This document shows, piece by piece, positions 1-59,777 of a stretch of 59,777 nucleotides of DNA. The DNA comes from a virus. The stretch spans positions 1 through 59,777 of IMG/VR virus record IMGVR_UViG_3300044825_002288. The stretch is one strand, 5' to 3'. Each line of letters starts with the position of its first letter. The first letter of the stretch is position 1. The position numbers and the translations under genes were made by a program. The notes beneath the pieces were generated by a model. It was not told where the DNA came from. It searched no databases and worked only from the letters and a program-made list of their open reading frames with translations.

Positions 1-59
1 GGGAGTCATCCACGGCGGTCATTAAGGCTACTGTCAAAACTGCTTTAACGATGGAGTAA
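1..59 (+). CDS. C-terminal fragment of the 85-residue conserved phage protein
   Basis: The first 59 bases encode the last 18 codons of the protein whose complete copy lies at 56289-56546; the sequence is identical and ends at the same TAA. The fragment is cut by the window edge and is not a decayed gene. It places position 1 directly upstream of the adhesin locus in a circular map. Confidence 0.8.
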   Translation, partial: ESSTAVIKATVKTALTME

Positions 60-62
60 ATT

Positions 63-1217
63 ATGGCAGCAACTATTAACGGCGACGGCTTAATATCCCT
101 AGACGGTACACCATCAACTCAGGGTCGGGTGCGACTTGCTGAGGATACCGATAACGGGACTAACTATGTTGAGCTACAGGCGGCAACTAGTATTGCTTCT
201 AGTTTGACCTTTACTTTGCCTAACGCAGACGGCACTAGCGGTCAGGTATTACAGACCAATGGTTCAGGAGTACTGAGTTTTGCTACAGCCGCGTCAGCTA
301 ATTTCCAAGAGTTCACATCCTCTGGTACATGGACTAAGCCTTCAGGCGCAACATTTGTAATGGTTGAGGCGTGGGGTGCTGGTGGCGGTGGTGGTAGTGG
401 ATATAGGGGCGATGGATTAGGAATCCGTGGCGGCGGCGGTGGTGGTGGCGGCGGTGCTTTTACTCAAAGATTTTTTAAAGCCTCTGATCTTGGTGCAACA
501 GAAACCGTAACTATTGGCGCTGGTGGAACTGGAGGAACCGCTTCCACAGTAAATTGCAGCGCTGGTTGTGCGGCAACCGCTGGCGGTGATACAACTTTTG
601 GAAGTTGGCTAACTGCATTTGGTGGTGGTCGGGGTGGTGCTGGAACGGCTGGGGCAAATTCAGGAGGAGGTGGTGGTGGTGTATTAACTGCTGCTACAAC
701 TGCTAATGGAGGAGATCCATTTTCAAGACAGTGCGGCGCTACCACGGTTCAAGGCCAGTTTGGAGGCGGACTTGGACAAGCCGCAAGTCTTGGCAGACCG
801 TCAGGATGGGGTGGTGGTGGAGGCGGCTCTAATGGCGGTACTGGATCACCACAAGTGGGAGGATCTTCGTTTCAAGGCGGTCCCGGAGGCGGTTCAGGAG
901 GCGGACTAAACGCAGCTGGATGTGCTAGAGCAGGTTCTTCTGGAGGTGGAATTACTACAGCAGGCGGTAACGGAGCCGCTGGTGGTGCAGCCGCAGTTAA
1001 TGCTACTGCTAATGGGTCTAATGGAACCGCAGGTTCTGGAAGACAAGGTGCAGGAGGCGGTGGTTCTGGAGGGAATACTTCCGGCACAGGCGGAACCGGA
1101 GGAGCTGGGGGTCAGCCCGCAGGCGGTGGCGGTGGAGGTGGTGGCTCAACTAATGGTTCTAACTCCGGTGCTGGTGGAGCAGGTGGTGCAGGTCTTGTCC
1201 GTGTTTATACATGGTAG
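63..1217 (+). CDS. Glycine-rich tail-tip adhesin, position 1, W-type head (384 aa)
   Basis: Probable receptor-binding protein. Residues 1-80 form a short anchor with the fibre motif EDTDNGTNYV and a TSGQVLQTNGSG segment. From about residue 84 a conserved entry sequence ([17 protein letters not shown]) leads into a long glycine-rich head with runs of up to eight or nine Gly, ending in the invariant tail [10 protein letters not shown]. This architecture matches phage glycine-rich adhesin domains; the structural precedent is the polyglycine-II adhesin gp38 of Salmonella phage S16. The ATG is 3 nt after the preceding stop. The downstream partner overlaps the end region. The head is called W-type for GTWTKPSG and FKASDLGAT, shared with 58086-59252. 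Binding target unknown. Confidence 0.75.
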   Translation: MAATINGDGLISLDGTPSTQGRVRLAEDTDNGTNYVELQAATSIASSLTFTLPNADGTSGQVLQTNGSGVLSFATAASANFQEFTSSGTWTKPSGATFVMVEAWGAGGGGGSGYRGDGLGIRGGGGGGGGGAFTQRFFKASDLGATETVTIGAGGTGGTASTVNCSAGCAATAGGDTTFGSWLTAFGGGRGGAGTAGANSGGGGGGVLTAATTANGGDPFSRQCGATTVQGQFGGGLGQAASLGRPSGWGGGGGGSNGGTGSPQVGGSSFQGGPGGGSGGGLNAAGCARAGSSGGGITTAGGNGAAGGAAAVNATANGSNGTAGSGRQGAGGGGSGGNTSGTGGTGGAGGQPAGGGGGGGGSTNGSNSGAGGAGGAGLVRVYTW

Positions 1218-1225
1218 GTGATCAA

Positions 1226-1465
1226 ATGAGATACGCAATTATTGAAAACGGAGTTGTGATCAATGTGGCCGAGGCAGACGCAGAGTTTGCCGCGCAACAG
1301 GGTTGGGTTGAGTGTCCAACCGCAGGCCCGGGATGGACTTATGCAAATGGAGTGTTTACAGCACCTCCTCCCGCTCCGATCCCAGAGCCTCCTCATGCCC
1401 CTACAAAAGAGCAGCTCATGGCTGAACTTGCAGCACTAACAGCAAAAATCCAAGCATTGGAGTAA
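1226..1465 (+). CDS. Small adhesin partner, short form (79 aa)
   Basis: Starts MRYAIIENGVV, closely matching the start of the 119-residue partner at 2768, so I choose the ATG at 1226 (preceded by an AGGTGA-like site) rather than the ATG at 1211 inside the adhesin gene. This N-terminus is typical of small tail-fibre assembly or tip proteins. The middle is Pro-rich (APPPAPIPEPP) and the C-terminus is a short predicted coiled coil (KEQLMAELAALTAKIQALE). It lacks the tail-assembly-chaperone-like domain of the 119-residue form. It always follows the W-type head in this window (also at 59261-59500), suggesting a cognate chaperone or tip subunit. Confidence 0.65.
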   Translation: MRYAIIENGVVINVAEADAEFAAQQGWVECPTAGPGWTYANGVFTAPPPAPIPEPPHAPTKEQLMAELAALTAKIQALE

Positions 1466-1468
1466 GAC

Positions 1469-2758
1469 ATGGCATCAATTATTAACGCATCATCGACCGG
1501 CTCTGGCGGTTTAATTAGCACTGCTGATGCCTCTGGTCAGTTAGAGCTTCAGGCAAACGGATCGACCAAACTAACGGTGACATCCTCTGGGGTGAGCATT
1601 ACCGGAGGTATTGCATCGCCTTTGGCCGTAACCGGAAACTCAACGGCTGGTGCTGAGATTCGATTACCGGAAGACACCGACAACGGCTCTAATTATGTGG
1701 CCCTGAAAGCAGCAGATAGCATTGCCAGTAATGTGACCTTCACCCTGCCAGCAGCCGATGGTACGAGCGGCCAAGTGCTTCAGACCAACGGATCTGGAAC
1801 GCTGAGTTTTGCTACACCGGCAGGTGCTAACTTCCAAGAATTTACATCCTCTGGAACTTATACCAAGCCCTCTGGCGCAACCTTTGTGCTTGTAGAGGCA
1901 TGGGCAGCGGGTGGTGGCGGAGGATCTGGTCAAAGATTTGCCGGAGGCGGAAATAGGTTTGGTGGAGCTGGTGGTGGTGGCGGTGCGTATGTTCAACGAT
2001 TATTTAAGGCTGCTTGTGTAGGAGCAACCGTAACCGTAACGATTGGCGCAGGCGGAGCAGGGGGAGCAGCACAAACAGTAAATACTTCAAATGGAAACAA
2101 TGGAGCTGCTGGCGGTAATACAACTTTTGGTTCGTTATTAACTGCTTATGGTGCTGGCGGTGGGGTTGGAGGACAAAGTAATACAGCCGGAGGTCACGGC
2201 GGCGGCGCATTAGCTAGTGGTGCTTGTGGTGGTCATCCGCGAGGAACCACAGGAGCTGTGTCATGTTCATGTGTTTGGGGTAATTTTGGTGGTGCGCTTG
2301 GTACTACTGTCACTGGTGGATCTAAAGCCGGTGGTTGGGGTGGTGCAAGCGGCGGGAGAACCACTATCGGTAATCCAGGAAATGCTGGTGGAGCAGCATT
2401 CCAAGGCGGCCCAGGCGGTGGTGCTGGTGGCGGCATAACTTGTGCTGATGCAAAACGAGCTGGCGGTGCTGGTGGAGGTAGTGTTTCAACATTATGTTGT
2501 GCGCGAGGCGGTGGTGGAGCCGGTGGTGCTGCTGCAGTTAATTCCTCAGGAAACGGTTCTGCTGGAACCGCAGGCTCTGGACGCCAAGGCGGTGGTGGCG
2601 GTGGATCAGGTGGTGAAGACAGCGGCACAGGCGGAACGGGTGGCGCAGGTGGTCAACCAGCCGGAGGTGGTGGTGGTGGTGGCGCTTCGACTAACGGATC
2701 AAATTCAGGCGCAGGTGGTGCCGGAGGCGCTGGTTTAGTTCGCGTCTACACTTGGTAA
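1469..2758 (+). CDS. Glycine-rich tail-tip adhesin, position 2, Y-type head (429 aa)
   Basis: Same architecture as the protein at 63-1217 but with a different, longer anchor: MASIINASSTGSGGL, a LELQANG segment, an extra ITGGIASPLAVTG stretch, then EDTDNGSNYV and TSGQVLQTNGSG. The head begins with [17 protein letters not shown] and contains FKAACVGAT, the Y-type hallmarks shared with 56550-57713. The Gly-rich core differs strongly from that relative, yet the final 48 nt and the partner gene downstream are almost identical. Probable host-recognition protein; receptor unknown. Confidence 0.75.
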   Translation: MASIINASSTGSGGLISTADASGQLELQANGSTKLTVTSSGVSITGGIASPLAVTGNSTAGAEIRLPEDTDNGSNYVALKAADSIASNVTFTLPAADGTSGQVLQTNGSGTLSFATPAGANFQEFTSSGTYTKPSGATFVLVEAWAAGGGGGSGQRFAGGGNRFGGAGGGGGAYVQRLFKAACVGATVTVTIGAGGAGGAAQTVNTSNGNNGAAGGNTTFGSLLTAYGAGGGVGGQSNTAGGHGGGALASGACGGHPRGTTGAVSCSCVWGNFGGALGTTVTGGSKAGGWGGASGGRTTIGNPGNAGGAAFQGGPGGGAGGGITCADAKRAGGAGGGSVSTLCCARGGGGAGGAAAVNSSGNGSAGTAGSGRQGGGGGGSGGEDSGTGGTGGAGGQPAGGGGGGGASTNGSNSGAGGAGGAGLVRVYTW

Positions 2759-2767
2759 GGAATAGAC

Positions 2768-3127
2768 ATGAGATACGCAATCATTAAAGACGGCGTTGTT
2801 GAAAACATCGTAGAAGCCACGCCTGAAGTAGCAAGTGAAAACGGATGGGTTCAATGCCCTGAACACGATGATGAGCAAAACGCCATCAGTCCAAGATTCT
2901 TGTTTTCCAACAATAAATTTACCAAGCCTCCGAGAAACATAGAGGCTGAGTGGAACGCTGTCCGCGCCCAACGAAATGCTTTGTTAAGCCAGTCGGACTG
3001 GACGCAGGCATCTGATGTTCCGCAGGCAACAAAGGATAAATGGGCGGTGTATCGGCAAGCTTTGAGAAATATTCCTCAAACATTTTCCGACCCAAAAGAT
3101 GTGGTTTGGCCTACTAAACCGGAGTAA
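2768..3127 (+). CDS. Adhesin partner with tail-assembly-chaperone-like domain (119 aa)
   Basis: N-terminus MRYAIIKDGVVENIVEA resembles the short partner at 1226. Residues 65-119 (RAQRNALLSQSDWTQ, WAVYRQALRNIPQ, VVWPTKPE) match the pattern of the phage tail assembly chaperone family (Phage_tail_APC). The gene is 9 nt after the Y-type adhesin and 3 nt before the 87-residue gene. The second copy at 57723-58082 differs at only a few residues. Likely role: folding or trimerisation of the adjacent adhesin, or a component of the fibre tip; both are inferences. Confidence 0.7.
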   Translation: MRYAIIKDGVVENIVEATPEVASENGWVQCPEHDDEQNAISPRFLFSNNKFTKPPRNIEAEWNAVRAQRNALLSQSDWTQASDVPQATKDKWAVYRQALRNIPQTFSDPKDVVWPTKPE

Positions 3128-3130
3128 ATC

Positions 3131-3394
3131 ATGGCTAAAGACTTTCCTGATCTGACAGGCGATGGCAAGGTAACCCATGCTGATGTTCTGAAGGGCCGTG
3201 GCGTATTTAAAAAGGGCGGAAGCACGGACAAGTGGATTCAAAAGGCAATTTCTAAACCGGGTGCCTTAAAGAAACAATTGGGCGTTCCTGCCGACAAAAA
3301 GATTCCTGCCAAGACCCTAAATAAGGCTGCTAAGGCTCCGGGTAAGTTAGGTCAGCGGGCTAGACTCGCCAAGACACTGCGGGGTTTCGATTGA
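3131..3394 (+). CDS. Conserved basic phage protein (87 aa)
   Basis: Small Lys-rich protein starting MAKDFPDLTGDGKVTHADVL, an EF-hand or dockerin-like Asp pattern (DLTGDGKVTHADVL), followed by FKKGGSTDKW and a basic C-terminus with IPAKTLNKAAK and RARLAKTLRGFD. Similar short proteins recur in aquatic phage genomes, in my recollection; function unknown. A second version lies at 59504-59767 with about 20 base differences, mostly silent. It also contains one instance of the KKGG motif found across this virion's proteins. Confidence 0.7.
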   Translation: MAKDFPDLTGDGKVTHADVLKGRGVFKKGGSTDKWIQKAISKPGALKKQLGVPADKKIPAKTLNKAAKAPGKLGQRARLAKTLRGFD

Positions 3395-3661
3395 ATGGAA
3401 TGGCAAACCGTCATAAACATCGGCGGGGGTTCCCTCTTAGCCGCTCTAGGATGGTTTGCTAGAGAAATTTGGGACGCCGTGAAAGAGCTCCGCAGAGATA
3501 TGCACCGTATTGAACGAGATCTTCCCGACATCTATGCCAAAAAAGATGAGATGAGGGAGACCTTTAAAGAGGTGCGTCAGGATATGAATCAGGGATTCAA
3601 CAAAATTGAGTCCATGATTGGACAACTATTTGACAGGCTAAACAACAAAGCAGATCGGTAA
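3395..3661 (+). CDS. Small membrane-anchored coiled-coil protein (88 aa)
   Basis: Residues about 5-25 (INIGGGSLLAALGWFAREI) form an N-terminal hydrophobic segment, followed by a charged amphipathic helix (ELRRDMHRIERD) and further heptad-like sequence to the end. The start codon touches the stop of the preceding gene (TGAATG). The position just upstream of other membrane proteins, a holin and an endolysin suggests a lysis role, perhaps as an antiholin or spanin-like protein, but no diagnostic lipobox or motif is present. Confidence 0.65.
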   Translation: MEWQTVINIGGGSLLAALGWFAREIWDAVKELRRDMHRIERDLPDIYAKKDEMRETFKEVRQDMNQGFNKIESMIGQLFDRLNNKADR

Positions 3662-3738
3662 TGGGGTTGTGGACTTTTGCCTTTTTGGGTGTGTTGGTAA
3701 TTGTGCTTAGTTTTTCACTTGGAATATGGAGTTGGTGA
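3661..3738 (+). CDS. Possible 25-residue single-TM microprotein
   Basis: A tiny frame beginning MGLWTFAFLGVLVIVLSF and ending GIWSW. It is almost entirely one hydrophobic helix. Its ATG overlaps the previous stop (TAATG) and its TGA overlaps the next start (TGATG), exactly the junction style of the neighbouring genes, which argues for real translation. It sits inside the lysis cluster. It could be a small holin-like or regulator peptide; it may also be chance. Confidence 0.45.
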   Translation: MGLWTFAFLGVLVIVLSFSLGIWSW

Positions 3739-4148
3739 TGTTTGCAGACAAAGAGCTAAAACGAGCCAAAATCGACATAAAGGCAGAGTTAAATAGGCTT
3801 AATGCCCAACAAACCGCCAAAGAAGTCGCAGGAAAGTCAATTGGCCGATTCGGCCTTTTTTACATCACTCTGATCGTAATTATTGGCGTGGCGGCTAGCC
3901 TTCAGTTGGAAGAGGGCAAGATGGCCGCCGTAATGGGACTGCTGGGCGCCTCGCTTACAGCCCTGATCTCCATGATGAACGGGATTGCCGGGGCTACCCC
4001 AAAGCAAGAAAAACCCGAGTTTGAGATTATGAAGCAACTTATTGAGCATCTTGATCGGATGGCTGATCGTGACCCAATGACAGTCGATGTGGACGGAGAA
4101 AAGGTTACCGTCCGTAAAGGCGATAACGAAATTAAAACGGTGAGGTAA
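3738..4148 (+). CDS. Two-TM membrane protein of the lysis cluster (136 aa)
   Basis: An N-terminal charged helix (ADKELKRAKIDIKAELNRL) is followed by two hydrophobic segments: FGLFYITLIVIIGVAASL around residues 38-56 and MAAVMGLLGASLTALISMM around 62-81. The C-terminal 45 residues are charged. The ATG at 3738 overlaps the preceding TGA. A topology with two helices and a cytoplasmic tail is compatible with a holin or antiholin. No named family recognised. Confidence 0.6.
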   Translation: MFADKELKRAKIDIKAELNRLNAQQTAKEVAGKSIGRFGLFYITLIVIIGVAASLQLEEGKMAAVMGLLGASLTALISMMNGIAGATPKQEKPEFEIMKQLIEHLDRMADRDPMTVDVDGEKVTVRKGDNEIKTVR

Positions 4149-4150
4149 TT

Positions 4151-4561
4151 ATGTTTCCTATAGCCGCTTTACTTGATGTTGGAATGAAAGTGCTGGATAA
4201 GGTCATGCCTGATCCGGCGGCCAAGGCTCAAGCCCAACTTGCCTTGATGGAAGCTAGTCAGAAGGGTGAGCTTGCCCAGCTTCAGGCTGATGTGAATGAG
4301 CAGATGGAGTTAACCAAGCGCCTTGAGGCCGACATGGCCTCGGATTCTTGGTTATCCAAAAACATCCGGCCAATGACATTGATATTCATTTTGATTGCTT
4401 ATTCTTTTTTTGCCGTTGGATCGGGAGTTAATTTTCAGGTCAATGAAAAATATGTGGAATTACTTGGTCAGTGGGGAATGTTGATTATGTCCTTTTATTT
4501 CGGCGGCAGAACGCTTGAAAAAATTATGGACATGAAATCAAAAAAGGAAGACAAGAAGTGA
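4151..4561 (+). CDS. Holin of the GTA/3-TM family (136 aa)
   Basis: The signature region DSWLSKNIRPMTLIFILIAY, followed by a second membrane segment (WGMLIMSFYFGGRTLEKIM), matches the GTA_holin_3TM family pattern. The N-terminal half is an amphipathic helix rich in Ala, Gln and Glu. Holins of this family permeabilise the inner membrane so that the endolysin reaches the cell wall. The gene overlaps the M15 peptidase start by 4 nt, the classic holin-endolysin arrangement. Confidence 0.8.
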   Translation: MFPIAALLDVGMKVLDKVMPDPAAKAQAQLALMEASQKGELAQLQADVNEQMELTKRLEADMASDSWLSKNIRPMTLIFILIAYSFFAVGSGVNFQVNEKYVELLGQWGMLIMSFYFGGRTLEKIMDMKSKKEDKK

Positions 4562-5007
4562 ACCCGCAAGACAAACTATCGGAGAACTTTACTTATGAAG
4601 AACTTACTCGCTCTGAAACAGCGGATCGTAACGGCTGGGAAAACATTCCTAACGAAGCTGAAATCGAAAATCTCCGCCGTCTGGCCGCGCTCCTCCAAGA
4701 AGTCAAAAAAGCGGTAGGCGGCAAACCGGTCATGATCAATTCGGCTTTTCGGTCGAAAAAGGTCAATGACGCCGTAGGATCGAAAGACACCTCCCAGCAT
4801 CGTTTGGGATGTGCTGCAGACATCCGAGTGCCGGGTATGCGGCCTCGGGAGGTGGTGGAGGCTTGTATCGCCGCCAAAGTGCCTTTTGACCAAATCATCC
4901 TTGAGTTTGATTCTTGGACTCATATCTCGGTGCCGAATACACCTCAGATGCAGGCTAGAGGCCAAAAGCTGATAATTGACAAACAGGGAACTAGGGCATT
5001 TTCATGA
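4558..5007 (+). CDS. Endolysin, M15-family peptidase (149 aa)
   Basis: Predicted zinc peptidase that cuts peptidoglycan cross-links. Zinc and catalytic motifs are visible: SQHRLGCAAD at residues 79-88 (H81 and D88) and WTH at 120-122 (H122), the pattern of the Peptidase_M15_3 group. The N-terminus (LSENFTYEELTRSETA) is the usual start of these endolysins. There is no signal peptide, so release needs the holin just upstream. The GTG start overlaps the holin stop (GTGA). Confidence 0.88.
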   Translation: MNPQDKLSENFTYEELTRSETADRNGWENIPNEAEIENLRRLAALLQEVKKAVGGKPVMINSAFRSKKVNDAVGSKDTSQHRLGCAADIRVPGMRPREVVEACIAAKVPFDQIILEFDSWTHISVPNTPQMQARGQKLIIDKQGTRAFS

Positions 5008-5411
5008 GCACGGCCGTTAAATCTGACCCCTCTAAATGGAAGCGCATCGTCGCCTCGGTGAAAGCCTCGGGCAAGGGCGGCGCTCCGGGTCAGTGGTCGG
5101 CTCGGAAGGCTCAATTGGCCACCCAAAAGTACAAGTCCTCAGGCGGGGGCTATAAAGGGCCAAAAAAGGCCGATAACAGCCTCTCCCAGTGGAGCAAGCA
5201 GGAATGGGGTACCAAGTCTGGCAAGCCTTCTACGGTAGGTCCAAAAGCCACTGGGGAGCGGTATCTGCCCAAAAAGGCCATCCAAGGGCTTTCTTCGGCT
5301 GAATACGCCGCCACAACCCGCGCCAAGCGGGAAGGGAAGGCTGCCGGCAAACAGTTTGTCTCTCAGCCAAAAAGTATTGCTGAGAAAACCGCCAAATATA
5401 GGAGTTGGTGA
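5004..5411 (+). CDS. Conserved basic phage protein (135 aa)
   Basis: Lys/Ser/Gly-rich protein (WSARKAQLATQKYKSSGGGYKG, split motifs SLSQWSKQEWGTKSGK, GERYLPKKAIQGL, GKQFVSQPK). The pattern matches a domain of unknown function that I recall as DUF5872 from phage and bacterial genomes; the name is not verified. The high charge suggests a nucleic-acid-associated or virion-internal protein. It overlaps the endolysin by 4 nt and the adaptor by 1 nt. Confidence 0.65.
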   Translation: MSTAVKSDPSKWKRIVASVKASGKGGAPGQWSARKAQLATQKYKSSGGGYKGPKKADNSLSQWSKQEWGTKSGKPSTVGPKATGERYLPKKAIQGLSSAEYAATTRAKREGKAAGKQFVSQPKSIAEKTAKYRSW

Positions 5412-6046
5412 TGACAGTCGCCGCCGTAATGACCTATGACTCTTTGGTCAATGATATTTCGACTTATCTTGAGCGGACGGACACGGCCACCCTAGAGAAG
5501 ATCCCGACTTTCATTATGTTGGCCGAACAGGTTATTGCCTCAGAAATCAAGTTTTTGGGCAATCTGACGGTCCAGCAAAGCACTATGGTAGCCACCCAGC
5601 CAGTCATCGATAAGCCCGCTAGATGGCACAAAACGGTATCTATGAATGTGGTTGTGGCGGGGGAGCGCAGACCGGTCCTGCTTCGGAAGTACGAGTACCT
5701 CCGGGAGTACTGGCCGGACCCCACCCAAGTCGATGTGCCTAAGTTTTACTGCGACTATGACTATACCCATTGGTTAGTCGCCCCAAGCCCTGCCTCAAAT
5801 TACACCTTTGAGGTGCTTTATTACGAGCGGATTCAGCCCTTGGATTCCTCAAACCAAACCAATTGGTTCACGATTTATGCCCCCCAGGCCCTGCTCTACG
5901 GATCACTCCTGCAGGCCATGCCGTTTTTGAAAAACGACGATCGTATGCCTATGTGGCAGGCTCAGTACGACAAGATTATCAATACCTTGAAGACTGAAGA
6001 CCTCACCCGAATCGCCGATCGTCAATCAACAGTATTGGATTCATGA
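5411..6046 (+). CDS. Head-tail adaptor protein (211 aa)
   Basis: Resembles the SU10-type/podoviral adaptor family that sits under the portal. Typical features: an N-terminal helical region (VNDISTYLERTDTATLEKIPTFIM in pieces: EKIPTFIMLAEQVI), a central beta region with RPVLLRKYEYLREYWPD, and YAPQALLYGSLLQAMPFLKND near the C-terminus. The ATG at 5411 is chosen over upstream TTG/GTG codons because it overlaps the stop of the previous gene and is preceded by AGGAG at a spacing of 6. Confidence 0.7.
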   Translation: MTVAAVMTYDSLVNDISTYLERTDTATLEKIPTFIMLAEQVIASEIKFLGNLTVQQSTMVATQPVIDKPARWHKTVSMNVVVAGERRPVLLRKYEYLREYWPDPTQVDVPKFYCDYDYTHWLVAPSPASNYTFEVLYYERIQPLDSSNQTNWFTIYAPQALLYGSLLQAMPFLKNDDRMPMWQAQYDKIINTLKTEDLTRIADRQSTVLDS

Positions 6047-7287
6047 TGAGCTATAACTCGCCATTTACCGGTAATGTAATCCAGCCAACCGATGTGGCCT
6101 ATCGGGCCATTACGCTGTCTGCAAACCTTCAGCTTGAGTGGCCAATCAACGGTAACGCTACCAATGACTATGCCGCTAGGATCATGGATGTCACGGCAAC
6201 TGTGGGTAGCCTTACCCTTGAAATGCCGCCAGCCAATCAGGCATCCGTAGGTAACGATGCCCTGATCCGAAATGTCGGTCTAAATGCCTTTACCGTAGCT
6301 GACTACGATGGAACCACGATTGTCTCAATCGCCGCCGGTGAGGCTAAGTACATCTATATTGAAACCAACCCGGATGAGGCTGGTACTTGGGGTGTCATCG
6401 CCTTCGGTGTTGGAACATCAAACGCAGACGCCGGAACCTTGGCTGGATATGGGCTATTGGCGATCGCAAATACCCTAAATCAGTCTCACCCAGTAGCTAC
6501 TTATTCAAGCAACTTTACTTTAGATGATACCAACCGTGCTGAGTCGGTAGTTTGGACCGGTGGAGCTGGAACTCTAACTTTAACGCCTGCTGGAACACTA
6601 GGGAATAATTGGTTCGTACTGATCCGAAATAACGGAAGTGGAACTCTCACGATTGCCACCTCTGGCGGACAACTCATTGATTCGTCAACGACTTTAGATC
6701 TTCAGCCGACAGACTCATGCTTTGTCATTTCCTCAGGAACGGCGTTTTATAGCGTTGGCTTGGGTAGATCAACCCAGTTTAATTTCACTCAGCTTACAAA
6801 GGCGGTGACTACCGGAACCTATACTTTGACTCCGGTAGAGGCATCCAATGTCATTCAAAAGTACACCGGAACGCTGACCGGTAATGTCACAGTAGAGCTG
6901 CCTCAGACTATTCAGATTTATTACATCACCAATCAAACCGATGGAACCGGTGCAAATTACACCATCACCTTTACAACCGGTGTGCCTGGGTCCGGAACAG
7001 CAGTAATTCCTGCCGGGCAGCAAGCCATATTGCTTTGTGATTCTGTCAATTTATTAAATGCCTCAACCATTCTTGCCGGCATATCAAATATTCAGCTCGA
7101 TGATGGCACGGTTGGCGCTCCAAGCCTTGCATTCTCAAGCGAAGCCGACACCGGTATTTACCGTCCAGGTGCAGGTCAATTCGGAGTAACCGTATTGGGA
7201 ACCCAAAGATTTAGGGCGACTACTGCGGGTATTGTTGTGACCGGAACAGGAACCTTTTCAGGCGGTGTGCTTGGCGGGACTTTCTGA
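6043..7287 (+). CDS. Virion fibre-like structural protein (414 aa)
   Basis: Beta-rich, Thr/Gly/Asn-rich protein. Two central segments repeat a similar theme (TLTLTPAGTL, TLTIATSGGQL; TGTYTLTPVEASNV, GNVTVELPQT), suggesting tandem beta domains. Residues about 350-395 (DDGTVGAPSLAFSSEADTG, then IYRPGAGQFGVT) are a module common in tail fibre proteins. The C-terminus FSGGVLGGTF closely resembles that of the collagen-like fibre at 47834-50233. It lies between the adaptor and nozzle genes with 4-nt and 1-nt overlaps, so it is probably a tail appendage. Confidence 0.6.
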   Translation: MMSYNSPFTGNVIQPTDVAYRAITLSANLQLEWPINGNATNDYAARIMDVTATVGSLTLEMPPANQASVGNDALIRNVGLNAFTVADYDGTTIVSIAAGEAKYIYIETNPDEAGTWGVIAFGVGTSNADAGTLAGYGLLAIANTLNQSHPVATYSSNFTLDDTNRAESVVWTGGAGTLTLTPAGTLGNNWFVLIRNNGSGTLTIATSGGQLIDSSTTLDLQPTDSCFVISSGTAFYSVGLGRSTQFNFTQLTKAVTTGTYTLTPVEASNVIQKYTGTLTGNVTVELPQTIQIYYITNQTDGTGANYTITFTTGVPGSGTAVIPAGQQAILLCDSVNLLNASTILAGISNIQLDDGTVGAPSLAFSSEADTGIYRPGAGQFGVTVLGTQRFRATTAGIVVTGTGTFSGGVLGGTF

Positions 7288-9527
7288 TGACCCAAAAGGT
7301 TTTTGCTATCGATACCCTCGCTGGAATACAGCGGGACGGTACAGTATTTGATAAGCAGTTTTACAACGATGGCCGCTGGGTAAGGTTTCAGCGTGGCCGC
7401 CCCCGTAAGATCGGGGGATATCGTGTCATCTCTAATGAGCTAACAGGCCCATCGAGGGGTATTTGGGTCAACGCCCAAAATAACTTTAATTACATTTTCT
7501 CTGGTTATTCGGACGGACTTCAAGAGCTTGTCATTGACGATAACGGTGTGGGTGCTGGGGTGGTGAACTTCACGCTATCAGACTTCACCCCATCGGCATT
7601 AAATCTTTGGCAGTTTGATGGTTTTTACGATGTCGCTGGAGCAGGGGTTAGTTCGCTTGTCGCCCATCCAGGTCAAGACCTAGCGGCAATCGATAACACA
7701 ACAAACACCCCTGTTTTAATTGGTGACATCAACGGCACCACAATGAGTCAAATTGGTGTTTTTGATTTAAATGCAACCTTGGTAAATGGTTCGCCAAACA
7801 TAACTTTGGCCACGGCTAGCACTTTGGTTGGCGCTGGTCAGTCAGTGTCTGGAAACGGAATAGCGGCTAATACAACGGTAGTGTCTGTATCAGGCACAAC
7901 TGTAACGCTTTCACAAAACGCAACAATGTCAATTACCGATACAGTGACATTTAATAATAATGTATCGGTCTCCGGTGGTGTGGTCGTTTTGCATCCGTAT
8001 GTCTTTGTTTACGGAAACAATGGTCTTATAAGAAACTGCTCATCCGGAAACGCTCAGGATTGGGTCTCTGCAGATGCCAATGAGGTCAATGTAGCAACAG
8101 GCAAGATCGTTCAGGGTCTGCCAGTTCGTGGTGGTTCAAACTCTCCATCAGGGCTTTTTTGGTCAATTGACTCGCTAGTACGGGTATCTTACGCACCTCA
8201 ATCTTTGGGTATCCCAAATTCAGGAGATTTTGCTGCACCGACTTTTTGGCGGTACGACATTATCTCGTCCCAAACTTCAATTCTGTCATCTCAGTCGGTG
8301 ATTGAATATGACGGTGTTTATTACTGGTGCGGAGTAGACCGATTCTTGCTCTATAACGGTGTGGTCAAAGAGATTCCTAATCAGATGAATCAAAACTACT
8401 TCTTTGATAATCTGAACTACACCCAAAGACAAAAAGTTTGGGCAACGAAAGTTCCCCGATTTGGTGAGGTGTGGTGGTTCTATCCCAAGGGAAACTCAAC
8501 TGAGTGCAACGATGCCATCATCTATAACATCCGTGAAAACACTTGGTATGACGCTGGGACTGCTTTAGGCGCCCGTCGATCAGCAGGATACTTCTCTCAG
8601 GTTTTTGCTTACCCTGTTGAGGCTGATTGGGTAACTCTCCCGCAAGAAACAGTCTTGGTTGAGTCGATGAGCTATATCTTAGGTTTAGATAAGATTGGCT
8701 TGGACACCTATTACACAGAACTAAAAACCAATTTGCTTGTTACGGGAGCAGATATTCCGGCAAGCACCACCCTTACCGCCATACAGTCTAGCGGGGTTAA
8801 AACCCTAGGAACCTTGACGGCTGGATCGGGCTACACAGATGGAACTTATAACAATGTTCCATTTACTGGCGGTTCAGGTGCTGGAGCTACCGCACAAGAA
8901 ATCATAATAGTTGCCGGTCAAGTCATTTCGGTCACGCTTGGTGAGTATGGTGCTGCATATCAAATTGGCGACTCCCTGTCAGCGGATGATGCCGATCTTG
9001 GGGGTGGTGGAGGTGCTGGTTTTGCCATCGATGTAGATGCGCTTTATGTGATGGTTTTAAGCCTATCGAGCGCACCGACGGCTACTGACACCGCAGAATT
9101 AACTTTTTCAACCCCTGAGAATCGGATTGAGGTCTATCAGCACGAGATTGGGACTGACGCAATTAACGGCCAAAACATTACTGCAATTGAGTCTTATTTT
9201 GAGACCTCAGATCTTGGGTGGGTTGCCGGCGGCCCTTCCCAGCCATCAATGGACGGTGCGAATCGGTGGTTAAGGCTTGAGCGGATTGAGCCGGACTTTA
9301 TCCAAAACGGGCAGATGAGCGTAATCGTTACCGGACGGCCATACGCTCAGATTGAGGATCAAGACTCTAGCCCCTATGTCTTTGATCCGAACACCGGAAA
9401 GATTGATATGAAAGAGCAGCGCCGGGAACTACGGTTGCGGTTCATTTCTAATGTGGTCGGTGGCAACTATCAGCTGGGTCGTGTCATCCTTAACGCAGAT
9501 ATCGGCGATGTCCGAGGATACTCATGA
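7287..9527 (+). CDS. Tail nozzle / P22 gp10-like hub protein (746 aa)
   Basis: The N-terminus (FYNDGRWVRFQRGRPRKIGGY) and the core (YYWCGVDRFLLYNGVVKEIP, VWATKVPRFGEVWWFYPKG) match the beta-propeller nozzle proteins related to P22 gp10, which close the tail channel of short-tailed phages. Two inserts are evident: an Ig-like Val/Thr-rich stretch at about residues 160-230, and a Gly-rich GSGYTDGTYNNVPFTGGSG module at about 510-590 that recurs in phage structural proteins. Near 710 the sequence EQRRELRLRF fits the family end. Confidence 0.72.
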   Translation: MTQKVFAIDTLAGIQRDGTVFDKQFYNDGRWVRFQRGRPRKIGGYRVISNELTGPSRGIWVNAQNNFNYIFSGYSDGLQELVIDDNGVGAGVVNFTLSDFTPSALNLWQFDGFYDVAGAGVSSLVAHPGQDLAAIDNTTNTPVLIGDINGTTMSQIGVFDLNATLVNGSPNITLATASTLVGAGQSVSGNGIAANTTVVSVSGTTVTLSQNATMSITDTVTFNNNVSVSGGVVVLHPYVFVYGNNGLIRNCSSGNAQDWVSADANEVNVATGKIVQGLPVRGGSNSPSGLFWSIDSLVRVSYAPQSLGIPNSGDFAAPTFWRYDIISSQTSILSSQSVIEYDGVYYWCGVDRFLLYNGVVKEIPNQMNQNYFFDNLNYTQRQKVWATKVPRFGEVWWFYPKGNSTECNDAIIYNIRENTWYDAGTALGARRSAGYFSQVFAYPVEADWVTLPQETVLVESMSYILGLDKIGLDTYYTELKTNLLVTGADIPASTTLTAIQSSGVKTLGTLTAGSGYTDGTYNNVPFTGGSGAGATAQEIIIVAGQVISVTLGEYGAAYQIGDSLSADDADLGGGGGAGFAIDVDALYVMVLSLSSAPTATDTAELTFSTPENRIEVYQHEIGTDAINGQNITAIESYFETSDLGWVAGGPSQPSMDGANRWLRLERIEPDFIQNGQMSVIVTGRPYAQIEDQDSSPYVFDPNTGKIDMKEQRRELRLRFISNVVGGNYQLGRVILNADIGDVRGYS

Positions 9528-9796
9528 GCACGCCTAAGAATCCTGTTGGTGGCCAGCCGCTGGTTTATGACCCGCGGTTTCATTCTTTTGAGTCTTGGGC
9601 GGCATTGATGTGCGAGCAATATGCCGCTCAACAGTTAGAGATTCCTAATCAGCTAACCGATTGGAAGTTATGGGGTGATGGATTAAAGGCTATTGATATC
9701 TTTACGAATGAGGCCATACCGTCAACGGAAAACTATGAAAATTGGTATGACTGGGCTGCAGCACTGCTCGCCGCAATAAATCCGAGGGTAGCGTAA
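9524..9796 (+). CDS. Small tail-associated protein (90 aa)
   Basis: Acidic, Trp-rich protein (SFESWAALMCEQYAAQQ, LTDWKLWGDGLKAIDIF, YENWYDWAAALLAAINP). It overlaps the nozzle gene by 4 nt and is followed after 2 nt by the large tail protein. No family recognised. Position suggests a minor tail or connector protein. Confidence 0.6.
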   Translation: MSTPKNPVGGQPLVYDPRFHSFESWAALMCEQYAAQQLEIPNQLTDWKLWGDGLKAIDIFTNEAIPSTENYENWYDWAAALLAAINPRVA

Positions 9797-9798
9797 AA

Positions 9799-12700
9799 AT
9801 GGTATACAACGCATCTCTAGCTAATTTTTTGGCATCTCAAGATGTTCCATATCAAGGGCCAGCCCTAACAAATGAGCAGATTGTTTCAGGTCTGCAGTCT
9901 TTTCCTGGCGCCACCGATGCAGAAATTGCCGCTGCGGCACAATACTTTGGTGTGTCTCCAACTCAGTTGGCTCAAGCCACCCAATTAAATCCACAAGATG
10001 TTCAGTCAAGGTTTGATGCAGCTGTAGCTACAAATCAAGACATTCAAAATAGAATTAACGAGGCTTATCGAAATATTGGAATTACATCAGCTGACCGCCC
10101 AGGCTCTGACTATTGGACATCTCAGCTTCAGTCAGGCGCCATACGCCCGGAAGACTTTACCCGTCAATTTTTAACAGCCGCTAGTGGTGTAACTGATCCA
10201 ACCTATGCCTCAAATGTAGCCCTTGCACAACAACAGCTTGGTGCTTTAAATCGAGCATACACAGAAGAAACTGGCTTATTGCATCAGGGAAGTCTTGGAA
10301 ATGTAACTGACCGAGATAATAGAACCTACGATACCGCCACAATCTTAAATCTTGCTAATCAAATTGCGCCAAATGTGGGCAGTTTGAGTGGCGGTATTTT
10401 TGCTACCCGGGGCGAAAGCGTTGGATTTGGTTTTGATGAGGCCAGTCGAATTCTAGGAAGGGAAGCTAACCCCGTTGATCAGGTAATTCTTGATATGGCA
10501 AGAAACCTGAATCAAATGGGGGTAACCGATCTTCGGCAAGTACAGGTTCGACCCACAATTGGTGACGCAAATGTTCAGTATCGAATGGATGAGTTTGGTC
10601 AGCCAACCGGATATTACATAGGCGGCGGTGGTGCCGAAGAAGGCTCATATTTAACGAGAAGCCTTACTCCAGAAGAAATAGCTCGGATAGAAACTCGAAC
10701 AGTAAATGATCTAGAGGGTGGAACGGTTACAGAACGGTTTATTCGTGGAATTCCAACAAGTTACTCTTTATACGCCGCAGATAGGTTGCTGGCTCAAAGT
10801 CCAATTAGCCCAGAGGGGCTGGCCTATCAAATAGGAAAAACCTACAGTGGTCCCGGAATGACGGGCTATCGGATCGTTATGAATCCAACGACCGGTACTC
10901 CGCAATTTACAACTTATGGCTCAGATACCGGCCAAGGCGCTCTAATTTCAGCAGCGCTGACTATGGCGTCGTTTATTCCTGGTGTTCAGCCTTTCGCTCA
11001 AGCAGCCGGAGCGCTTTGGGCAGCAAGCCAAGGAAACACCATTGGGGCTTTGGCATCATTGGCCGGAATGGGTGGCTATAACAATGTGTCTACTGCTTTA
11101 AATGTTGCCAACGCCGTAGATCGAGGCGATCTGTTAAGCGCTGCTACATCTTTGATGAGTAATTCTACTATTTCTAATTCGGTGGGAAATGTAACTTTAG
11201 ATGGAAACATTACTCTTCGAGATGTAGGAAATGCCGCAAATCTTGTTAATTCAATATCAACAGGAAATGTATCCGGCATGTTGTCTTCAGCTGGTGCGCT
11301 CACTAATAGCGCTGATTTGAATACGGCAGCTGCAGCAGTAAGAGTTATTACTGCTATTGAAAGTGGAAATATTGCCGGAGCGGTAAACGCCGCAGCTGGA
11401 CTAAACAACACTCTAAATGCTGCAAATAATTTGAACAACAGAGAGGTTGTGACAAACATAGCTTCTTCGGTAGCCGAAGGGGTAAATTCCGGAACGGACG
11501 AGGCAACCACATGGGGCTCAATTTATAACAGTGCCATAACCGCAGGGGCTTCAGAGCAAGAAGCAATTGATGCGGCTAATTTCATCAGCTCAACCAACGA
11601 ATCATCACTAACGCCAGTCAATGTATCAAGTACATCAGATACGGCACCAGCCGGATTTGAAACTGAAATTGAAGGCGTAACTCAAACCGGGCCGGATGAC
11701 TTTGCGGGGTTTGATCAAGCAGCCCGAGATACTGCCGAGCGGACTACTCTTAATATTGCCAATGATCAGGCTGATAGTTTAGAAGAGGCGGCAGCACTAG
11801 CAGGTGCTAGAGGATTTACAAGTTTTAACTACGCCGGCAACAACTATCAGGTCTCAGCAAGCACCGCAGAATTAGCAAGTCAGATTGCCTCAGCAGAAAT
11901 TGCTGCTCAGACAAATTTCTCTGATGCTTACAGAACTGCGCGGGAGTACCTTGGTCCGGGCAAAGTATTTGAGTGGAATGGTAATCAGTACAGCACAGAC
12001 ACAAGGGAGGAAAACCCATCCCTAGCGGCGGCCTCCGATCAGATTCGGGCGGCCAACATGGGTGTGGCTAACGGCCGTGGAACCTATGCTGGATACGATG
12101 AGAGCGCTGTAGACCAAGCACTGACATCTTTGGGAACCTTTGATGAGTTCATGCGGGCAACAACCGAAGATGGCCAAAAGATTGTTGTTGACGACAAGAT
12201 TAGCAAGGATTTAATTACCCCCTTGGTTCGGGTGTTTGGTCTCACAACCCGAGCCACCGGTGAGCTTGCCGAGAGTTTGGCAGGAAGTTTAGTGGCAATA
12301 AACGCATTGGATAAAGACAGTCCAATTTTAAAAGCCGCAACACAACTAAAAAATTCATCTGCCCACGCTGTTGGAAACGATATTGCTCAAGCTGAAAAGA
12401 ATGTGTTTGAGCGAGTAAGCGCGGCCAATGGTGCGATAGAAAAAGGTAAAGAGTTGTTCCGAGCAATGTGGGACAACCCCATAACAATATTTACTTTGCC
12501 GTTTAATGAAGGTGTTCAAGAGATTGTTCCTTTGCTTACCGGTGTTGGGGCGGCCAAATGGCTTGGTACGGTAGCAGGATTGGCAACAAGCGCAGGGGTA
12601 AATGCCGCAGAGGCCGCTGGCGCTAATTACAACGAAACAGTTTCTATGGCCAAGCGGTCTGGAATGTCTGATGAAGATGCCCATGCCGCAGGACAAAAGT

Positions 12701-14667
12701 CAGCCTTGGCAGCAGGCACGGTAGCCGCAGTTCTTGGCCCGGCTGCAGAACTTCCGTTTATTAAACGGGCCGCAGGAGACTTAGCATCAGAGGCGGCTGG
12801 TAGCGTCGTTAAAAGAGCGGTTGGGGCTGGAACCCGAGAGGCGGTAACTGAGTATCCGGAAGAGGCGTTGGCATCTATTGCATCGGACTATTTTGCAACT
12901 GGGACGGTAGATTTAAATAAGGCCCTGACTCAAGGAACCATTGCATCGGTAACCGCAGGCAAAACTGTAGGTGCATATTCAGTCGTTACAGATGTTATGG
13001 CCGATCGACCTGCTACAGATCAAATTCTGTCCTCAGGTGCGGTAACAGATACCCAGCGTCCGGTTGTAGATCAGACAATAACTACTGCTTTACAGAACAA
13101 TCAAAACTTGGCAGATGCTGGAAATCAGATTAGTTCAAGTCTAATTGAAGCTGGTATTAGCGAAGAGCAGGCAAACAATATTGCAAATACGGTTGTTGCA
13201 GAACAACTTATAAACAACATCCGGTCTGAGGGAACTGAGTTCAATATTGAGAACTTAAATCAGGCGGTGGGCGTAGACGCAAATGGTAACGCCGTGACTG
13301 TTGGAGATTTAATTGGTTCGTCAATAACTAACCGAGGCACTGAAACATTTATTACGCCAGATGTGGTTATTGGAACTAATGCTCAGGGCGGGGTGATGAC
13401 GCTCGGTGACTTAAGTACGGTACAAACCACCACAACCCCTACAGATGTTCAAACCGAAACAAGCACTGCAGGCGATGTTACAACCTCAGTTGATCCAAAT
13501 ACTGGTGCAACCACCACTATTAACACTAATGCTGAAACTAATGTAACGACTGAGACAACAACTCAGGGCAATACGGAAACAACAACGGTCACCGATCCAA
13601 ATGCAAACACGGCTACTCGCACAGAAACTAATGCCGAAACAAACACTCAGGTAACAACGACTAACGATGTCAATACAAATACGGTTACACAGACTACGGT
13701 TGATCCCAATACGAGCACTCAGGTTACTGTTGATACCAATACTAATACTACAACTCAGGTCACGACGGATAACAACACCAATACGCAAACAACCGTTCAC
13801 ACCGATCCGGTAAACAACACTCAGATTACAACTGTTGTTGATGGAAATACTGGTGAAATTATTGACGAAACAATCACGGAAGTGCCGGACGATTGGTCAC
13901 CGCCATCAATTGATGCTCCGCCAGTTACATCGACGACAACAACTCAGACAACGCGGCCAAGGGTGCAACAGCCTCGGCGAATTCCTCAGATGTTGGCAGC
14001 ACCAACAATTTTGAAGGAAACAGAATACATTTCCGATGATGACTTGACCTTTAAAGATCCATTTATTTCAAGCAAGGTCGGCCAAGAGAGATTTAAAGGA
14101 TCGCTTGATCCGTTTTTAGCCCAAGTGGAATCAGACCGTTTGGCGCAGGAATTTAATCAGTTGACACAACAGAATATTCGTGGGGGCGAAGATATGACGA
14201 ATTACTTTACCTACGGTGTCCCAATCGACATCGATCAGGTATTTCAAACAGTGCCAAGTTCCCTTGAAAATAAGGCTCCCGCAAACGATGAGGGCCCCAC
14301 CTTAATGGCTGCCGCCCGAGGCGGTTTGGCTACCCCCCTCATGGCGGCTGGGGGCTATGCCGGCGGCGGACTGCCCGTGGTGGCGCATTCGGGCAAGGCA
14401 AGGGTAGACTTCCGAGAGGGAGCGGCGGTTTCAGGGCCTGGGGACGGTCAGTCTGACGACATCCCCGCTATGCTTGCGGACGGAGAATTTGTGTTCCCGG
14501 CCGATGTGGTCGCCGCCCTAGGAAACGGGTCAACCAAGGCCGGATCGGAAAAACTTTACGACATGATGCACTCAATTAGAGCTCACCATCGATCAGCAAA
14601 ACCGAAGGATCTGCCACCCCCGGCAAAAAAGAATCCTTTGGATTATCTAAAGAAGGCTAGGAGATAA
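9799..14667 (+). CDS. Giant virion/tail protein with conserved C-terminal domain (1622 aa)
   Basis: Very large and modular. Residues 24-75 form a helical module also present in the 171-residue protein at 30461. Residues about 95-130 (PGSDYWTSQLQSGAI) resemble a DUF4214-like repeat. Residues about 380-640 are Ala/Asn/Gly-rich, and 860-1080 are Ala-rich helices with membrane-like stretches. Residues about 1209-1380 are an extreme Thr/Asn/Val low-complexity linker. The last 125 residues include AAGGYAGGGLP and then VSGPGDGQSDDIPAMLADGE with FVFPADVVAALGNGS, a domain I recall at the ends of many phage tail or ejection proteins. Probably an internal or ejected virion protein. Confidence 0.6.
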   Translation: MVYNASLANFLASQDVPYQGPALTNEQIVSGLQSFPGATDAEIAAAAQYFGVSPTQLAQATQLNPQDVQSRFDAAVATNQDIQNRINEAYRNIGITSADRPGSDYWTSQLQSGAIRPEDFTRQFLTAASGVTDPTYASNVALAQQQLGALNRAYTEETGLLHQGSLGNVTDRDNRTYDTATILNLANQIAPNVGSLSGGIFATRGESVGFGFDEASRILGREANPVDQVILDMARNLNQMGVTDLRQVQVRPTIGDANVQYRMDEFGQPTGYYIGGGGAEEGSYLTRSLTPEEIARIETRTVNDLEGGTVTERFIRGIPTSYSLYAADRLLAQSPISPEGLAYQIGKTYSGPGMTGYRIVMNPTTGTPQFTTYGSDTGQGALISAALTMASFIPGVQPFAQAAGALWAASQGNTIGALASLAGMGGYNNVSTALNVANAVDRGDLLSAATSLMSNSTISNSVGNVTLDGNITLRDVGNAANLVNSISTGNVSGMLSSAGALTNSADLNTAAAAVRVITAIESGNIAGAVNAAAGLNNTLNAANNLNNREVVTNIASSVAEGVNSGTDEATTWGSIYNSAITAGASEQEAIDAANFISSTNESSLTPVNVSSTSDTAPAGFETEIEGVTQTGPDDFAGFDQAARDTAERTTLNIANDQADSLEEAAALAGARGFTSFNYAGNNYQVSASTAELASQIASAEIAAQTNFSDAYRTAREYLGPGKVFEWNGNQYSTDTREENPSLAAASDQIRAANMGVANGRGTYAGYDESAVDQALTSLGTFDEFMRATTEDGQKIVVDDKISKDLITPLVRVFGLTTRATGELAESLAGSLVAINALDKDSPILKAATQLKNSSAHAVGNDIAQAEKNVFERVSAANGAIEKGKELFRAMWDNPITIFTLPFNEGVQEIVPLLTGVGAAKWLGTVAGLATSAGVNAAEAAGANYNETVSMAKRSGMSDEDAHAAGQKSALAAGTVAAVLGPAAELPFIKRAAGDLASEAAGSVVKRAVGAGTREAVTEYPEEALASIASDYFATGTVDLNKALTQGTIASVTAGKTVGAYSVVTDVMADRPATDQILSSGAVTDTQRPVVDQTITTALQNNQNLADAGNQISSSLIEAGISEEQANNIANTVVAEQLINNIRSEGTEFNIENLNQAVGVDANGNAVTVGDLIGSSITNRGTETFITPDVVIGTNAQGGVMTLGDLSTVQTTTTPTDVQTETSTAGDVTTSVDPNTGATTTINTNAETNVTTETTTQGNTETTTVTDPNANTATRTETNAETNTQVTTTNDVNTNTVTQTTVDPNTSTQVTVDTNTNTTTQVTTDNNTNTQTTVHTDPVNNTQITTVVDGNTGEIIDETITEVPDDWSPPSIDAPPVTSTTTTQTTRPRVQQPRRIPQMLAAPTILKETEYISDDDLTFKDPFISSKVGQERFKGSLDPFLAQVESDRLAQEFNQLTQQNIRGGEDMTNYFTYGVPIDIDQVFQTVPSSLENKAPANDEGPTLMAAARGGLATPLMAAGGYAGGGLPVVAHSGKARVDFREGAAVSGPGDGQSDDIPAMLADGEFVFPADVVAALGNGSTKAGSEKLYDMMHSIRAHHRSAKPKDLPPPAKKNPLDYLKKARR

Positions 14668-14669
14668 GC

Positions 14670-15734
14670 ATGGCAATCACCCAAGGCTCCCCGTTACCTA
14701 ATATTACGCAGACGGAGACCCGCACCGATGTTGCGCCTGCGTATTACACCGACTACCTAACGGGGCTCTCAGAGGCCGCTAAAACGGCTATGGGGCGAAC
14801 TCCTGCAGAAGGGATAGCCGCCTACGACCCCCTACAGACGCAGGGCTACGGGATGATTCTTGGGGCGGCCACGGCCTATCAGCCGGGACTGACCGCCGCT
14901 GGGCAGACGGCCGCCACCGCTGCGGGAGGATTAAGGGGTTCCCGGATTGCTGAATTGATGGACCCCTATCAGAAGCAGGTCGTGGACGAGATGGCCCGCC
15001 TGCAGCAACAGAACCTACAGCAGTCGATTCTCCCCAGTCTGCGGGGCGCTTTCGTTGGCCGCGGAGACCTAGGAAGTCAAAGGTATGCCTCAGCCACGGG
15101 GCAGGCTTTAGCCAATATGCAGAGGAACCTGACCGGTCAGCAATATGGCGCCTTATCCGCTGGTTATCAGAACGCTCTAAAGGCCGCGATGGAGGAGCTA
15201 GACCTTCAGAATCGTGCCGCTCAGACCCAGGCCGCGATTGCCGGCAGGGAACAAGAATATGGCTTAACGGGTGCTGGAGCGCTAACCAAGGGCGGGGCGG
15301 AGCGTCAGGCTTATGAGCAGGCCAAGCTCGACTATCCCTTAAAACAAGCCACCTCTGCGGCCGCTTTGATGAGGGGATTTCAGATTCCAACGACCCAAAC
15401 ATCAACTTTTGTGGGACCGAAACCGGGCGCTTACTCTAAGTCGCCGCTTGAAAGCATAACCGGTGTGATGTCTGCGTTGGGATCAATCCGCGGCGGAAGC
15501 ACGGGCGATACCGCCTTAAGAGGAGCTTACAGCTTTTTGAGGAATTTATTACGAAATCAGGGTGGTTCAACGCCAACAGAGGGTGAACTTCAAGCTGATG
15601 AGGCAATTGATGAGCAGTATTGGAGAAGTCTTTTTGGCGGTGGTTCAAATACCAATTTTGACGATTTCTTTGAGGGCAGCACCTTAGAGTATAAGGCCGG
15701 TGGTCTTGCATCAATTAAGCCCAAGAAGGACTGA
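14670..15734 (+). CDS. Probable internal virion protein (354 aa)
   Basis: Ala/Gln-rich, mostly helical protein. The segment MDPYQKQVVDEMARLQQQN followed by LRGAFVGRGDLGSQRYA is a pattern seen in uncharacterised virion proteins of aquatic phages. The C-terminus is acidic and ends YKAGGLASIKPKKD, one of the Lys-Gly-Gly tails noted in several proteins here. It is 2 nt from both neighbours, within the internal-protein block ending in the transglycosylase. Function unknown; ejection protein is the best guess. Confidence 0.6.
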   Translation: MAITQGSPLPNITQTETRTDVAPAYYTDYLTGLSEAAKTAMGRTPAEGIAAYDPLQTQGYGMILGAATAYQPGLTAAGQTAATAAGGLRGSRIAELMDPYQKQVVDEMARLQQQNLQQSILPSLRGAFVGRGDLGSQRYASATGQALANMQRNLTGQQYGALSAGYQNALKAAMEELDLQNRAAQTQAAIAGREQEYGLTGAGALTKGGAERQAYEQAKLDYPLKQATSAAALMRGFQIPTTQTSTFVGPKPGAYSKSPLESITGVMSALGSIRGGSTGDTALRGAYSFLRNLLRNQGGSTPTEGELQADEAIDEQYWRSLFGGGSNTNFDDFFEGSTLEYKAGGLASIKPKKD

Positions 15735-15736
15735 TC

Positions 15737-17356
15737 ATGGCCGAAAAGATTGCGGGAGGATTTTTACCGGGTAGTGACCCGGAGGCCATGCAGGCAAACC
15801 TAGCCTATCAGCAGGCATTGGCTCGGATGCAGACTGCCCTCGAAGCCCGTCAAAACAGGATGTTTGATCCCACCCTGCTTGCAATAGCAGAAGGGATGTT
15901 AGGGCCGACACAAACCGGAAGTTTTGGAGAGGCTATTGGACGAACGGCAAAAAGCGTCCGTGAGTCTCAAGCTCAACAGGAAAAAGAAGAGCGGGATATC
16001 GCTCAAGCACAGCTTGGTTTGGCCGCATCTGGTATTGAGATGGAGCGCCTGAAAGGCCGTGAGCGTATAGCCAGAGAAATGTTTGGTCCGGCAGTTGGAG
16101 GTGCTTTGCCGACAAGCACGGGTGGCGGAGCATTGCCGACCACAACGGGTCCATTATCAAGTCCTCGCGCCCCCGCTGGCTTTGATACATCAATGGGCGT
16201 GAGAACCATGCCTCCAAATGCCGATATTGAAAATCGTCGGAATCAATTTATCAGGGCTGCAATGGCCAAGGGCGCAGATCCAGCAGACATTCTTAAGGAT
16301 TTGGCAAAATTTGATCAGGATCGGTTTATAAAGTCTGAGTCTGGAATTCAAGATCTTGGGTCTGGTTTGTTTTATCACACCAGCACCAAACTTGAGCCCA
16401 AGCAAGTTTACATAAGCGAAAACGAGGTTAGAACAATAAATGTAACCCCAGGCCAAGCAGCAAAACTTGATGAATTGGCAATGTCGGATGATAAACAAGC
16501 AGAGTACTACGATTATTTAAACAAAATAATGAGAGCTCCTGCGTCGGCTCGACCAAAGATTGATAAAACTACCCCAGAGGGTGGAGAGCGGCCACCAACA
16601 AGCCCAGCCGAAGCTGCTAACCGAGCCAGGATGCAAACCGTTGAGGAGCAGGCTCAGGATCTGAACTACCGTAAAGAGCGTGGCACCCTATCAGCAAAAG
16701 AACAGTCCGATGAGGCCAAGAATTGGTATCAGCGCGGTAGTGACGCTAGCAGCTTAAGAGATAACTATCGGATTCTAAAAGGAATTTTTGATCCAAGGAA
16801 CAAGTATTCACAAGTCTTAACTGGTGTATTTGAAAAAGGCGATACCAAATCTCAAATTGGACGCTTAATTGAGGAAGGCATTGTTGGAGAGGCGTTAAAG
16901 AATTCAATTAGAGATATTGCGACAAAAGCAGGACTTCCTGAGCAGGCTATAACTCAGTTGCAGGTTGCCGTTGGACTTATGTCTGACATTAAATTAAAAG
17001 CTAGCCGTATTATGGAAGGTCAAGGTACGGTGACTGAGGCCGAGCGTCGATTGATTGCAGAGTCTGTTATCAATGTTACGGATACACCAAGAACGATCTT
17101 GGCTAAGGCTGAATATCTTGATGCTCGGGCAAAATTTGAAGACGATAGAGCTAGGATGTTGAGAGACTTCAGGGATGATCGTCGTGACTACAACGACTTT
17201 GTCCGAAGCGCGGAATACAAGAAGCTGAAAAAAGATTACGAAGATAGTTTAGAAAAAATTGTTGAGCGTCGGCTTGGAGTAAAACTTCCACCACGAGATA
17301 CAGGTGGACGAGATAACGCTGGCGCCGCATCGCGTTTGCCTGAAAGCGTGAGGTAA
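15737..17356 (+). CDS. Probable internal virion protein (539 aa)
   Basis: Long helical protein. The N-terminus (MAEKIAGGFLPGSDPEAMQA) leads into a charged coiled-coil region (residues 35-115), a Gly/Pro/Thr linker (about 115-150), and further helices to a Lys/Arg-rich end (DFRDDRRDYNDFVRSAEYKK). No enzymatic motif seen. The position between the 354-residue protein and the transglycosylase is that of podoviral ejection proteins. Confidence 0.6.
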   Translation: MAEKIAGGFLPGSDPEAMQANLAYQQALARMQTALEARQNRMFDPTLLAIAEGMLGPTQTGSFGEAIGRTAKSVRESQAQQEKEERDIAQAQLGLAASGIEMERLKGRERIAREMFGPAVGGALPTSTGGGALPTTTGPLSSPRAPAGFDTSMGVRTMPPNADIENRRNQFIRAAMAKGADPADILKDLAKFDQDRFIKSESGIQDLGSGLFYHTSTKLEPKQVYISENEVRTINVTPGQAAKLDELAMSDDKQAEYYDYLNKIMRAPASARPKIDKTTPEGGERPPTSPAEAANRARMQTVEEQAQDLNYRKERGTLSAKEQSDEAKNWYQRGSDASSLRDNYRILKGIFDPRNKYSQVLTGVFEKGDTKSQIGRLIEEGIVGEALKNSIRDIATKAGLPEQAITQLQVAVGLMSDIKLKASRIMEGQGTVTEAERRLIAESVINVTDTPRTILAKAEYLDARAKFEDDRARMLRDFRDDRRDYNDFVRSAEYKKLKKDYEDSLEKIVERRLGVKLPPRDTGGRDNAGAASRLPESVR

Positions 17357-17358
17357 TA

Positions 17359-18753
17359 ATGAACCTATCGTTTTATGAATCTCTGTCGGCAGATCAAAAG
17401 AATCTAGCTAATCAAATTGCAGAGCGGGCAAAGGCTCTCGGCATCCCGCCTGAGTTTGCAGTAGCCATTGCTTATCAGGAGAGCAGATTAAATCCCAAGG
17501 TAGGTCCGGGCTCGGTCGGTGAAATTGGTCTCATGCAGGTGCGCCCAGAAACGGGCAAAGAGTTGGGGTTCTCGGCTCAAGACTTAAGAGATCCAAATAA
17601 AAATATTGATGCTGGTCTTGCTTACCTAAAAAAGTCTTTAGAGCTGAGTGGTGGGGATACCCGTTTGGCGGCGGCAGGTTATAACGCTGGCGTTAATCAC
17701 CCCTTCTTTTCTAACGACAAGGCCAAGCTGCCGGATACAACGGTTAAGTATCTTGAAAGCCTAAAAGGCTTCGGTGCCTTTACCGGTCCCCAAGTGGGTG
17801 TGGAAGAAGGCGGTGAGGAAGAGATTCCCAAGGAAACGCGAAGGACGACTGAAGACATTGAACAGGGTCGTGCTGAGACAGCCGGTGCCATGTTGGGCGG
17901 CGGGGCGGGCACAGCCTTAACCGCGGCTCGGGTAGCCGCACCGGTTGTCGCTCCTGTTGCTCGGGGAGCGGCTGCCCTTGCAAGCAAGGTCATGAGTCCC
18001 GCTGCTCGACAGGCCGCAGAGTTAGTTGCTGGCCAAAGACCTATTGGACCAACTGCGCCGACTGCCATGCCTACCCCATCAGCTGGGATGCCTGCGGCCG
18101 GAGCGCCAACCCCTCCCCGGGCAACCGGGCCGGGATCAGCGGTAGTCAATTACGCCAAAGCCTTTGGATTACCTGATATTGAAGCTGGTAGGGCTACGAG
18201 CATGAGCGCGGAACCCGGCGGGGCTTGGGACCTGTTAAATCGGCGGCAGCAGGCTTTAAGCAACATCTCTCAGCGTTTTCCAAGCGAGCGGTACATTGAA
18301 AACCCCCGTTTTGGCGGCCTGATGACCCCTGATCAAGGTCCTGGCCCTAGGGCATCCTTCGTAAGCCAGCCAGGAGGCTTGCAACCGCTACCGCCACGGG
18401 CTCCAGTTCCAACCGCACCGGTCGGGGCACTTGAGCAGGTGAAGGGTATTTTCATGAATATGCTCGGCCCGAATACTGTTGGCAGGGCGGCGATCCGATA
18501 TGCAGCTCCGCCCTTGGCTGGGATGCAAATTGGCAAAGAGGTCGGAACCCTGCTGACTGAGGGTGGCCGGGAGGAACCGGATTACACCAAGATGGCTCTG
18601 TCTGGTCTGAGTGCTTTGGGTGCCGGGATGTCCTTATTCCCCGTTACGGCCCCGATCGGTATCCCTTTGGCAATCGGAGCGCCCCTGACTCAGGCTTATC
18701 GGGAAAAAATGCAGGGCGCACTACCCACTACAACTGAGGTAGTCGCCCCCTAA
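17359..18753 (+). CDS. Virion transglycosylase, SLT-domain ejection protein (464 aa)
   Basis: Residues about 15-135 form a soluble lytic transglycosylase domain: catalytic Glu41 in YQESRLNP, GEIGLMQV at 54-61, and AAAGYNAG near 111-118. Such virion enzymes open peptidoglycan locally during DNA entry. The remainder is Ala/Pro/Gly-rich with membrane-like stretches (about 175-210 and 400-440), as expected for a protein that may insert in the envelope. It is the last gene of the rightward structural block and is followed by a terminator. Confidence 0.8.
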   Translation: MNLSFYESLSADQKNLANQIAERAKALGIPPEFAVAIAYQESRLNPKVGPGSVGEIGLMQVRPETGKELGFSAQDLRDPNKNIDAGLAYLKKSLELSGGDTRLAAAGYNAGVNHPFFSNDKAKLPDTTVKYLESLKGFGAFTGPQVGVEEGGEEEIPKETRRTTEDIEQGRAETAGAMLGGGAGTALTAARVAAPVVAPVARGAAALASKVMSPAARQAAELVAGQRPIGPTAPTAMPTPSAGMPAAGAPTPPRATGPGSAVVNYAKAFGLPDIEAGRATSMSAEPGGAWDLLNRRQQALSNISQRFPSERYIENPRFGGLMTPDQGPGPRASFVSQPGGLQPLPPRAPVPTAPVGALEQVKGIFMNMLGPNTVGRAAIRYAAPPLAGMQIGKEVGTLLTEGGREEPDYTKMALSGLSALGAGMSLFPVTAPIGIPLAIGAPLTQAYREKMQGALPTTTEVVAP

Positions 18754-18799
18754 GTATCTCCTCAGAAGGTAAGCGGATTCCTTCCCGCCCCTTCTTTTC

Positions 18800-18823
18800 A
18801 CCCAGGTACGCCTGGGTTTTTTT
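18800..18823 (+). terminator. Rho-independent terminator closing the tail operon
   Basis: ACCCAGG (18800-18806), loop TACG, CCTGGGT (18811-18817), then seven T (18817-18823). Perfect 7-bp stem with U-tract in the rightward direction. It lies between convergent genes: the transglycosylase ends at 18753 and the minus-strand gene ends at 18822. The reverse direction lacks a good U-tract. Confidence 0.9.
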
Positions 18824-19079
18824 ATTTAATACCGTGAAACTGCTCTACCGCCCGGACAAAGGTGGTTACCCGGTCCAATAGGGCATCTCCGTTTTCGGTG
18901 AGCTTTATGCTCATCATGAAATCAAGAATCTGATCTTCGGACATGGGCTTGCGTTGGGCCAAGGCAAAGGCAGACATCTTTTGCCCAAACTCCAAGATGT
19001 CCACATCGTTTGCATAAAACCCGTTCGGGTCTCGGTTGTCGCATTGCAAAAATACCTGCTTGATGTCCTCCGGATTCAT
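18822..19079 (-). CDS. Hypothetical protein, end of recombination operon (85 aa)
   Basis: Start chosen at 19079 (MNPEDIKQVFLQC) because GGAGGAGGG lies just upstream. It is a small acidic protein with a helical C-terminal half (LDRVTTFVRAVEQFHGIK). It is the last gene of the leftward operon and overlaps the preceding gene by 4 nt. No family recognised. Confidence 0.6.
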   Translation of the reverse strand: MNPEDIKQVFLQCDNRDPNGFYANDVDILEFGQKMSAFALAQRKPMSEDQILDFMMSIKLTENGDALLDRVTTFVRAVEQFHGIK

Positions 19080-19414
19080 TTGCCCTCCTCCGATAGCTTT
19101 TGCCGGCCGGACTCGGTAATCCTCCAAACTGCCCCATAGCGGCCGCTTTTAAGCCTTTGGCGGTCTCCTGAGTCTTCCACATACCCATGCCTATAAAGCG
19201 TCACCCGCATGGGTCTGTAGGAGTTGCCTTCAATCCCAAGTTGGTTTTGACCAAACTCATCGGTCATCCCTTGGGGAAGCTGACGGAATTCTTTCAGCAA
19301 GTCCAAAGTTCGGGCATTGAACTTAGGCGCTGCTGATGCCGCCGAGGCTCGGCTTGTGTCCGAGTGCCTCTGGTGCGGGGGGTATGCCGCATTGAAGTCT
19401 ATAGCGATCTGCAT
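19076..19414 (-). CDS. Winged-helix DNA-binding-like protein (112 aa)
   Basis: The start at 19414 (MQIAIDFNAAYPPHQRH) has AAGGAGGAGCG directly upstream; a possible ATG at 19438 lacks such a site. The C-terminal half (SYRPMRVTLYRHGYVEDSG, then GRYGAVWRITESGRQKL) has the helix-turn-helix plus wing pattern of winged-helix proteins. It may be a regulator or replication accessory protein. Downstream of the exonuclease gene. Confidence 0.6.
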   Translation of the reverse strand: MQIAIDFNAAYPPHQRHSDTSRASAASAAPKFNARTLDLLKEFRQLPQGMTDEFGQNQLGIEGNSYRPMRVTLYRHGYVEDSGDRQRLKSGRYGAVWRITESGRQKLSEEGK

Positions 19415-19424
19415 ACGCTCCTCC

Positions 19425-20198
19425 TTACTTGTGGTCATTTTTCAACTGCCAAAACCGCAAAAGTTTGGTGAACATCATCCATCCTTTGTGTAATTCATCG
19501 TCAGACCATTCTTTAACCACTACAAGGCCCGGAACATTACGAGAAACAAACACATTTGCACATCGACCAAAAAACATATTTAACCCCATACGATATGCCG
19601 CCAACTGCATAAGATGCTCGTCATATCCCTCAACTTTCTCAGGATCGGTAAATTCCTTGGTTTTGATATCCAAGATAATCCCGACTGAAGAGTCATCGAT
19701 GCTTTTGGCATACATGTCGCACTTGCCACCGAAGCCCATGTCATGAGCGAAGGCTTGCTCGCAGACCCAGTTTTGCGCTCCGAACTCTTTTGCTAAAACC
19801 TTTTCTACTCCCGCCACATGCTCAGTATGGGAGTAGTCTTTTTGGCCCTCGTAATACTGTTGGATTGCTGCGTGGATCTTGGTTCCCTCATCAGCTGCCG
19901 CACGACCCTGCTCTTTTGAGTCTTCCATAATCCGCTCAAGGTAAGACTCTTCTGTCTCCCCCTCCCGGCGTGGAAGGGTCAATGAAGCAAATAAGACCTG
20001 CTGCATCTTCCACTTTTCAAGCCCAGGCTTTGCCGCCACCCCAAGGATGGTCGTGACCGATGGAACTAAATTGTGCTTACGGGCGTCCCGCAGGGTGGTA
20101 TTGCGGATCTTTCCGTTTGCTCCCTCAACCTGATACATGGGCTCACCCGTGCGGGTGTACCAATGCCCTGCCTCAGCCGTGTATGTCGATACCTTCAT
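19425..20198 (-). CDS. PD-(D/E)XK exonuclease, RecB/Cas4-like (257 aa)
   Basis: Motifs of the RecB-like nuclease fold are visible: H109 in GTKIHA, D161 in GGKCD, D177 and K179 in LDIKTK, and QLAAYR at 198-203 (QxxxY motif). Phage enzymes of this type resect double-stranded DNA ends for recombination or replication, with an ssDNA-binding or annealing partner; the DUF669 protein upstream could serve here. The start has a strong GGAGGT site and overlaps the 81-residue gene by 26 nt. Confidence 0.8.
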   Translation of the reverse strand: MKVSTYTAEAGHWYTRTGEPMYQVEGANGKIRNTTLRDARKHNLVPSVTTILGVAAKPGLEKWKMQQVLFASLTLPRREGETEESYLERIMEDSKEQGRAAADEGTKIHAAIQQYYEGQKDYSHTEHVAGVEKVLAKEFGAQNWVCEQAFAHDMGFGGKCDMYAKSIDDSSVGIILDIKTKEFTDPEKVEGYDEHLMQLAAYRMGLNMFFGRCANVFVSRNVPGLVVVKEWSDDELHKGWMMFTKLLRFWQLKNDHK

Positions 20199-20418
20199 TT
20201 TTCACCTCCGTAAAGTGTTTCATCAAGTTGTGCTTCTCAATAAACGATTCCAAGTCGATCTTTACATTGCCCTTTTGGGCAAAAACATTAAGAATCATTT
20301 GAAGTATTAAGCACACTTCCTTTGCGGTGATGTCATCGGATGGGGAAAATAGAAACGATCGGTTGTTTAATTGAAAGTTGAGACTACAAACCTCAACCAA
20401 TGTGGGTTGTTCGTCCAT
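20173..20418 (-). CDS. Hypothetical protein (81 aa)
   Basis: Preceded by GGGGGAG 5 nt before the ATG. The sequence (SFLFSPSDDITAKEVCLILQ, then QKGNVKIDLESFIEKHNLMK) is a mixed alpha/beta small protein with no recognised motif. It lies between the ssDNA-binding protein and exonuclease genes, so a recombination accessory role is possible. Confidence 0.6.
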   Translation of the reverse strand: MDEQPTLVEVCSLNFQLNNRSFLFSPSDDITAKEVCLILQMILNVFAQKGNVKIDLESFIEKHNLMKHFTEVKNEGIDIHG

Positions 20419-20426
20419 GTCTCCCC

Positions 20427-21035
20427 CTAAAACGGCCGAGTTTCGTCAAGACCGGAAGTATCAAATTCAGGCGGCTCTTTGATCACCTTCCACTCAGGGG
20501 CTGACATGATGTCGGCTTTTAACTTCTCGGAGAAAGAATCGAACATCTCCATGTCCGGATTCTCAATATCAAAGATTTGAAGCGGATTAAAACCCTCAGG
20601 TAACCCTGCCTCTTTGATTGACTTCATGACTGGGTTGATGGCTTCAATCTTTGAGTAGGTTTTTCCGTTGGACTCTGCCCTTGTAACGGTAAGCATCGCC
20701 CACGCCCCGAGGATGTTTTTAAGTTCAAACCCTCGAAGCTCTTGGGCCGTAAACTCTTTGCCTCGCCACATCTGAAGATCTTTGCGAAGGTTAGACTTAT
20801 CAGCCAAGGTGCAGTTGTAACTCTTGGAAATCGATAGCGGTCGGCCATCGGAGGTAACTAAGGGGCGTCCATTGTCATCCTCCCCATGAACCTCAAACTG
20901 GATCATGACAGTCGGTTGGTACTTATCTTGAAACCCCTTTTGCGTGCCTTTATCGACAATCCGATAGCACCGGGCTAGGTGCATCCCCGCGGGGACGCCA
21001 ATGAAATCACTTGAGTCTTTAACGATTAACGGCAT
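20427..21035 (-). CDS. DUF669-type ssDNA-binding protein (202 aa)
   Basis: Begins MPLIVKDSSDFIGVPAGMH and continues with ARCYRIVDKGTQKGFQDKY and VMIQFEVHGEDDNGRPL, an OB-fold-like pattern of DUF669-like phage proteins that act as single-stranded DNA-binding proteins. The C-terminus is acidic and ends DETRPF, which resembles the acidic tip of SSBs. The start at 21035 is supported by AGGAAAGGAA upstream; it overlaps the stop of the preceding gene by 10 nt. Confidence 0.7.
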   Translation of the reverse strand: MPLIVKDSSDFIGVPAGMHLARCYRIVDKGTQKGFQDKYQPTVMIQFEVHGEDDNGRPLVTSDGRPLSISKSYNCTLADKSNLRKDLQMWRGKEFTAQELRGFELKNILGAWAMLTVTRAESNGKTYSKIEAINPVMKSIKEAGLPEGFNPLQIFDIENPDMEMFDSFSEKLKADIMSAPEWKVIKEPPEFDTSGLDETRPF

Positions 21036-21178
21036 TTTTTTTCCTTTCCTAAGCCACATTCGTAGCGAATAACTTCCCAATCTTCCTCAGTAGCCACCCC
21101 GGCTTTTGCCCGGGCAATGGCCTCCTCGCACCTTTGCATCCTCTCCAGCATCAACTCATGAACCCATGCTTCTTCCAT
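21026..21178 (-). CDS. Small first gene of the leftward operon (50 aa)
   Basis: Starts MEEAWVHELMLERMQRCEEA, a charged helical peptide, and ends GLGKEKKCR. The ATG at 21178 follows AGGAAAGGAAAGC. It is the promoter-proximal gene of the leftward transcript. Function unknown. Confidence 0.55.
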   Translation of the reverse strand: MEEAWVHELMLERMQRCEEAIARAKAGVATEEDWEVIRYECGLGKEKKCR

Positions 21179-21212
21179 GCTTTCCTTCCTTTCCTGTTGG
21201 TACAACACCCTA

Positions 21213-21241
21213 ACCATAGCAAATATAAGTTCAACTTACAA
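21213..21241 (-). promoter_or_regulatory. Candidate leftward sigma70 promoter
   Basis: On the minus strand TTGTAA (21241-21236), 17-bp spacer, TATGGT (21218-21213). Four of six consensus bases in each box. It faces the recombination operon, and its -35 box overlaps the palindrome at 21226-21238. Confidence 0.5.
21226..21238. promoter_or_regulatory. Candidate operator O1 (palindrome)
   Basis: TAAGTT-C-AACTTA: perfect 6-bp arms around a single central base. It overlaps the -35 region of the leftward promoter. The size and location fit a binding site for the Cro/YdaS-like regulator encoded 60 bp to the right. Confidence 0.5.
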
Positions 21242-21246
21242 GATAC

Positions 21247-21274
21247 TTGCAATTTCAAATTAAATAATTATGAT
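21247..21274 (+). promoter_or_regulatory. Candidate rightward sigma70 promoter
   Basis: TTGCAA (21247-21252), 16-bp spacer, TATGAT (21269-21274). It precedes the Cro-like gene, whose ATG at 21298 has GAGGAGG upstream. The palindrome at 21251-21261 overlaps the -35 box and spacer. Confidence 0.5.
21251..21261. promoter_or_regulatory. Candidate operator O2 (palindrome)
   Basis: AATTT-C-AAATT: perfect 5-bp arms around a central C, the same design as O1. Its centre is 24 bp from that of O1. It lies within the rightward promoter, so a bound regulator would block transcription to the early genes. Confidence 0.45.
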
Positions 21275-21297
21275 CTTATATTTATGAGGAGGACATC

Positions 21298-21507
21298 ATG
21301 ACCCTGCAGGAATACTTTGCCGATAAGAAAAGGGGCGCCAGAGTGGCTTTGGCTCAGGATCTTGGGATCACCCAGGTATGGTTAAGCCAGCTGATTTCAG
21401 GCCGTCAGGTCTGCTCGCCGGAACTGGCTTTGAAGATTGAAAAGCTCACGGAAGGGGCCGTTACCCGCATGGACTTGCGGCCGGATCTCTTTGGAGAAGT
21501 CGCATGA
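21298..21507 (+). CDS. Cro/YdaS-like helix-turn-helix regulator (69 aa)
   Basis: Helix-turn-helix evident at residues about 18-40 (LAQDLGITQVWLSQLISGRQ), followed by SPELALKIEKLTEGAVTRMDLRPD in the YdaS/Cro pattern, where the C-terminal sequence packs against the dimer. Likely a DNA-binding repressor acting on the adjacent palindromes. No CI-like partner with a peptidase domain is seen on the minus strand. It overlaps the DUF1376 gene by 4 nt. Confidence 0.75.
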   Translation: MTLQEYFADKKRGARVALAQDLGITQVWLSQLISGRQVCSPELALKIEKLTEGAVTRMDLRPDLFGEVA

Positions 21508-22151
21508 TTTGGTACAAATTTTTCCTTGGCGACTATATCCGGGACACCCACCATTTGGCTGATGCCGAGGACTTGGCATACCGCCGATTGATTGATATGT
21601 ACTACATGTCGGAGGGTCCCATCCCACTTGATACCAAATTGGTTTCCCGCAAGATCAGGCTTGATGAGGACATAGTGGTTTTGGTACTCAATGAGTTCTT
21701 CGATAAGACCCCGGAGGGCTATCGGAACGCCCGATGCGATAAGGAAATCATGAAATATCAACATCAGGTGAGCATGAATAGGCAGTCGGCGGCCAAAGGC
21801 GGGAGGCCGAAGAAAACCGAATTGAAAACCGAATCGAAACCGAACCATATCCCTAATCAGAAGTCAGATATCAGAAAAAACATAAAAACCACATCGTCGG
21901 CAGAGCCGACTCGGTTCGAGGATTTTTGGTCTGCATGGCCAACATCCAAACGCAAGGTTGGGAAAGCCGCCTGCGAAAAGAAGTGGGTCAAGCAGGGATT
22001 GGATGAGGTTGCCGATCGGATCATCGGCCATGTCACCAGCATGAAAGGGACAGAGCAATGGCAGACCGGATTTGAGCCTGCCCCCCTGACCTACATCAAC
22101 CAAAAAAGGTGGCAAGACGAGACTCCGCAGGTTGTCAGGAGAGTCAAGTGA
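21504..22151 (+). CDS. DUF1376 protein, likely replication-associated (215 aa)
   Basis: The N-terminal 90 residues (MIWYKFFLGDYIRDTHHL, EDLAYRRLIDMYY) are the DUF1376/YdaU-type domain, usually found beside phage replication genes, often upstream of a helicase or loader. The linker is Lys/Thr/Glu-rich (three GAAAACCGAA-like units at 21812-21845), and the C-terminal part (FEDFWSAWPTSKRKVGKAACEKKW) resembles ends of phage replication proteins. The helicase lies two genes downstream. Confidence 0.75.
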   Translation: MIWYKFFLGDYIRDTHHLADAEDLAYRRLIDMYYMSEGPIPLDTKLVSRKIRLDEDIVVLVLNEFFDKTPEGYRNARCDKEIMKYQHQVSMNRQSAAKGGRPKKTELKTESKPNHIPNQKSDIRKNIKTTSSAEPTRFEDFWSAWPTSKRKVGKAACEKKWVKQGLDEVADRIIGHVTSMKGTEQWQTGFEPAPLTYINQKRWQDETPQVVRRVK

Positions 22152-22495
22152 TCGGCCATATGCCTCTAATTCGCATCAGAATGGCCCGTAAGGCTCCCAA
22201 AGCGGTGTGGGTATGGGTAGGTATGGGCAGGGATTTTTGGGCCTCGCATTGGGAAGAATTTTCAGACCTCTATGACCACCCCGAAGTGGTGATTGAGGCC
22301 AAGGACAACCCGAAGTTCTTGGACCTGCGGTTTATGAAAAACCTCCAAGTCCATGTCGATGGGAATGAATCGACTGCCCGGATCTTGGATGTGCATGTTG
22401 CCTGCCTCAAAGCTGGGGCGAAGGATGTCTTCACCTTCCATAAGGGTGAGTTGATTTGGGATAAGGGGGAGGACTATGCACCTACTAAAGGCTGA
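22148..22495 (+). CDS. Hypothetical protein (115 aa)
   Basis: The GTG at 22148 overlaps the preceding stop (GTGA); an ATG at 22160 (MPLIRIRMARKAPKAVWVW) is an alternative. The sequence is rich in Trp, Asp and Val with no recognised motif. It overlaps the helicase start by 20 nt, so its expression is likely coupled to replication genes. Confidence 0.6.
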   Translation: MIGHMPLIRIRMARKAPKAVWVWVGMGRDFWASHWEEFSDLYDHPEVVIEAKDNPKFLDLRFMKNLQVHVDGNESTARILDVHVACLKAGAKDVFTFHKGELIWDKGEDYAPTKG

Positions 22496-23426
22496 TGACA
22501 TTGACTTCAATGCCTACCTGAAGGAGACCGAGGCGTCGGTAAAGGTTCGGGAGGCGGCGGTCTACCTCGATGAAATTGTGCAGGACACCATTTCAGGGGT
22601 AAAAGAAAGCCCGATCCTTTTGCCGTGGACTAAGACACACCAAGACTTTTCCTACCGGCCGGGGGAGGTGACGCTTTATGCCGGGTCTAACGGTGGTGGT
22701 AAATCTTTGATCACCGGACAGATTGCTCTAAGCCTGATCCGTCAGGGGCAAAAGATCTGTATCGCCTCCTTTGAGATGAAACCCAAGCGGAGCCTTGAGC
22801 GGATGCTCAGGCAATTCTCAGGCGAGAACATCCATAAGCCCAGGTTTATGGAAAAAGAGAAGTACATCCAGGGCTTGGTCTGGCGGTTGAAGTCTTTTTC
22901 CCAAAATCGGCTTTGGTTTTACGACCAACAGGGTACGACCTCAGCTGCCCAAGTCATTGCCGTATCGAGGTATTGCGCCAAGGAGCTTGGTGTAACCCAT
23001 ATGTTTATCGACTCCCTGATGAAGTGCGTTCAGGGGGAAGACGACTATAACGGGCAGAAATGGTTTATCGATGAGCTTTGTGCATTGGCCCGAGACCACA
23101 ACATCCATATCCACCTAATCCACCACATCCGAAAGCTGGCCAACGAAGAGTCAACGCCAAACAAACACGATGTCAAGGGGACGGGAGCGATCGCAGACCA
23201 AGTGGACAATGTGTTCTTGGTTTGGAGAAACAAAAAGAAAGAGCATCAGATGTCAGCTGGAGCTGCGGTAGATCCGATGACTGCAGACGCCATGTTGATG
23301 TGCGAAAAACAGAGAAACGGCGAAACTGAGGATTGGTATTCCCTTTGGTTTCATCGAGACTCCCAGCAGTTTGTTGAAAGTCATGATGCGATAGCGATGA
23401 GTTTTGATGAAAAAGGCAATTTCTGA
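22476..23426 (+). CDS. DnaB-like replicative helicase domain protein (316 aa)
   Basis: RecA-fold ATPase of the DnaB C-terminal type. Walker A is GSNGGGKS at residues 70-77, followed by the DnaB-like IASFEMKPKRSLERML. Walker B is HMFIDSL, and the later motifs HIHLIHHIRK and DVKGTGAIADQVDNVFLVWR fit the helicase core. There is no N-terminal DnaB domain and no primase. It probably unwinds the phage origin and relies on host polymerase. GGGGGAGG precedes the ATG. Confidence 0.8.
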   Translation: MHLLKADDIDFNAYLKETEASVKVREAAVYLDEIVQDTISGVKESPILLPWTKTHQDFSYRPGEVTLYAGSNGGGKSLITGQIALSLIRQGQKICIASFEMKPKRSLERMLRQFSGENIHKPRFMEKEKYIQGLVWRLKSFSQNRLWFYDQQGTTSAAQVIAVSRYCAKELGVTHMFIDSLMKCVQGEDDYNGQKWFIDELCALARDHNIHIHLIHHIRKLANEESTPNKHDVKGTGAIADQVDNVFLVWRNKKKEHQMSAGAAVDPMTADAMLMCEKQRNGETEDWYSLWFHRDSQQFVESHDAIAMSFDEKGNF

Positions 23427-23649
23427 AGGCGGCTTGGATGAAAAGCTCAAAAATTGGAAAGAAGGCCAAGGTGACGATGAAAGCAGACACCGACACCTCG
23501 TCCGCTGGGTCATTCGGATGCGTATCGAAGACCGAGACAAAGCACACAAGTGGCTTCAGGGTTGGAACGAAAAACATCCCGGCTCTATTTTGGAATCCGA
23601 TGTCATATCCCAATGGCAAAAAGGTAATAAAGGCGAGGGTTGGAAATGA
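23407..23649 (+). CDS. Hypothetical protein (80 aa)
   Basis: Basic and Trp-rich (LKNWKEGQGDDESRHRHLVRW, split; KAHKWLQGWNEKHPG). The start is ATG 23407 or TTG 23404, inside the helicase end; the stop overlaps the RusA start (ATGA). The phase-consistent overlaps on both sides support this frame over the competing frame at 23438-23653. Function unknown. Confidence 0.55.
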   Translation: MKKAISEGGLDEKLKNWKEGQGDDESRHRHLVRWVIRMRIEDRDKAHKWLQGWNEKHPGSILESDVISQWQKGNKGEGWK

Positions 23650-23993
23650 TTGAGTTGACGCTGCCTTGGCCACCATCGGTTAATCACTATTGGAGGTCAT
23701 ACCGCGGCATGGTGGTAATCAGCGAAGCCGGCCGCAAGTATCGGAAAGCTGTGGGAGAGCAGGTTTTCTTGCAGACCCGCGGGAAGTCAACGGTCGGAAA
23801 GTTAAAGGTGGTCATCGAAGCCTGGCGTCCGGATAACCGTAGGCGGGATCTCGATAACTTATTGAAAGCTGTCTTGGACTCAATGGGCCATGCGGGGCTT
23901 TACATTGATGACTCACTAATTGTGGATCTGAGAATTTATTGGGCGCCAGACATAGCTGGCATGTTGAAAATCAAGATTGAGGAATTGAATTGA
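23646..23993 (+). CDS. rusA: RusA-family Holliday junction resolvase (115 aa)
   Basis: The pattern LPWPPSVNHYWR at the N-terminus, RRRDLDNLLKAVLDSM, and YIDDSLI with the conserved Asp cluster is characteristic of RusA. The enzyme cuts four-way DNA junctions made during recombination or replication before packaging. The length is typical. The start ATG overlaps the preceding stop; the next gene starts in the TTGA overlap. Confidence 0.88.
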   Translation: MIELTLPWPPSVNHYWRSYRGMVVISEAGRKYRKAVGEQVFLQTRGKSTVGKLKVVIEAWRPDNRRRDLDNLLKAVLDSMGHAGLYIDDSLIVDLRIYWAPDIAGMLKIKIEELN

Positions 23994-24196
23994 AAAAGAC
24001 GACTTGTTGGGCAATCAAGCTAAAGCACGGAAAGTTTGTGCAGCACCCCTTGGACATGAAGTATTGGGAGGCTGAGAGGACTATGACCTTTCGCACCCGT
24101 AAGTTCGCTCAGGAATGGTTGGACGGAAATCCGTTTTGGAAAGGAAGAGGCGAGGTTATGAAAGTCACGATAACAGTCAGAGGAGAAGGCGAATGA
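23990..24196 (+). CDS. Hypothetical protein (68 aa)
   Basis: TTG start overlapping the rusA stop (TTGA). Small basic protein (TCWAIKLKHGKFVQHPLD, FRTRKFAQEWLDGNPFWKG). No family recognised. It overlaps the next start by 4 nt, as part of a tightly coupled early operon. Confidence 0.55.
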   Translation: MKKTTCWAIKLKHGKFVQHPLDMKYWEAERTMTFRTRKFAQEWLDGNPFWKGRGEVMKVTITVRGEGE

Positions 24197-24525
24197 GTCA
24201 GGACAGAGATCCACATAAGGCGGTCGATTACATCTTTGATAACGCAGGTAACTTTGCAAAGGCAAAAGCGGAACGGATTTATCTTGAGGAGTTCCGCAAG
24301 TCTAAGAAGGCTTTGCTGATGAAGCGCAGTCTTGAGGAAACGATCGGGGCTCAGGAGCGCGAGGCATACGCCCATGAGGAATACAGGGCGATCCTTGAAG
24401 GCTTAAGAAGTGCAATCGAGATTGAAGAAAAACTTCGTTGGGAACTTATTTCTGCTCAAACTCGGGTTGATATTTGGAGATCAGAGCAAGCAAACCTGCG
24501 GTTAGAGGGAAAGGTGACGCTATGA
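24193..24525 (+). CDS. Helical hypothetical protein (110 aa)
   Basis: ATG at 24193 overlaps the preceding TGA. Highly charged, nearly all-helical (DPHKAVDYIFDNAGNFAKAK, RLYLE-like, SLEETIGAQEREAYAHEEY). It looks like a small accessory protein that could bind a replication partner. No named family recognised. Confidence 0.6.
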   Translation: MSQDRDPHKAVDYIFDNAGNFAKAKAERIYLEEFRKSKKALLMKRSLEETIGAQEREAYAHEEYRAILEGLRSAIEIEEKLRWELISAQTRVDIWRSEQANLRLEGKVTL

Positions 24526-24749
24526 CCCAACCAGTCATCAGCGTGGGTGACTGGGTTTTGGTTTGCGAGACAGGCGAAAAAGGACAAGTCCTCGATGTAT
24601 TTGATGATGGTGAAAGATTTTTAATCAGCATTCCGAAAAATGATAAATGGCCATATCCAAGAAGAGCGCATGTGATGATCGAAAAGATCCGAAAGATTCG
24701 TCCCCCAAAGGAAGAGGGGCCGAAGTGGGAACAACCGACACTTTTTTAG
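24522..24749 (+). CDS. Hypothetical small beta-barrel-like protein (75 aa)
   Basis: Starts MTQPVISVGDWVLVCETGEK and contains GQVLDVFDDGERFLI, a strand-turn-strand pattern reminiscent of small SH3-like (KOW-type) barrels; this is only a shape resemblance. It ends EGPKWEQPTLF. Overlap ATGA with the preceding gene. Confidence 0.55.
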   Translation: MTQPVISVGDWVLVCETGEKGQVLDVFDDGERFLISIPKNDKWPYPRRAHVMIEKIRKIRPPKEEGPKWEQPTLF

Positions 24750-24757
24750 GAGGAGCT

Positions 24758-24961
24758 ATGAAAGACCTTTTAGATTTAAAAAAGATTTGGGAATGGATTG
24801 TGACTCGGTGGAAAGAATCATTTGGTTGGATTGTCATTTGCATCATCGCTTTCATATTCGGGATGCAATGGCAACAAAAGGAAACTACAGACGATTGCAG
24901 GATCATGGGGTCGTTCAGAGATAACACCCAGGCGTATTCGTGTCAGGTTAGGGTTCGATAG
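24758..24961 (+). CDS. Small single-TM membrane protein (67 aa)
   Basis: The ATG at 24758 has a strong AGGAGGAGC site. One hydrophobic segment (GWIVICIIAFIFGMQW) around residues 23-38 is followed by a short outside-type tail with two Cys (DDCRIMGSF, SCQVRVR). Possibly an early membrane-modifying protein such as a superinfection factor. Not recognised. Confidence 0.55.
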   Translation: MKDLLDLKKIWEWIVTRWKESFGWIVICIIAFIFGMQWQQKETTDDCRIMGSFRDNTQAYSCQVRVR

Positions 24962-24969
24962 GAGCAATC

Positions 24970-25161
24970 ATGAAAAAAGTAGAAGACGGCGCAGATCTTG
25001 GTGGGCATGTAGTTGCGTTGAATAGCCTGATGACGCAATTAAATAAAGAGGCAAGGCAAACCTATAAGCCTAATTATCAGGCGATTGCCAACATCGCAAG
25101 CTCAATGAAGATGCACGCAACGGTTATCGAGAGCTCAATGAAGCGGGAGCTTAAACAATGA
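24970..25161 (+). CDS. Hypothetical protein (63 aa)
   Basis: Helical, Met/Ser/Lys-rich (VVALNSLMTQLNKEARQTY, ASSMKMHATVIESSMKREL). GGAGCA site upstream. It overlaps the Rap1a-like gene by 4 nt. Unknown function. Confidence 0.5.
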   Translation: MKKVEDGADLGGHVVALNSLMTQLNKEARQTYKPNYQAIANIASSMKMHATVIESSMKRELKQ

Positions 25162-25490
25162 AAAAGCTACTGATTGCCTTGATGTTCATTCCAGCTATGG
25201 CCCGGGCTGAGTTCCTAACCGGAAACGATCTCTTTATGAAACTCACCGGAGATCTCGGAGACAGGATGTATGCCCTTGGGTATGTCGTTGGAATCTACGA
25301 TGTCAATGTTCATGTGACGATCTGCCCGCGGGTGGAAAGCACCATAACGGCCGGCCAAGTAAAAGACATCGCCCTTCAGCACCTAACTAATAACCCGGGG
25401 CAACGACACCGAAACGCTGAAGCCTTGGTCAGAGAATCTCTTGCTAAGGTTTGGCCATGCCAAAACAGGGGCTCAAGGAATCCGGTATGA
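25158..25490 (+). CDS. Secreted Rap1a/Tai-like protein (110 aa)
   Basis: Sec-type signal peptide at residues 1-17 (MKKLLIALMFIPAMARA, cleavage before EF). The mature part follows the Rap1a/Tai family pattern: FLTGNDLF, ALGYVVGIYD, a Cys in TICPRVEST, QVKDIALQHLTNNPGQRH, and VRESLAKVWPC. Rap proteins of Serratia neutralise type VI effectors in the periplasm. Two Cys (56 and 101) could form one disulfide. In a phage it may protect the infected cell from competitors or serve an unrelated envelope role. Confidence 0.7.
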   Translation: MKKLLIALMFIPAMARAEFLTGNDLFMKLTGDLGDRMYALGYVVGIYDVNVHVTICPRVESTITAGQVKDIALQHLTNNPGQRHRNAEALVRESLAKVWPCQNRGSRNPV

Positions 25491-25684
25491 CCAAGAGAAG
25501 CCAAAAGCAGCGGGTGCTATACCGCTTAATCAAGACCGGCAAGATCACAACTGCTCAAGCGGAAAAGATGAGGATTGATCGGTTGTCCTCAGCGATTCAT
25601 CGCCTGAGGGCTGAGGGTTACAAAATTGACTCAATTCGAGAGGCCGATGGGACGACCTACTACAGACTGCGAGACATCTTATGA
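25487..25684 (+). CDS. Helix-turn-helix protein (65 aa)
   Basis: The ATG at 25487 overlaps the preceding TGA. The sequence MTKRSQKQRVLYRLIKTGKI, then AEKMRIDRLSSAIHRLRAEGY and TYYRLRDIL fits a small HTH_39-like winged-helix protein. Probably DNA-binding; the target is unknown. Confidence 0.65.
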   Translation: MTKRSQKQRVLYRLIKTGKITTAQAEKMRIDRLSSAIHRLRAEGYKIDSIREADGTTYYRLRDIL

Positions 25685-25890
25685 AATATGTATTGATCGC
25701 TTTGCTTGTCGCCATCCTCGGGGTGTTAATTGAGAGTCGCTTAAATGACCAGTACCAGCTCGGATACCAGGAAGGGGTTAAGACTGCGTTAAAGACTAAC
25801 CCGCCCTCTGAGGAGCTTGAGCTGGCCTGCGTAGGGCTGTGGATTGGGGAGCAGAATCGAAAATATTGGCACAAGGAAGCAAGCCGATGA
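25681..25890 (+). CDS. Membrane-anchored small protein (69 aa)
   Basis: N-terminal hydrophobic helix (MKYVLIALLVAILGVLI), then a polar region with one Cys. It could be a membrane anchor or an uncleaved signal. Overlaps both neighbours by 4 nt. Function unknown. Confidence 0.55.
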   Translation: MKYVLIALLVAILGVLIESRLNDQYQLGYQEGVKTALKTNPPSEELELACVGLWIGEQNRKYWHKEASR

Positions 25891-27407
25891 AATATTTGTC
25901 CGTGTGCTCAGGTATTGAGGCAGCCACCTCGGCTTGGCACCACATGGGATGGGAGCCGGTGGCGTTCTCTGAAATTGAGCCATTCCCATCAGCCGTGCTT
26001 AAGCATCACTACCCGAATGTGCCGAACCTGGGCGATATGACTAAATTTAAGGAGTGGAATCTTGGATCAATTGACCTTCTTGTCGGAGGAACCCCCTGTC
26101 AGTCCTTCTCAGTCGCCGGACTCAGAAAAGGATTGGACGATCCGCGTGGCAACCTCATGCTCACCTTTGGTGCCATTGCTCGCCACTTCGCTCCCCGTTG
26201 GTTGGTTTGGGAGAATGTCCCTGGGGTCTTGTCGTCAAACGGAGGACGGGACTTTGGTACCTTCCTCGGAATGTTGGGAGAACTCGGGTATGGGTTCGCC
26301 TACAGAGTTCTTGACGCTCAGTACTTCGGAGTGGCCCAAAGACGCCGCCGTGTGTTCGTTGTCGGATGTCTTGGAAACTGGCGAGCTGCCGCAGCGGTTC
26401 TTTTTGAGCTCGCAAGCATGTCAGGGAATCCTCCGCCGAGCAGAGAAAAGGGGCAAGGAGTTACCCCCGGCTCTCCACCAGGCCCTCAGTACGGTGGCTC
26501 AAACGCAGAGTGTGCCGATACCGTCACAAGCAAATGGGCAAAAGGATCAGGAGGACCCTCAGGAAATGAGGGAGGATTATTCGTAGCCCAACCGGTCGGT
26601 CTGCCTGAGGTCATGTCCACCTTGTTGTCATCGACTGCCGGGGTATCCCGCCCCGGTAATGCGGCTACAGAGCATGAGACCTATATTCCGATGGCTTACC
26701 GGAAATCTAAGCGAGCTCATACCCAAGACGATGATGAGACATGGGTAGATGATGGGATTGCCAATACCGTCAACCTATTCGATCAAGGCGATACGCGCAC
26801 TACCCATGCCGTAGTTCAACCGATTCCGTTAGATTCCATGAACATCTTCCGAAGCCCGGAGGCAGACGCTTCAACAGGTTGTGGATTGGGGGAGGAGGGA
26901 GAGGCGATGTTTACCCTTACCAAAACAAACCATCACGCTGTAGCTCAACCCTTGAACATTTATGGTGGTAACAAGCGATCTGACAGGCCGGAGGGCGGGT
27001 TTTATGTCCGGATGAATGAGGACACAAGCAAAACCTTGGACGCCACTTCAGGGTTAAATCCGACTGCCAATCAGGGCGGGACTGCGGTGATGCAGCCGGT
27101 TGTCTTTCAGGAAACTGCCGATCCATTGACCGCTTGTTTTGCCAAACATCACGGCGCAAGCGGCGGGAAAGACAGCATTCCGCACAATCATGTTATGCAG
27201 TCGATGGCTGTGCGCCGCCTCACCCCGCGGGAATGTGAGCGGCTTCAAGGCTTTTCCGATGACCACACCCTGATCCCGTGGCGGGGCAAGGATGCCTCCC
27301 AATGCCCGGATGGCCCTCGATACAAGGCTTTAGGCAACTCTATGGCGGTTCCGGTCATGGCTTGGATCGGGGAGCGGATAAGGATGGTCTGTGAACTACA
27401 GAAATAA
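25887..27407 (+). CDS. C5 cytosine DNA methyltransferase (506 aa)
   Basis: Modifies cytosine in DNA, probably protecting the phage genome from host restriction. Conserved motifs: SVCSGIEAATSAW (motif I, residues 5-17), GGTPCQSFSVAG with catalytic Cys71 (motif IV), VWENVPG (motif VI), VAQRRRRVFVVG (motif VIII), and ALGNSMAVP near residue 480 (motif X). The region from about 170 to 450, including target recognition, is long. The ATG at 25887 overlaps the previous stop. Recognition sequence cannot be read from the protein. No restriction endonuclease is nearby. Confidence 0.88.
   Translation: MKYLSVCSGIEAATSAWHHMGWEPVAFSEIEPFPSAVLKHHYPNVPNLGDMTKFKEWNLGSIDLLVGGTPCQSFSVAGLRKGLDDPRGNLMLTFGAIARHFAPRWLVWENVPGVLSSNGGRDFGTFLGMLGELGYGFAYRVLDAQYFGVAQRRRRVFVVGCLGNWRAAAAVLFELASMSGNPPPSREKGQGVTPGSPPGPQYGGSNAECADTVTSKWAKGSGGPSGNEGGLFVAQPVGLPEVMSTLLSSTAGVSRPGNAATEHETYIPMAYRKSKRAHTQDDDETWVDDGIANTVNLFDQGDTRTTHAVVQPIPLDSMNIFRSPEADASTGCGLGEEGEAMFTLTKTNHHAVAQPLNIYGGNKRSDRPEGGFYVRMNEDTSKTLDATSGLNPTANQGGTAVMQPVVFQETADPLTACFAKHHGASGGKDSIPHNHVMQSMAVRRLTPRECERLQGFSDDHTLIPWRGKDASQCPDGPRYKALGNSMAVPVMAWIGERIRMVCELQK
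26062..26586 (+). CDS. Candidate overlapping gene inside the methyltransferase (174 aa)
   Basis: A +1-shifted frame within the methyltransferase gene. It begins TTG (MDQLTFLSEEPPVSPSQS) with AAGGAG at 26049-26054, 7 nt upstream. The product is Ser/Pro-rich, with SLSDVLETGELPQRFFLSSQ then QGILRRAEKRGKELPPAL, a pattern I recall (unverified) in unnamed phage proteins next to this type of methyltransferase. It has no domain I can name. It could be real overlapping coding or an incidental frame favoured by codon bias. Confidence 0.5.
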   Translation: MDQLTFLSEEPPVSPSQSPDSEKDWTIRVATSCSPLVPLLATSLPVGWFGRMSLGSCRQTEDGTLVPSSECWENSGMGSPTEFLTLSTSEWPKDAAVCSLSDVLETGELPQRFFLSSQACQGILRRAEKRGKELPPALHQALSTVAQTQSVPIPSQANGQKDQEDPQEMREDYS

Positions 27408-27687
27408 GACCCTTTTAGAGATCGTCCGGGAGTCTCCCTGCCAGCTCTGCGGGGCCCAAGACGGGACGGTGGTGGCTGCCCACTCCAACCAGCAGCGGGA
27501 CGGCAAGGGAACGGCCATAAAGGCCCACGACTACCGGATAGCCGCCCTGTGCTACTCCTGCCATATGGAGCTGGATCAAGGCTCTAAGATGAGCAAGGAG
27601 GACCGGCAGGACCTATGGGAAATGGCGCACCGCAAAACGGTGGGGTGGTTGTTTGAGTCCGGGAGGCTAAAGGTAATACCTGAGTAA
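27391..27687 (+). CDS. YbcO/DUF1364-like HNH nuclease (98 aa)
   Basis: Zinc-binding HNH-like pattern: CQLCG at residues 17-21, VVAAHSNQQRDGKG, KAHDYRIAALC, and CHMELDQG. This fits the DUF1364/YbcO group of small phage structure-specific nucleases, found in recombination modules. The GTG start lies 17 nt inside the methyltransferase end. It ends the first early operon, with a strong promoter beginning 24 nt downstream. Confidence 0.65.
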   Translation: MNYRNKTLLEIVRESPCQLCGAQDGTVVAAHSNQQRDGKGTAIKAHDYRIAALCYSCHMELDQGSKMSKEDRQDLWEMAHRKTVGWLFESGRLKVIPE

Positions 27688-27710
27688 AAAGTAGGGGATA
27701 TTAAAATATT

Positions 27711-27739
27711 TTGACATTTCTTAAATTTGGACTTATAGT
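27711..27739 (+). promoter_or_regulatory. Strong sigma70 promoter
   Basis: TTGACA (27711-27716, perfect consensus), 17-bp spacer, TATAGT (27734-27739, five of six). AT-rich upstream sequence (TATTAAAATATTT) could act as an UP element. It drives the small genes from 27784. Confidence 0.85.
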
Positions 27740-27783
27740 TTCTCTACGGTCATCGTGATCGTTTAGGAAAGGATAGGAAAGAA

Positions 27784-28080
27784 ATGAACACTACTGACAT
27801 CATCACCTCTGACATTGATCGCTTAGGTCTTCTCTTGGCTGAGATCGATCGTTTGTCCAAAGAAGCAGAATCAATCAAAGACAATCTCAAAGACATTGCG
27901 ATTCTCCCTGAGGGTCAACATGAGTTCATCGGCAATCTGTTTCGGGCTTTAGTCGTTGAGGCAGATCGTAAAGTTGTGAACTACAAAAAACTCTTTGCCG
28001 ATCTTCAGATCACAGAAGAAGTGGTTGCCAAGTACACCAAGACCACGCCCGTTATTTCTGTCAAAACCACCGCACGATAA
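27784..28080 (+). CDS. Coiled-coil early protein (98 aa)
   Basis: First gene after the consensus promoter, with GGAAAGGATAGGAAAG upstream. The N-terminal 50 residues are a predicted coiled coil (DIDRLGLLLAEIDRLSKEAE), followed by a beta-rich part (EGQHEFIGNLFRALVVEADR). The arrangement is typical of small phage DNA-metabolism helpers, but no family is recognised. Strong promoter suggests high early expression. Confidence 0.6.
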   Translation: MNTTDIITSDIDRLGLLLAEIDRLSKEAESIKDNLKDIAILPEGQHEFIGNLFRALVVEADRKVVNYKKLFADLQITEEVVAKYTKTTPVISVKTTAR

Positions 28081-28090
28081 GGAGATGATG

Positions 28091-28324
28091 ATGAAACTGA
28101 TCAACACTCAATCGGTTCAGATGACAATCAAGTTTCGGGGCAAACAGATTCCAAAAACCGAAACCAAATACACCTATCAGACTGATGATGGTGCGGTTCT
28201 GACCTTTATGGCATCTCCTAAAAAGGCATGGACTTGGGATCTTTATAAGGATGAGTCCAACGAAAAGGGCCTTGCCCAAAGCACAAAAATCATTGATCAA
28301 CACATTCAAAATTTGGGAGCGTAA
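28091..28324 (+). CDS. Hypothetical protein (77 aa)
   Basis: Three ATGs in a row; ATG 28091 is best placed after AAGGAG. Basic, aromatic-rich (TIKFRGKQIPKTETKYTYQT, SPKKAWTWDLYKDES). Unknown function. It is 2 nt from the next gene, within the promoter-27711 transcript. Confidence 0.55.
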   Translation: MKLINTQSVQMTIKFRGKQIPKTETKYTYQTDDGAVLTFMASPKKAWTWDLYKDESNEKGLAQSTKIIDQHIQNLGA

Positions 28325-28326
28325 TC

Positions 28327-28509
28327 ATGGCATTCAAAATTGCAACTTGCAGATCTAAAGTTCCATCAATCCTCTCCCCAACTAAGCAAGAGATTGCGGT
28401 GGGGGAAAAGATGGAGTTTTTAAAGATTTACTTTCATAACGGGGAGCATTGGCTCAAATTGAAAGATGGGAAGACTGTTCCATCGGTATTTTTTAATTTG
28501 GAGGGTTGA
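28327..28509 (+). CDS. Hypothetical protein (60 aa)
   Basis: Small beta-rich protein (FLKIYFHNGEHWLKLKDGKT, PSVFFNLEG). Part of the transcript from 27784. Not recognised. Confidence 0.5.
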   Translation: MAFKIATCRSKVPSILSPTKQEIAVGEKMEFLKIYFHNGEHWLKLKDGKTVPSVFFNLEG

Positions 28510-28511
28510 TC

Positions 28512-28682
28512 ATGGCATGGGTACAAGTAGCCTTAGGTTGGAATGTAATTGAGTTTGTGGGCTTCACCTCAGCCAAGCAGGTGGCTTGGTTTGAGGAGAA
28601 GTTTGAGGCGCAAGATGAGGCCGAGAGGCTTAACGAAACCGCCCCTGAGGGGGTCTTTTATGGATGGGAAAAAAACAGATGA
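28512..28682 (+). CDS. Small Trp-rich protein (56 aa)
   Basis: Begins MAWVQVALGWNVIEFVGF and ends VFYGWEKNR. It fills the space between 28509 and 28679, starts 2 nt after the preceding gene, and its TGA overlaps the next ATG, so I accept it as a gene despite its short length. Function unknown. Confidence 0.55.
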   Translation: MAWVQVALGWNVIEFVGFTSAKQVAWFEEKFEAQDEAERLNETAPEGVFYGWEKNR

Positions 28683-28885
28683 GCAATATCATCAAAATGC
28701 ACCGTCCGGTGGAATACCACCAAGCGGCCAATATCATGGCCAATGGCCACTTAGGCGGTTTCGCTGAGTCCTTGGCCCTGACTTGGTTTAGGGCTGATCC
28801 GACCAACCGGGAAAAGATTCAGGCCACTTGGCCCGATCTATTTGTCCGGGCTTTTGAAATCTTTGAACTGAGGGATAAGAAATGA
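28679..28885 (+). CDS. Hypothetical protein (68 aa)
   Basis: Starts MSNIIKMHRPVEYHQAANI in the ATGA overlap with the preceding gene. Contains SLALTWFRADPTNREKIQA and a C-terminal FEIFELRDKK helix. No family recognised. It overlaps the following start by 4 nt. Confidence 0.5.
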   Translation: MSNIIKMHRPVEYHQAANIMANGHLGGFAESLALTWFRADPTNREKIQATWPDLFVRAFEIFELRDKK

Positions 28886-29100
28886 TTCTTGCTTATTGCG
28901 ACTATCTGTCTCACATTATTCAAAAGAACCTAAAGAAGAATGATGTGGAGGGCTTTATCGATACCGTGGGTAAGGTCCAATTTGACCTAAACCCGGACGG
29001 GTCCTACCGATCGACCAAGAAGACTCTAAGCGTAGTGGATAAGCACGGGACGGCCTACACGATCACCATAGAGGAAAACCGCAATGACAACCCGGTGTAA
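28882..29100 (+). CDS. Hypothetical protein (72 aa)
   Basis: N-terminal helix (AYCDYLSHIIQKNLKKND) followed by a beta-rich segment (YRSTKKTLSVVDKHGTAYT). Last gene before the 270-nt gap. Function unknown. Confidence 0.5.
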   Translation: MILAYCDYLSHIIQKNLKKNDVEGFIDTVGKVQFDLNPDGSYRSTKKTLSVVDKHGTAYTITIEENRNDNPV

Positions 29101-29370
29101 AGAGAGGAAAATGCTAACTATGGAAAAGCTCTTCAAGTAAGAGCAAATTGAAACCGAACTGAAACCGAATTGGTTTAATGAAATGTAGTCGGCACCCCGG
29201 AGCCGTTAAATTCGGGGACCAATACGCATGGGTGCTACCAACAGTCGTCCGGTCCCCACCGGGGTAGTGCCCAGTCGTATGGGGCAGGGAACTAAAGAAT
29301 TCCGGCAATGTGGGGTTCGGTTGTTCGTACACAACCTGCCCCGCCAAGTCATAGATGGCAAGGAAAATAG
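29101..29370. other. Gene-poor gap between early and packaging genes
   Basis: No convincing gene. Only tiny frames occur, for example a 31-codon frame from 29278 to the start of the next gene. The stretch holds two tandem 11-bp repeats at 29149-29170, a small inverted repeat (AAACC-GAATT-GGTTT) at 29162-29176, and a GC-rich middle (29190-29340). I see no good promoter or terminator. It could hold a control site, a structured RNA or part of a former gene. Confidence 0.5.
29149..29170. repeat. Two tandem 11-bp repeats (TGAAACCGAAY)
   Basis: TGAAACCGAAC at 29149-29159 is followed directly by TGAAACCGAAT at 29160-29170. A third copy of the second version lies at 29920-29930 inside the start of the small terminase gene. 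Iteron-like, but few in number. Confidence 0.5.
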
Positions 29371-29856
29371 TTGAGTCTGATCGTAGTCCCGATAAGCACG
29401 ACAGAGGCTAACCGATTTGTGGAGAGCTTCCACCGGCACAATAAGCCCGTGCAGGGAGCAAAGTTTTCGATCGGAGCCTCGGATGGAGATCGGTTGGTAG
29501 GGGTGGCGATTGTTGGAAACCCGGTATCGGCCACCCTGATGGACGGATATACCGTGGAAGTTACCCGGGTCTGCGTCTTGGATGACGCCCCAAAAAACAC
29601 CTGCTCTTTTTTGTATGGCCGGTGTTGGCGGGTTTGGCAGATGATGGGTGGCCGCCGAATGGTGACTTACACCCTGCAGACCGAGAGCGGCTCCAGTCTC
29701 CGCGGCGCCGGATGGAAAATAGTCGGTGAGGTCAAACCCCATGACCGATGGGCAGAGAAATCGAGGCGTGATGGAATGAGCAGGGAATGGCAACCGATCT
29801 ATGGTCAGATGAAGTTTAGGTGGGAGGCGGTGGCAGAAAAAGGGGATAGCCCTTAA
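29371..29856 (+). CDS. XF1762-family N-acetyltransferase-like protein (161 aa)
   Basis: The pattern EANRFVESFHRHNKPVQGAK, GDRLVGVAIVGNPVSATLMD, VEVTRVCVLDDAPKNTCSF and YGRCWRVWQMMGGRRMVTYT matches the XF1762-type phage proteins classed with GNAT-like acyltransferases. TTG start with AAGGAA 6 nt upstream. Substrate unknown; it could modify a base, a protein or a metabolite. Confidence 0.7.
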   Translation: MSLIVVPISTTEANRFVESFHRHNKPVQGAKFSIGASDGDRLVGVAIVGNPVSATLMDGYTVEVTRVCVLDDAPKNTCSFLYGRCWRVWQMMGGRRMVTYTLQTESGSSLRGAGWKIVGEVKPHDRWAEKSRRDGMSREWQPIYGQMKFRWEAVAEKGDSP

Positions 29857-29893
29857 ACTCGCTCAATTAACCAATTCGATTGGACTAAGGGTC

Positions 29894-30457
29894 ATGCCTG
29901 AAACTCGAAAGAAACAAACTGAAACCGAATCGGAATCCAAGTCGGTTTCGGATCAAGAGCCGCCGCAAAAATTCCCCATTGGCCGCCCAACAAAATACGA
30001 TCCTAAGTTAGCCGCAGATATTTGTGTCCGTATCTCCAATGGAGAACCATTAAGGCAGATATGTATGGATGAAGGTATGCCGGTACAGAGCACGGTATAT
30101 CTTTGGCTGTCCCGCTTTTCTGAGTTTTCGGAGATGTACACAAAAGCGAGGGAAGATCAGGCAGATACTTTGGCCGATGAGATCCAAGCTATTGCTGATG
30201 ATATGCCCCTGCAGAAGGTGGATAAGGACGGTGGCACCTCATTTGACTCGGCCTATATCCAATGGATGCGCCTGCGGGTGGACGCCAGGAAGTGGGTGGC
30301 TGCCAAGCTAAAGCCGAGGAAATATGGCGATCGGGTAGAGCTGGCTGGAGATAAAGATAACCCGCTCAAAATTGAAGCATCGATCGAAGCCAAAGGATTG
30401 TTTAACAACTTGCTGACGGCTATGGAGGCCAAAAAGCAGGTAAACCAAGAAAGGTAA
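29894..30457 (+). CDS. terS: Terminase small subunit (187 aa)
   Basis: A polar N-terminus (residues 1-35) precedes GRPTKYDPKLAADICVRI and a helix-turn-helix (LRQICMDEGMPVQSTVYLWL), the common pattern of small terminases. The coiled-coil region follows (REDQADTLADEIQAIADD), then KPRKYGDRVEL, typical of this family. It recognises packaging sites on the phage genome. The large subunit is two genes downstream. Confidence 0.82.
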   Translation: MPETRKKQTETESESKSVSDQEPPQKFPIGRPTKYDPKLAADICVRISNGEPLRQICMDEGMPVQSTVYLWLSRFSEFSEMYTKAREDQADTLADEIQAIADDMPLQKVDKDGGTSFDSAYIQWMRLRVDARKWVAAKLKPRKYGDRVELAGDKDNPLKIEASIEAKGLFNNLLTAMEAKKQVNQER

Positions 30458-30460
30458 ATC

Positions 30461-30976
30461 ATGTCTACACCAAGACTACCACCACCAGAACTGGCACCGG
30501 AATCAGTTAGTGATGATCAGATTCGAGCATATTTGAGCTCAAACCCAGGGCTTTCTGACAGAGACATCGCTAAGGCGATGGACCAATACGGGGTCTCGGT
30601 AAGCCAGATGGCGAGAGCTACAGGTGGAAATTTAGAAGAAATAGGAAATCGGTATCGGCAGGCGTCTGCAGCTGATGCAGCGGCAATCAGCCCGACTCCG
30701 GCCCCAAGGGTGACCGATGAGGAAAAAGTGATTGCGGGCATTGAGGGATTCCGCCCGATGGAGGTTAGGTCTCCGGAAGTTGGGATGCCGAATGAAAAGA
30801 GGATTGGAGCCTATGTTCCGCGCATCCGTGGCGGAGAACCGAGACAGCCGGAGTATTTTCTTCCGATGGCGGCTTTGGACCCCCTTTCATCTGCACGGAC
30901 AACGCTGTCTGCCTCAAGCCCGCGGGCCTATAAAAAGGGCGGGGCGGTGAAAAAGATGTCAAAGGGTAAGTGGTAA
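30461..30976 (+). CDS. Virion-associated protein with Lys-Gly-Gly tail (171 aa)
   Basis: Residues 16-68 (DDQIRAYLSSNPGLSDRDIA, DQYGVSVSQMARATGG) match residues 24-75 of the 1622-residue virion protein. The rest is Pro/Arg-rich, ending YKKGGAVKKMSKGKW. It lies between the two terminase genes. Shared module plus tail suggests a virion or packaging-associated function. No catalytic motif. Confidence 0.55.
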   Translation: MSTPRLPPPELAPESVSDDQIRAYLSSNPGLSDRDIAKAMDQYGVSVSQMARATGGNLEEIGNRYRQASAADAAAISPTPAPRVTDEEKVIAGIEGFRPMEVRSPEVGMPNEKRIGAYVPRIRGGEPRQPEYFLPMAALDPLSSARTTLSASSPRAYKKGGAVKKMSKGKW

Positions 30977-30980
30977 GTGC

Positions 30981-32399
30981 TTGGAAGAGATTCTTGAGAT
31001 CCTTAAAGATCCAAAGACTCAGGCCAAGTTCGACCAGCTTAAGCCTGAGGATCAGATCGCCTGGGCATGGCGGGCTAACTGGATCGCTAAGGCTCACATC
31101 TATCAGGTTGTCCCAACTGGGGACTGGTGGTCTATCTGGCTTATGTTGGCCGGCCGGGGTGCGGGCAAGACTCGAACGGCTGCAGAGCAGGTCGGTTGGT
31201 GGGCTTGGACTGAGCCGGGGACCAGATGGCTCGTTGGAGCCCCAACTTCCTCAGATGTTCGTGCCACTTGCTTTGAAGGAGACTCGGGCCTCCTATCAGT
31301 TATACCCAGTGCACTTGTGGCAGATTACAACCGCGCATTCCACGAGCTTAAATTGACCAATGGCAGCCTGATCAAGGGCATCCCAGCGTCTGAGCCTGAG
31401 CGCTTCCGGGGGCCGCAGTTTCACGGGGCGTGGTGCGATGAGCTGGCCGCCTGGGACTACCTCGATGAGGCGTGGGATCAGATCATGTTCTCCGTCCGCC
31501 TGGGCAAAAAGACCAAGATCATCTGCACGACTACCCCGCGGCCGAAGGACCTGATCATCGATCTAGTCGGCCGGGACGGGGATGATGTAATTGTCCGGAC
31601 AGCCTCAACCTACGACAACCTAGTCAACCTCTCGACTAACTTCCAAAAGCAGATCCTGCAGTACGAAGGCACCAAGATCGGCAGGCAGGAGATCTACGCC
31701 GAGATCATTGACCCCGAGGAGTCAGGGATCGTAAAGCGGGAGATGTTCAAGCTCTGGCCGGCGGAGAAAGCCTTCCCGAAGTTTGAGTACATCATCCAGT
31801 CCTACGACTGCGCCTATACCGAGAAGACGATCAACGATCCCACGGCGTGCATTACTTGGGGGGTCTTCAAGCCCTTGGACGGCGCTATGGCGGTCATGGT
31901 CATCGACTGCTGGCAGGACAGGCTTCAGTACCCGGATCTCCGCCCCAAGGTCATTGAGGAGTATGAAACCGTCTACGGGGAGGGCAAGGAGCGAAAGCGG
32001 GTGGACCTAATCCTAGTGGAAGACAAGAGCTCAGGGATCAGCCTGATCCAAGACCTGCAGCGGGCTCACCTGCCTGTCCGAGCCTACAACCCGGGGAATG
32101 CCGATAAGGTCCAGCGGCTAAACATCGTGTCCAACATCATCGCCAGGGGGCGGGTTTGGATACCGGAGAGCTCAGTCCGAAAGGGCTATGTCCGGGATTG
32201 GGCGGAGCCCTTTGTCTCCCAAATCTGCTCATTCCCGGAGTCTACGCATGATGACTTTGTGGATGCCTGCACCCAAGCGCTGCGGTTCCTTAGAGACTCG
32301 GGCTGGCTTGAGATCGATCCCCCTCGGGAGGATTACTACGATGAGGAAGATGCCATCGATGCCGGACTCAGAAAGCGGGAGAATCCGTATGCAGTCTGA
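30981..32399 (+). CDS. terL: Terminase large subunit (472 aa)
   Basis: The DNA-packaging motor. ATPase: Walker A GRGAGKT at residues 58-64, Walker B WCDE with D153-E154, and the coupling motif CTTTPRP near 183. Nuclease domain: Asp in QSYDCAY (about 275), LVEDKSSG (about 347) and HDDFVDA (about 422). TTG start is the best available. It cuts concatemers and drives DNA into proheads through the portal encoded at 36236. Confidence 0.92.
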   Translation: MEEILEILKDPKTQAKFDQLKPEDQIAWAWRANWIAKAHIYQVVPTGDWWSIWLMLAGRGAGKTRTAAEQVGWWAWTEPGTRWLVGAPTSSDVRATCFEGDSGLLSVIPSALVADYNRAFHELKLTNGSLIKGIPASEPERFRGPQFHGAWCDELAAWDYLDEAWDQIMFSVRLGKKTKIICTTTPRPKDLIIDLVGRDGDDVIVRTASTYDNLVNLSTNFQKQILQYEGTKIGRQEIYAEIIDPEESGIVKREMFKLWPAEKAFPKFEYIIQSYDCAYTEKTINDPTACITWGVFKPLDGAMAVMVIDCWQDRLQYPDLRPKVIEEYETVYGEGKERKRVDLILVEDKSSGISLIQDLQRAHLPVRAYNPGNADKVQRLNIVSNIIARGRVWIPESSVRKGYVRDWAEPFVSQICSFPESTHDDFVDACTQALRFLRDSGWLEIDPPREDYYDEEDAIDAGLRKRENPYAV

Positions 32400-32449
32400 G
32401 TGGCGGGTAATCCAACAAGGCATGACAATCCCGTTGATGGAGGAACGCA

Positions 32450-35400
32450 ATGGGTAGGATGCAGGGTGTAAAAGAGGGCGTCGGCGCACTGAGCAGGGCC
32501 GTCAAGAGGTCTTCTAAGCCAAGAGAGGCAGAGCCGATCAGCCAGGGCGCACTGAGCTCAATCCGATCGGCGGGGCAGAATGCTTTCAAGGAGCAGGCGC
32601 CAGCCCGTGAGGCAACAGAGGCCGAGATCCAAGAGGGGCTAGCGAAGCTGCCGCCACGCTCAAAGAAGGCGGCCACAGAGTTTGGCTTGTATCACCCCGT
32701 CGGCGGTAGCCTAAAGTTATCCCGACCCGTAAGTGGGATGTATGCAACGACTGTCCCCGATCCGATGTTTAATCCACCGAAGATCGGCATCATTACCCCG
32801 GAGCAGTTGGTCAAAGAAGAGGCCGCCCTATTCCCGTTAGTTGGTGATCGTGCTGCCGCAGGGCGTTATCTGACCCATATTGGCGAAAATGAGTTAGAAA
32901 TTCCGGTAAGACTAACCGGCGGCCCCCGCTACATGGATGCTAATTACAACCCCAATGCCCCTGAAGAGTCAGCAGCTTGGGAATCTGCATCAAACCGTAT
33001 TACCGCCCTCGGTAGGCAGGCTGCTCAAGCGGGTGAAGGGGGAAGACCCGTTTACGGCGTCTATACCGCAGGATCGGCAATCAATACCGACTTCAACATC
33101 ATGGGCGCCAATGCGTTACTGCAGCAGTTGCCATTTAGCGAAATCAGTAAAAAAGCAATAAAAGAATTTGATCGGGCGATGAAAGAGGGATCAAAAACAT
33201 CTCCACCAATACCGGATTGGCCAGGCATTATGAGTCCAGAGGCTCAGGCCATGATCTTGGACAAAAGCAACGGTATCGTCCGGACTAAATTATTTGAGGT
33301 CATGGGTAAGGAAAACTTTCAGTCAATGGGTTTTCCGGATGTGGCGGCCACCCGCAAGTCAATCATTGAGCCTGAGTTATTGGATGTCCCGACCAATGAG
33401 GCAGGCTATCGAATTGCGAAGATTGACACCACGGGGCGCATTATTGAGAACCCGTTAATTCCGTCCGACTATCCGGTTGCAATGGCAGGGCAAGTGGCTG
33501 GCCGTTTAGACCTGCCAGCGGATTACAAAGATGTTTGGCAATCCTACTTTGACGCTCGACGCTTACATGGAAAGCCAGAGTCCGGAGACTATCGTTCGTT
33601 TTCCCTGTCGCATCCAATTCAATATGCAGATGATGAGTGGCTCAATCGGCTGATGGAAAGTCGTTACCAGCTCGAGCAACGGTTAAAAGAGGGCAAGGCG
33701 GAGGGCGGATTCGTAGAAAGTCCAGAAGGTATCCCGCCAATAATTACTGAGTTAGAACAAGGATTTAAAGAAGGCGGCGCTGTCCATATGCGGGACGGCG
33801 GCAACCCTGAGTTTGAGGGGTTCTTTGAGACCGGCCAAGCACCCGACTCTGTTCGTGCCTCTGATGAAATCTTGGTGGGTCGCGGAGTTCGGCGTAAGCG
33901 TCCGCAAGTCGGGGAAATCTTTGAGACCCCAGCGTATGCGGTAAAAAGCGGATTAGGAGCATTAGGGTCAGCTGCCAAAGGAGCAGCCCAGGCTACGGTT
34001 GGAACGCCAGGGGACATTGAGATGATTGGTCGTGGCATCGGCCAAGCCATCAGTCCACAAGCTGGTGAGGACAGATTAGATGCTTTCTTGCGTGGCATGG
34101 AAGCCGAGACCTATCTCCCAACAACCGAGAACATTAAGACAAAGATTGATCCATACCTAGAGCGCTTTGGCGTTCCCCCTGCGATGGGGCAGTTTGAAAC
34201 TTTGGGTGAGTTTGCTGGAATTCCGATCTCGGTCAGCGCGGTTAAGCGTGGGGCAGAGGCGGTTAAGGATGCGGTGCAGGCAATACCGCAGACCTTGGCC
34301 ACCCCACCTGTCGGGGCAATAGATCTTGGTGGCAAGCCTGAGAAACTCTCAGTCAACCAGCTGATTGCCAAACTTGAGGCCGGCGAGGACCTGACCCCGG
34401 AGCAGAGACAAAAGGCTGAGTATTCCAAGACTCAGAAGGAAAAGTACGCCCAAGCCAACATCGCCCGCCAAGCGAAAGAGCCCGCCCCGAAAGAGGAGAA
34501 GGTAAAGGTTCCCGCTAATGAGCTGGGCTTTTATTCATCGGTAGAGAAGGGTCTAGCCAACACAACCCGGACAGAGGGATCTGGCCAAGACTTTATCAAC
34601 GACATCATGAAGGCCAACCCCAGCTCAGGTGAGCTTGAGGGAACCGGCATCATTGATTGGCTAAAGACCAAAGATAAGGTGACCAAAGAGGAGGTACAGA
34701 ACTACCTTGATGGCCACAAGATTGAGATTGAAGAAACAGTCCGGGGCACGATCCTATCTCGTGAAGAAAGGCAAAAGCTAAGAGAGCTTGAGCGAGCCAT
34801 ATCAAAAGGCTGGTACGACATCCCGCAGGAGGATTTGGATTGGTATGAAGCAACGAAATTGAAGCTTCAAACATTTAAAGAGCCAAAGCATGAGCGGGAA
34901 AGTTTGATGCTTCCAGGTGGGAAAAATTATAAAGAGATTGTACTAACCTTACCAAATCAGCCGGTCAACCAATACGATCAATATGTTCGAGTACTCAATA
35001 CCAAATATGGTGAAGGGTTTGATAGAGATCTTATAGATCCATCAGAAAAACAAAAATTAACCGACCTTTGGAATAAAAGTCAGTCTCCAGAGGGCTCAAT
35101 AGATTTGACTTTCAGATCTTCTCATTTTCCGGAGAAGAATATTCTTGCTCATATGCGTATACAAGATATGACTTTGGGCGGCAAGAAGACTTTGGTCATT
35201 GAGGAAATTCAATCGGATTGGCATCAACAAGGCCGAAAGTTGGGTTATGGCCAAGGCGATGAAATGCCCGCTGATGATCCTGACTCATTGCTGATGCTTT
35301 ACAAGGATCGGATGACTCAAGATCAAATAAATTACATAAATGATTTTGATAAACGATTTACGGATGCAACTCCTGAAGGGCAAGAGAAACTTTATGATGA

Positions 35401-36223
35401 GTTTGAAGATTGGAGAAAAACTCAAAGGCTGATTGGTGGTGGTGTTCCTGATGCCCCGTTTAAGAAAGATTGGTATCAATTAGCTATCCGCCGGCTTATG
35501 AAGTACGCCGCAGACAACGACTATGACCAAATCGCCTTGGTCGGACCCGAGGAACAGATCCGCCGTGGAAGTCTTGGAACCTATGTTGATGGCCTGACCT
35601 TTGAAAAGAATAAGGACGGTTCTATCAAATTGTTAGCTGAAAAGGATCAGTCAGTAATTTTAGATAAGACCGTGAAGCCCGAAGACCTTGAGTTATATGT
35701 CGGCAAGAGCGTGGCCAAGAAGATTCTGAGCACCAAAGATGCTGATGGAACCCTATCGGGAGATGACCTGATGATCGGTGGTGAGGGGATGCGCCAGTAC
35801 TATGGCCGCACTTACCCAGACTCAATCAACCGGATCGGCAAGAAATATAACGCCAATATTGAGAAGCGGGAACACATAATCAAAGAGTTTACTTCAGGCG
35901 ATGTAGAACTTTTGCATACTGGTGAATACGATAGACATGGCAAAGGAGTAATTGCTTACGGTGTCAGAGACCCCGAAACAGACGAATATATTGCCTATGA
36001 GTATGACTTTGAGAAGGCTCTAAAAGAAGCGAATAAGAAAGCACCCAAGACCTCAATGTGGTTCATGGACTTGCCCGCAGACCTAAAGTCCGATGTAAAG
36101 ATCGGTCAGTCGTTTAAAGAAGGCGGCGTGGTCACTAAGGACAACAAACTCAGAGAATGGCACATGAGAAAAATGGCCCGCGGTGGTTTGGTTCAAAAGC
36201 TAATTGCCGCACAAAAAAAGTAA
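32450..36223 (+). CDS. Giant polyvalent-type protein between terminase and portal (1257 aa)
   Basis: Very unusual size for this position. N-terminal half: a domain around residues 60-400 with GVYTAGSAINTDFNIMGANA, ending in FKEGGAVHMRDGGN near 440. Residues about 490-640 are Ala/Gly-rich with membrane-like stretches. Residues about 880-1150 hold a domain containing KTLVIEEIQSDWHQQGRK, PFKKDWYQLAIRRLMKYAAD and IALVGPEEQIRRG, a block I recall in large phage polyvalent proteins; its activity is unknown. It ends FKEGGVV, then MARGGLVQKLIAAQKK. Possibly co-ejected with DNA. Confidence 0.6.
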   Translation: MGRMQGVKEGVGALSRAVKRSSKPREAEPISQGALSSIRSAGQNAFKEQAPAREATEAEIQEGLAKLPPRSKKAATEFGLYHPVGGSLKLSRPVSGMYATTVPDPMFNPPKIGIITPEQLVKEEAALFPLVGDRAAAGRYLTHIGENELEIPVRLTGGPRYMDANYNPNAPEESAAWESASNRITALGRQAAQAGEGGRPVYGVYTAGSAINTDFNIMGANALLQQLPFSEISKKAIKEFDRAMKEGSKTSPPIPDWPGIMSPEAQAMILDKSNGIVRTKLFEVMGKENFQSMGFPDVAATRKSIIEPELLDVPTNEAGYRIAKIDTTGRIIENPLIPSDYPVAMAGQVAGRLDLPADYKDVWQSYFDARRLHGKPESGDYRSFSLSHPIQYADDEWLNRLMESRYQLEQRLKEGKAEGGFVESPEGIPPIITELEQGFKEGGAVHMRDGGNPEFEGFFETGQAPDSVRASDEILVGRGVRRKRPQVGEIFETPAYAVKSGLGALGSAAKGAAQATVGTPGDIEMIGRGIGQAISPQAGEDRLDAFLRGMEAETYLPTTENIKTKIDPYLERFGVPPAMGQFETLGEFAGIPISVSAVKRGAEAVKDAVQAIPQTLATPPVGAIDLGGKPEKLSVNQLIAKLEAGEDLTPEQRQKAEYSKTQKEKYAQANIARQAKEPAPKEEKVKVPANELGFYSSVEKGLANTTRTEGSGQDFINDIMKANPSSGELEGTGIIDWLKTKDKVTKEEVQNYLDGHKIEIEETVRGTILSREERQKLRELERAISKGWYDIPQEDLDWYEATKLKLQTFKEPKHERESLMLPGGKNYKEIVLTLPNQPVNQYDQYVRVLNTKYGEGFDRDLIDPSEKQKLTDLWNKSQSPEGSIDLTFRSSHFPEKNILAHMRIQDMTLGGKKTLVIEEIQSDWHQQGRKLGYGQGDEMPADDPDSLLMLYKDRMTQDQINYINDFDKRFTDATPEGQEKLYDEFEDWRKTQRLIGGGVPDAPFKKDWYQLAIRRLMKYAADNDYDQIALVGPEEQIRRGSLGTYVDGLTFEKNKDGSIKLLAEKDQSVILDKTVKPEDLELYVGKSVAKKILSTKDADGTLSGDDLMIGGEGMRQYYGRTYPDSINRIGKKYNANIEKREHIIKEFTSGDVELLHTGEYDRHGKGVIAYGVRDPETDEYIAYEYDFEKALKEANKKAPKTSMWFMDLPADLKSDVKIGQSFKEGGVVTKDNKLREWHMRKMARGGLVQKLIAAQKK

Positions 36224-36235
36224 GGAATAGAGAAA

Positions 36236-38794
36236 ATGGCAGAAGAATTTCCGATTGACCCTGAATTTAATCGCTTCGTTCCGGGGATTCCTGACCCTGC
36301 CACGGGCATGACAGAGACTCCTGAGGGGGATGTGCAGGTAGAAATGCCGGAACTGGTGGAGGCTGAGATTGAAGAGCTTCCTGATGGCTCTGCTGTGGTC
36401 AAAATGCCAACCAAAGGGCCGATGGATAACGAGGATTTCTACGGAAACCTTGCCGATACTGACGACATCGACTCATTCGACCTGCAGAAACTGGCCCTGA
36501 AGTACCAAGACCTGATCAAAAAGGACAAGGAAAGCCGCAAAAAGCGCGATGAGCAGTACGAAGAGGGCATCCGCAGGACAGGTTTAGGCAATGACGCCCC
36601 TGGTGGAGCGCAGTTTACTGGCGCATCCAAGGTGGTTCACCCCGTTATGGCTGAGGCTTGCGTGGATTTTGCCGCCCGAGCCATCCGGGAGATGTTCCCG
36701 CCCGATGGTCCTACCCGGATCAAGATCCTCGGTGATGTGGATGACGAAAAAGTCACCATTGCGGAGCGCAAACGGGATTGGATGAACTGGCAGTTGACCG
36801 AGCAGATTGAGGAATTCAGGGATGAAGAGGAGCAAATGCTGACTCAGCTGCCCCTCGGAGGCTCTCAATACATCAAACTTTGGTACGACGACAGAAAAAA
36901 ACGCCCCTGTGCAGAGTTCCTGCCTATCGATAATGTACTTCTTCCCTTTGCCGCAGGCAATTTCTATACCGCCCAGCGGGTCACCGAGATCCAAGACATT
37001 ACGCAGTACGAATTCAAGCGCCGGATCAATGCAGGGCTCTACAAAGACATCAGCCTGATCCGGGCAACGGCCTATCCTGAGGAAACCGCCCCTGAAAAGG
37101 CCAACTACAAGGTTGAGGGTAAGGAGCCGGACGAGAATGAAGACGGTGTCCGGCGGGTTTATCACATCTACGCCTTCCTAGAGATTGAGGAAGACAAGTA
37201 CACCAAGGGTGAGATGGCTCCTTACATCCTGATGGTCGATGAATTGGAGAACGAAGTCGTCGGTCTTTACCGAAATTGGGAAGAAGGCGACGAATCCATG
37301 ACCAAGCTGGACTGGATTGTGGAGTTCAAATTCATCCCGTGGCGAGGCGCTTACGCAGTTGGCCTCCCACACCTCATTGGAGGCTTGGCAGCGGCTCTTA
37401 CGGGCTCCCTGCGGGCCCTACTAGATTCTGCCCACATCAACAACGCCGCTACTCTCTTGAAGCTGAAGGGCGCGAAGGTGTCTGGGCAGAGCCAACAGGT
37501 GGAAATCACCCAGGTCTCGGAGATTGAAGCAGCTCCGGGGGTGGATGATGTCCGGAAACTAGCCATGCCGATGCCGTTTAACCCGCCAAGCCCTGTCTTG
37601 ATGGAGCTTTTGGGGTGGCTAACCAATGCCGCCAAGGGCGTGGTGACAACGGCCGAGGAAAAGATTGCCGATGTGGGTCAAAACACCCCGGTTGGCACGA
37701 CTCAAGCCTTAATTGAGCAGGGAGCGGCAGTATTTTCCTCAATCCATGCCCGTCTGCATGAGAGCCAGCGGCGCGTCCTGATGATCTTGGGACGGATCAA
37801 CCGCTGGTACATGGACGACATGAAAAAAGGCGATGTTGTGGCCGCCTTGGAGATCAGCCGGGAGGATTTTGAGCGCAATACCGATGTCATTCCGGTCTCT
37901 GACCCTCATATCTTCTCGGAAACCCAGCGGATGGCTCAGACCCAAGCGGTTATGGCCATCATGCAGCAGAATCCAGACCTTTTTAACCGCCGGGCGGTTA
38001 TTTCTCGGTTTCTAAAGCAGATCAAGGTGCCTGGGGTCAACGAACTCATGACCGATGTGCCGCCGCCGGAGAAGATGGACCCGGCCAATGAGAATGTGGC
38101 TATGTCGATCGGGCAGATGGCTTATGCCTATCCCGAACAAGATCACCTAGCTCATATTCAGAGCCACCTAGACTTTGCCCGAGATCCGGTATTCGGGGCT
38201 AACCCACTGATTGCGCCTCAGTTCATCGCAAAGGCGATGGAGCATGTAAAGCAGCACATCGTCCTTTGGTACTTAAACCGAGCCAAGGGTTATGTAAACA
38301 AAGCCTTGGGTGGTCAGCCGCATGAAAACTACGCGATGGTCGCCAATCCCAAGGACATCGATAAGCTCTACGCTATGGCAGCGCAACATATCCAAATGGA
38401 TACGGAGCAGACCTTGCAGGGCATTCTGCCGGTCATCCAGCAGATGATCCAAGTCAACCAGCAGTTCAAGCCCCAACCGCAGATGACCGCGGAGACCAAG
38501 GTGCTCTTGGATACCTCAATGGCCGAGACTCAGCGCCGTGCCGCCCGTGATGAGGCCGAGATGCAGCTCAAGGACCGGGAGATGGCCGCCGACATTGAGC
38601 GCGAGATGGCCAGACTGCAGGCAGATTACGACCTCGCTATGGAAGAGCAGAAATATAAGTATGCGATCGCTATGGGCGATATGGATATGAAGGAACGCAT
38701 CGAGTCGGCACGGCTAACCCGTGATGCGGCCCGGTTGAAGTTAGACCGGGATAAGACCGCCATTGAACTAACCAAAGGAGCTTCAAATGTCTGA
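36236..38794 (+). CDS. Portal protein, P22/SU10-like (852 aa)
   Basis: The portal ring at the packaging vertex. The pattern includes TGASKVVHPVMAEACVDF, REMFPPDGPTRIKI, PLGGSQYIKLWYDD and PIDNVLLPFAAGNFYTAQRV. A long C-terminal helix (AETQRRAARDEAEMQLKDRE, MEEQKYKYAIAMGDMDMKER) is consistent with P22-type barrel portals. The length is large but within the range for P22/SU10-like portals. Located just after the terminase region. Confidence 0.82.
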   Translation: MAEEFPIDPEFNRFVPGIPDPATGMTETPEGDVQVEMPELVEAEIEELPDGSAVVKMPTKGPMDNEDFYGNLADTDDIDSFDLQKLALKYQDLIKKDKESRKKRDEQYEEGIRRTGLGNDAPGGAQFTGASKVVHPVMAEACVDFAARAIREMFPPDGPTRIKILGDVDDEKVTIAERKRDWMNWQLTEQIEEFRDEEEQMLTQLPLGGSQYIKLWYDDRKKRPCAEFLPIDNVLLPFAAGNFYTAQRVTEIQDITQYEFKRRINAGLYKDISLIRATAYPEETAPEKANYKVEGKEPDENEDGVRRVYHIYAFLEIEEDKYTKGEMAPYILMVDELENEVVGLYRNWEEGDESMTKLDWIVEFKFIPWRGAYAVGLPHLIGGLAAALTGSLRALLDSAHINNAATLLKLKGAKVSGQSQQVEITQVSEIEAAPGVDDVRKLAMPMPFNPPSPVLMELLGWLTNAAKGVVTTAEEKIADVGQNTPVGTTQALIEQGAAVFSSIHARLHESQRRVLMILGRINRWYMDDMKKGDVVAALEISREDFERNTDVIPVSDPHIFSETQRMAQTQAVMAIMQQNPDLFNRRAVISRFLKQIKVPGVNELMTDVPPPEKMDPANENVAMSIGQMAYAYPEQDHLAHIQSHLDFARDPVFGANPLIAPQFIAKAMEHVKQHIVLWYLNRAKGYVNKALGGQPHENYAMVANPKDIDKLYAMAAQHIQMDTEQTLQGILPVIQQMIQVNQQFKPQPQMTAETKVLLDTSMAETQRRAARDEAEMQLKDREMAADIEREMARLQADYDLAMEEQKYKYAIAMGDMDMKERIESARLTRDAARLKLDRDKTAIELTKGASNV

Positions 38795-38954
38795 TTACGA
38801 CAAAGAGCAGCAGTCTGAGATGGTCAATTACCACGCCCGCCTGGCTATGGGTGTGCCTCTTGATGGCACAAGCCTAAAGCCCACGGGGCAGAAAACCAAT
38901 TCGGATACCAAATCGGAACCAAAAGGGGGGCTAGCACAAGCTGAGAAAAAATGA
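38787..38954 (+). CDS. Small hypothetical protein (55 aa)
   Basis: Begins MSDYDKEQQSEMVNYHARLA and ends AEKK. Its ATG lies inside the portal stop region and its TGA overlaps the ATG at 38951. Contains a Lys/Thr-rich polar end. Function unknown; the coupled overlaps support it as a gene. Confidence 0.55.
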   Translation: MSDYDKEQQSEMVNYHARLAMGVPLDGTSLKPTGQKTNSDTKSEPKGGLAQAEKK

Positions 38955-39133
38955 ACACAACTGCAGACCTGATCAGCGCTATTAAGACTAGGCAGGCTGA
39001 AATAGCCGCGTCCCTTGCCGGCGGTACGGCAACGAGCTGGGAGTCTTATCAGCGTTTGGTCGGACAACACCAAGGACTTCAAGAGTCCCTGGACATCTTA
39101 AACAGCTTATTAAAGGAAGACGATGAAGATTAA
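38951..39133 (+). CDS. Small helical protein (60 aa)
   Basis: Sequence MNTTADLISAIKTRQAEIAA, then SWESYQRLVGQHQGLQESL and an acidic tail (KEDDED). This is a common type of short protein beside phage structural genes. It overlaps the co-chaperonin gene by 11 nt. Function unknown. Confidence 0.6.
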   Translation: MNTTADLISAIKTRQAEIAASLAGGTATSWESYQRLVGQHQGLQESLDILNSLLKEDDED

Positions 39134-39551
39134 CGAACCGGTAGCGTTTAGCGACGCTGAGTTGGCTTGGGCATTTCCGAGCGTAGACCCCGGTGCAAAA
39201 CCTCTTGGCGCCCGCATTTTGGTTCAACTGCGTCGCGCAAAAAAGAAGGCTACAAGCGCTGGGATTATCTTGGTCCAAGAGACTAAAGAGACCGAGAAGT
39301 GGAACAACATGGTGGCCAAAGTCGTGGAAATTGGCCCGTTGGCGTTCAAAAAGCGAGACACGATGGAGCCGTGGCCTGAGGGGTCATGGTGCGAAGTGGG
39401 CGACTTTTTGCGCGTTCCCAAGTGGGGTGGAGATCGTTGGGAGATTGAAGTTCCCGGCGAGGAAGATCCGGCTTTGTTTATGGTCATTAACGACCATGAA
39501 GTCATTGCCAAGCTCACTTGCAATCCACTTGAAATGAAAGCCTTCGTATAG
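39123..39551 (+). CDS. GroES-like co-chaperonin (142 aa)
   Basis: The core PLGARILVQLRRAKKKATSA then GIILVQETKE corresponds to the GroES N-terminal strand and mobile loop; the Ile-Ile-Leu (residues 48-50) matches the hydrophobic tripeptide that binds GroEL. Downstream VAKVVEIGPLAF, VGDFLRVPKWGG and INDHEVIAKL also fit the fold. Such phage proteins work with host GroEL to fold capsid proteins (T4 gp31 is the model). It sits directly upstream of scaffold and capsid genes. Confidence 0.82.
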   Translation: MKINEPVAFSDAELAWAFPSVDPGAKPLGARILVQLRRAKKKATSAGIILVQETKETEKWNNMVAKVVEIGPLAFKKRDTMEPWPEGSWCEVGDFLRVPKWGGDRWEIEVPGEEDPALFMVINDHEVIAKLTCNPLEMKAFV

Positions 39552-39560
39552 GGGTAAACC

Positions 39561-40526
39561 ATGAGTGAAGAAACCAAAAAGGAAATTGAGGACATCAAGG
39601 TGTCCGAAGAGAAAGACGGCACCGTCACGGTAGAGGTGCCTGATAGCCTGATTGCGGTTGAGGGCGAAGAGCAAAAAGAGCCGGTTAAGGCCGAGGCCGT
39701 AGAAGACGATGACGCAGACCAGCCGGATGACACAGACGCCGTCCGAGAGGCTCGCCGCGCCCGTCGCAAGGCCAAAAAGGAGTACATCAAGCAAGTCCAG
39801 GTAGAGAAGGATCAAAGGCTGATCGCCCAAGACCGTCTGATTCAGGACCTGCAAAACCGCCTGGCGATGGTTGAGAAAAACGCCAAAGAAGACCAAATGG
39901 CCAAGATCAGGAAGGCCATTGAGGACGAGGAAGCAAGACTTCGCTTTGCCAAAATCCGCCTAAAAGAGGCCACCGAGCGGGCTGATGGGGCGGCAGCGGT
40001 AAGCGCCCAAGAGATCCTTTTGTCGGCCAATGATCGACTGGCGAAACTTGAGGGGTTCAAGCGGCAGGCCGAGCAACAAGCTCAATCCTACGAGCCAACC
40101 TCCGACCCGGCCGTCCAAAGGTACTCCGACCGTTGGATGAAAAAGAACCCTTGGTATAAACCTGATGGCAGTGACGAACGAAGTCTTCTTGCCAAGCGGA
40201 TTGATGCCCAGCTCGCCAAGGAGGGTTGGAACCCTGCTAGCCAGCTTTATTGGAACGAGCTTGACGCAAGATTTGAGGCAGAGTTGCAGGAAGAAGAAAA
40301 CGATGCCTATACTGAGCCCACTTACGAGACTCCAAGAAAGAGAGGTCCTAAGAGCGTTGTGACAGGGAGCGAAAGAGAAGTCGGTGGCGGTTCAAGCCAA
40401 AACACCTTTTCTCTATCCGCAGAACAAGTACGAGCAATGAAAGACGCAGGTTTTTGGGACGATAAGTCCAAGCGTAACAAGATGATTGCTCGATATGCCC
40501 GCGAAGCACGCCAAAATAGGAGCTAA
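39561..40526 (+). CDS. Scaffold-like protein (321 aa)
   Basis: Very acidic N-terminus, central coiled coil (EYIKQVQVEKDQRLIAQDRL, AEQQAQSYE), and a basic C-terminus (DDKSKRNKMIARYAREARQN), as in podoviral scaffolds. It contains FSLSAEQVRAMKDAGFWDD near the end. The position before capsid genes supports the assignment. No homology search was possible. Confidence 0.72.
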   Translation: MSEETKKEIEDIKVSEEKDGTVTVEVPDSLIAVEGEEQKEPVKAEAVEDDDADQPDDTDAVREARRARRKAKKEYIKQVQVEKDQRLIAQDRLIQDLQNRLAMVEKNAKEDQMAKIRKAIEDEEARLRFAKIRLKEATERADGAAAVSAQEILLSANDRLAKLEGFKRQAEQQAQSYEPTSDPAVQRYSDRWMKKNPWYKPDGSDERSLLAKRIDAQLAKEGWNPASQLYWNELDARFEAELQEEENDAYTEPTYETPRKRGPKSVVTGSEREVGGGSSQNTFSLSAEQVRAMKDAGFWDDKSKRNKMIARYAREARQNRS

Positions 40527-40528
40527 AC

Positions 40529-41065
40529 ATGGATTCTCGACTCAAAAAATCTGTTTCTTCCGGATCACGCGAAACTCGCGCAAGCGAGGACGCAAGCCGT
40601 AGGCCACCGGAGGATATGTTCGTGTCATCTGAAGAGCGTCGAAAGATGTGGAAGGATGAATTCACACCCGAAGCATTGCCAAAGGCCCCCGATATCCCCG
40701 GGTGGCATGTCTGTTGGCTTTCAACCACTAATAGTTACGACAGTATCGATAAGCGATTGCGCCTTGGATATGTTCCGGTTAGCGCCGATGAAATCCAAGG
40801 GTTCGAGAATTATCGCGTAAAGTCTGGCGAACACATTGGTTATGTCGCATGTAACGAAATGTTGTTATTCAAGATTCCTGAAGAGGTTTATCAGGAAATC
40901 ATGACCCACTTCCACCACGATCAACCTTTAGAGGAAGCAAACAAGATCAAGGTGCAGGCGGAGCAGCAGGTCGGACGAGACAGTTCAGGTCGTAGACTTG
41001 GACAGGTTGAGGGCGAGGGACTAGGCGACATTGACAAACCCCTACCCGCGCCGGTTTTCCAGTGA
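40529..41065 (+). CDS. Capsid-region protein (178 aa)
   Basis: Basic N-terminus (SRETRASEDASRRPPEDMF), middle segment DIPGWHVCWLSTTNSYDSID, then RLRLGYVPVSADEIQGFENY and a polar C-terminus. It recurs in my memory as an unnamed protein between scaffold and capsid in aquatic podoviruses. It is 2 nt from the scaffold. Probable structural or assembly role. Confidence 0.62.
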   Translation: MDSRLKKSVSSGSRETRASEDASRRPPEDMFVSSEERRKMWKDEFTPEALPKAPDIPGWHVCWLSTTNSYDSIDKRLRLGYVPVSADEIQGFENYRVKSGEHIGYVACNEMLLFKIPEEVYQEIMTHFHHDQPLEEANKIKVQAEQQVGRDSSGRRLGQVEGEGLGDIDKPLPAPVFQ

Positions 41066-41098
41066 GGGGAGGATTTATCAACCATTAAGGAGTAAGAA

Positions 41099-41698
41099 AT
41101 GAGTGCAACCTCTGCTCCGTTTGGACTGCGCCCCGCGTTCCACCCCTCTGGTCTGGATCGTGCGTTCGCTCTTGCAAACGGAATTCAAGCGGTTTCGACC
41201 TCTGGAAATGTCTCTGCTGGCTACGCCAACAACATTCTCAAAGGTCAACCGGTCAAGATGAACACCTCTGGATGGATCGAAGTCGCCGGCACCGGTGATG
41301 CGTTCCTTGGCGCCTTTGCCGGCGTTGAGTGGACCGATGCCACTGGTCGTCGTCGTGTAAGCAACTACTGGCCCGCCAACGAGTCATTCCAAGTCGGTTC
41401 CGTGATTGCTTATTTTTATCAAGATCCGCAGATTGTTTATGAGATCCAGGTAGATGGTTCCCTGTCTCAGACCGCAATCGGTGATGAGTTTGATCTCACG
41501 AATACGACTGCTGGCTCCACCACCACTGGTCTGTCGCAGGCTACCCTTGGTACCTCGGCCGCTGGTTCTGGTAACGCCAAACAGTGTCGTGTCATCGACA
41601 TAGCCCCCTACCCAGATAATGCGTGGGGAGATGCGTACACGATTGTACGAGTGCAAATCAGCGAGTCGCAGTACGCAGGTACTGTCAACGCAATCTAA
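41099..41698 (+). CDS. Capsid decoration-like protein (199 aa)
   Basis: Beta-rich protein (MSATSAPFGLRPAFHPSG, AFLGAFAGVEWTDATGRRRV, QVGSVIAYFYQDPQIVYEI). It precedes the capsid gene by 13 nt and has GGAG upstream of the ATG. It could be a head-stabilising or decoration protein. The family name is not certain. Confidence 0.65.
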   Translation: MSATSAPFGLRPAFHPSGLDRAFALANGIQAVSTSGNVSAGYANNILKGQPVKMNTSGWIEVAGTGDAFLGAFAGVEWTDATGRRRVSNYWPANESFQVGSVIAYFYQDPQIVYEIQVDGSLSQTAIGDEFDLTNTTAGSTTTGLSQATLGTSAAGSGNAKQCRVIDIAPYPDNAWGDAYTIVRVQISESQYAGTVNAI

Positions 41699-41711
41699 GG
41701 AGGGCAGATAA

Positions 41712-42626
41712 ATGGCAGCCCCGATGCGCAGTACCGACTTTAGAAGCATAGTTGAGCCAATCCTCAATGAATGCTTCGACGGAGTCTATGATCAGCGTAC
41801 CGACGAGTGGTCGCGTGTTTTCACCGAGCAACAAGGTATCCCCCGTAACTACCACGAAGAGCCGGTCCTGTATGGATTTGGCGCAGCACCTCAACTGCCT
41901 GATGGAACTCCGGTTACCTATCAGCAGGGCGGTGTGCTCTTCCTCAAGCGCTATGTTTACAGTGTGTATGGCCTGGCCTTCGCACTGACCAAAGTGCTTG
42001 TTGAAGACGGCGACCACATCCGTATTGGTCAGGTGTATGCCCGCCATCTCGCTCAGTCCCTGATCGAGACCAAGGAGACCCTGTCCGCCAATGTGCTCAA
42101 CCGTGCGTTCAACTCCGCTTACCCCGGTGGCGACGGCGTTCAGCTGAACTCCGCTTCGCACCCGATCGTAAACGGTACATTCAGCAACCTGCTGACCACG
42201 CCCGCTAACCTGTCGCAGACCTCGCTTGAGCAGATGCTCATTCAGATCCGCCAGGCAGTGGACAACAACGGCAAGAAGATCCGTCTGGTTCCCCGCCAAC
42301 TGGTGGTGGCCCCGGGCAATGTCTTCCAAGCTGAAGTTCTGCTGAAGTCAGTTCTGCGTTCTGGTACGGCAGACAACGACATCAACCCGATCAAGTCAAT
42401 TGGCTTGCTCGACGAGGGTGCCGCAGTTCTGTCGCGTCTGACTTCCTCCACCGCATGGTGGGTGCAGACCGACGCTCCGGAAGGCATGAAGCTGATGATG
42501 CGTCGTGGCCTTGAGAAGACGATGGAAGGTGACTTTGAAACCGACACCATGCGTTACAAGGCAACCGAGCGTTACGATGTTGGCTTTACAGACCCCCGTG
42601 CTATGTACGGCACACCTGGAGTCTAA
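41712..42626 (+). CDS. Major capsid protein, Mu gpT-like (304 aa)
   Basis: HK97-fold pattern resembling Mu gpT: RSTDFRSIVEPILNECFDGV at the start, VLYGFGAAPQLPDG, GQVYARHLAQSLIETKETL in the spine-helix region, LVPRQLVVAPGNVFQAEVLL, and RYKATERYDVGFTDPRAMYG at the end. Very clean codon use and a strong GGAGG upstream fit a highly expressed gene. It is followed by hairpins that may protect or attenuate the transcript. Confidence 0.85.
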   Translation: MAAPMRSTDFRSIVEPILNECFDGVYDQRTDEWSRVFTEQQGIPRNYHEEPVLYGFGAAPQLPDGTPVTYQQGGVLFLKRYVYSVYGLAFALTKVLVEDGDHIRIGQVYARHLAQSLIETKETLSANVLNRAFNSAYPGGDGVQLNSASHPIVNGTFSNLLTTPANLSQTSLEQMLIQIRQAVDNNGKKIRLVPRQLVVAPGNVFQAEVLLKSVLRSGTADNDINPIKSIGLLDEGAAVLSRLTSSTAWWVQTDAPEGMKLMMRRGLEKTMEGDFETDTMRYKATERYDVGFTDPRAMYGTPGV

Positions 42627-42635
42627 GCAGTAAAA

Positions 42636-42661
42636 CCCTCACCGGAGAAATCCGGTGGGGG
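42636..42661 (+). terminator. Hairpin after the capsid gene
   Basis: Stem CCCTCACCGGA (42636-42646), GNRA-type loop GAAA, and TCCGGTGGGGG (42651-42661), 11 pairs with one wobble. It is not followed directly by a U-tract (GATGTTC), so attenuation or mRNA protection is more likely than full termination. Confidence 0.55.
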
Positions 42662-42680
42662 GATGTTCTAGGATTTTTAG

Positions 42681-42721
42681 CCTTACTGACTGGCCTAGCA
42701 GACTTAGTAGAGACAGTAAGG
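42681..42721 (+). other. Second intergenic inverted repeat
   Basis: CCTTACTG (42681-42688) and CAGTAAGG (42714-42721) are perfect 8-bp complements flanking a 25-nt loop that contains smaller CTAG-rich pairs. Together with the preceding hairpin, it gives a structured leader ahead of the decoration gene at 42747. Confidence 0.5.
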
Positions 42722-42746
42722 CAATGTGCTACTACACGAGGACAAT

Positions 42747-43349
42747 ATGGCTCAAACGACCTTTTCCGGCCCAGTTAAATCCAATAACGGGTTTATCAGC
42801 GGCACTGCTGCCGATCCGATTTCGGTAACTTCGGCTCAAAACATCACCAGCTCTTACGGCACTACATCCGCAACGACTGGCGATACCCGACTCGTCTATA
42901 ACCGTCTGGATTTCACCAGCACGGGCTCTGGCGAGACTCTGCGTGCCTTTAGTCGCGTAAGCGGTGCTAATGCAGCAACCGGCGGCACGATCAATGGCGC
43001 CCACATCTCACTGTCGGTCAACACTGGCGGTTCGATCTCTGGCGCTGCTAATGCAATCCGCGCAACTTTGGGCGGCACTGCAACCACCCCGGGCGGTACG
43101 CTGGCTGTTCTTCAGCTGGACACCGACTACAGCACCAATGTGACGCTCGGTGCAGAATCTTCATTTATCCGTGTAACCGATAGCGGCACACAGACCGGTG
43201 AAGTGCAGTCGATGATCAACATTACCTCTGGTCCTGCAGCAACGGTTGCTCCGACGGCATCAGCAGTCGGTACGGTGTCAAAGGCAATTAAAGTTCGTAT
43301 CGCTGGAACTGATTACTATGTTCCTGCCTACGCAACCTTTACACCTTAA
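42747..43349 (+). CDS. Capsid-associated / decoration-like protein (200 aa)
   Basis: The ATG at 42747 starts MAQTTFSGPVKSNNGFIS; upstream MLLHEDN codons lack a ribosome site. The protein is Thr/Ser/Gly-rich and beta-rich, with an N-terminal pattern seen in many virion surface proteins and ending IAGTDYYVPAYATFTP. Likely a head surface protein. The following small gene overlaps its stop. Confidence 0.62.
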   Translation: MAQTTFSGPVKSNNGFISGTAADPISVTSAQNITSSYGTTSATTGDTRLVYNRLDFTSTGSGETLRAFSRVSGANAATGGTINGAHISLSVNTGGSISGAANAIRATLGGTATTPGGTLAVLQLDTDYSTNVTLGAESSFIRVTDSGTQTGEVQSMINITSGPAATVAPTASAVGTVSKAIKVRIAGTDYYVPAYATFTP

Positions 43350-43528
43350 TGCAGATAACTAAGGAATTTTTGCAGGCTGAGATCCAAAAAATGATCGATC
43401 AGCGAAATCGTGCACATGAAATAGCGGTGGCATCACAGGCCGCTATTGATGTCATGGATGCCTTGATCGCTCGTTTGGAAATGCCTGAATCAACCGAATC
43501 TAAGGAGCCAGAAAATGGGTCAGTTTAA
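43349..43528 (+). CDS. Small helical protein (59 aa)
   Basis: Starts MQITKEFLQAEIQKMIDQRN, and the remainder is helical to a polar tail. The ATG overlaps the previous stop (TAATG) and the end overlaps the next gene by 14 nt. The pattern is similar to the 60-residue protein at 38951. Function unknown. Confidence 0.6.
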   Translation: MQITKEFLQAEIQKMIDQRNRAHEIAVASQAAIDVMDALIARLEMPESTESKEPENGSV

Positions 43529-44423
43529 GCCGATGGTCAAAATGATGACCACAGAGCCGTCTATTGAGTTAAAGCTCAAAAAAGGCGGAAAAGTAGAAAA
43601 GAAAATGCAAATGGGCGGTGCCCTAGCACCTACCGCTACACCGATGCCAGCAGGTATGCCTGCCCGCGGCGGTATGGCCGGTGCAGCCTCCCCGATGCGT
43701 CCCCCCCTGTCCGCTCGCCGTCGCATGATGCGTGGAGCGCCTGCAGGCCCCGTAGGCCGTGCCGCTGCCATGATGAAAGAGGGCGGCGAGGCTGAGGAGT
43801 CAATGAAAGAGCATAAGGCTGAAGCCAAGGCTACGGCTGATGTTGCCAAGAAGCTCAAAGAGCATGCCGGCAAACCCGCATCTAAAGCCCATAAGGGCTT
43901 AAAGACCGGCGGTGTTGTCAAAGGCCAAGGTGGTTATGCCACCGGTGGTGTGGTCTACGGTCAAGGCGGCTACAAGCACGGCGGCAAGGTTAAGAAGTAC
44001 GCCAAGGGCGGAATCATTACCGAGCAAGAAGGTTCGCGTGATGCAGGACCCTACAAAAACACCAAGATGGTGACCACCAAGCCCGATCATTCGCCTGCCA
44101 AAACAGGTGGCGTGAAGCTGGGTAACGGCGGTGGCTACAAGAAAGGTGGTGCCGCAAAAAAGTATGCTAAGGGTGGGGCGGTAAATGACTCAGGCAAGGC
44201 TGAAAGCATGCCGCAGGGTCATAAAAAACCGTCTGCACCCGTAAGCATTACTGAGCTTTCCGGAACATTCAAAAAGGGTGGCATCGTCCCAACGCCCGCT
44301 CAAAAGCGAGCTCAGGACGCATTTAAGAAAGAAAATGCCCCTGCAATGAAGGCTGCTAAATCTAAAGATGTTGAGATTTACAGCAAGTACGGGAAGAAAA
44401 TGCGAAGCGGCGGTATGTGCTAA
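43515..44423 (+). CDS. Lys/Gly-rich repetitive protein (302 aa)
   Basis: Basic protein built from KKGGK/YKHGGKV/YKKGGAAKKYAKGG units, with a Met/Pro/Ala-rich N-terminal part (residues 35-85). Residues about 130-240 hold most of the motif copies (GGVVKGQGGY, GGVVYGQGGYKHGG). It looks like a nucleic-acid-binding or virion-internal protein that could condense DNA. It ends the capsid transcript, followed by a terminator. Confidence 0.6.
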   Translation: MGQFKPMVKMMTTEPSIELKLKKGGKVEKKMQMGGALAPTATPMPAGMPARGGMAGAASPMRPPLSARRRMMRGAPAGPVGRAAAMMKEGGEAEESMKEHKAEAKATADVAKKLKEHAGKPASKAHKGLKTGGVVKGQGGYATGGVVYGQGGYKHGGKVKKYAKGGIITEQEGSRDAGPYKNTKMVTTKPDHSPAKTGGVKLGNGGGYKKGGAAKKYAKGGAVNDSGKAESMPQGHKKPSAPVSITELSGTFKKGGIVPTPAQKRAQDAFKKENAPAMKAAKSKDVEIYSKYGKKMRSGGMC

Positions 44424-44428
44424 ATAAG

Positions 44429-44454
44429 GCGGGGGCTTTAAGCCCCTGCTTTTT
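44429..44454 (+). terminator. Rho-independent terminator
   Basis: GCGGGGGC (44429-44436), loop TTTAA, GCCCCTGC (44442-44449, one G-T pair), then five T (44450-44454). It closes the capsid-gene transcript 6 nt after the stop of the Lys/Gly-rich protein. Confidence 0.85.
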
Positions 44455-44466
44455 AAGGAACATAAT

Positions 44467-44772
44467 ATGAAAGTTCAAATTGTTTCTAAAACTGGCTCGG
44501 GGTCAACGACTGCGCTTGTTATGAATACAAACACAAACCCATTTAATGTGGGTTTTGGTGTATTGGTTACTGGCACGGTCAACTATACGGTTGAGCATTC
44601 ATTTGATGACCCCGCAGTTGGATTTACGACATGGTTTCCGCATCCGACAATTGATGGAGAGGCAGCCAATACGGATGGCAACTATGCCTTTCCTGTAACC
44701 GGTATTCGTTTAACTGTGAATTCTGGCGGCGGCACTGCCACGCTTAAACTAATTCAAGCTGGAATTGCGTAA
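44467..44772 (+). CDS. Small virion beta protein (101 aa)
   Basis: Begins MKVQIVSKTGSGSTTALVMN and contains TVEHSFDDPAVGFTTWFPHP, followed by GIRLTVNSGGGTATLKLIQ. Such proteins appear commonly near phage structural genes, in my memory, and are probably head or neck components. First gene after the terminator; AAGGAACAT precedes the ATG. The next gene starts in the TAATG overlap. Confidence 0.6.
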   Translation: MKVQIVSKTGSGSTTALVMNTNTNPFNVGFGVLVTGTVNYTVEHSFDDPAVGFTTWFPHPTIDGEAANTDGNYAFPVTGIRLTVNSGGGTATLKLIQAGIA

Positions 44773-45011
44773 TGGCTTACATAGGCTACACCGGGGTTGC
44801 CAATCAGGCGCAAACCACTCCGGGGTGTGCCTTAGGAGTCGTTGCCGATGCCAATAATGGGTATGGGGACGATGTTGGTGGAGATGGGGTGGTAGACACA
44901 TATTCATGTCTTGTGCCTCCAGTTCCGCCTGAAACTTGTTACATATTGATGGAAAACTCTGGCTATGTCTTACAAGAAGACGATAGCAAAATTTATCTTG
45001 AGGTGTGCTGA
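44772..45011 (+). CDS. Small hypothetical protein (79 aa)
   Basis: Gly/Asp/Cys-containing sequence (GYTGVANQAQTTPGCALGVV, PPETCYILMENSGYVLQEDD). It overlaps both neighbours by 1 nt. Probably a minor virion protein. Unknown family. Confidence 0.5.
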   Translation: MAYIGYTGVANQAQTTPGCALGVVADANNGYGDDVGGDGVVDTYSCLVPPVPPETCYILMENSGYVLQEDDSKIYLEVC

Positions 45012-46012
45012 TGGCTGATCAGAAAATTTCCGCAATGCCCTCAGCGGCGACGCTAGACGGGACAGAGATTACGCCTATCGTTCAAAGCGGAGTAAATAAA
45101 CAAGTAACGACTGCTAACTATGTGTCTGAGGTTCTTGATGTTAATCCCGTCTTGACGACCCAAGGCGGCACAAACATTACATCTTATACGCTTGGCGATA
45201 CGCTCTACGCATCGGCTACCGATACACTGGCAAAGTTGGCTGGCAACACCACGGCAGTCAAAAAGTTTTTAGCCCAAACCGGGACAGGCTCTGTTTCCAC
45301 CGCACCGTCTTGGGAGCTGCTTGATCCATCTGACATCAATACTCAGTACGGAGCGTTTCATTACGATAATGGATCAACGCTAACGGCACAGTTACAAAAT
45401 AACAATGTCACCTCCATGTCGGTGGCAAGCACTACAGATTTTGCATCGTCTGGAAATGTGTTGATTGGAGATGAGGTCATAACCTACACAGGAAAGACAC
45501 CCACAACTCTTACGGGTTTGACCCGGGGTGTTGCTGGAACTAGTGCTGCAACCCACGCAAATGGCTCTGCGGTTACCTCAGCTCAGATCGCCGCAGCAAA
45601 TACCGCAACATTAGTTCGATTAAATATTACTGACTTCTCAAACGGTGTGACGGTAGCCAGCGAAACTGATATTACTTTTGCAATAGGTGGGGTTTACAAC
45701 ATTCAGTTTAGCGTTCAGTTACTGAATGCATCAAATGCAAACGATAATGCAGCGCTGTGGTTTGCTCAGAATGGAACAAACATTGTTGACTCAAGCAGCA
45801 TTGCCACAACGATTAAAAAAGACGGATCTATTGTTGGTGCAAGCATCGTTGCGGCCAACATTTATGTAAGTGTAAATCCAGGGGATGTAGTAAGAATGTA
45901 TTGGTCAACCACAACGGGAAATTCAATCTTGGTGACCTACCCTCAAAGCCTTGCAAATCCAGTTCGGCCAGCATCGCCTGCGGTTATTCTTACCGTGAAT
46001 CAGGTGTCGTAA
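45011..46012 (+). CDS. Tail/head fibre-like protein (333 aa)
   Basis: N-terminus ISAMPSAATLDGTEITPIVQ is a common start of phage fibre-like proteins and resembles the N-terminus of the 799-residue collagen-like fibre (GTEAVPIVQNGQTVQTTTGA). Beta-rich remainder. The segment FASSGNVLIGDEVITYTGKT, then GLTRGVAGTSAATH, is a module found in many tail proteins, and the C-terminal 110 residues look like a TNF/C1q-like jelly-roll. TGATG overlap at start. Confidence 0.6.
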   Translation: MADQKISAMPSAATLDGTEITPIVQSGVNKQVTTANYVSEVLDVNPVLTTQGGTNITSYTLGDTLYASATDTLAKLAGNTTAVKKFLAQTGTGSVSTAPSWELLDPSDINTQYGAFHYDNGSTLTAQLQNNNVTSMSVASTTDFASSGNVLIGDEVITYTGKTPTTLTGLTRGVAGTSAATHANGSAVTSAQIAAANTATLVRLNITDFSNGVTVASETDITFAIGGVYNIQFSVQLLNASNANDNAALWFAQNGTNIVDSSSIATTIKKDGSIVGASIVAANIYVSVNPGDVVRMYWSTTTGNSILVTYPQSLANPVRPASPAVILTVNQVS

Positions 46013-46419
46013 TGCCAGCTAAATCTAAAGCTCAGTTTAGGTTTATGAAGGCTGCCGAATACAGCCCGAAGTTTGCCAAGAAGGTTGGAATCAAGCCCTC
46101 AGTTGCGGCCGAGTTTACTGAGGCCAATGTCAAGAAAAAGGCTTATGCCGAGCTGCCTGAGAAGATGAAAAAAGGCGGTCAGGTTAATTTAGCCGTTGGC
46201 CGAGGAGAAAAACTGCCTGTGTCCCAAGGTGCTGGTTTAACAGCCAAGGGTCGCGCTAAGTACAACCGGGAAACGGGTTCAAAGTTAAAAGCGCCGCAAC
46301 CGCAAGGTGGGTCGCGTAGAGATTCATTTTGCGCGAGGATGGGCGCAATAGCAGAAAAGAGTGAGCGCGGTAGTCGTTCCCGTGCTTCCATGAAACGCTG
46401 GAATTGTCCGGGGTGGTAA
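46012..46419 (+). CDS. Conserved basic phage protein (135 aa)
   Basis: ATG 46012 (MPAKSKAQFRFMKAAEYSPK). Contains MKKGGQVNLAVGRG, GAGLTAKGRAKYNRETGSKL, and RRDSFCARMG, a combination I recall as a recurring phage domain (DUF6321-like; unverified). Highly basic. Its location between fibre and adaptor genes suggests an internal virion role. Confidence 0.6.
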   Translation: MPAKSKAQFRFMKAAEYSPKFAKKVGIKPSVAAEFTEANVKKKAYAELPEKMKKGGQVNLAVGRGEKLPVSQGAGLTAKGRAKYNRETGSKLKAPQPQGGSRRDSFCARMGAIAEKSERGSRSRASMKRWNCPGW

Positions 46420-47493
46420 ATGGCGTACTCAGGAACCGTTTCAACCACGGTCATCAATGTTCAAACCATGATCGATCATGGGGCTCGGCGGTGCGGGAAA
46501 CTCGCTGAAGAGCTCACATCCGAGCAGGTCTTATCTGCCCGGGAGTCGTTGTATTTTGCCCTGTCAGCCCTAGCAAATAAGGGAATTAACTATTGGGCAA
46601 TCAATAAGAAGGTTTTTGGTCTGAAGGCCGATCAGTACATCTACACCATGCCGTTAGGGTGTATTGATGTCCTGAATGTCCTTTACCGGACCCTAAACCG
46701 TCCGAGCGGCGATTACGCCACCAGCGCAGGGGGGAATGTCAGCTTTGTCGCAGACTCCGATATTGACACTATATGTCAGCAAACCTCAGCCAACGGAAAC
46801 ATTTCCGTCTTCTATGGCACTGACAATCCTATTTACGCCGGTTCTATTGGCATCCTGCCTTATGTTGCAGGGGGCGGTACTGCTACTTGGAATATCATCT
46901 ATGAGTATTCGGTTGACGGAAGTACCTGGCGCACGCTTGAGGACCTGGGGCAAATAGTCGTTACCGATAATGAATGGATTTGGACGGATGTCGATCCCGG
47001 CCAAACCGTTGAGTATTACCGTGTCCGAGCCTACTCTGGCACGACTCTTGCGCTGCGGGAGTGGTATGTCGGCAATAACGCCCGCCTGATTCAGATGGCC
47101 CGCCTAAACCGCGATGACTATACCAACCTGCCGAATCAGAACTTTACGGCCAATCAGCCCTATCAGTTTTGGTTTGATCGTACGATCCCGCAGCCGACCA
47201 TGTACCTTTGGCCGGTGCCAAACGATCCGTTTATTCAGATGACGGTTTGGTATTCCCGGCAGATCATGGATGTGGGAGCCTTGACCGATGAGCTTGAGGT
47301 TCCCCAAAGATGGTATGAGGCGGTCGTCTTCATGCTTGCCCACCGTATGGCCTTGGAGATGCCAAATGTGGCCCCGGATCGGATTGCCTACTTGGAGAAG
47401 ATGTCCGATCGGTATATCTATGAGGCCGAGCAGGAAGAGCGTGACAAGTCGCCGATCTACTTCGCACCAAATATTGCGGTTTACACAAAATAA
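46420..47493 (+). CDS. Adaptor/neck protein with inserted beta domain (357 aa)
   Basis: The N-terminal part (ARESLYFALSALANKGINY, LKADQYIYTMPLGCIDVLNV) and the C-terminal part (PQRWYEAVVFMLAHRMALEM, ISMRP-like end) resemble the head-tail adaptor family. Between them (residues about 95-215) is an inserted beta-sandwich-like segment (SIGILPYVAGGGTATWNIIY, DLGQIVVTDNEWIWTDVDPG). It may add a decoration or carbohydrate-binding lobe to the neck. Confidence 0.6.
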   Translation: MAYSGTVSTTVINVQTMIDHGARRCGKLAEELTSEQVLSARESLYFALSALANKGINYWAINKKVFGLKADQYIYTMPLGCIDVLNVLYRTLNRPSGDYATSAGGNVSFVADSDIDTICQQTSANGNISVFYGTDNPIYAGSIGILPYVAGGGTATWNIIYEYSVDGSTWRTLEDLGQIVVTDNEWIWTDVDPGQTVEYYRVRAYSGTTLALREWYVGNNARLIQMARLNRDDYTNLPNQNFTANQPYQFWFDRTIPQPTMYLWPVPNDPFIQMTVWYSRQIMDVGALTDELEVPQRWYEAVVFMLAHRMALEMPNVAPDRIAYLEKMSDRYIYEAEQEERDKSPIYFAPNIAVYTK

Positions 47494-47834
47494 TGCCTAG
47501 ATTCCTAGACACCCGCGCCCTAACATCTGTAGCCATCGGTGTATGTGATCGATGCAAGATGAAACGCGCCTATGTCAATCTAGGCCCCGATCCTAACTTC
47601 CCAGGATTGCGCGTATGCGATCAAGGATGCAAGGATCAATTTGACCCCTACAGGCTGCCGGCTCGGAAGACTGAGCGAATTAACCTTCGCTTTCCCCGCC
47701 CAGATGTAAGTGTCGCCAATGTCCAACCGGCCTTGCAGACCGGGGGTTATGGCCAGTTCCTGATATCGACACAGGACAACCAAAATATCCCGGAAAACGA
47801 TGGCAACCTCGATGTAATTAGCCCGAGCCCATAA
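47493..47834 (+). CDS. Zinc-ribbon-like virion protein (113 aa)
   Basis: Two Cys pairs, CDRC at residues 18-21 and the CDQGC near residues 42-46, form a likely zinc ribbon. The rest is polar (FDPYRLPARKTERINLRFPR). The pattern occurs in aquatic podoviruses near neck genes. The next gene starts in the TAATG overlap. Structural or assembly role probable. Confidence 0.6.
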   Translation: MPRFLDTRALTSVAIGVCDRCKMKRAYVNLGPDPNFPGLRVCDQGCKDQFDPYRLPARKTERINLRFPRPDVSVANVQPALQTGGYGQFLISTQDNQNIPENDGNLDVISPSP

Positions 47835-50233
47835 TGCCTTCAGCACAAGTCACCATTACCCAATTACCTGCCGCCGGTCCAATTCAAGGGACTGAGGCGG
47901 TACCTATCGTCCAAAACGGTCAGACCGTACAGACCACAACGGGGGCTATTGCCGCCTCCCCGAGTCAGACTCAGACCTTTATTACGGTCAACCAAGAGCC
48001 GAGCCTGATCAATAGTCGGGCCTTGTCTGTCGGATCGGGGTTAAGCCTCACCGATGGCGGAGCTCAATCGACTATGCAGATTGGCCTCGCTGGAGCGGTA
48101 GCGAGCCTTTTCTCCTCTACTTTGGGGCTGCAGTCCAAAACTAACGCCTCAACAATGGTCGGGCGCACGATTACAGGCTCCACAGGGGTCTCGGTTTCTG
48201 ACGGCAATGGCATTGCAGGAAACCCAACGATCGGCCTTACAGGGGCCGTAGGATCGCTTGCAGGGCTTGCCGGAACCGGTGTCCTAGGGATTGTTGGGGG
48301 AAGCAGTGTCACCGCCCTAGAAATTACGGGAACGACTAATGAGATTGATGTAGCCAACGGAACCGGACCCGGAAACCCGACTATTGGGATTTCGGACAAC
48401 CCGCGGATACCAGGCACCGGGGCGATGCTGATCCCTAACGGGACAACCGCTCAACAGATCTATGGCCCGGATGGGCAGATTCGATACAACACTCAGACTC
48501 AGTATTTTGAGGGCTTGATTGGTGGTGCTTGGACTAACGCTTTAGGCTCATCCGGCATCAGTGGATTTTCCGGCTTTAGCGGATTTTCCGGAATTTCAGG
48601 ATTTTCCGGATTCTCAGGCATTTCCGGTTTTTCTGGCTTTTCTGGACTTAGCGGTATATCGAGTACCTTTTACCCATACCGCACTAATACGGGAAGCACC
48701 TCAGGGGACCCCGGATCAGGCAAGCTACTTTGGAATAACGGAACCCAAACAAGCGCAACACAAATCAATGTCAATCACATAACGGACGATGGCGTTGATA
48801 TTGATGTCTTTTTGGCCCTGCTTGCCGAAACTGAAAACTTCATCATTCAGGATCAAGCTAATAGCGGAAACTTCCAAAAGTGGCTGATCAACGGGGCGCC
48901 ATCGAATGCAGGTAATTACTGGACGATTCCTTGTACGCTTGTTGACTCCGGTGGAACTGGAACCTCAGGGTTTGCAGATAACCTTGAAGTCATCCTTGCG
49001 GTCGTAAACGGTATTAGCGGATTCTCTGGCACTTCCGGATTTAGCGGATTCTCGGGCTTTAGCGGAATTTCAGGCTTTAGCGGATTCTCAGGTTTTAGCG
49101 GAGAGAGCGGCTATTCAGGTTTTTCAGGAATTAGCGGATTTTCCGGTGATAGCGGAATCAGTGGATTTTCTGGAATTTCCGGTTTTTCGGGCGAATCAGG
49201 ATTCAGCGGATACTCAGGCAGTGGCGTTTCGGGTTTTAGCGGCGAGTCTGGTTTTTCGGGATTTTCTGGTGAATCAGGTTTTTCGGGAGCTAGCGGATTT
49301 TCCGGCATCAGTGGATTTTCTGGCGATAGCGGAATTAGCGGATTTTCGGGATTTAGCGGAGAGTCTGGATTCTCAGGATTTTCGGGTTATTCGGGGCTTG
49401 ATGGCATAGCTCAAAGCGGCACTTCGGGATTCTCAGGATTTAGTGGCCAATCAGGATTTTCTGGATTTTCAGGAACTAGTGGATTTTCGGGCCAATCGGG
49501 AACTTCAGGATTTTCAGGCGCAGTTGGATCGGCATCAACTTTTTATCCATATCTAGCGAAAACAACATCACAAAGCGGTGATCCAGGTGTTGGATTTTTG
49601 TTGTGGAACAACGCAACTCAATCAAGCGCCACGCAAATCAATGTAAGCCATGAAGATGACGATGGAGTTGATGTTGATATTTTCTTGGCTTTAATTAAGC
49701 AAACTCAACGATTTACAATTCAAAGCAGAACATCGAGTGCTAATTATCAAGTTTGGGAAGTCAACGGAACCCCAAATAATGTAAATCCTGGCTTATCAAA
49801 TAGTTACTGGGAATTCCCGGTCAGTCTTGTAACCTCAACTTACAGCTTTGCAAATAACGATCCAATTATTTTTGCAATTACAGCTGGTCTTAGTGGCTTT
49901 TCCGGAACTTCAGGATTTTCAGGGTTTTCCGGTTTCAGCGGAATCTCAGGGTTTAGTGGAATTAGCGGATTTAGCGGAACTTCAGGTTTTTCGGGAACTT
50001 CGGGGTTTTCAGGTTTTTCCGGCATTAGCGGCTTCTCGGGCTTCAGTGGCACATCGGGATTTTCGGGTGCGCCGCCGACGACAATTTCTGTCGCTACGAC
50101 TTCTACGACGCCGGTCTACCCCGTCCTAGTGGCCGGCACGACCGGAAGCCAAAGTGCCTTGACGGACTCTGACTTGAGCTATAACGCAACAACCAATGCC
50201 TTCTTATCAGGTGTGGTGGGCGGAACCTTCTGA
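47834..50233 (+). CDS. Collagen-like tail fibre with Gly-X-Ser repeats (799 aa)
   Basis: Elongated virion fibre. Residues 1-238: beta-rich fibre base. Then three Gly-X-Ser/Thr tracts (residues about 240-277, 393-564 and 685-745) alternating with two copies of a globular domain of about 115 residues (TFYPYRTNTGSTSGDPGSGK... and TFYPYLAKTTSQSGDPGVGF...). In the triplets X is mostly Phe, Ile or Tyr, sometimes Glu or Asp, and the third position is nearly always Ser or Thr. The end is SGVVGGTF. Ser-rich triplets are potential glycosylation sites, with glycosyltransferases directly downstream. Confidence 0.75.
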   Translation: MPSAQVTITQLPAAGPIQGTEAVPIVQNGQTVQTTTGAIAASPSQTQTFITVNQEPSLINSRALSVGSGLSLTDGGAQSTMQIGLAGAVASLFSSTLGLQSKTNASTMVGRTITGSTGVSVSDGNGIAGNPTIGLTGAVGSLAGLAGTGVLGIVGGSSVTALEITGTTNEIDVANGTGPGNPTIGISDNPRIPGTGAMLIPNGTTAQQIYGPDGQIRYNTQTQYFEGLIGGAWTNALGSSGISGFSGFSGFSGISGFSGFSGISGFSGFSGLSGISSTFYPYRTNTGSTSGDPGSGKLLWNNGTQTSATQINVNHITDDGVDIDVFLALLAETENFIIQDQANSGNFQKWLINGAPSNAGNYWTIPCTLVDSGGTGTSGFADNLEVILAVVNGISGFSGTSGFSGFSGFSGISGFSGFSGFSGESGYSGFSGISGFSGDSGISGFSGISGFSGESGFSGYSGSGVSGFSGESGFSGFSGESGFSGASGFSGISGFSGDSGISGFSGFSGESGFSGFSGYSGLDGIAQSGTSGFSGFSGQSGFSGFSGTSGFSGQSGTSGFSGAVGSASTFYPYLAKTTSQSGDPGVGFLLWNNATQSSATQINVSHEDDDGVDVDIFLALIKQTQRFTIQSRTSSANYQVWEVNGTPNNVNPGLSNSYWEFPVSLVTSTYSFANNDPIIFAITAGLSGFSGTSGFSGFSGFSGISGFSGISGFSGTSGFSGTSGFSGFSGISGFSGFSGTSGFSGAPPTTISVATTSTTPVYPVLVAGTTGSQSALTDSDLSYNATTNAFLSGVVGGTF
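48551..48663 (+). repeat. Collagen-like coding repeat 1
   Basis: Nine-base units coding Gly-Phe-Ser/Gly-Ile-Ser (mainly GGATTTTCC, GGCTTTAGC forms). Synonymous codons vary between units. Confidence 0.85.
49010..49525 (+). repeat. Collagen-like coding repeat 2
   Basis: The longest Gly-X-Ser/Thr tract, with X including Phe, Ile, Tyr, Glu, Asp, Ala and Thr. It is interrupted once near 49388-49425 (YSGLDGIAQSGTSG). Confidence 0.85.
49886..50068 (+). repeat. Collagen-like coding repeat 3
   Basis: Third tract of Gly-X-Ser/Thr triplets, downstream of the second globular domain and just before the C-terminal cap. Confidence 0.85.
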
Positions 50234-51681
50234 TGAAGTATTCAATCGTCATCCCAACCTACAACCACTGTGATGACCTGCTGCGGCCGTGTCTTGAGTC
50301 CGTCTTTAAGCATTCCGTTATGTCCGAGGTGGAGATAATCGTATCGGCTAATGGATGCACGGATAACACCCGCTGGTATTTAGAGTCTCTGAAAAATCAG
50401 TTTGATCGGGTTGGGTTTGGGGATCACTTCAAGGTCTTATGGAGCGATGTCCCCTTGGGGTATCCAGTCGCCAACAATGTGGCCATCCGCCATGCGACAG
50501 CTGACCGGATTGTCCTTCTGAATAACGACTGCATCCTCTTGGACCAAGAGCGCGGAACTTGGCTAAAGATGCTGAATTCCGCCTTTGAAGACGAGAAGTG
50601 CGGGATCTCAGCCGTCTTAAAGGCCCATTCAGAGATTACCGGCCGGGACTTTGCGGTGTTTTTCTGCGTGATGATCGACCGTAAGGTCTTTGAGACCGTT
50701 GGCTTACTGAATCCGGAGTTTGGGGCAGGTGGGTGCGAGGACATTGAGTTTTGCTTAGAGACTGAAAACGCCGGATTTAAGGTGATTCAGTGTGAAAATC
50801 AGGGCTGGAACGGCCAAACCAACACCGGAGCCTTCCCGATTTATCACAAGGGCGAGGGTACGGTTCACGATTCGGTCTTGGTAAAGGATTGGAAGTCCGC
50901 TTTTTTCCAAAACCAGCTTAAATTGGCCGAAAAACATAACCCTGAATGGGCCAAAAACGCCCACAGACAGGCTAAAGACCATCAAATCAGGTCATCCCTT
51001 GCCTGGATGTGCGAAAACGGCCCTGAAGCCAAGGAATTGTTCGATGAGGTGATCGTCGGGAATGTCTATGGAGCCTCTGAAGAGTCCATGCGTGGCCGAG
51101 AGGTCATCGATATCGGGGCTAATATGGGCACCTTTTCAATCTTGGCCGCTAGCCTTGGGGCTAGGAAGGTCATAGCGATTGAGCCGGTGACCCCGACCTT
51201 TGATGTCCTGATTAAAAATGTATGGAAGTCGGGTTCAGATGTCATCAAGCCGCAGAAGGCCGTGGTTTCTGACCGTGCCGGGGAGTATGTGCGGATAGGG
51301 CTACAGCAAAAAACGGGCCATAACAGCCTTTATGGCGTCCAAGAAGACTTTGAAGAGGTCTATTCCGTCACCCTAAATAACCTCTTAGACATGGTCGATG
51401 GCAGCAATGTCTTCCTTAAGATGGACTGCGAGGGTGCTGAGTACGACATCCTGATGAACGCCTCAGAAGAGGACATGGAGCGGATCACCACGATCGCCCT
51501 AGAGGTTCACGGAGATCTGCACCCCAAATATCGGGGCATCGAGGTAATAGAGAAGAAATTAGAGTCCTTCGGGTTTACCCTTAAAGACCGCAAACATATT
51601 GGTGCTTGGGATCTAGGCTCTCAGGGAGAGATGATCAACTACCGAGACTTGGGCAGGACTAACGAGATATGGACAAGATAG
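50233..51681 (+). CDS. GT2 glycosyltransferase fused to FkbM methyltransferase (482 aa)
   Basis: Residues 1-240: GT2-type glycosyltransferase (SIVIPTYNHCDDLLRPCLES, IIVSANGCTDNTRWY, VLLNNDCILLD, GGCEDIEFCLE). Residues about 285-475: FkbM-family SAM methyltransferase (VIDIGANMGTFSILAASLGA, VIAIEP, VTLNNLLD, FLKMDCEGAEYDIL). Together the enzyme could add a sugar and methylate it. The start overlaps the collagen-like fibre stop by 1 nt, so production is tied to that fibre. Acceptor inferred, not shown. Confidence 0.8.
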   Translation: MKYSIVIPTYNHCDDLLRPCLESVFKHSVMSEVEIIVSANGCTDNTRWYLESLKNQFDRVGFGDHFKVLWSDVPLGYPVANNVAIRHATADRIVLLNNDCILLDQERGTWLKMLNSAFEDEKCGISAVLKAHSEITGRDFAVFFCVMIDRKVFETVGLLNPEFGAGGCEDIEFCLETENAGFKVIQCENQGWNGQTNTGAFPIYHKGEGTVHDSVLVKDWKSAFFQNQLKLAEKHNPEWAKNAHRQAKDHQIRSSLAWMCENGPEAKELFDEVIVGNVYGASEESMRGREVIDIGANMGTFSILAASLGARKVIAIEPVTPTFDVLIKNVWKSGSDVIKPQKAVVSDRAGEYVRIGLQQKTGHNSLYGVQEDFEEVYSVTLNNLLDMVDGSNVFLKMDCEGAEYDILMNASEEDMERITTIALEVHGDLHPKYRGIEVIEKKLESFGFTLKDRKHIGAWDLGSQGEMINYRDLGRTNEIWTR

Positions 51682-52637
51682 TTCTCTGCTCAATATCTAC
51701 CCGGGGGCGATATCACACGACCTTGCCTATAGCCCTAATGGCGGTGGCCAATCAGACACGGCCGGTCGATAAGCTGGTCATTTTTGACGATAACGACAGT
51801 CCTGAGGATCTTCGGGAGCATCCTGTTTATAAAAACCTATTCTGCATCTTGAACCAAAAGGGAATTAAGTGGGAATGGCTTTTTGCCGGGAAGAAGGGTC
51901 AGCACCATAATCATCAGATCGCCAACAACATGGGCTATGACTGGGTTTGGAGAGTCGATGATGATGCTATCCCTGAGCCAACTACTTTGGAAGTTCTTGT
52001 TAGCCATATTGCAGATGATGTAGGGGCTATTGGCGGGGCAATTCTTATGCCTGGCCGGCCGTTCGATACATCCAAGTCAACCGGGCTACTAGAGAAGATT
52101 GATTCTGAGGCGAACCTTCAGTGGGCTGAGATTAAGCATTTGACCGAGGTTGATCACCTGCACTGCTCATTTTTATACCGAGCTGGGGTGGTGGACTATA
52201 ACCTCGGACTTTCTCGGGTGGCCCACCGGGAAGAGACTATGTTTACCTATTCTTTAAAGAAGAAGGGTTACAGAGTGCTTGCCGTCCCCGGGGCTACGAC
52301 TTGGCACCTAAAGGCTGAGGGCGGGATTCGGATGGAGAAAAACGCTGAACTTTATGCTCATGATGAGCGGATATTCCAAAACTTCCTAAAGCTCAGAGAC
52401 AACACCGTGGTGGTGCTAAACGGGGGTATGGGCGATCATATTGTTTTCACGCACCTGTTGCCGGAAATTAAGAATCCAGCTGTTTTTGGATGCTATCCCG
52501 AGATTATTCCGGGTAGATCGATTGCTGAGGCGCAACAGATGCTAGGTGATATTGAGCCGTACAGTATTTATAAAAAGATGCACCAATGGGGTTGGAAAGA
52601 TAGTTTGGAGAAGGCTTACCGCAAGATGTACCTATGA
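51669..52637 (+). CDS. GT2-like glycosyltransferase with GT9-type N-domain at its end (322 aa)
   Basis: GT2-like part: KIVLCSISTRGRYHTTLP, VANQTRPVDKLVIFDDND and WRVDDDAIPEP with Asp97-99, then HREETMFTYSLKKKGYR. From about residue 246, NTVVVLNGGMGDHIVFTHLL looks like the start of a GT9 (heptosyltransferase-like) domain. The next gene holds the matching second half. The start overlaps the previous gene by 13 nt. Confidence 0.72.
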   Translation: MDKIVLCSISTRGRYHTTLPIALMAVANQTRPVDKLVIFDDNDSPEDLREHPVYKNLFCILNQKGIKWEWLFAGKKGQHHNHQIANNMGYDWVWRVDDDAIPEPTTLEVLVSHIADDVGAIGGAILMPGRPFDTSKSTGLLEKIDSEANLQWAEIKHLTEVDHLHCSFLYRAGVVDYNLGLSRVAHREETMFTYSLKKKGYRVLAVPGATTWHLKAEGGIRMEKNAELYAHDERIFQNFLKLRDNTVVVLNGGMGDHIVFTHLLPEIKNPAVFGCYPEIIPGRSIAEAQQMLGDIEPYSIYKKMHQWGWKDSLEKAYRKMYL

Positions 52638-53083
52638 TTTTGATAGCACCATATGCGAAAAAACTTAGAACCGGAAAGCGTAACCCAAAAGACTACCCAT
52701 ATTGGAGCGAGCTTTTAGAGATGATTGACGAGCCGGTCGTGCAGATCGGCATAGATGGAGAAGAGGCTTTAGTTGAGGATTTTAGGAAAAACCTACCAAT
52801 AGCAGAATTAAGGAGTTTGATTAAGCAATGCAAGACATGGATTGGATGCGACAGTTTCTTTCAGCACCTAGCCTGGGACGAGAAAAAGCCCGGGATAGTG
52901 CTTTGGTCGGTGTCCGATCCGCTGATCTTCGGTCACCCGGAGAATATAAATCTTCTCAAAGATCGGTCTTGCTTGGCGGAAAACCAATTTCTGTGGTGGG
53001 AGATGGTAGAACACAAAAGCGAGAAGTTTGTGGAGCCGAAGGTGGTTTACCAACACTTGAAGGAACTTTTAATTAAGAGGTAG
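52634..53083 (+). CDS. GT9-like C-terminal domain protein (149 aa)
   Basis: Resembles the C-terminal half of GT9 enzymes: LIAPYAKKLRTGKRNPK, CKTWIGCDSFFQHLAWD (compare the usual GxDSxxxHLA), PGIVLWSVSDPLIFGHPENI. ATGA overlap with the preceding gene, whose tail carries the N-half. The two may pair as one enzyme in trans, or a ribosomal slip at the overlap might join them. Confidence 0.65.
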   Translation: MILIAPYAKKLRTGKRNPKDYPYWSELLEMIDEPVVQIGIDGEEALVEDFRKNLPIAELRSLIKQCKTWIGCDSFFQHLAWDEKKPGIVLWSVSDPLIFGHPENINLLKDRSCLAENQFLWWEMVEHKSEKFVEPKVVYQHLKELLIKR

Positions 53084-53085
53084 AA

Positions 53086-53655
53086 ATGGCACAAGCAGGC
53101 TATACCCCAATATCGCTATATCACAGTACTACGGCAACGAATGTACCTAGCAACGCAAACTTGGTTGCAGGTGAGTTGGCGCTCAACATTGCCAACAACG
53201 ATATGTCGATGTACATGGAGAATGCGTCCGGCACGGTAAAACTGTTTTTCAATAACCCTGCTGCCCTAAAGTACCCAACGGCAGACGGCACTAATGGTCA
53301 GGCAATTACGACCAACGGCGCAGGGGTCTTGAGCTGGACGACGATTACCAGCGGCGCAACGATTAGCAATGACACCTCAAGCTCAACCGACTACTACCCG
53401 TCGTTTCTGCAAGCTACAACCGGTTCGGCTCTTAATATCTATACCAGTAACGCAAAGCTACTTTATAAGCCAAGCACCGGTGAGTTGAAAGCCTCAGAGC
53501 TGGTGGCCTCAAACGGACTTTTGGTAAATAGCACCACGGTATCGGCAAGTTACACCATCGCCTCAGGAACCAATGCTCTGTCGGTTGGGCCGGTAACTGT
53601 GGCTTCAGGTCAAAGCGTGACCGTATCTTCTGGCCAGCGTTGGCTTGTACTGTAA
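53086..53655 (+). CDS. Tail fibre-like protein (189 aa)
   Basis: N-terminus YTPISLYHSTTATNVPSNAN then LVAGELALNIANNDMSMYME is a frequent fibre-base pattern. The remainder is Ser/Thr-rich, ending in a repeat-like ASGTNALSVGPVTVASGQSV. It begins 2 nt after the GT9-like gene. Likely a fibre base or spike protein. Confidence 0.65.
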   Translation: MAQAGYTPISLYHSTTATNVPSNANLVAGELALNIANNDMSMYMENASGTVKLFFNNPAALKYPTADGTNGQAITTNGAGVLSWTTITSGATISNDTSSSTDYYPSFLQATTGSALNIYTSNAKLLYKPSTGELKASELVASNGLLVNSTTVSASYTIASGTNALSVGPVTVASGQSVTVSSGQRWLVL

Positions 53656-53664
53656 GGAGCAGAC

Positions 53665-54285
53665 ATGAGTACGATTGCAGCAGGAACCACATCCGGTAGC
53701 GCGTTAGTTAATACCGGGGATACAACCGGTAATTTGGTGTTTCAGACCAATGGCACGACGACAGCCTTAACGCTGAATACATCGCAAAACGCATCTTTTG
53801 TTGGCACGGTGACGGCAGTTGGCGGCGTTGCGGTTAGCGGGACATCGAGCGGCCCAGCAGATGTAAAAATTTATGAGGATACGGACAATGGCACAAACTA
53901 TGTGTCACTGACCGTTCCGGCTTCTCTTGCATCAAATGTGACCTGCACTTTGCCGTCAACAACATCGACTCTTGGGTACATCAACCTTCCGGCGGTAGGA
54001 ACGAAAACAGGTTCTTACACCCTCGCAGTTGGTGATGTTGGTAAATATGTTCAAGTAGGTTCTGGTGGGTCGATTACTATACCTGATGCAACATTTGCAG
54101 AGGGTGATGCAATATCAATATTTAATAACACCACTGGCAACATTACGATCACCTGCACAATTACAACCGCTTACATCGCTGGAACGGACGCCGATAAAGC
54201 ATCAGTAACTTTAGCCACTCGCGGCGTAGCAACAATTTTATTTATTAGCGGCACTGTTTGCGTAATTACGGGGAATGTGTCGTGA
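53665..54285 (+). CDS. Fibre anchor-like protein (206 aa)
   Basis: Contains VKIYEDTDNGTNYVSLTVPA then SLASNVTCTLPSTTS, the anchor motif shared with the glycine-rich adhesins at both ends of the window, but without their head. The C-terminal half (GKYVQVGSGGSITIPDATFA, GNITITCTITTAYIAGTD) is a module also seen in fibre proteins. It ends in the GTGA overlap with the third adhesin, so it may act as its shaft. Confidence 0.65.
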   Translation: MSTIAAGTTSGSALVNTGDTTGNLVFQTNGTTTALTLNTSQNASFVGTVTAVGGVAVSGTSSGPADVKIYEDTDNGTNYVSLTVPASLASNVTCTLPSTTSTLGYINLPAVGTKTGSYTLAVGDVGKYVQVGSGGSITIPDATFAEGDAISIFNNTTGNITITCTITTAYIAGTDADKASVTLATRGVATILFISGTVCVITGNVS

Positions 54286-55205
54286 GCGGAATTATGCTTT
54301 CATTTGTTGGAGCATCTGGAAAACTACCTCTAGATGTTGAGGCTCTAATTGTGGCTGGTGGCGGTGGCGGTGGGTGGGCAGGCGGTGGCGGTGGTGGAGG
54401 TGGATACAGAACAAGTAGTGCTACTTTATTAGCAAATACTAACTACACGGTTACAGTTGGAGCTGGCGGGGGAGGTGGATTTTGCGTTGGATTTGGCCCT
54501 AGAGGAGCTAGTGGATCAAATTCAGTTTTTAATACGACAACTTCAGCAGGCGGTGGAGGTGGTGGCGGTAGAGGGTATCCAGGTTACCCTTGTTGCATTC
54601 GCGCTGGAGCAAATGGTGGCTCCGGCGGAGGAGCAGCAACAAGTAATTGTTCGTGGTCTGGCGGAACAGGAAACACTCCAACGCAAAGTCCATCGCAAGG
54701 AAATAATGGTGGCAATAATGCAACAACTTGTAGAACTGGAGCCGGCGGAGGCGGTGGGGCAGGCGGTGCTGGATCTAATGGAGGAACATTTTCCGGAGGA
54801 AATGGTGGATCTGGATCTACATCAAATATATCTGGTTCTTGCGTAACTTATGCCGGTGGCGGTGGCGGCGGTGTTATTGCTTTTCCAACAGTGTCAACAA
54901 CAACATCTGGAACAGGAGGTTCCGGCGGAGGAGGCAATGGAGCGGCAACAAGCGGTTCTGGTAATGGCTCTAATGGCACAGCAAATCGTGGGGGTGGCGC
55001 AGGCGGTGGAATTCAATGGAACAATTCAGGGTCTCCAGTTAATAGCAATGGAGGAAACGGGGGATCAGGAGTTGTAATTCTTAAATATCCAAGCGTTTAT
55101 TCGATTTCAAATCCTGGTGGAGGTCTTACTTTTTCAACTACAACATCAGGTGCAAATAAAATTAGTACATTTACTGCCGGCACTGGCAATGTTTCGTGGA
55201 GTTAG
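54282..55205 (+). CDS. Third glycine-rich adhesin (307 aa)
   Basis: GTG start at 54282 overlaps the preceding stop. The protein begins SGIMLSFVGASGKLPLDVEA, then enters Gly runs of up to eight with TVTVGAGGGGG, as in glycine-rich adhesin domains. It has no EFTSSGT entry and lacks the VRVYTW end; it ends with TFTAGTGNVSWS. It is thus a separate lineage of adhesin. The downstream partner is a 128-residue protein distinct from those of the other two types. Confidence 0.7.
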   Translation: MSGIMLSFVGASGKLPLDVEALIVAGGGGGGWAGGGGGGGGYRTSSATLLANTNYTVTVGAGGGGGFCVGFGPRGASGSNSVFNTTTSAGGGGGGGRGYPGYPCCIRAGANGGSGGGAATSNCSWSGGTGNTPTQSPSQGNNGGNNATTCRTGAGGGGGAGGAGSNGGTFSGGNGGSGSTSNISGSCVTYAGGGGGGVIAFPTVSTTTSGTGGSGGGGNGAATSGSGNGSNGTANRGGGAGGGIQWNNSGSPVNSNGGNGGSGVVILKYPSVYSISNPGGGLTFSTTTSGANKISTFTAGTGNVSWS

Positions 55206-55207
55206 CA

Positions 55208-55594
55208 ATGGCTCATTACGCATTTCTTGATAAAAATAATATTGTAGTTGAAGTTATTGTCGGAAAAGAAGAGAACGAAGACGGAATTGATTGGGAAAAG
55301 CACTATGAAAATTTTCGTGGTTTAGCGTGCAAAAGAACTTCATATAACACCCAAAAAGGAATCCATAAATTAGGAGGAATTCCTTTTAGAAAAAATTATG
55401 CTTGTATTGGATATAAATATGATGCTGAAAAAGATGCTTTTATCCCCCCAAAGCCTTTTAATTCGTGGGTTTTAGATGAAACAATTGGAGGTTGGATTCC
55501 ACCTGTTGCAATTCCAAGCGATCATGAACAAGGAAATCCACCCAAAATTTATATTTGGGATGAACCAACAACTTCTTGGAAAATAGTGGAGTAA
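55208..55594 (+). CDS. Partner of the third adhesin, cyanophage-like (128 aa)
   Basis: ATG 55208 (MAHYAFLDKNNIVVEVIVGK). Contains KRTSYNTQKGIHKLGGIPFR, NYACIGYKYDAEKDAFIPPK and LDETIGGWIPP, a sequence pattern recurring in cyanophage and other aquatic phage virion proteins. It is just behind the adhesin and so is likely its partner or an accessory of the tail tip. Confidence 0.65.
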   Translation: MAHYAFLDKNNIVVEVIVGKEENEDGIDWEKHYENFRGLACKRTSYNTQKGIHKLGGIPFRKNYACIGYKYDAEKDAFIPPKPFNSWVLDETIGGWIPPVAIPSDHEQGNPPKIYIWDEPTTSWKIVE

Positions 55595-55596
55595 TT

Positions 55597-56292
55597 ATGG
55601 GCAAGAAAAAAGTATGTAAGGCCGCCGAACAGGTAAAAGAAGTTGTGCAAAACACACAACTAAATGTTGCCTTTCACTTTCCTTGCCCAATCTACCTGAT
55701 TGAGCGTCCAGACTTCTTAGAAGCCGTCAATAAGGTTTCAGAAGAATCTTTGGAGAAACAGCGCAAAGAACACAAGATTGACGAAATCTATCCTGTTTTA
55801 ATGAGCGAAAACTTTTACGCTGATGAGCGGGTTCAACCTTTTGCCCAATTCGTAGCCGCTACCGCATGGAATATCCTCAACGAGCAGGGATATGCCATGC
55901 AGGACAAGGTGACCTCCTACATGGAGATGTGGACTCAGGAACACCATAAACAGTCCTCTATGGAGCAGCATACACACGGGTACGGATCTCAGATCGTAGG
56001 CTTTTATTTCCTTGAGGTTCCTGAGAACTCCTCTCGGGTGGTCTTTTATGACCCACGGGCAGGAAAGGTTCAGATCGATCTACCTGAGACCGATGCCTCT
56101 CAGGCTACCGTGGCAAGCAAGATGATCAACTTTGAGCCAAAACCGGGGCTGATGATTTTTACTAACGCTTGGCTAGCCCACGCATTTACCCGCCACGCCG
56201 CCGATAAACCGATCAAGTTTGTGCATTTCAATCTGTCGGTTCAGATGGCCCAGCCGGTTCAGGCGCCTATGCCCGCAGCGGAGATCGTATGA
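55597..56292 (+). CDS. 2OG-Fe(II) oxygenase-like protein (231 aa)
   Basis: Pattern of the phage 2OG-Fe(II) oxygenase group: EQHTHGYGSQIVGFYFLEVP (His125, His127), VVFYDPRAG, PGLMIFTNAWLAHAF (His195) and KPIKFVHFNL. These enzymes hydroxylate proteins, nucleic acids or small molecules. The usual Arg that binds 2-oxoglutarate is not clear here (Lys204/Lys207 in its place). ATG 55597 preferred over the upstream TTG. Possible acceptors: fibre proteins. Confidence 0.65.
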   Translation: MGKKKVCKAAEQVKEVVQNTQLNVAFHFPCPIYLIERPDFLEAVNKVSEESLEKQRKEHKIDEIYPVLMSENFYADERVQPFAQFVAATAWNILNEQGYAMQDKVTSYMEMWTQEHHKQSSMEQHTHGYGSQIVGFYFLEVPENSSRVVFYDPRAGKVQIDLPETDASQATVASKMINFEPKPGLMIFTNAWLAHAFTRHAADKPIKFVHFNLSVQMAQPVQAPMPAAEIV

Positions 56293-56546
56293 ACAAGTAC
56301 TCAATCCGCTTTAACAAAACCCGTGGTCAGCCCGGTCGAGGCACGATGGATCATGTTTGGCGTGTGTTTGAAAACGGCAAAGAATACTTATTTAAGAACT
56401 TAGATATTTCAGTTCCCATCAAAAGTGAAAAAGATGAGAACGGTGTGGATTACAACATTTGTTGTACGGGGTACTTAGAGATTGACCGGGAGTCATCCAC
56501 GGCGGTCATTAAGGCTACTGTCAAAACTGCTTTAACGATGGAGTAA
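56289..56546 (+). CDS. Conserved aquatic-phage protein (85 aa)
   Basis: Basic N-terminus (YSIRFNKTRGQPGRGTMDHV), then WRVFENGKEYLFKNLDI and YNICCTGYLEIDRESST. This compact protein is familiar from other aquatic phages, mostly unassigned. It overlaps the oxygenase-like gene by 4 nt. Its C-terminal 18 codons reappear at window positions 1-59. Confidence 0.65.
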   Translation: MNKYSIRFNKTRGQPGRGTMDHVWRVFENGKEYLFKNLDISVPIKSEKDENGVDYNICCTGYLEIDRESSTAVIKATVKTALTME

Positions 56547-56549
56547 ATT

Positions 56550-57713
56550 ATGGCAGCAACTATTAACGGCGACGGACTGATAACGCTTGACGGTACATCA
56601 ACCACTCAGGGTCGAGTAAGACTTGCTGAGGATACCGACAACGGTACTAACTATGTCGAATTACAGGCGGCAGCCAATATTGCATCAAATGTGACCTTTA
56701 CCTTGCCTAGCGCAGACGGCACAAGTGGTCAGGTACTTCAGACGAATGGCTCAGGAGTTCTGAGTTTCGCTACAGCTGCCGGTGCCAACTTACAAGAATT
56801 TACCTCTTCAGGAACCTACACCAAACCCTCTGGTGCAACCTTTGTGCTTGTAGAGGCATGGGCAGGGGGTGGTGGTGGTTCCTCTGGTCGTCGAGGAGTT
56901 AATGGTGGTAAATCTGGCGGAGCAGGCGGTGGTGGCGGTGCTTATGTTCAACGACTTTTTAAAGCAGCGTGTGTAGGCTCAACAGAAACTGTAACTGTTG
57001 GTGCTGGTGGATCTGGTGGCGCAGCAAGAACAACAAATAATACTAATGGCGCAACAGGCGCAATTGGAGGAAATACTACATTTGGTTCTTTATTAACTGC
57101 CTACGGAGGTGGTTTTGGTTGTGGCGGTCAGCAAAATTCTGGGACATCAGGCGGTGGCGGCGGCGGGTCTTTGGGTCAGGGTGGGCAAAACTGTGGTGGT
57201 GAACCAATTAGTAGAAATTGTGGTACGAATACAACTGCCTTTGGACAATTTGGTGGTGCTAATGGTGGGGTAGCTCCTAGCGCATCAAATGGACGGCCTA
57301 GTGGATGGGGTGGCGGCGGTGGTGGTGGTAGTGCTTCAGCCGGTAACGCTGGTAACGGTGGGTCTTCTTTTCAAGGTGGCCCAGGAGGTGGCGCAGGAGG
57401 TGGAACTGCAACTTGTTTGTCATTCGGTGGAGGGCCGGGAGGTGGAATAGCGTGTGGTAGCGGAGGTGGCGGAGCTGGCGGTGCTGCCGCAGCAAGTCCA
57501 ACTTCTAATGGTGGAAATGGAACCGCTGGATCTGGTCGTCGTGGTGGCGGTGGTGGTGGAGCTGGTGGATATACATCAGGCACAGGCGGAACCGGAGGAG
57601 CAGGTGGTCAACCCGGCGGAGGTGGAGGCGGAGGTGGTGCTTCAATAAATTGCCACAACTCGGGTGCAGGTGGTGCCGGAGGCGCTGGTTTAGTTCGCGT
57701 CTACACTTGGTAA
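56550..57713 (+). CDS. Glycine-rich tail-tip adhesin, position 1, Y-type head (387 aa)
   Basis: The anchor (MAATINGDGLITLDGTSTTQ, EDTDNGTNYVELQAAANIAS) matches the position-1 adhesin of version 1 (63-1217), but the head is the Y type ([27 protein letters not shown]) shared with 1469-2758. The core has long Gly runs and differs in most other places from its relative. The final 48 nt and the following 93 nt are identical to 2711-2851. Likely receptor-binding protein. Confidence 0.75.
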   Translation: MAATINGDGLITLDGTSTTQGRVRLAEDTDNGTNYVELQAAANIASNVTFTLPSADGTSGQVLQTNGSGVLSFATAAGANLQEFTSSGTYTKPSGATFVLVEAWAGGGGGSSGRRGVNGGKSGGAGGGGGAYVQRLFKAACVGSTETVTVGAGGSGGAARTTNNTNGATGAIGGNTTFGSLLTAYGGGFGCGGQQNSGTSGGGGGGSLGQGGQNCGGEPISRNCGTNTTAFGQFGGANGGVAPSASNGRPSGWGGGGGGGSASAGNAGNGGSSFQGGPGGGAGGGTATCLSFGGGPGGGIACGSGGGGAGGAAAASPTSNGGNGTAGSGRRGGGGGGAGGYTSGTGGTGGAGGQPGGGGGGGGASINCHNSGAGGAGGAGLVRVYTW

Positions 57714-57722
57714 GGAATAGAC

Positions 57723-58082
57723 ATGAGATACGCAATCATTAAAGACGGCGTTGTTGAAAACATCGTAGAAGCCACGCCTGAAGTAGCAAGTGAAAACGGA
57801 TGGGTTGAATGCCCTGAATATGATGATGAGCAAAACGCCATCGGTTCAAGATTCTTGTTTTCCAACAATAAATTTACTAAGCCTCCGAGAAACATAGAGG
57901 CTGAGTGGAACGCTGTCCGCGCCCAACGAAATGCTTTGTTAAGCCAGTCGGATTGGACGCAGGCATCTGATGTTCCGCAGGCAACAAAGGATAAATGGGC
58001 TGTGTATCGACAAGCCCTAAGAGATATTCCTCAAACATTTTCAGATCCAAAAGATGTGGTCTGGCCTACTAAACCGGAGTAA
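57723..58082 (+). CDS. Adhesin partner with tail-assembly-chaperone-like domain, second version (119 aa)
   Basis: Nearly identical to 2768-3127, with a few substitutions (for example VECPEYDDEQNAIGSRF). It keeps SDWTQASDVPQATKDKWAVY and VVWPTKPE of the tail-assembly-chaperone-like pattern. Located 9 nt after the Y-type adhesin, the same distance as in version 1. It moved together with its Y-type head. Confidence 0.7.
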   Translation: MRYAIIKDGVVENIVEATPEVASENGWVECPEYDDEQNAIGSRFLFSNNKFTKPPRNIEAEWNAVRAQRNALLSQSDWTQASDVPQATKDKWAVYRQALRDIPQTFSDPKDVVWPTKPE

Positions 58083-58085
58083 GAC

Positions 58086-59252
58086 ATGCCATCAACCATA
58101 AACTCAACAACCACCGGATCTGGTGGACTTATTACGACCGGAGATAGCTCTAATCAACTAGAGCTTCAGACCGGGGGTACTACTCGACTAACTTTAAACT
58201 CATCAGGTGCTATCGGTGTTGGGTCTACCCCATCGTATGGAACATCAGGTCAAGTATTGACATCTGGCGGCTCTGGTGCTGCACCGACATGGGCAGCCGC
58301 CGCTTCAGCTAATTTCCAAGAGTTCACATCCTCTGGTACATGGACTAAACCATCCGGTGCAACATTTGTGATGGTCGAAGCATGGGGTGCAGGAGGTGGA
58401 GGTGCATCTGGTCGCAGAGCAGCCGCTTGTAATATTCGAGGCGGTGGGGGCGGTGGAGGTGGAGGTGCGTATCGTTACAAACTTTTTAAAGCCTCTGATC
58501 TTGGAGCTACCGTTACGGTAACCATCGGTGCAGGTGGTGCTGGCGGAGCGGCAATAACTGCAAATTGCACTGACGGCAATCTTGGAACCGGTGGAGGCGA
58601 TTCATCTTTTGGTTCGCATTTAGTTTCTTATGGTGGTGGCGGTGCAGCTCAAGGTGGAGGCTCAGCTAACGCACAAGGTGGTGGAGGTGGTGGTGTTTTA
58701 AGTGTCGGTGTGCCTGGTGCTTGCAGTAATAGCGGCATAGGAGGCGCTCCGTGGCTAGCGGCAACGAGTATTCGTGCGCAAGGGTTTGGTGGGGGTCAAG
58801 GACAAAATGGAGCTAGTGTAGCACAAACTGCAGCTGGTGCATGGGGTCAAGCATCAGGTTTTGGCGGCGGTGGTGGCGCACAAGGACTGGGTAGTTCAAC
58901 GAATATTAACGCTAAGGGTGGTTCATCTGCTTTTGGTGGGGGCGGGGGTGGTAGTGGTGGTCATATGACCAGTGATAACACTCTTTACAATGGCACAGAC
59001 GGTGGATCTCAGACAGGCACCGGTGGTGGGGGTGGAGCTGGTGGTACAGGACAAGGCACCGCAGGTACCGCAGGTACTTCAAACTTTTTTGGTGGCGGCG
59101 GCGGTTCTTATGGAAATACAGCAGCAGCCGGGGCCGGTGGAGCCGGAGGTATTGCAGGCGGTGGTGGTGGAGGTGGCGGCTCAACCAATGGATTTAATTC
59201 AGGCGCAGGCGGAGCAGGCGGCGCAGGTCTTGTCCGTGTCTATACATGGTAG
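58086..59252 (+). CDS. Glycine-rich tail-tip adhesin, position 2, W-type head (388 aa)
   Basis: Anchor [20 protein letters not shown] with LELQTGG, related to that of 1469-2758 but shorter: the EDTDNG segment is absent and GYGTSGQVL-like sequence leads into the head. The head ([35 protein letters not shown]) is the W type of 63-1217. A 44-nt stretch at the entry (58305-58348) is identical to 294-337. Core strongly divergent. Ends [10 protein letters not shown]. Confidence 0.75.
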
Positions 59253-59260
59253 GTGATCAA

Positions 59261-59500
59261 ATGAGATACGCAATTATTGAAAACGGAGTTGTGATCAATG
59301 TGGCCGAGGCAGACGCAGAGTTTGCCGTGCAACAGGGTTGGGTTGAATGTCCAACCGCAGGCCCGGGATGGACTTATGCAAATGGAGTGTTTACAGCACC
59401 TCCTCCTGCTCCAATCCCAGAGCCTCCTCCTGCTCCGACTAAAGAGCAGCTTATGGCTGAACTTGCAGCACTAACAGCAAAAATCCAAGCACTGGAGTAA
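59261..59500 (+). CDS. Small adhesin partner, short form, second version (79 aa)
   Basis: Almost identical to 1226-1465; differences include EFAVQQ for EFAAQQ and EPPPAPTKE for EPPHAPTKE. ATG at 59261 after the same TAGGTGATCAA leader. It follows the W-type head here too, which supports pairing of head and partner. Confidence 0.65.
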   Translation: MRYAIIENGVVINVAEADAEFAVQQGWVECPTAGPGWTYANGVFTAPPPAPIPEPPPAPTKEQLMAELAALTAKIQALE

Positions 59501-59503
59501 GAC

Positions 59504-59767
59504 ATGGATAAAGACTTTCCTGATCTAACAGGCGATGGTAAGGTAACCCGAGCTGATGTTCTCAAGGGCCGTGGCGTATTCAAAAAGGGCGGCAGCACTG
59601 ACAAATGGATTCAGAAAGCCATTTCTAAACCGGGTGCCTTAAAAAAACAATTGGGCGTTCCTGCCGACAAAAAGATTCCTGCCAAGACCCTAAATAAGGC
59701 CGCCAAGGCTCCGGGGAAACTAGGCCAGCGAGCTCGACTCGCCAAGACATTGCGGGGTTTCGATTGA
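59504..59767 (+). CDS. Conserved basic phage protein, second version (87 aa)
   Basis: Counterpart of 3131-3394: same length, MDKDFPDLTGDGKVTRADVL start, FKKGGSTDKW and KTLRGFD end. About 20 nucleotide changes, nearly all silent, so divergence between the two versions extends beyond the adhesin genes and is consistent with two natural lineages, not a copying error. Confidence 0.7.
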   Translation: MDKDFPDLTGDGKVTRADVLKGRGVFKKGGSTDKWIQKAISKPGALKKQLGVPADKKIPAKTLNKAAKAPGKLGQRARLAKTLRGFD

Positions 59768-59777
59768 ATGGAATGGC

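Follow-up and report, generated by a model that had tools for sequence, protein, structure and literature searches.

Two probable versions of one glycine-rich adhesin locus, with exchanged modules, at the ends of an aquatic phage contig

The window analysed here is the complete IMG/VR record IMGVR_UViG_3300044825_002288, a contig of 59,777 bases that carries one version of an adhesin locus at each end. Each version contains two adhesins, composed of an N-terminal anchor and a glycine-rich (Gly-rich) head, and each adhesin gene is followed by a small partner gene. Version 1 (v1) runs W-head, 79-aa partner, Y-head, 119-aa partner, while version 2 (v2) runs Y-head, 119-aa partner, W-head, 79-aa partner, and an 87-aa gene closes each version. 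These are the gene orders given in a preliminary description of this DNA, and all ten genes were found. Directly upstream of v2 are a third Gly-rich head with its partner, followed by an oxygenase/85-aa gene pair. The features are as follows:

1-59, + strand: 3' part of the 85-aa gene, truncated where the contig begins; identical to 56488-56546
63-1217, + strand: v1 adhesin 1, anchor 1 with a W-type Gly-rich head, 384 aa; PF21722 above cut-off, AlphaFold2 model matches 7ypx and 9d93
1226-1465, + strand: v1 79-aa partner, putative short fibre chaperone; 97.5% aa identity to 59261-59500, N-terminal domain in common with the 119-aa partner
1469-2758, + strand: v1 adhesin 2, anchor 2 with a Y-type Gly-rich head, 429 aa; PF21722, phmmer match to 9d93 (E 9e-11)
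2768-3127, + strand: v1 119-aa partner with a tail assembly chaperone C-terminal domain (PF16778, E 1e-20)
3131-3394, + strand: 87-aa gene, v1 copy, closing the locus; single copy in 28 of 28 related loci
54291-55594, + strand: third Gly-rich head (54291-55205; PF21722, E 9e-18) and its partner, a 132-aa ORF from 55208
55597-56292, + strand: 2OG-Fe(II) oxygenase (PF13759); 98.7% aa identity to contig L134
56289-56546, + strand: conserved 85-aa gene, next upstream of the variable locus; IMG/VR stretches contain 315 relatives
56550-57713, + strand: v2 adhesin 1, anchor 1 with a Y-type head, 387 aa (sequence comparison, codon alignment)
57723-58082, + strand: v2 119-aa partner; 95.8% aa identity to 2768-3127
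58086-59252, + strand: v2 adhesin 2, anchor 2 with a W-type head, 388 aa (sequence comparison, codon alignment)
59261-59500, + strand: v2 79-aa partner; 97.5% aa identity to 1226-1465
59504-59767, + strand: 87-aa gene, v2 copy; 97.7% aa and 91.3% nt identity to the v1 copy; the contig ends 10 bases on
53-65, 1459-1471, 3121-3133, 55588-55599, 56540-56552, 58076-58088 and 59494-59506, + strand: module border GGAGTAA-N-ATG

The identical runs previously described at the two ends are exact to the base by direct sequence comparison: positions 1-88 equal 56488-56575 (exactly 88 bases), and 3378-3404 equal 59751-59777 (exactly 27 bases). The contig starts inside the 85-aa gene, which is complete at 56289-56546, and ends 10 bases into an 88-aa gene, which is complete at 3395-3661. 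The k-mer size of the assembler was considered as a source of the 88- and 27-base overlaps and rejected, as no single k fits both. Elsewhere in the window, a 522-aa C-5 cytosine methylase (25839-27407) has its conserved parts far apart, as if with a central insert. The host-recognition region also includes a 799-aa tail fibre rich in GFSG-type collagen-like repeats (47834-50233), followed by a glycosyltransferase/methyltransferase fusion (50233-51681).

Three heads, the two of v1 and the upstream one, match the Pfam family Gly_rich_2 (PF21722) above its cut-off, and the v2 heads align to the v1 and upstream heads over their whole length. An AlphaFold model of the v1 W-head has a moderate mean pLDDT of 63.7, with values of 73-92 over most of residues 81-190. 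Foldseek searches with this model give matches to the tail brush of Bxb1 (9d93) at E 3.5e-9 and to the fibre of cyanophage Pam3 (7ypx) at E 5.4e-5 and probability 1.00; the TM-scores for 7ypx are moderate, at 0.31-0.44. The heads are predicted to share the fold of the Gly-rich domain of Pam3 gp24, a protein with a TNF-like domain and a Gly-rich domain with variable tips (PMC9608196). This link comes from the fold search and the Pam3 paper; phmmer did not recover gp24 or gp25.

The 119-aa partner carries a Tfa-like C-terminal domain, which is the PF16778 match listed above. The 79-aa partner has no Pfam match and no such domain; only its N-terminal part is common to the 119-aa partner, and it ends in a short coiled-coil-like segment. 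The 79-aa protein may work like a chaperone, though it is not classed as one here. Both partners look like the Pam3 chaperone gp25, whose variable N-terminal domain grips the TNF-like and Gly-rich domains and whose conserved C-terminal domain trimerises (PMC9608196). In the marine (Alteromonas) phage V22, binding by the fibre requires a downstream chaperone (gp26/gp27; PMC7289586).

The borders between modules share a compact sequence. A cassette ends in GGAGTAA, the next ATG follows two or three bases on, and the Shine-Dalgarno sequence of the next gene therefore sits in the last codons and stop of the partner. The pattern GGAGTAA-N(1-6)-ATG has eight matches in the window, seven of them at borders of this locus, against a shuffle mean of 0.41. 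Among 5,144 distinct ORFs of related loci, the motif follows 26 of 68 79-type and 13 of 53 119-type partners; it follows 28 of 4569 unassigned ORFs, a set that includes spurious ones, and the assigned non-partner families are also nearly devoid of it.

Across the two versions, the 79-aa partners are 97.5% identical and the 119-aa partners 95.8% identical, despite their different positions. The two partner types resemble one another at only about 45-47% identity over 48-55 residues, in the first half of the proteins. Near-identity within a type at different positions, set against this low similarity between types, argues that the swap is not due to chance. A codon alignment of the four heads (two from v1 and two from v2) shows three zones: the anchor, the linker together with the C-terminus, and the centre. 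The anchor at position 1 is 78-90% identical between v1 and v2, whereas the anchor zones of same-type heads at different positions are 30-71% identical. The linker (columns 121-150, in the region of the motif FTSSGT(W/Y)TKPSGATFV(M/L)VEAW) is 88-89% identical within a head type and 69-77% identical across types at the same position. The head C-terminus is 80-100% identical within a type. The centre of the head is 43-62% identical in nearly all comparisons, with many length changes, and tracks neither type nor position.

Anchors thus track position, as had been proposed, while the linker, C-terminus, and partner track head type. This pattern places the cuts of the exchange between anchor and linker and again after the partner gene. 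Anchor order is also conserved in related loci: all 10 distinct loci examined that have different heads place anchor C before anchor D, and the order C, anchor 1, anchor 2 is found in both L056 and the window, with L134 deviating. The proposed exchange of modules behind position-specific anchors is supported by relatives, including a circular one, and by the assembly of a companion sample.

The two versions differ at 10 of 240 bases in the 79-aa gene, 16 of 360 in the 119-aa gene, and 23 of 264 in the 87-aa gene, and most of these differences are silent. Base differences amount to about 4-4.5% in the partners and 8.7% in the 87-aa gene. Divergence of 4-9%, mostly silent, indicates old alleles and no recent switch. 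The preliminary description regarded the locus as host-range switching captured in one contig; two module-exchanged versions are indeed present, but they are old alleles, no switching enzyme was found in the record, and effects on host range are likely rather than observed. The variation would be of long standing in the population and spread through recombination; the contig does not record a switch in progress.

The locus is not confined to one phage lineage. Contig L134, from the companion sample, has an unrelated backbone whose tail protein is 32% identical to that of the window over 148 aa, yet it carries the window's oxygenase at 98.7% and its 85-aa protein at 98.8% aa identity. Nearly all base changes between the window and L134 in this unit are silent, 52 of 57 in the oxygenase gene, and the 85-aa gene end and locus junction (the region of 1-59) has one mismatch to L134. 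In L134 the 85-aa gene is followed by an adhesin that joins anchor 1 to another head, and then by a 79-type partner and the 87-aa gene; on the upstream side, a Y-type head is paired with a 79-type partner. The near-identical block on another backbone suggests that unrelated phages exchange the locus and its cassettes, and the upstream pair suggests that pairing of head and partner is common but not strict. Head type and partner would usually travel together because the chaperone grips the head domains, as gp25 does in Pam3. The oxygenase and 85-aa unit recurs beside adhesins in many aquatic phages (55597-56546 in the window; 9309-10258 in L134; 2033-3009 and 7662-8581 in L185), and at a guess it modifies Gly-rich or collagen-like fibres.

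Single-contig relatives show where the locus normally lies. In each of L056, L058, L062, and L064, a single contig runs from genes of the 46-54 kb type through one adhesin locus to genes of the 3.3-5.9 kb type. The flanks of these four are common and the content of the locus differs, so that variable content lies between conserved flanks, as in a metaviromic island. In L058 (IMGVR_UViG_3300047557_002184), which comes from the companion sample, the locus is occupied by one 945-aa protein, a third type of content between the same flanks. Copy numbers per fetched locus are almost uniformly one: the 87-aa gene is single in 28 of 28, the 140-aa gene in 99 of 99, and the 85-aa gene in 82 of 83. The exception is L185, in which the oxygenase/85-aa pair occurs twice, 5.6 kb apart in one molecule.

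The window's portal protein is nearest to those of podovirus-like Caulobacter and Pelagibacter phages. By portal protein, its nearest relative in the phage collection is MW202545 (64% aa identity), a circular record of 57,457 bp whose structural genes stand in a comparable order, the two genomes being compared by map and order alone. An Sf6-type small terminase would fit a circular map and packaging by the headful mechanism. Of 10 long relatives, three (G006, G007, and G015) can be closed through exact overlaps of 63-127 bases. G014 (IMGVR_UViG_3300032216_000320; 61,611 bases) has both of its ends inside a major capsid-type gene, at 1-308 and 61250-61557; 62 bases are identical, and the sequence beyond them matches at about 87%. 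Duplication of such a gene is not sensible, and G014 therefore indicates that overruns joining two versions do occur in assemblies. G013 (IMGVR_UViG_3300023184_000103; 68272 bases) was considered as a further two-version case and left out of the count: its two oxygenase/85-aa/fibre loci lie about 55.8 kb apart amid two different structural gene sets, and it appears to combine two phages into a chimera through the adhesin locus that they have in common.

A second assembly (IMG 3300047557) contains window positions 24739-57137 at 99.975% identity and 544-5976 at 100%, so the backbone around the window's two versions is closely matched. Its contigs break inside the first head of v2 and inside the first head of v1. 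Because both outer parts of the window recur there, the window is no random chimera. The joins seen in both assemblies are core-to-v2 and v1-to-core only; exact-pattern scans of IMG/VR, from which the window's own or very near genome records are possibly omitted, returned no core-to-v1 or v2-to-core join. Taken together, the single-locus relatives, the copy counts, the closing relatives, and G014 indicate that the window most likely overran the genome length in a mixed population. The window most probably holds two population versions of one adhesin locus, from a circular-map phage of about 56.4 kb whose contig extends slightly past one genome length, with v1 and v2 likely in separate molecules. 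The earlier proposal that the two ends are versions of a single locus and that the contig closes at about 56.4 kb is supported by the relatives, the companion assembly, and the circular relative.

A true duplication, in which v2 is followed by v1 in one molecule (directly or after an unassembled stretch) and one phage carries four cassettes, would also yield only the core-to-v2 and v1-to-core joins found in both assemblies, and L185 demonstrates that oxygenase/85-aa units, there 79.5% identical, can be repeated in one molecule. However, the contig would have to be cut exactly at the junction of the units, where the 85-aa and 88-aa genes are both truncated, and no relative has two copies of the 87-aa or the 140-aa gene. 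G014 moreover displays the same signature at a capsid-type gene, where duplicating makes little sense. The need for an exact cut and the lack of a parallel for the 87-aa or 140-aa gene make duplication unlikely. It is more improbable still that assembly fused two different phages through common sequence into a chimeric contig, with v1 or v2 foreign to this backbone: the closely similar locus of the unrelated L134 and the appearance of G013 indicate how one could arise, but the second assembly again contains the outer parts, each with its own flank and at 100% identity, the gene order on both sides is that of the single-contig relatives, and only one capsid and terminase set is identified in the window.

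Two other readings have very little probability. The ends are homologous and in the same orientation, as in a natural linear genome with imperfect terminal repeats; here, however, the ends fall inside genes, the locus is internal in relatives, and the repeats have exchanged modules. In tailed phages, replication through concatemers keeps terminal repeats identical. Hypervariable head centres and a swapped order resemble the outcome of programmed switching within one lineage by a diversity-generating retroelement or a site-specific invertase, a reading that we consider scarcely credible. The record has no match to the reverse transcriptase family PF00078, for which controls were positive, and none to the serine recombinase family PF00239; all modules lie on the + strand, and the differences in the partner and 87-aa genes are mostly synonymous, the mark of long separation. 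With neither enzyme found in the record, recombination between co-infecting phages is the favoured route to the two population versions.

Under the proposed mechanism, each locus would consist of two cassettes, each a Gly-rich adhesin head with a downstream chaperone, on two different N-terminal anchors. The anchor would stay with its position and may set the docking place of the fibre, while linker, head, and chaperone would be transferred together, from one anchor to another and from phage to phage, through homologous or illegitimate recombination. The joints probably fall in the conserved linker, in the conserved C-terminus of the head with the start of the partner, and at the stop/Shine-Dalgarno/start border GGAGTAA-N-ATG. 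The hypervariable head centre would contact the receptor, and the versions may consequently bind different host surfaces. Tentatively, aquatic phages of unrelated backbones may share one pool of head-plus-chaperone cassettes on ordered, position-coded anchors, with the border motif keeping new combinations translated.

The closest known system is Pam3 gp24/gp25 (PMC9608196; PDB 7ypx, 7yfw), in which the distal domain is likewise Gly-rich and combines conserved GGGGxGG stems with variable tips, and the fibre has its own chaperone made of an N-terminal fibre-binding domain and a C-terminal Tfa-like domain. The loci described here depart from Pam3 in having two or three adhesin/partner pairs whose N-terminal anchors differ; the portal of this phage is closest to those of podovirus-like phages, and the 79-aa partner lacks the Tfa-like helical domain of gp25. 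The gp38 adhesins of T-even phages (S16, T2; PDB 6F45) are receptor-binding heads that are also rich in Gly, with hypervariable segments set among conserved Gly stretches, and they are known for modular exchange, as cited in two papers (PMC7289586, PMC9608196). In contrast to gp38, head and anchor form one chain here, each with its own partner, and the phage is not T4-like; 6F45 is absent among the Foldseek hits listed for the v1 W-head model. The best sequence and fold match of the Gly-rich head is the Bxb1 tail tip brush protein gp33 (PDB 9d93), a mycobacteriophage tail protein, compared here at the level of the protein.

At the level of the locus, the window's two versions, likely on separate molecules, resemble metaviromic islands and host recognition clusters, in which otherwise near-identical phages vary across a whole host-recognition locus (PMC3909814, PMC7029224). 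Among the genes that Mizuno and colleagues assign to islands are those for fibre assembly, tail fibres, gp38-type adhesins, and Fe(II)-oxygenases. Hypervariable host-recognition islands are already established, and this locus is a well-resolved variant of them; a literature search for named module exchange in metagenomic phage adhesins found nothing closer. Such islands are known mainly through under-recruitment or island comparison, whereas the two arrangements here are readable base by base with their module borders. What this locus adds is the anatomy of the cassettes: anchors are coded by position, heads and chaperones form units, the borders have a sequence in common, and different backbones share the parts.

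For contigs with homologous but divergent ends, the first reading should be an overrun circular map and not a duplication. Receptor-binding variation in environmental phages is usually visible only as assembly gaps or poor read recruitment; with both arrangements readable in full, the rules of cassette exchange become testable in read data, including which parts move together, where the joints lie, and how often cassettes are shared among unrelated phages. The locus is a snapshot of aquatic phages apparently mixing and matching the parts with which they recognise their hosts.

Follow-up and report, generated by a model that had tools for sequence, protein, structure and literature searches.

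Whether a short DNA sequence shared by two otherwise unlike fibre genes marks the place at which phages exchange receptor-binding parts is the question raised by the fibre locus of an uncultured aquatic phage. The window analysed here is the whole IMG/VR record IMGVR_UViG_3300044825_002288 (59,777 nt), which is classed as linear and whose contig is not closed. The initial annotation noted that 44 nucleotides at 294-337 recur at 58305-58348, and this holds exactly: the 44-mer (TCAGCTAATTTCCAAGAGTTCACATCCTCTGGTACATGGACTAA) is present in two in-frame copies, preceded by different anchors and followed by diverging heads. The annotation further took it for a natural homologous crossover site at which any head could be placed behind any anchor. 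We think that the two copies of the 44-mer probably go back to a recent common ancestor and mark the joint between anchor and glycine-rich head, a joint that is one of several in this locus.

The two versions of the fibre locus

The first 3.4 kb (1-3404) and the last 3.3 kb (56488-59777) of the window contain the same fibre locus in two versions, termed allele 1 and allele 2, with the following features. Fibre genes are named in the text by their first position.

1-88, + strand: upstream flank of allele 1, identical to 56488-56575
63-293, +: anchor 1, N-terminal module, phrog_863-like, codons 1-77; homology to other proteins ends at residue 74-80; AF2 pLDDT below 50 over residues 1-78
294-337, +: entry, first copy of the 44-mer, predicted first beta-hairpin of the head (sequence and model)
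338-1217, +: head A body (PF21722 Gly_rich_2), nearest to the heads of genes 1469 and 56550
1206-1292, +: 87-nt identity tract, equal to 59241-59327, head end and partner start (3' joint, type A)
1223-1465, +: partner A, small chaperone-like gene of type A (open reading frame listed from 1211)
1469-1822, +: anchor 2
1823-1866, +: head B entry (Y type), homologous position, 75% identical to the 44-mer
1867-2758, +: head B body
1877-1907, +: 31-nt identity tract, equal to 56835-56865, directly after the entry (B/B')
2711-2851, +: 141-nt identity tract, equal to 57666-57806, head end and partner start (3' joint, type B)
2768-3127, +: partner B, Phage_tail_APC (PF16778)
3131-3394, +: conserved closing gene of 87 aa, allele 1
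56289-56546, +: conserved opening gene of 85 aa
56550-56780, +: anchor 1' (allele 2)
56781-56824, +: head B' entry, 64% identical to the 44-mer
56825-57713, +: head B' body
57723-58082, +: partner B', 96% identical to 2768-3127
58086-58304, +: anchor 4 (allele 2, second gene)
58305-58348, +: entry, second copy of the 44-mer
58349-59252, +: head A' body, sister of the head of contig L090
59258-59500, +: partner A', 96% identical to partner A in nucleotides
59504-59767, +: closing gene of 87 aa, allele 2

The four fibre genes score 28.5, 36.8, 34.4 and 43 bits against PF21722 (Gly_rich_2, curated cut-off 24.3), and partner B scores 73.8 bits against the tail assembly chaperone family PF16778 (cut-off 26.6). 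Partner A matched no Pfam family and PHROG entries only weakly. The partner types follow each other as A, B in allele 1 and as B, A in allele 2.

In our reading, the contig probably represents a single permuted genome, about 56 kb long, together with a second allele of the fibre locus. This reading follows from the identities between the ends, including 91% between 3118-3404 and 59491-59777, from coexisting contigs and from two relatives. In metagenome 3300047557, contig L247, which begins at 544, agrees with window 544-5976 at 100%, while contig L089 matches the window core at 99-100% and ends at 57137, so that both versions of the locus coexist there. A third contig, L091, has the same upstream genes at 90% and the same anchor, but a different head; its homology ends at 56767, about 14 nt short of the 44-mer position. 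In the circular phage MW202545.1 (57,457 bp, Manatee Spring), which is syntenic, a single fibre locus occupies this place, and a relative of 68,272 bp (L189/L197) shows the same doubled ends as the window. The two genes that share the 44-mer thus appear to be alleles from one locus, and not genes at separate loci in the same genome.

We also considered a true terminal repeat and a tandem duplication. Both were rejected, as the copies differ by 4-15% in the flanking gene, the partners and the anchor, and as there is only one fibre locus in the syntenic circular relative; with one contig to judge from, a tandem copy is improbable rather than strictly excluded. The record is classed as linear, yet it appears to be a complete permuted genome with two fibre alleles at its ends. 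Since the window and the 68,272-bp relative both end in alleles, completeness tests based on end repeats miss such genomes. Contig ends that resemble a duplicated fibre cluster can be two alleles of one locus, which bears on estimates of completeness, on gene counts and on supposed "duplications" in viral metagenomes.

Several neighbouring genes deserve mention in their own right. The two short genes on either side of the locus are highly abundant in IMG/VR, with at least 582 (87-aa gene) and at least 315 (85-aa gene) matching stretches; neither had a Pfam match over the cut-off, and only the 87-aa gene matched PHROG, weakly and with entries of unknown function. In two contigs (L009 and L010; IMGVR_UViG_3300046009_004608 and 3300046007_001227) the 87-aa closing gene is 97% identical, but the fibre genes are long repeats like NVIDYVTIASTGNATDFGDL, and the head class at this locus is thus replaced entirely. 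Upstream of the fibre genes, 47834-50233 encodes a collagen-like, 799-aa protein in which GFSGFSGISGFSG forms long repeats. Inside the fibre region, 50233-52637 contains two putative glycosyltransferase-like genes, one of them with a methyltransferase-like C-terminal half, as judged by eye from the translations. Another glycine-rich protein (54258-55205; PF21722, phrog_2295) lacks the entry motif and adjoins a small partner-like gene.

DNA identity and protein fold at the head entry

The 44-mer occurs exactly twice in the window and its match cannot be extended, as the adjoining base differs at both ends. Both copies are in frame 1 and comprise codons 78-92 of gene 63 (63-1217) and codons 74-88 of gene 58086 (58086-59252). 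The anchors upstream (63-290 and 58086-58301) share 66% of their nucleotides and 41% of their amino acids, and the heads downstream (338-1217 and 58349-59252) share 69% of their nucleotides and are no closer than other head pairs of the window.

The simplest account would be ordinary protein conservation of the N-terminus of the Gly_rich_2 head, with a DNA match by luck. The entry peptide is indeed kept in many phages, and PF21722 covers the entry. However, other pairs in the window are only 64-84% identical over an entry of the same length, and the excess identity lies at synonymous sites. This was determined by comparing codons only at positions with agreeing amino acids, which removes protein conservation. 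Between genes 63 and 58086, 13 of 14 such codons are identical at the entry versus 4 of 13 over the next 15 codons, although all 15 residues there are identical; the best patch along the whole gene spans codons -6 to +7 (13/13, p about 0.001 by a scan statistic with permutation). The family mean of synonymous identity at the entry is 0.41, as low as in the flanks (0.44 and 0.39). In terms of sequence, the 44-nt identity exceeds protein conservation, and we regard luck on top of conservation as a very improbable explanation.

Neither the 30-nt nor the 24-nt core of the 44-mer occurs exactly elsewhere in IMG/VR, and a degenerate pattern of the entry peptide matched 31 contigs and 2 genome contigs. 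Searches of cultured phages by distant blastn with the fibre locus and by tblastn with head A' gave no match. As judged from these searches, the 44-mer DNA is private to this population, whereas across phages the entry is kept as protein with saturated synonymous sites. The initial annotation proposed to look for the same 44-mer in other aquatic phage contigs; as even its 24-nt core is absent elsewhere in IMG/VR, it is not a general recombination sequence. Placing any head behind any anchor is too strong a claim for a DNA sequence that distant phages share as protein only.

What the entry encodes was addressed with an AlphaFold2 model of gene 63, in which residues 1-78 have no confident structure and the mean pLDDT is only 57. 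The predicted fold starts at residue 79-80, with strands at 80-84, 88-91 and 98-104 and a final strand at 378-383. A fold search with this model of modest confidence returned Bxb1 gp33 (Z 21.9), then the Pam3 fibre (Z about 15; 7ypx with Foldseek E 2e-4 and VIA Z 15.2; 7yfw with Z 14.8 over model residues 78-384) and then ALK/LTK TNF-like/glycine-rich domains. The T4-like gp38 (S16, 6F45) was not among the fold matches listed, an absence that proves nothing. By the model and by analogy to these structures, the 44-mer would encode the hairpin that opens a TNF-like base and the C-terminal LVRVYTW would form its last strand, with the variable loops between the two. In the model, the exchange joint coincides with the predicted fold boundary.

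Exchange tracts and conflicting trees

Among 2412 gene pairs, 11 shared patches reached p<=0.001, and 7 of these 11 span the entry start and end at codons +1 to +10. When patches were made gene-disjoint, so that each gene was used once, the entry was covered by 4 of 8 against an expectation of 0.55 (p=0.001). A 3SEQ-like triplet test of 17 genes, with 715 internal edges, placed 25% of the edges within codons -15 to +9, where 6% would be expected if they were uniform (24 of about 385 codons), an approximately fourfold enrichment (15-34% on resampling genes by a bootstrap over children). As the triplet edges share sequences, they are not independent and are taken as supportive only. Even spread of the breakpoints over the gene was thus not found. 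The same site stands out in more distant proteins: of 134 proteins with the anchor, 39 lose their homology to it at residue 74-80, most often at residue 78, where the 44-mer has its first codon, and a near-identical entry peptide stands behind about 20 unlike anchors.

The remaining 75% of the breakpoints fall outside the joint, and several relatives have few edges at it. A second rise of the triplet edges is found at codons +36 to +54. Gene 1469 and L091 share a patch at the anchor end (codons -29 to +1, 65 nt identical), gene 56550 and L091 share one at codons +11 to +24 (p=0.026), and genes 1469 and 56550 share one at codons 290 to 303. From these sequences the joint at the entry is real but one of several, as tract ends also occur at the anchor end, just past the entry, at codons +36 to +54 and at the transition from the head C-terminus to the partner. 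The proposal that the entry is the exchange point of the heads is therefore sound in that a modular joint exists there, with about 20 anchors, conflicting trees and enriched edges, but other sites of the locus take part in exchange as well. Gene conversion within an allele, from one fibre gene to the other, was also considered; the two genes share no significant patch.

A second fibre family, in contigs L193, L196, L206 and L220, has an anchor of 22 aa (MLSNQQTSFNYKVSEP); here anchor and entry are near-identical and the heads switch at codons +5 to +10, so that these contigs repeat the pattern of the window.

As an assembly artefact, anchors and heads that do not belong together could have been linked at a repeat of 44 nt. 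One contig does carry two alleles of one locus at its ends, and only the window contig spans the 44-mer sites, given where L247 starts and L089 ends. However, the same patch edges are found between contigs of other samples (L193/L196/L206/L220, L345/L346, L091/L247), and L247 confirms the linkage of head A with partner A at 100%, so that we hold a misjoin to be quite unlikely. As it presupposes the 44-mer in two contexts, the shared tract stands either way.

Trees of the modules were compared by AU tests. The anchor tree rejects a sister relation of genes 63 and 58086 (p 1.6e-4) and likewise one of 58086 and L090 (3.7e-8). In the tree of head bodies, 63 and 58086 are again rejected (1.6e-5), and 58086 and L090 are supported sisters (98/89). 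The partner tree, in turn, supports 63 and 58086 as sisters (96/94) and rejects the body clade of 58086, L090 and L250 (0.0015). These conflicts indicate that anchor, head body and partner have different histories, and the congruence that would have spoken against exchange was not found. Gene 63 appears as a mosaic of anchor 1, an A-type entry, a B-like body and an A-type end with its partner; its body groups with B and B' by identity, with weak tree support. The view of the heads A/A' and B/B' as swapped cassettes was dismissed, as the bodies pair otherwise (A is nearest to B and B', and A' to L090), and only the partner and the head end pair in this manner.

The partner travels with the last strand and C-terminus of the head and not with the head body, as the tracts of 87 and 141 nt cross the head end into the partner, and as partners are 96% identical versus about 70% for the bodies.

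Routes of exchange and comparison with known phages

The results show recombination between relatives in this locus that is concentrated at the predicted fold borders. Co-circulating relatives of this phage would recombine in the fibre locus, and where the break falls at the end of the anchor or within the first head hairpin, frame and fold would be kept, so that such exchanges could survive. Repeated exchange on either side of the joint may then have left two genes, in two alleles, that have in common only the 44 nt and the tract from head C-terminus to partner. The crossing over is probably homologous in nature, and it may result in a change in host binding. An identical tract between unlike flanks takes two exchanges to arise, and it consequently marks the joint and not which DNA had paired. 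The enrichment of breakpoints at the joint speaks for the idea of a natural crossover site, while the 44 nt themselves are a putative pairing site at most. Two genes of the window are candidates for a role in recombination, and no RecT was found in the window.

19425-20198, - strand: exonuclease (phrog_298), possible recombination gene
23640-23993, +: RusA Holliday-junction resolvase (PF05866)

Alternatively, the parts could be joined at random without homology, followed by selection for in-frame, foldable products. The hotspot would then appear because other breaks kill the protein, and the 44 nt would be a footprint of inheritance and not a pairing site. In favor of this, the entry DNA is mostly divergent between phages (the synonymous mean given above), yet the joint recurs behind its many anchors, and it coincides with a fold boundary. 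On the other hand, the tract ends in this population lie inside conserved, alignable codons and without indels, as homologous exchange leaves them, and identity tracts of 31-141 nt are found repeatedly in this locus. We consider random joining unlikely, although less so than the other alternatives. A site-specific recombinase or a diversity-generating retroelement might switch the heads in a programmed way, which could be suspected from the reversed order of partner types between the alleles and from the repeated sequence at the joint. The window contains none of the families PF00078, PF00239 and PF00589, that is, no resolvase, integrase or reverse transcriptase family, there are no inverted repeats, and the heads differ by about 30% and are not rearranged copies, which makes programmed switching a negligible option next to recombination between relatives.

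Exchange of adhesin parts at conserved motifs is already well known in phages, and here it is measured in an uncultured population. In the distal fibre locus of T-even phages, as Tetart, Desplats and Krisch reportedly described in 1998, recombination between conserved motifs swaps the specificity of the gp38 adhesin. As in gp38, conserved glycine-rich motifs lie between hypervariable segments of an adhesin, and the conserved motifs are the exchange joints between relatives. The T-even gp38 is a separate protein bound to gp37, whereas here anchor and head form one polypeptide, the joint is the predicted first hairpin of a TNF-like base, and the population is uncultured, with a genome of about 56 kb known from metagenomes only.

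The nearest solved relative of the head, both by sequence (profile E 1.4e-11) and by fold, is the tail wing brush protein gp33 of mycobacteriophage Bxb1 (PDB 9d93), which has a different anchor and belongs to a different phage group. The fibre gp24 of cyanophage Pam3, which is served by the chaperone gp25 (PMC9608196; PDB 7ypx/7yfw), resembles the head in its TNF-like and glycine-rich fold, but its anchor is alpha-helical and the sequence identity is about 30%; the accessible part of that report describes no exchange joint. Distant Alteromonas phages have a host-recognition module of fibre and chaperone in common (PMC10579305), and as there, fibre and cognate chaperone are exchanged between phages; unlike that module, in which the pair moves as a unit, the partner here separates together with the head C-terminus from the head body. 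Shuffling of protein fragments is ongoing in phages, with clear recent mosaicism in receptor-binding proteins (PMC10684548), a survey whose accessible part resolves no joint to codons.

It is conceivable, though we would rather doubt it in this full form, that the locus has two fixed joints, both in the conserved base of the head fold (its first hairpin and its last strand), by which anchor, receptor-binding tip and chaperone are reassorted nearly independently of one another. The locus would then be a combinatorial library, with order and tips differing between coexisting genomes of one aquatic population. With the DNA identity separated from protein conservation, an exchange site of receptor-binding parts can be resolved to a few codons in an uncultured phage population.
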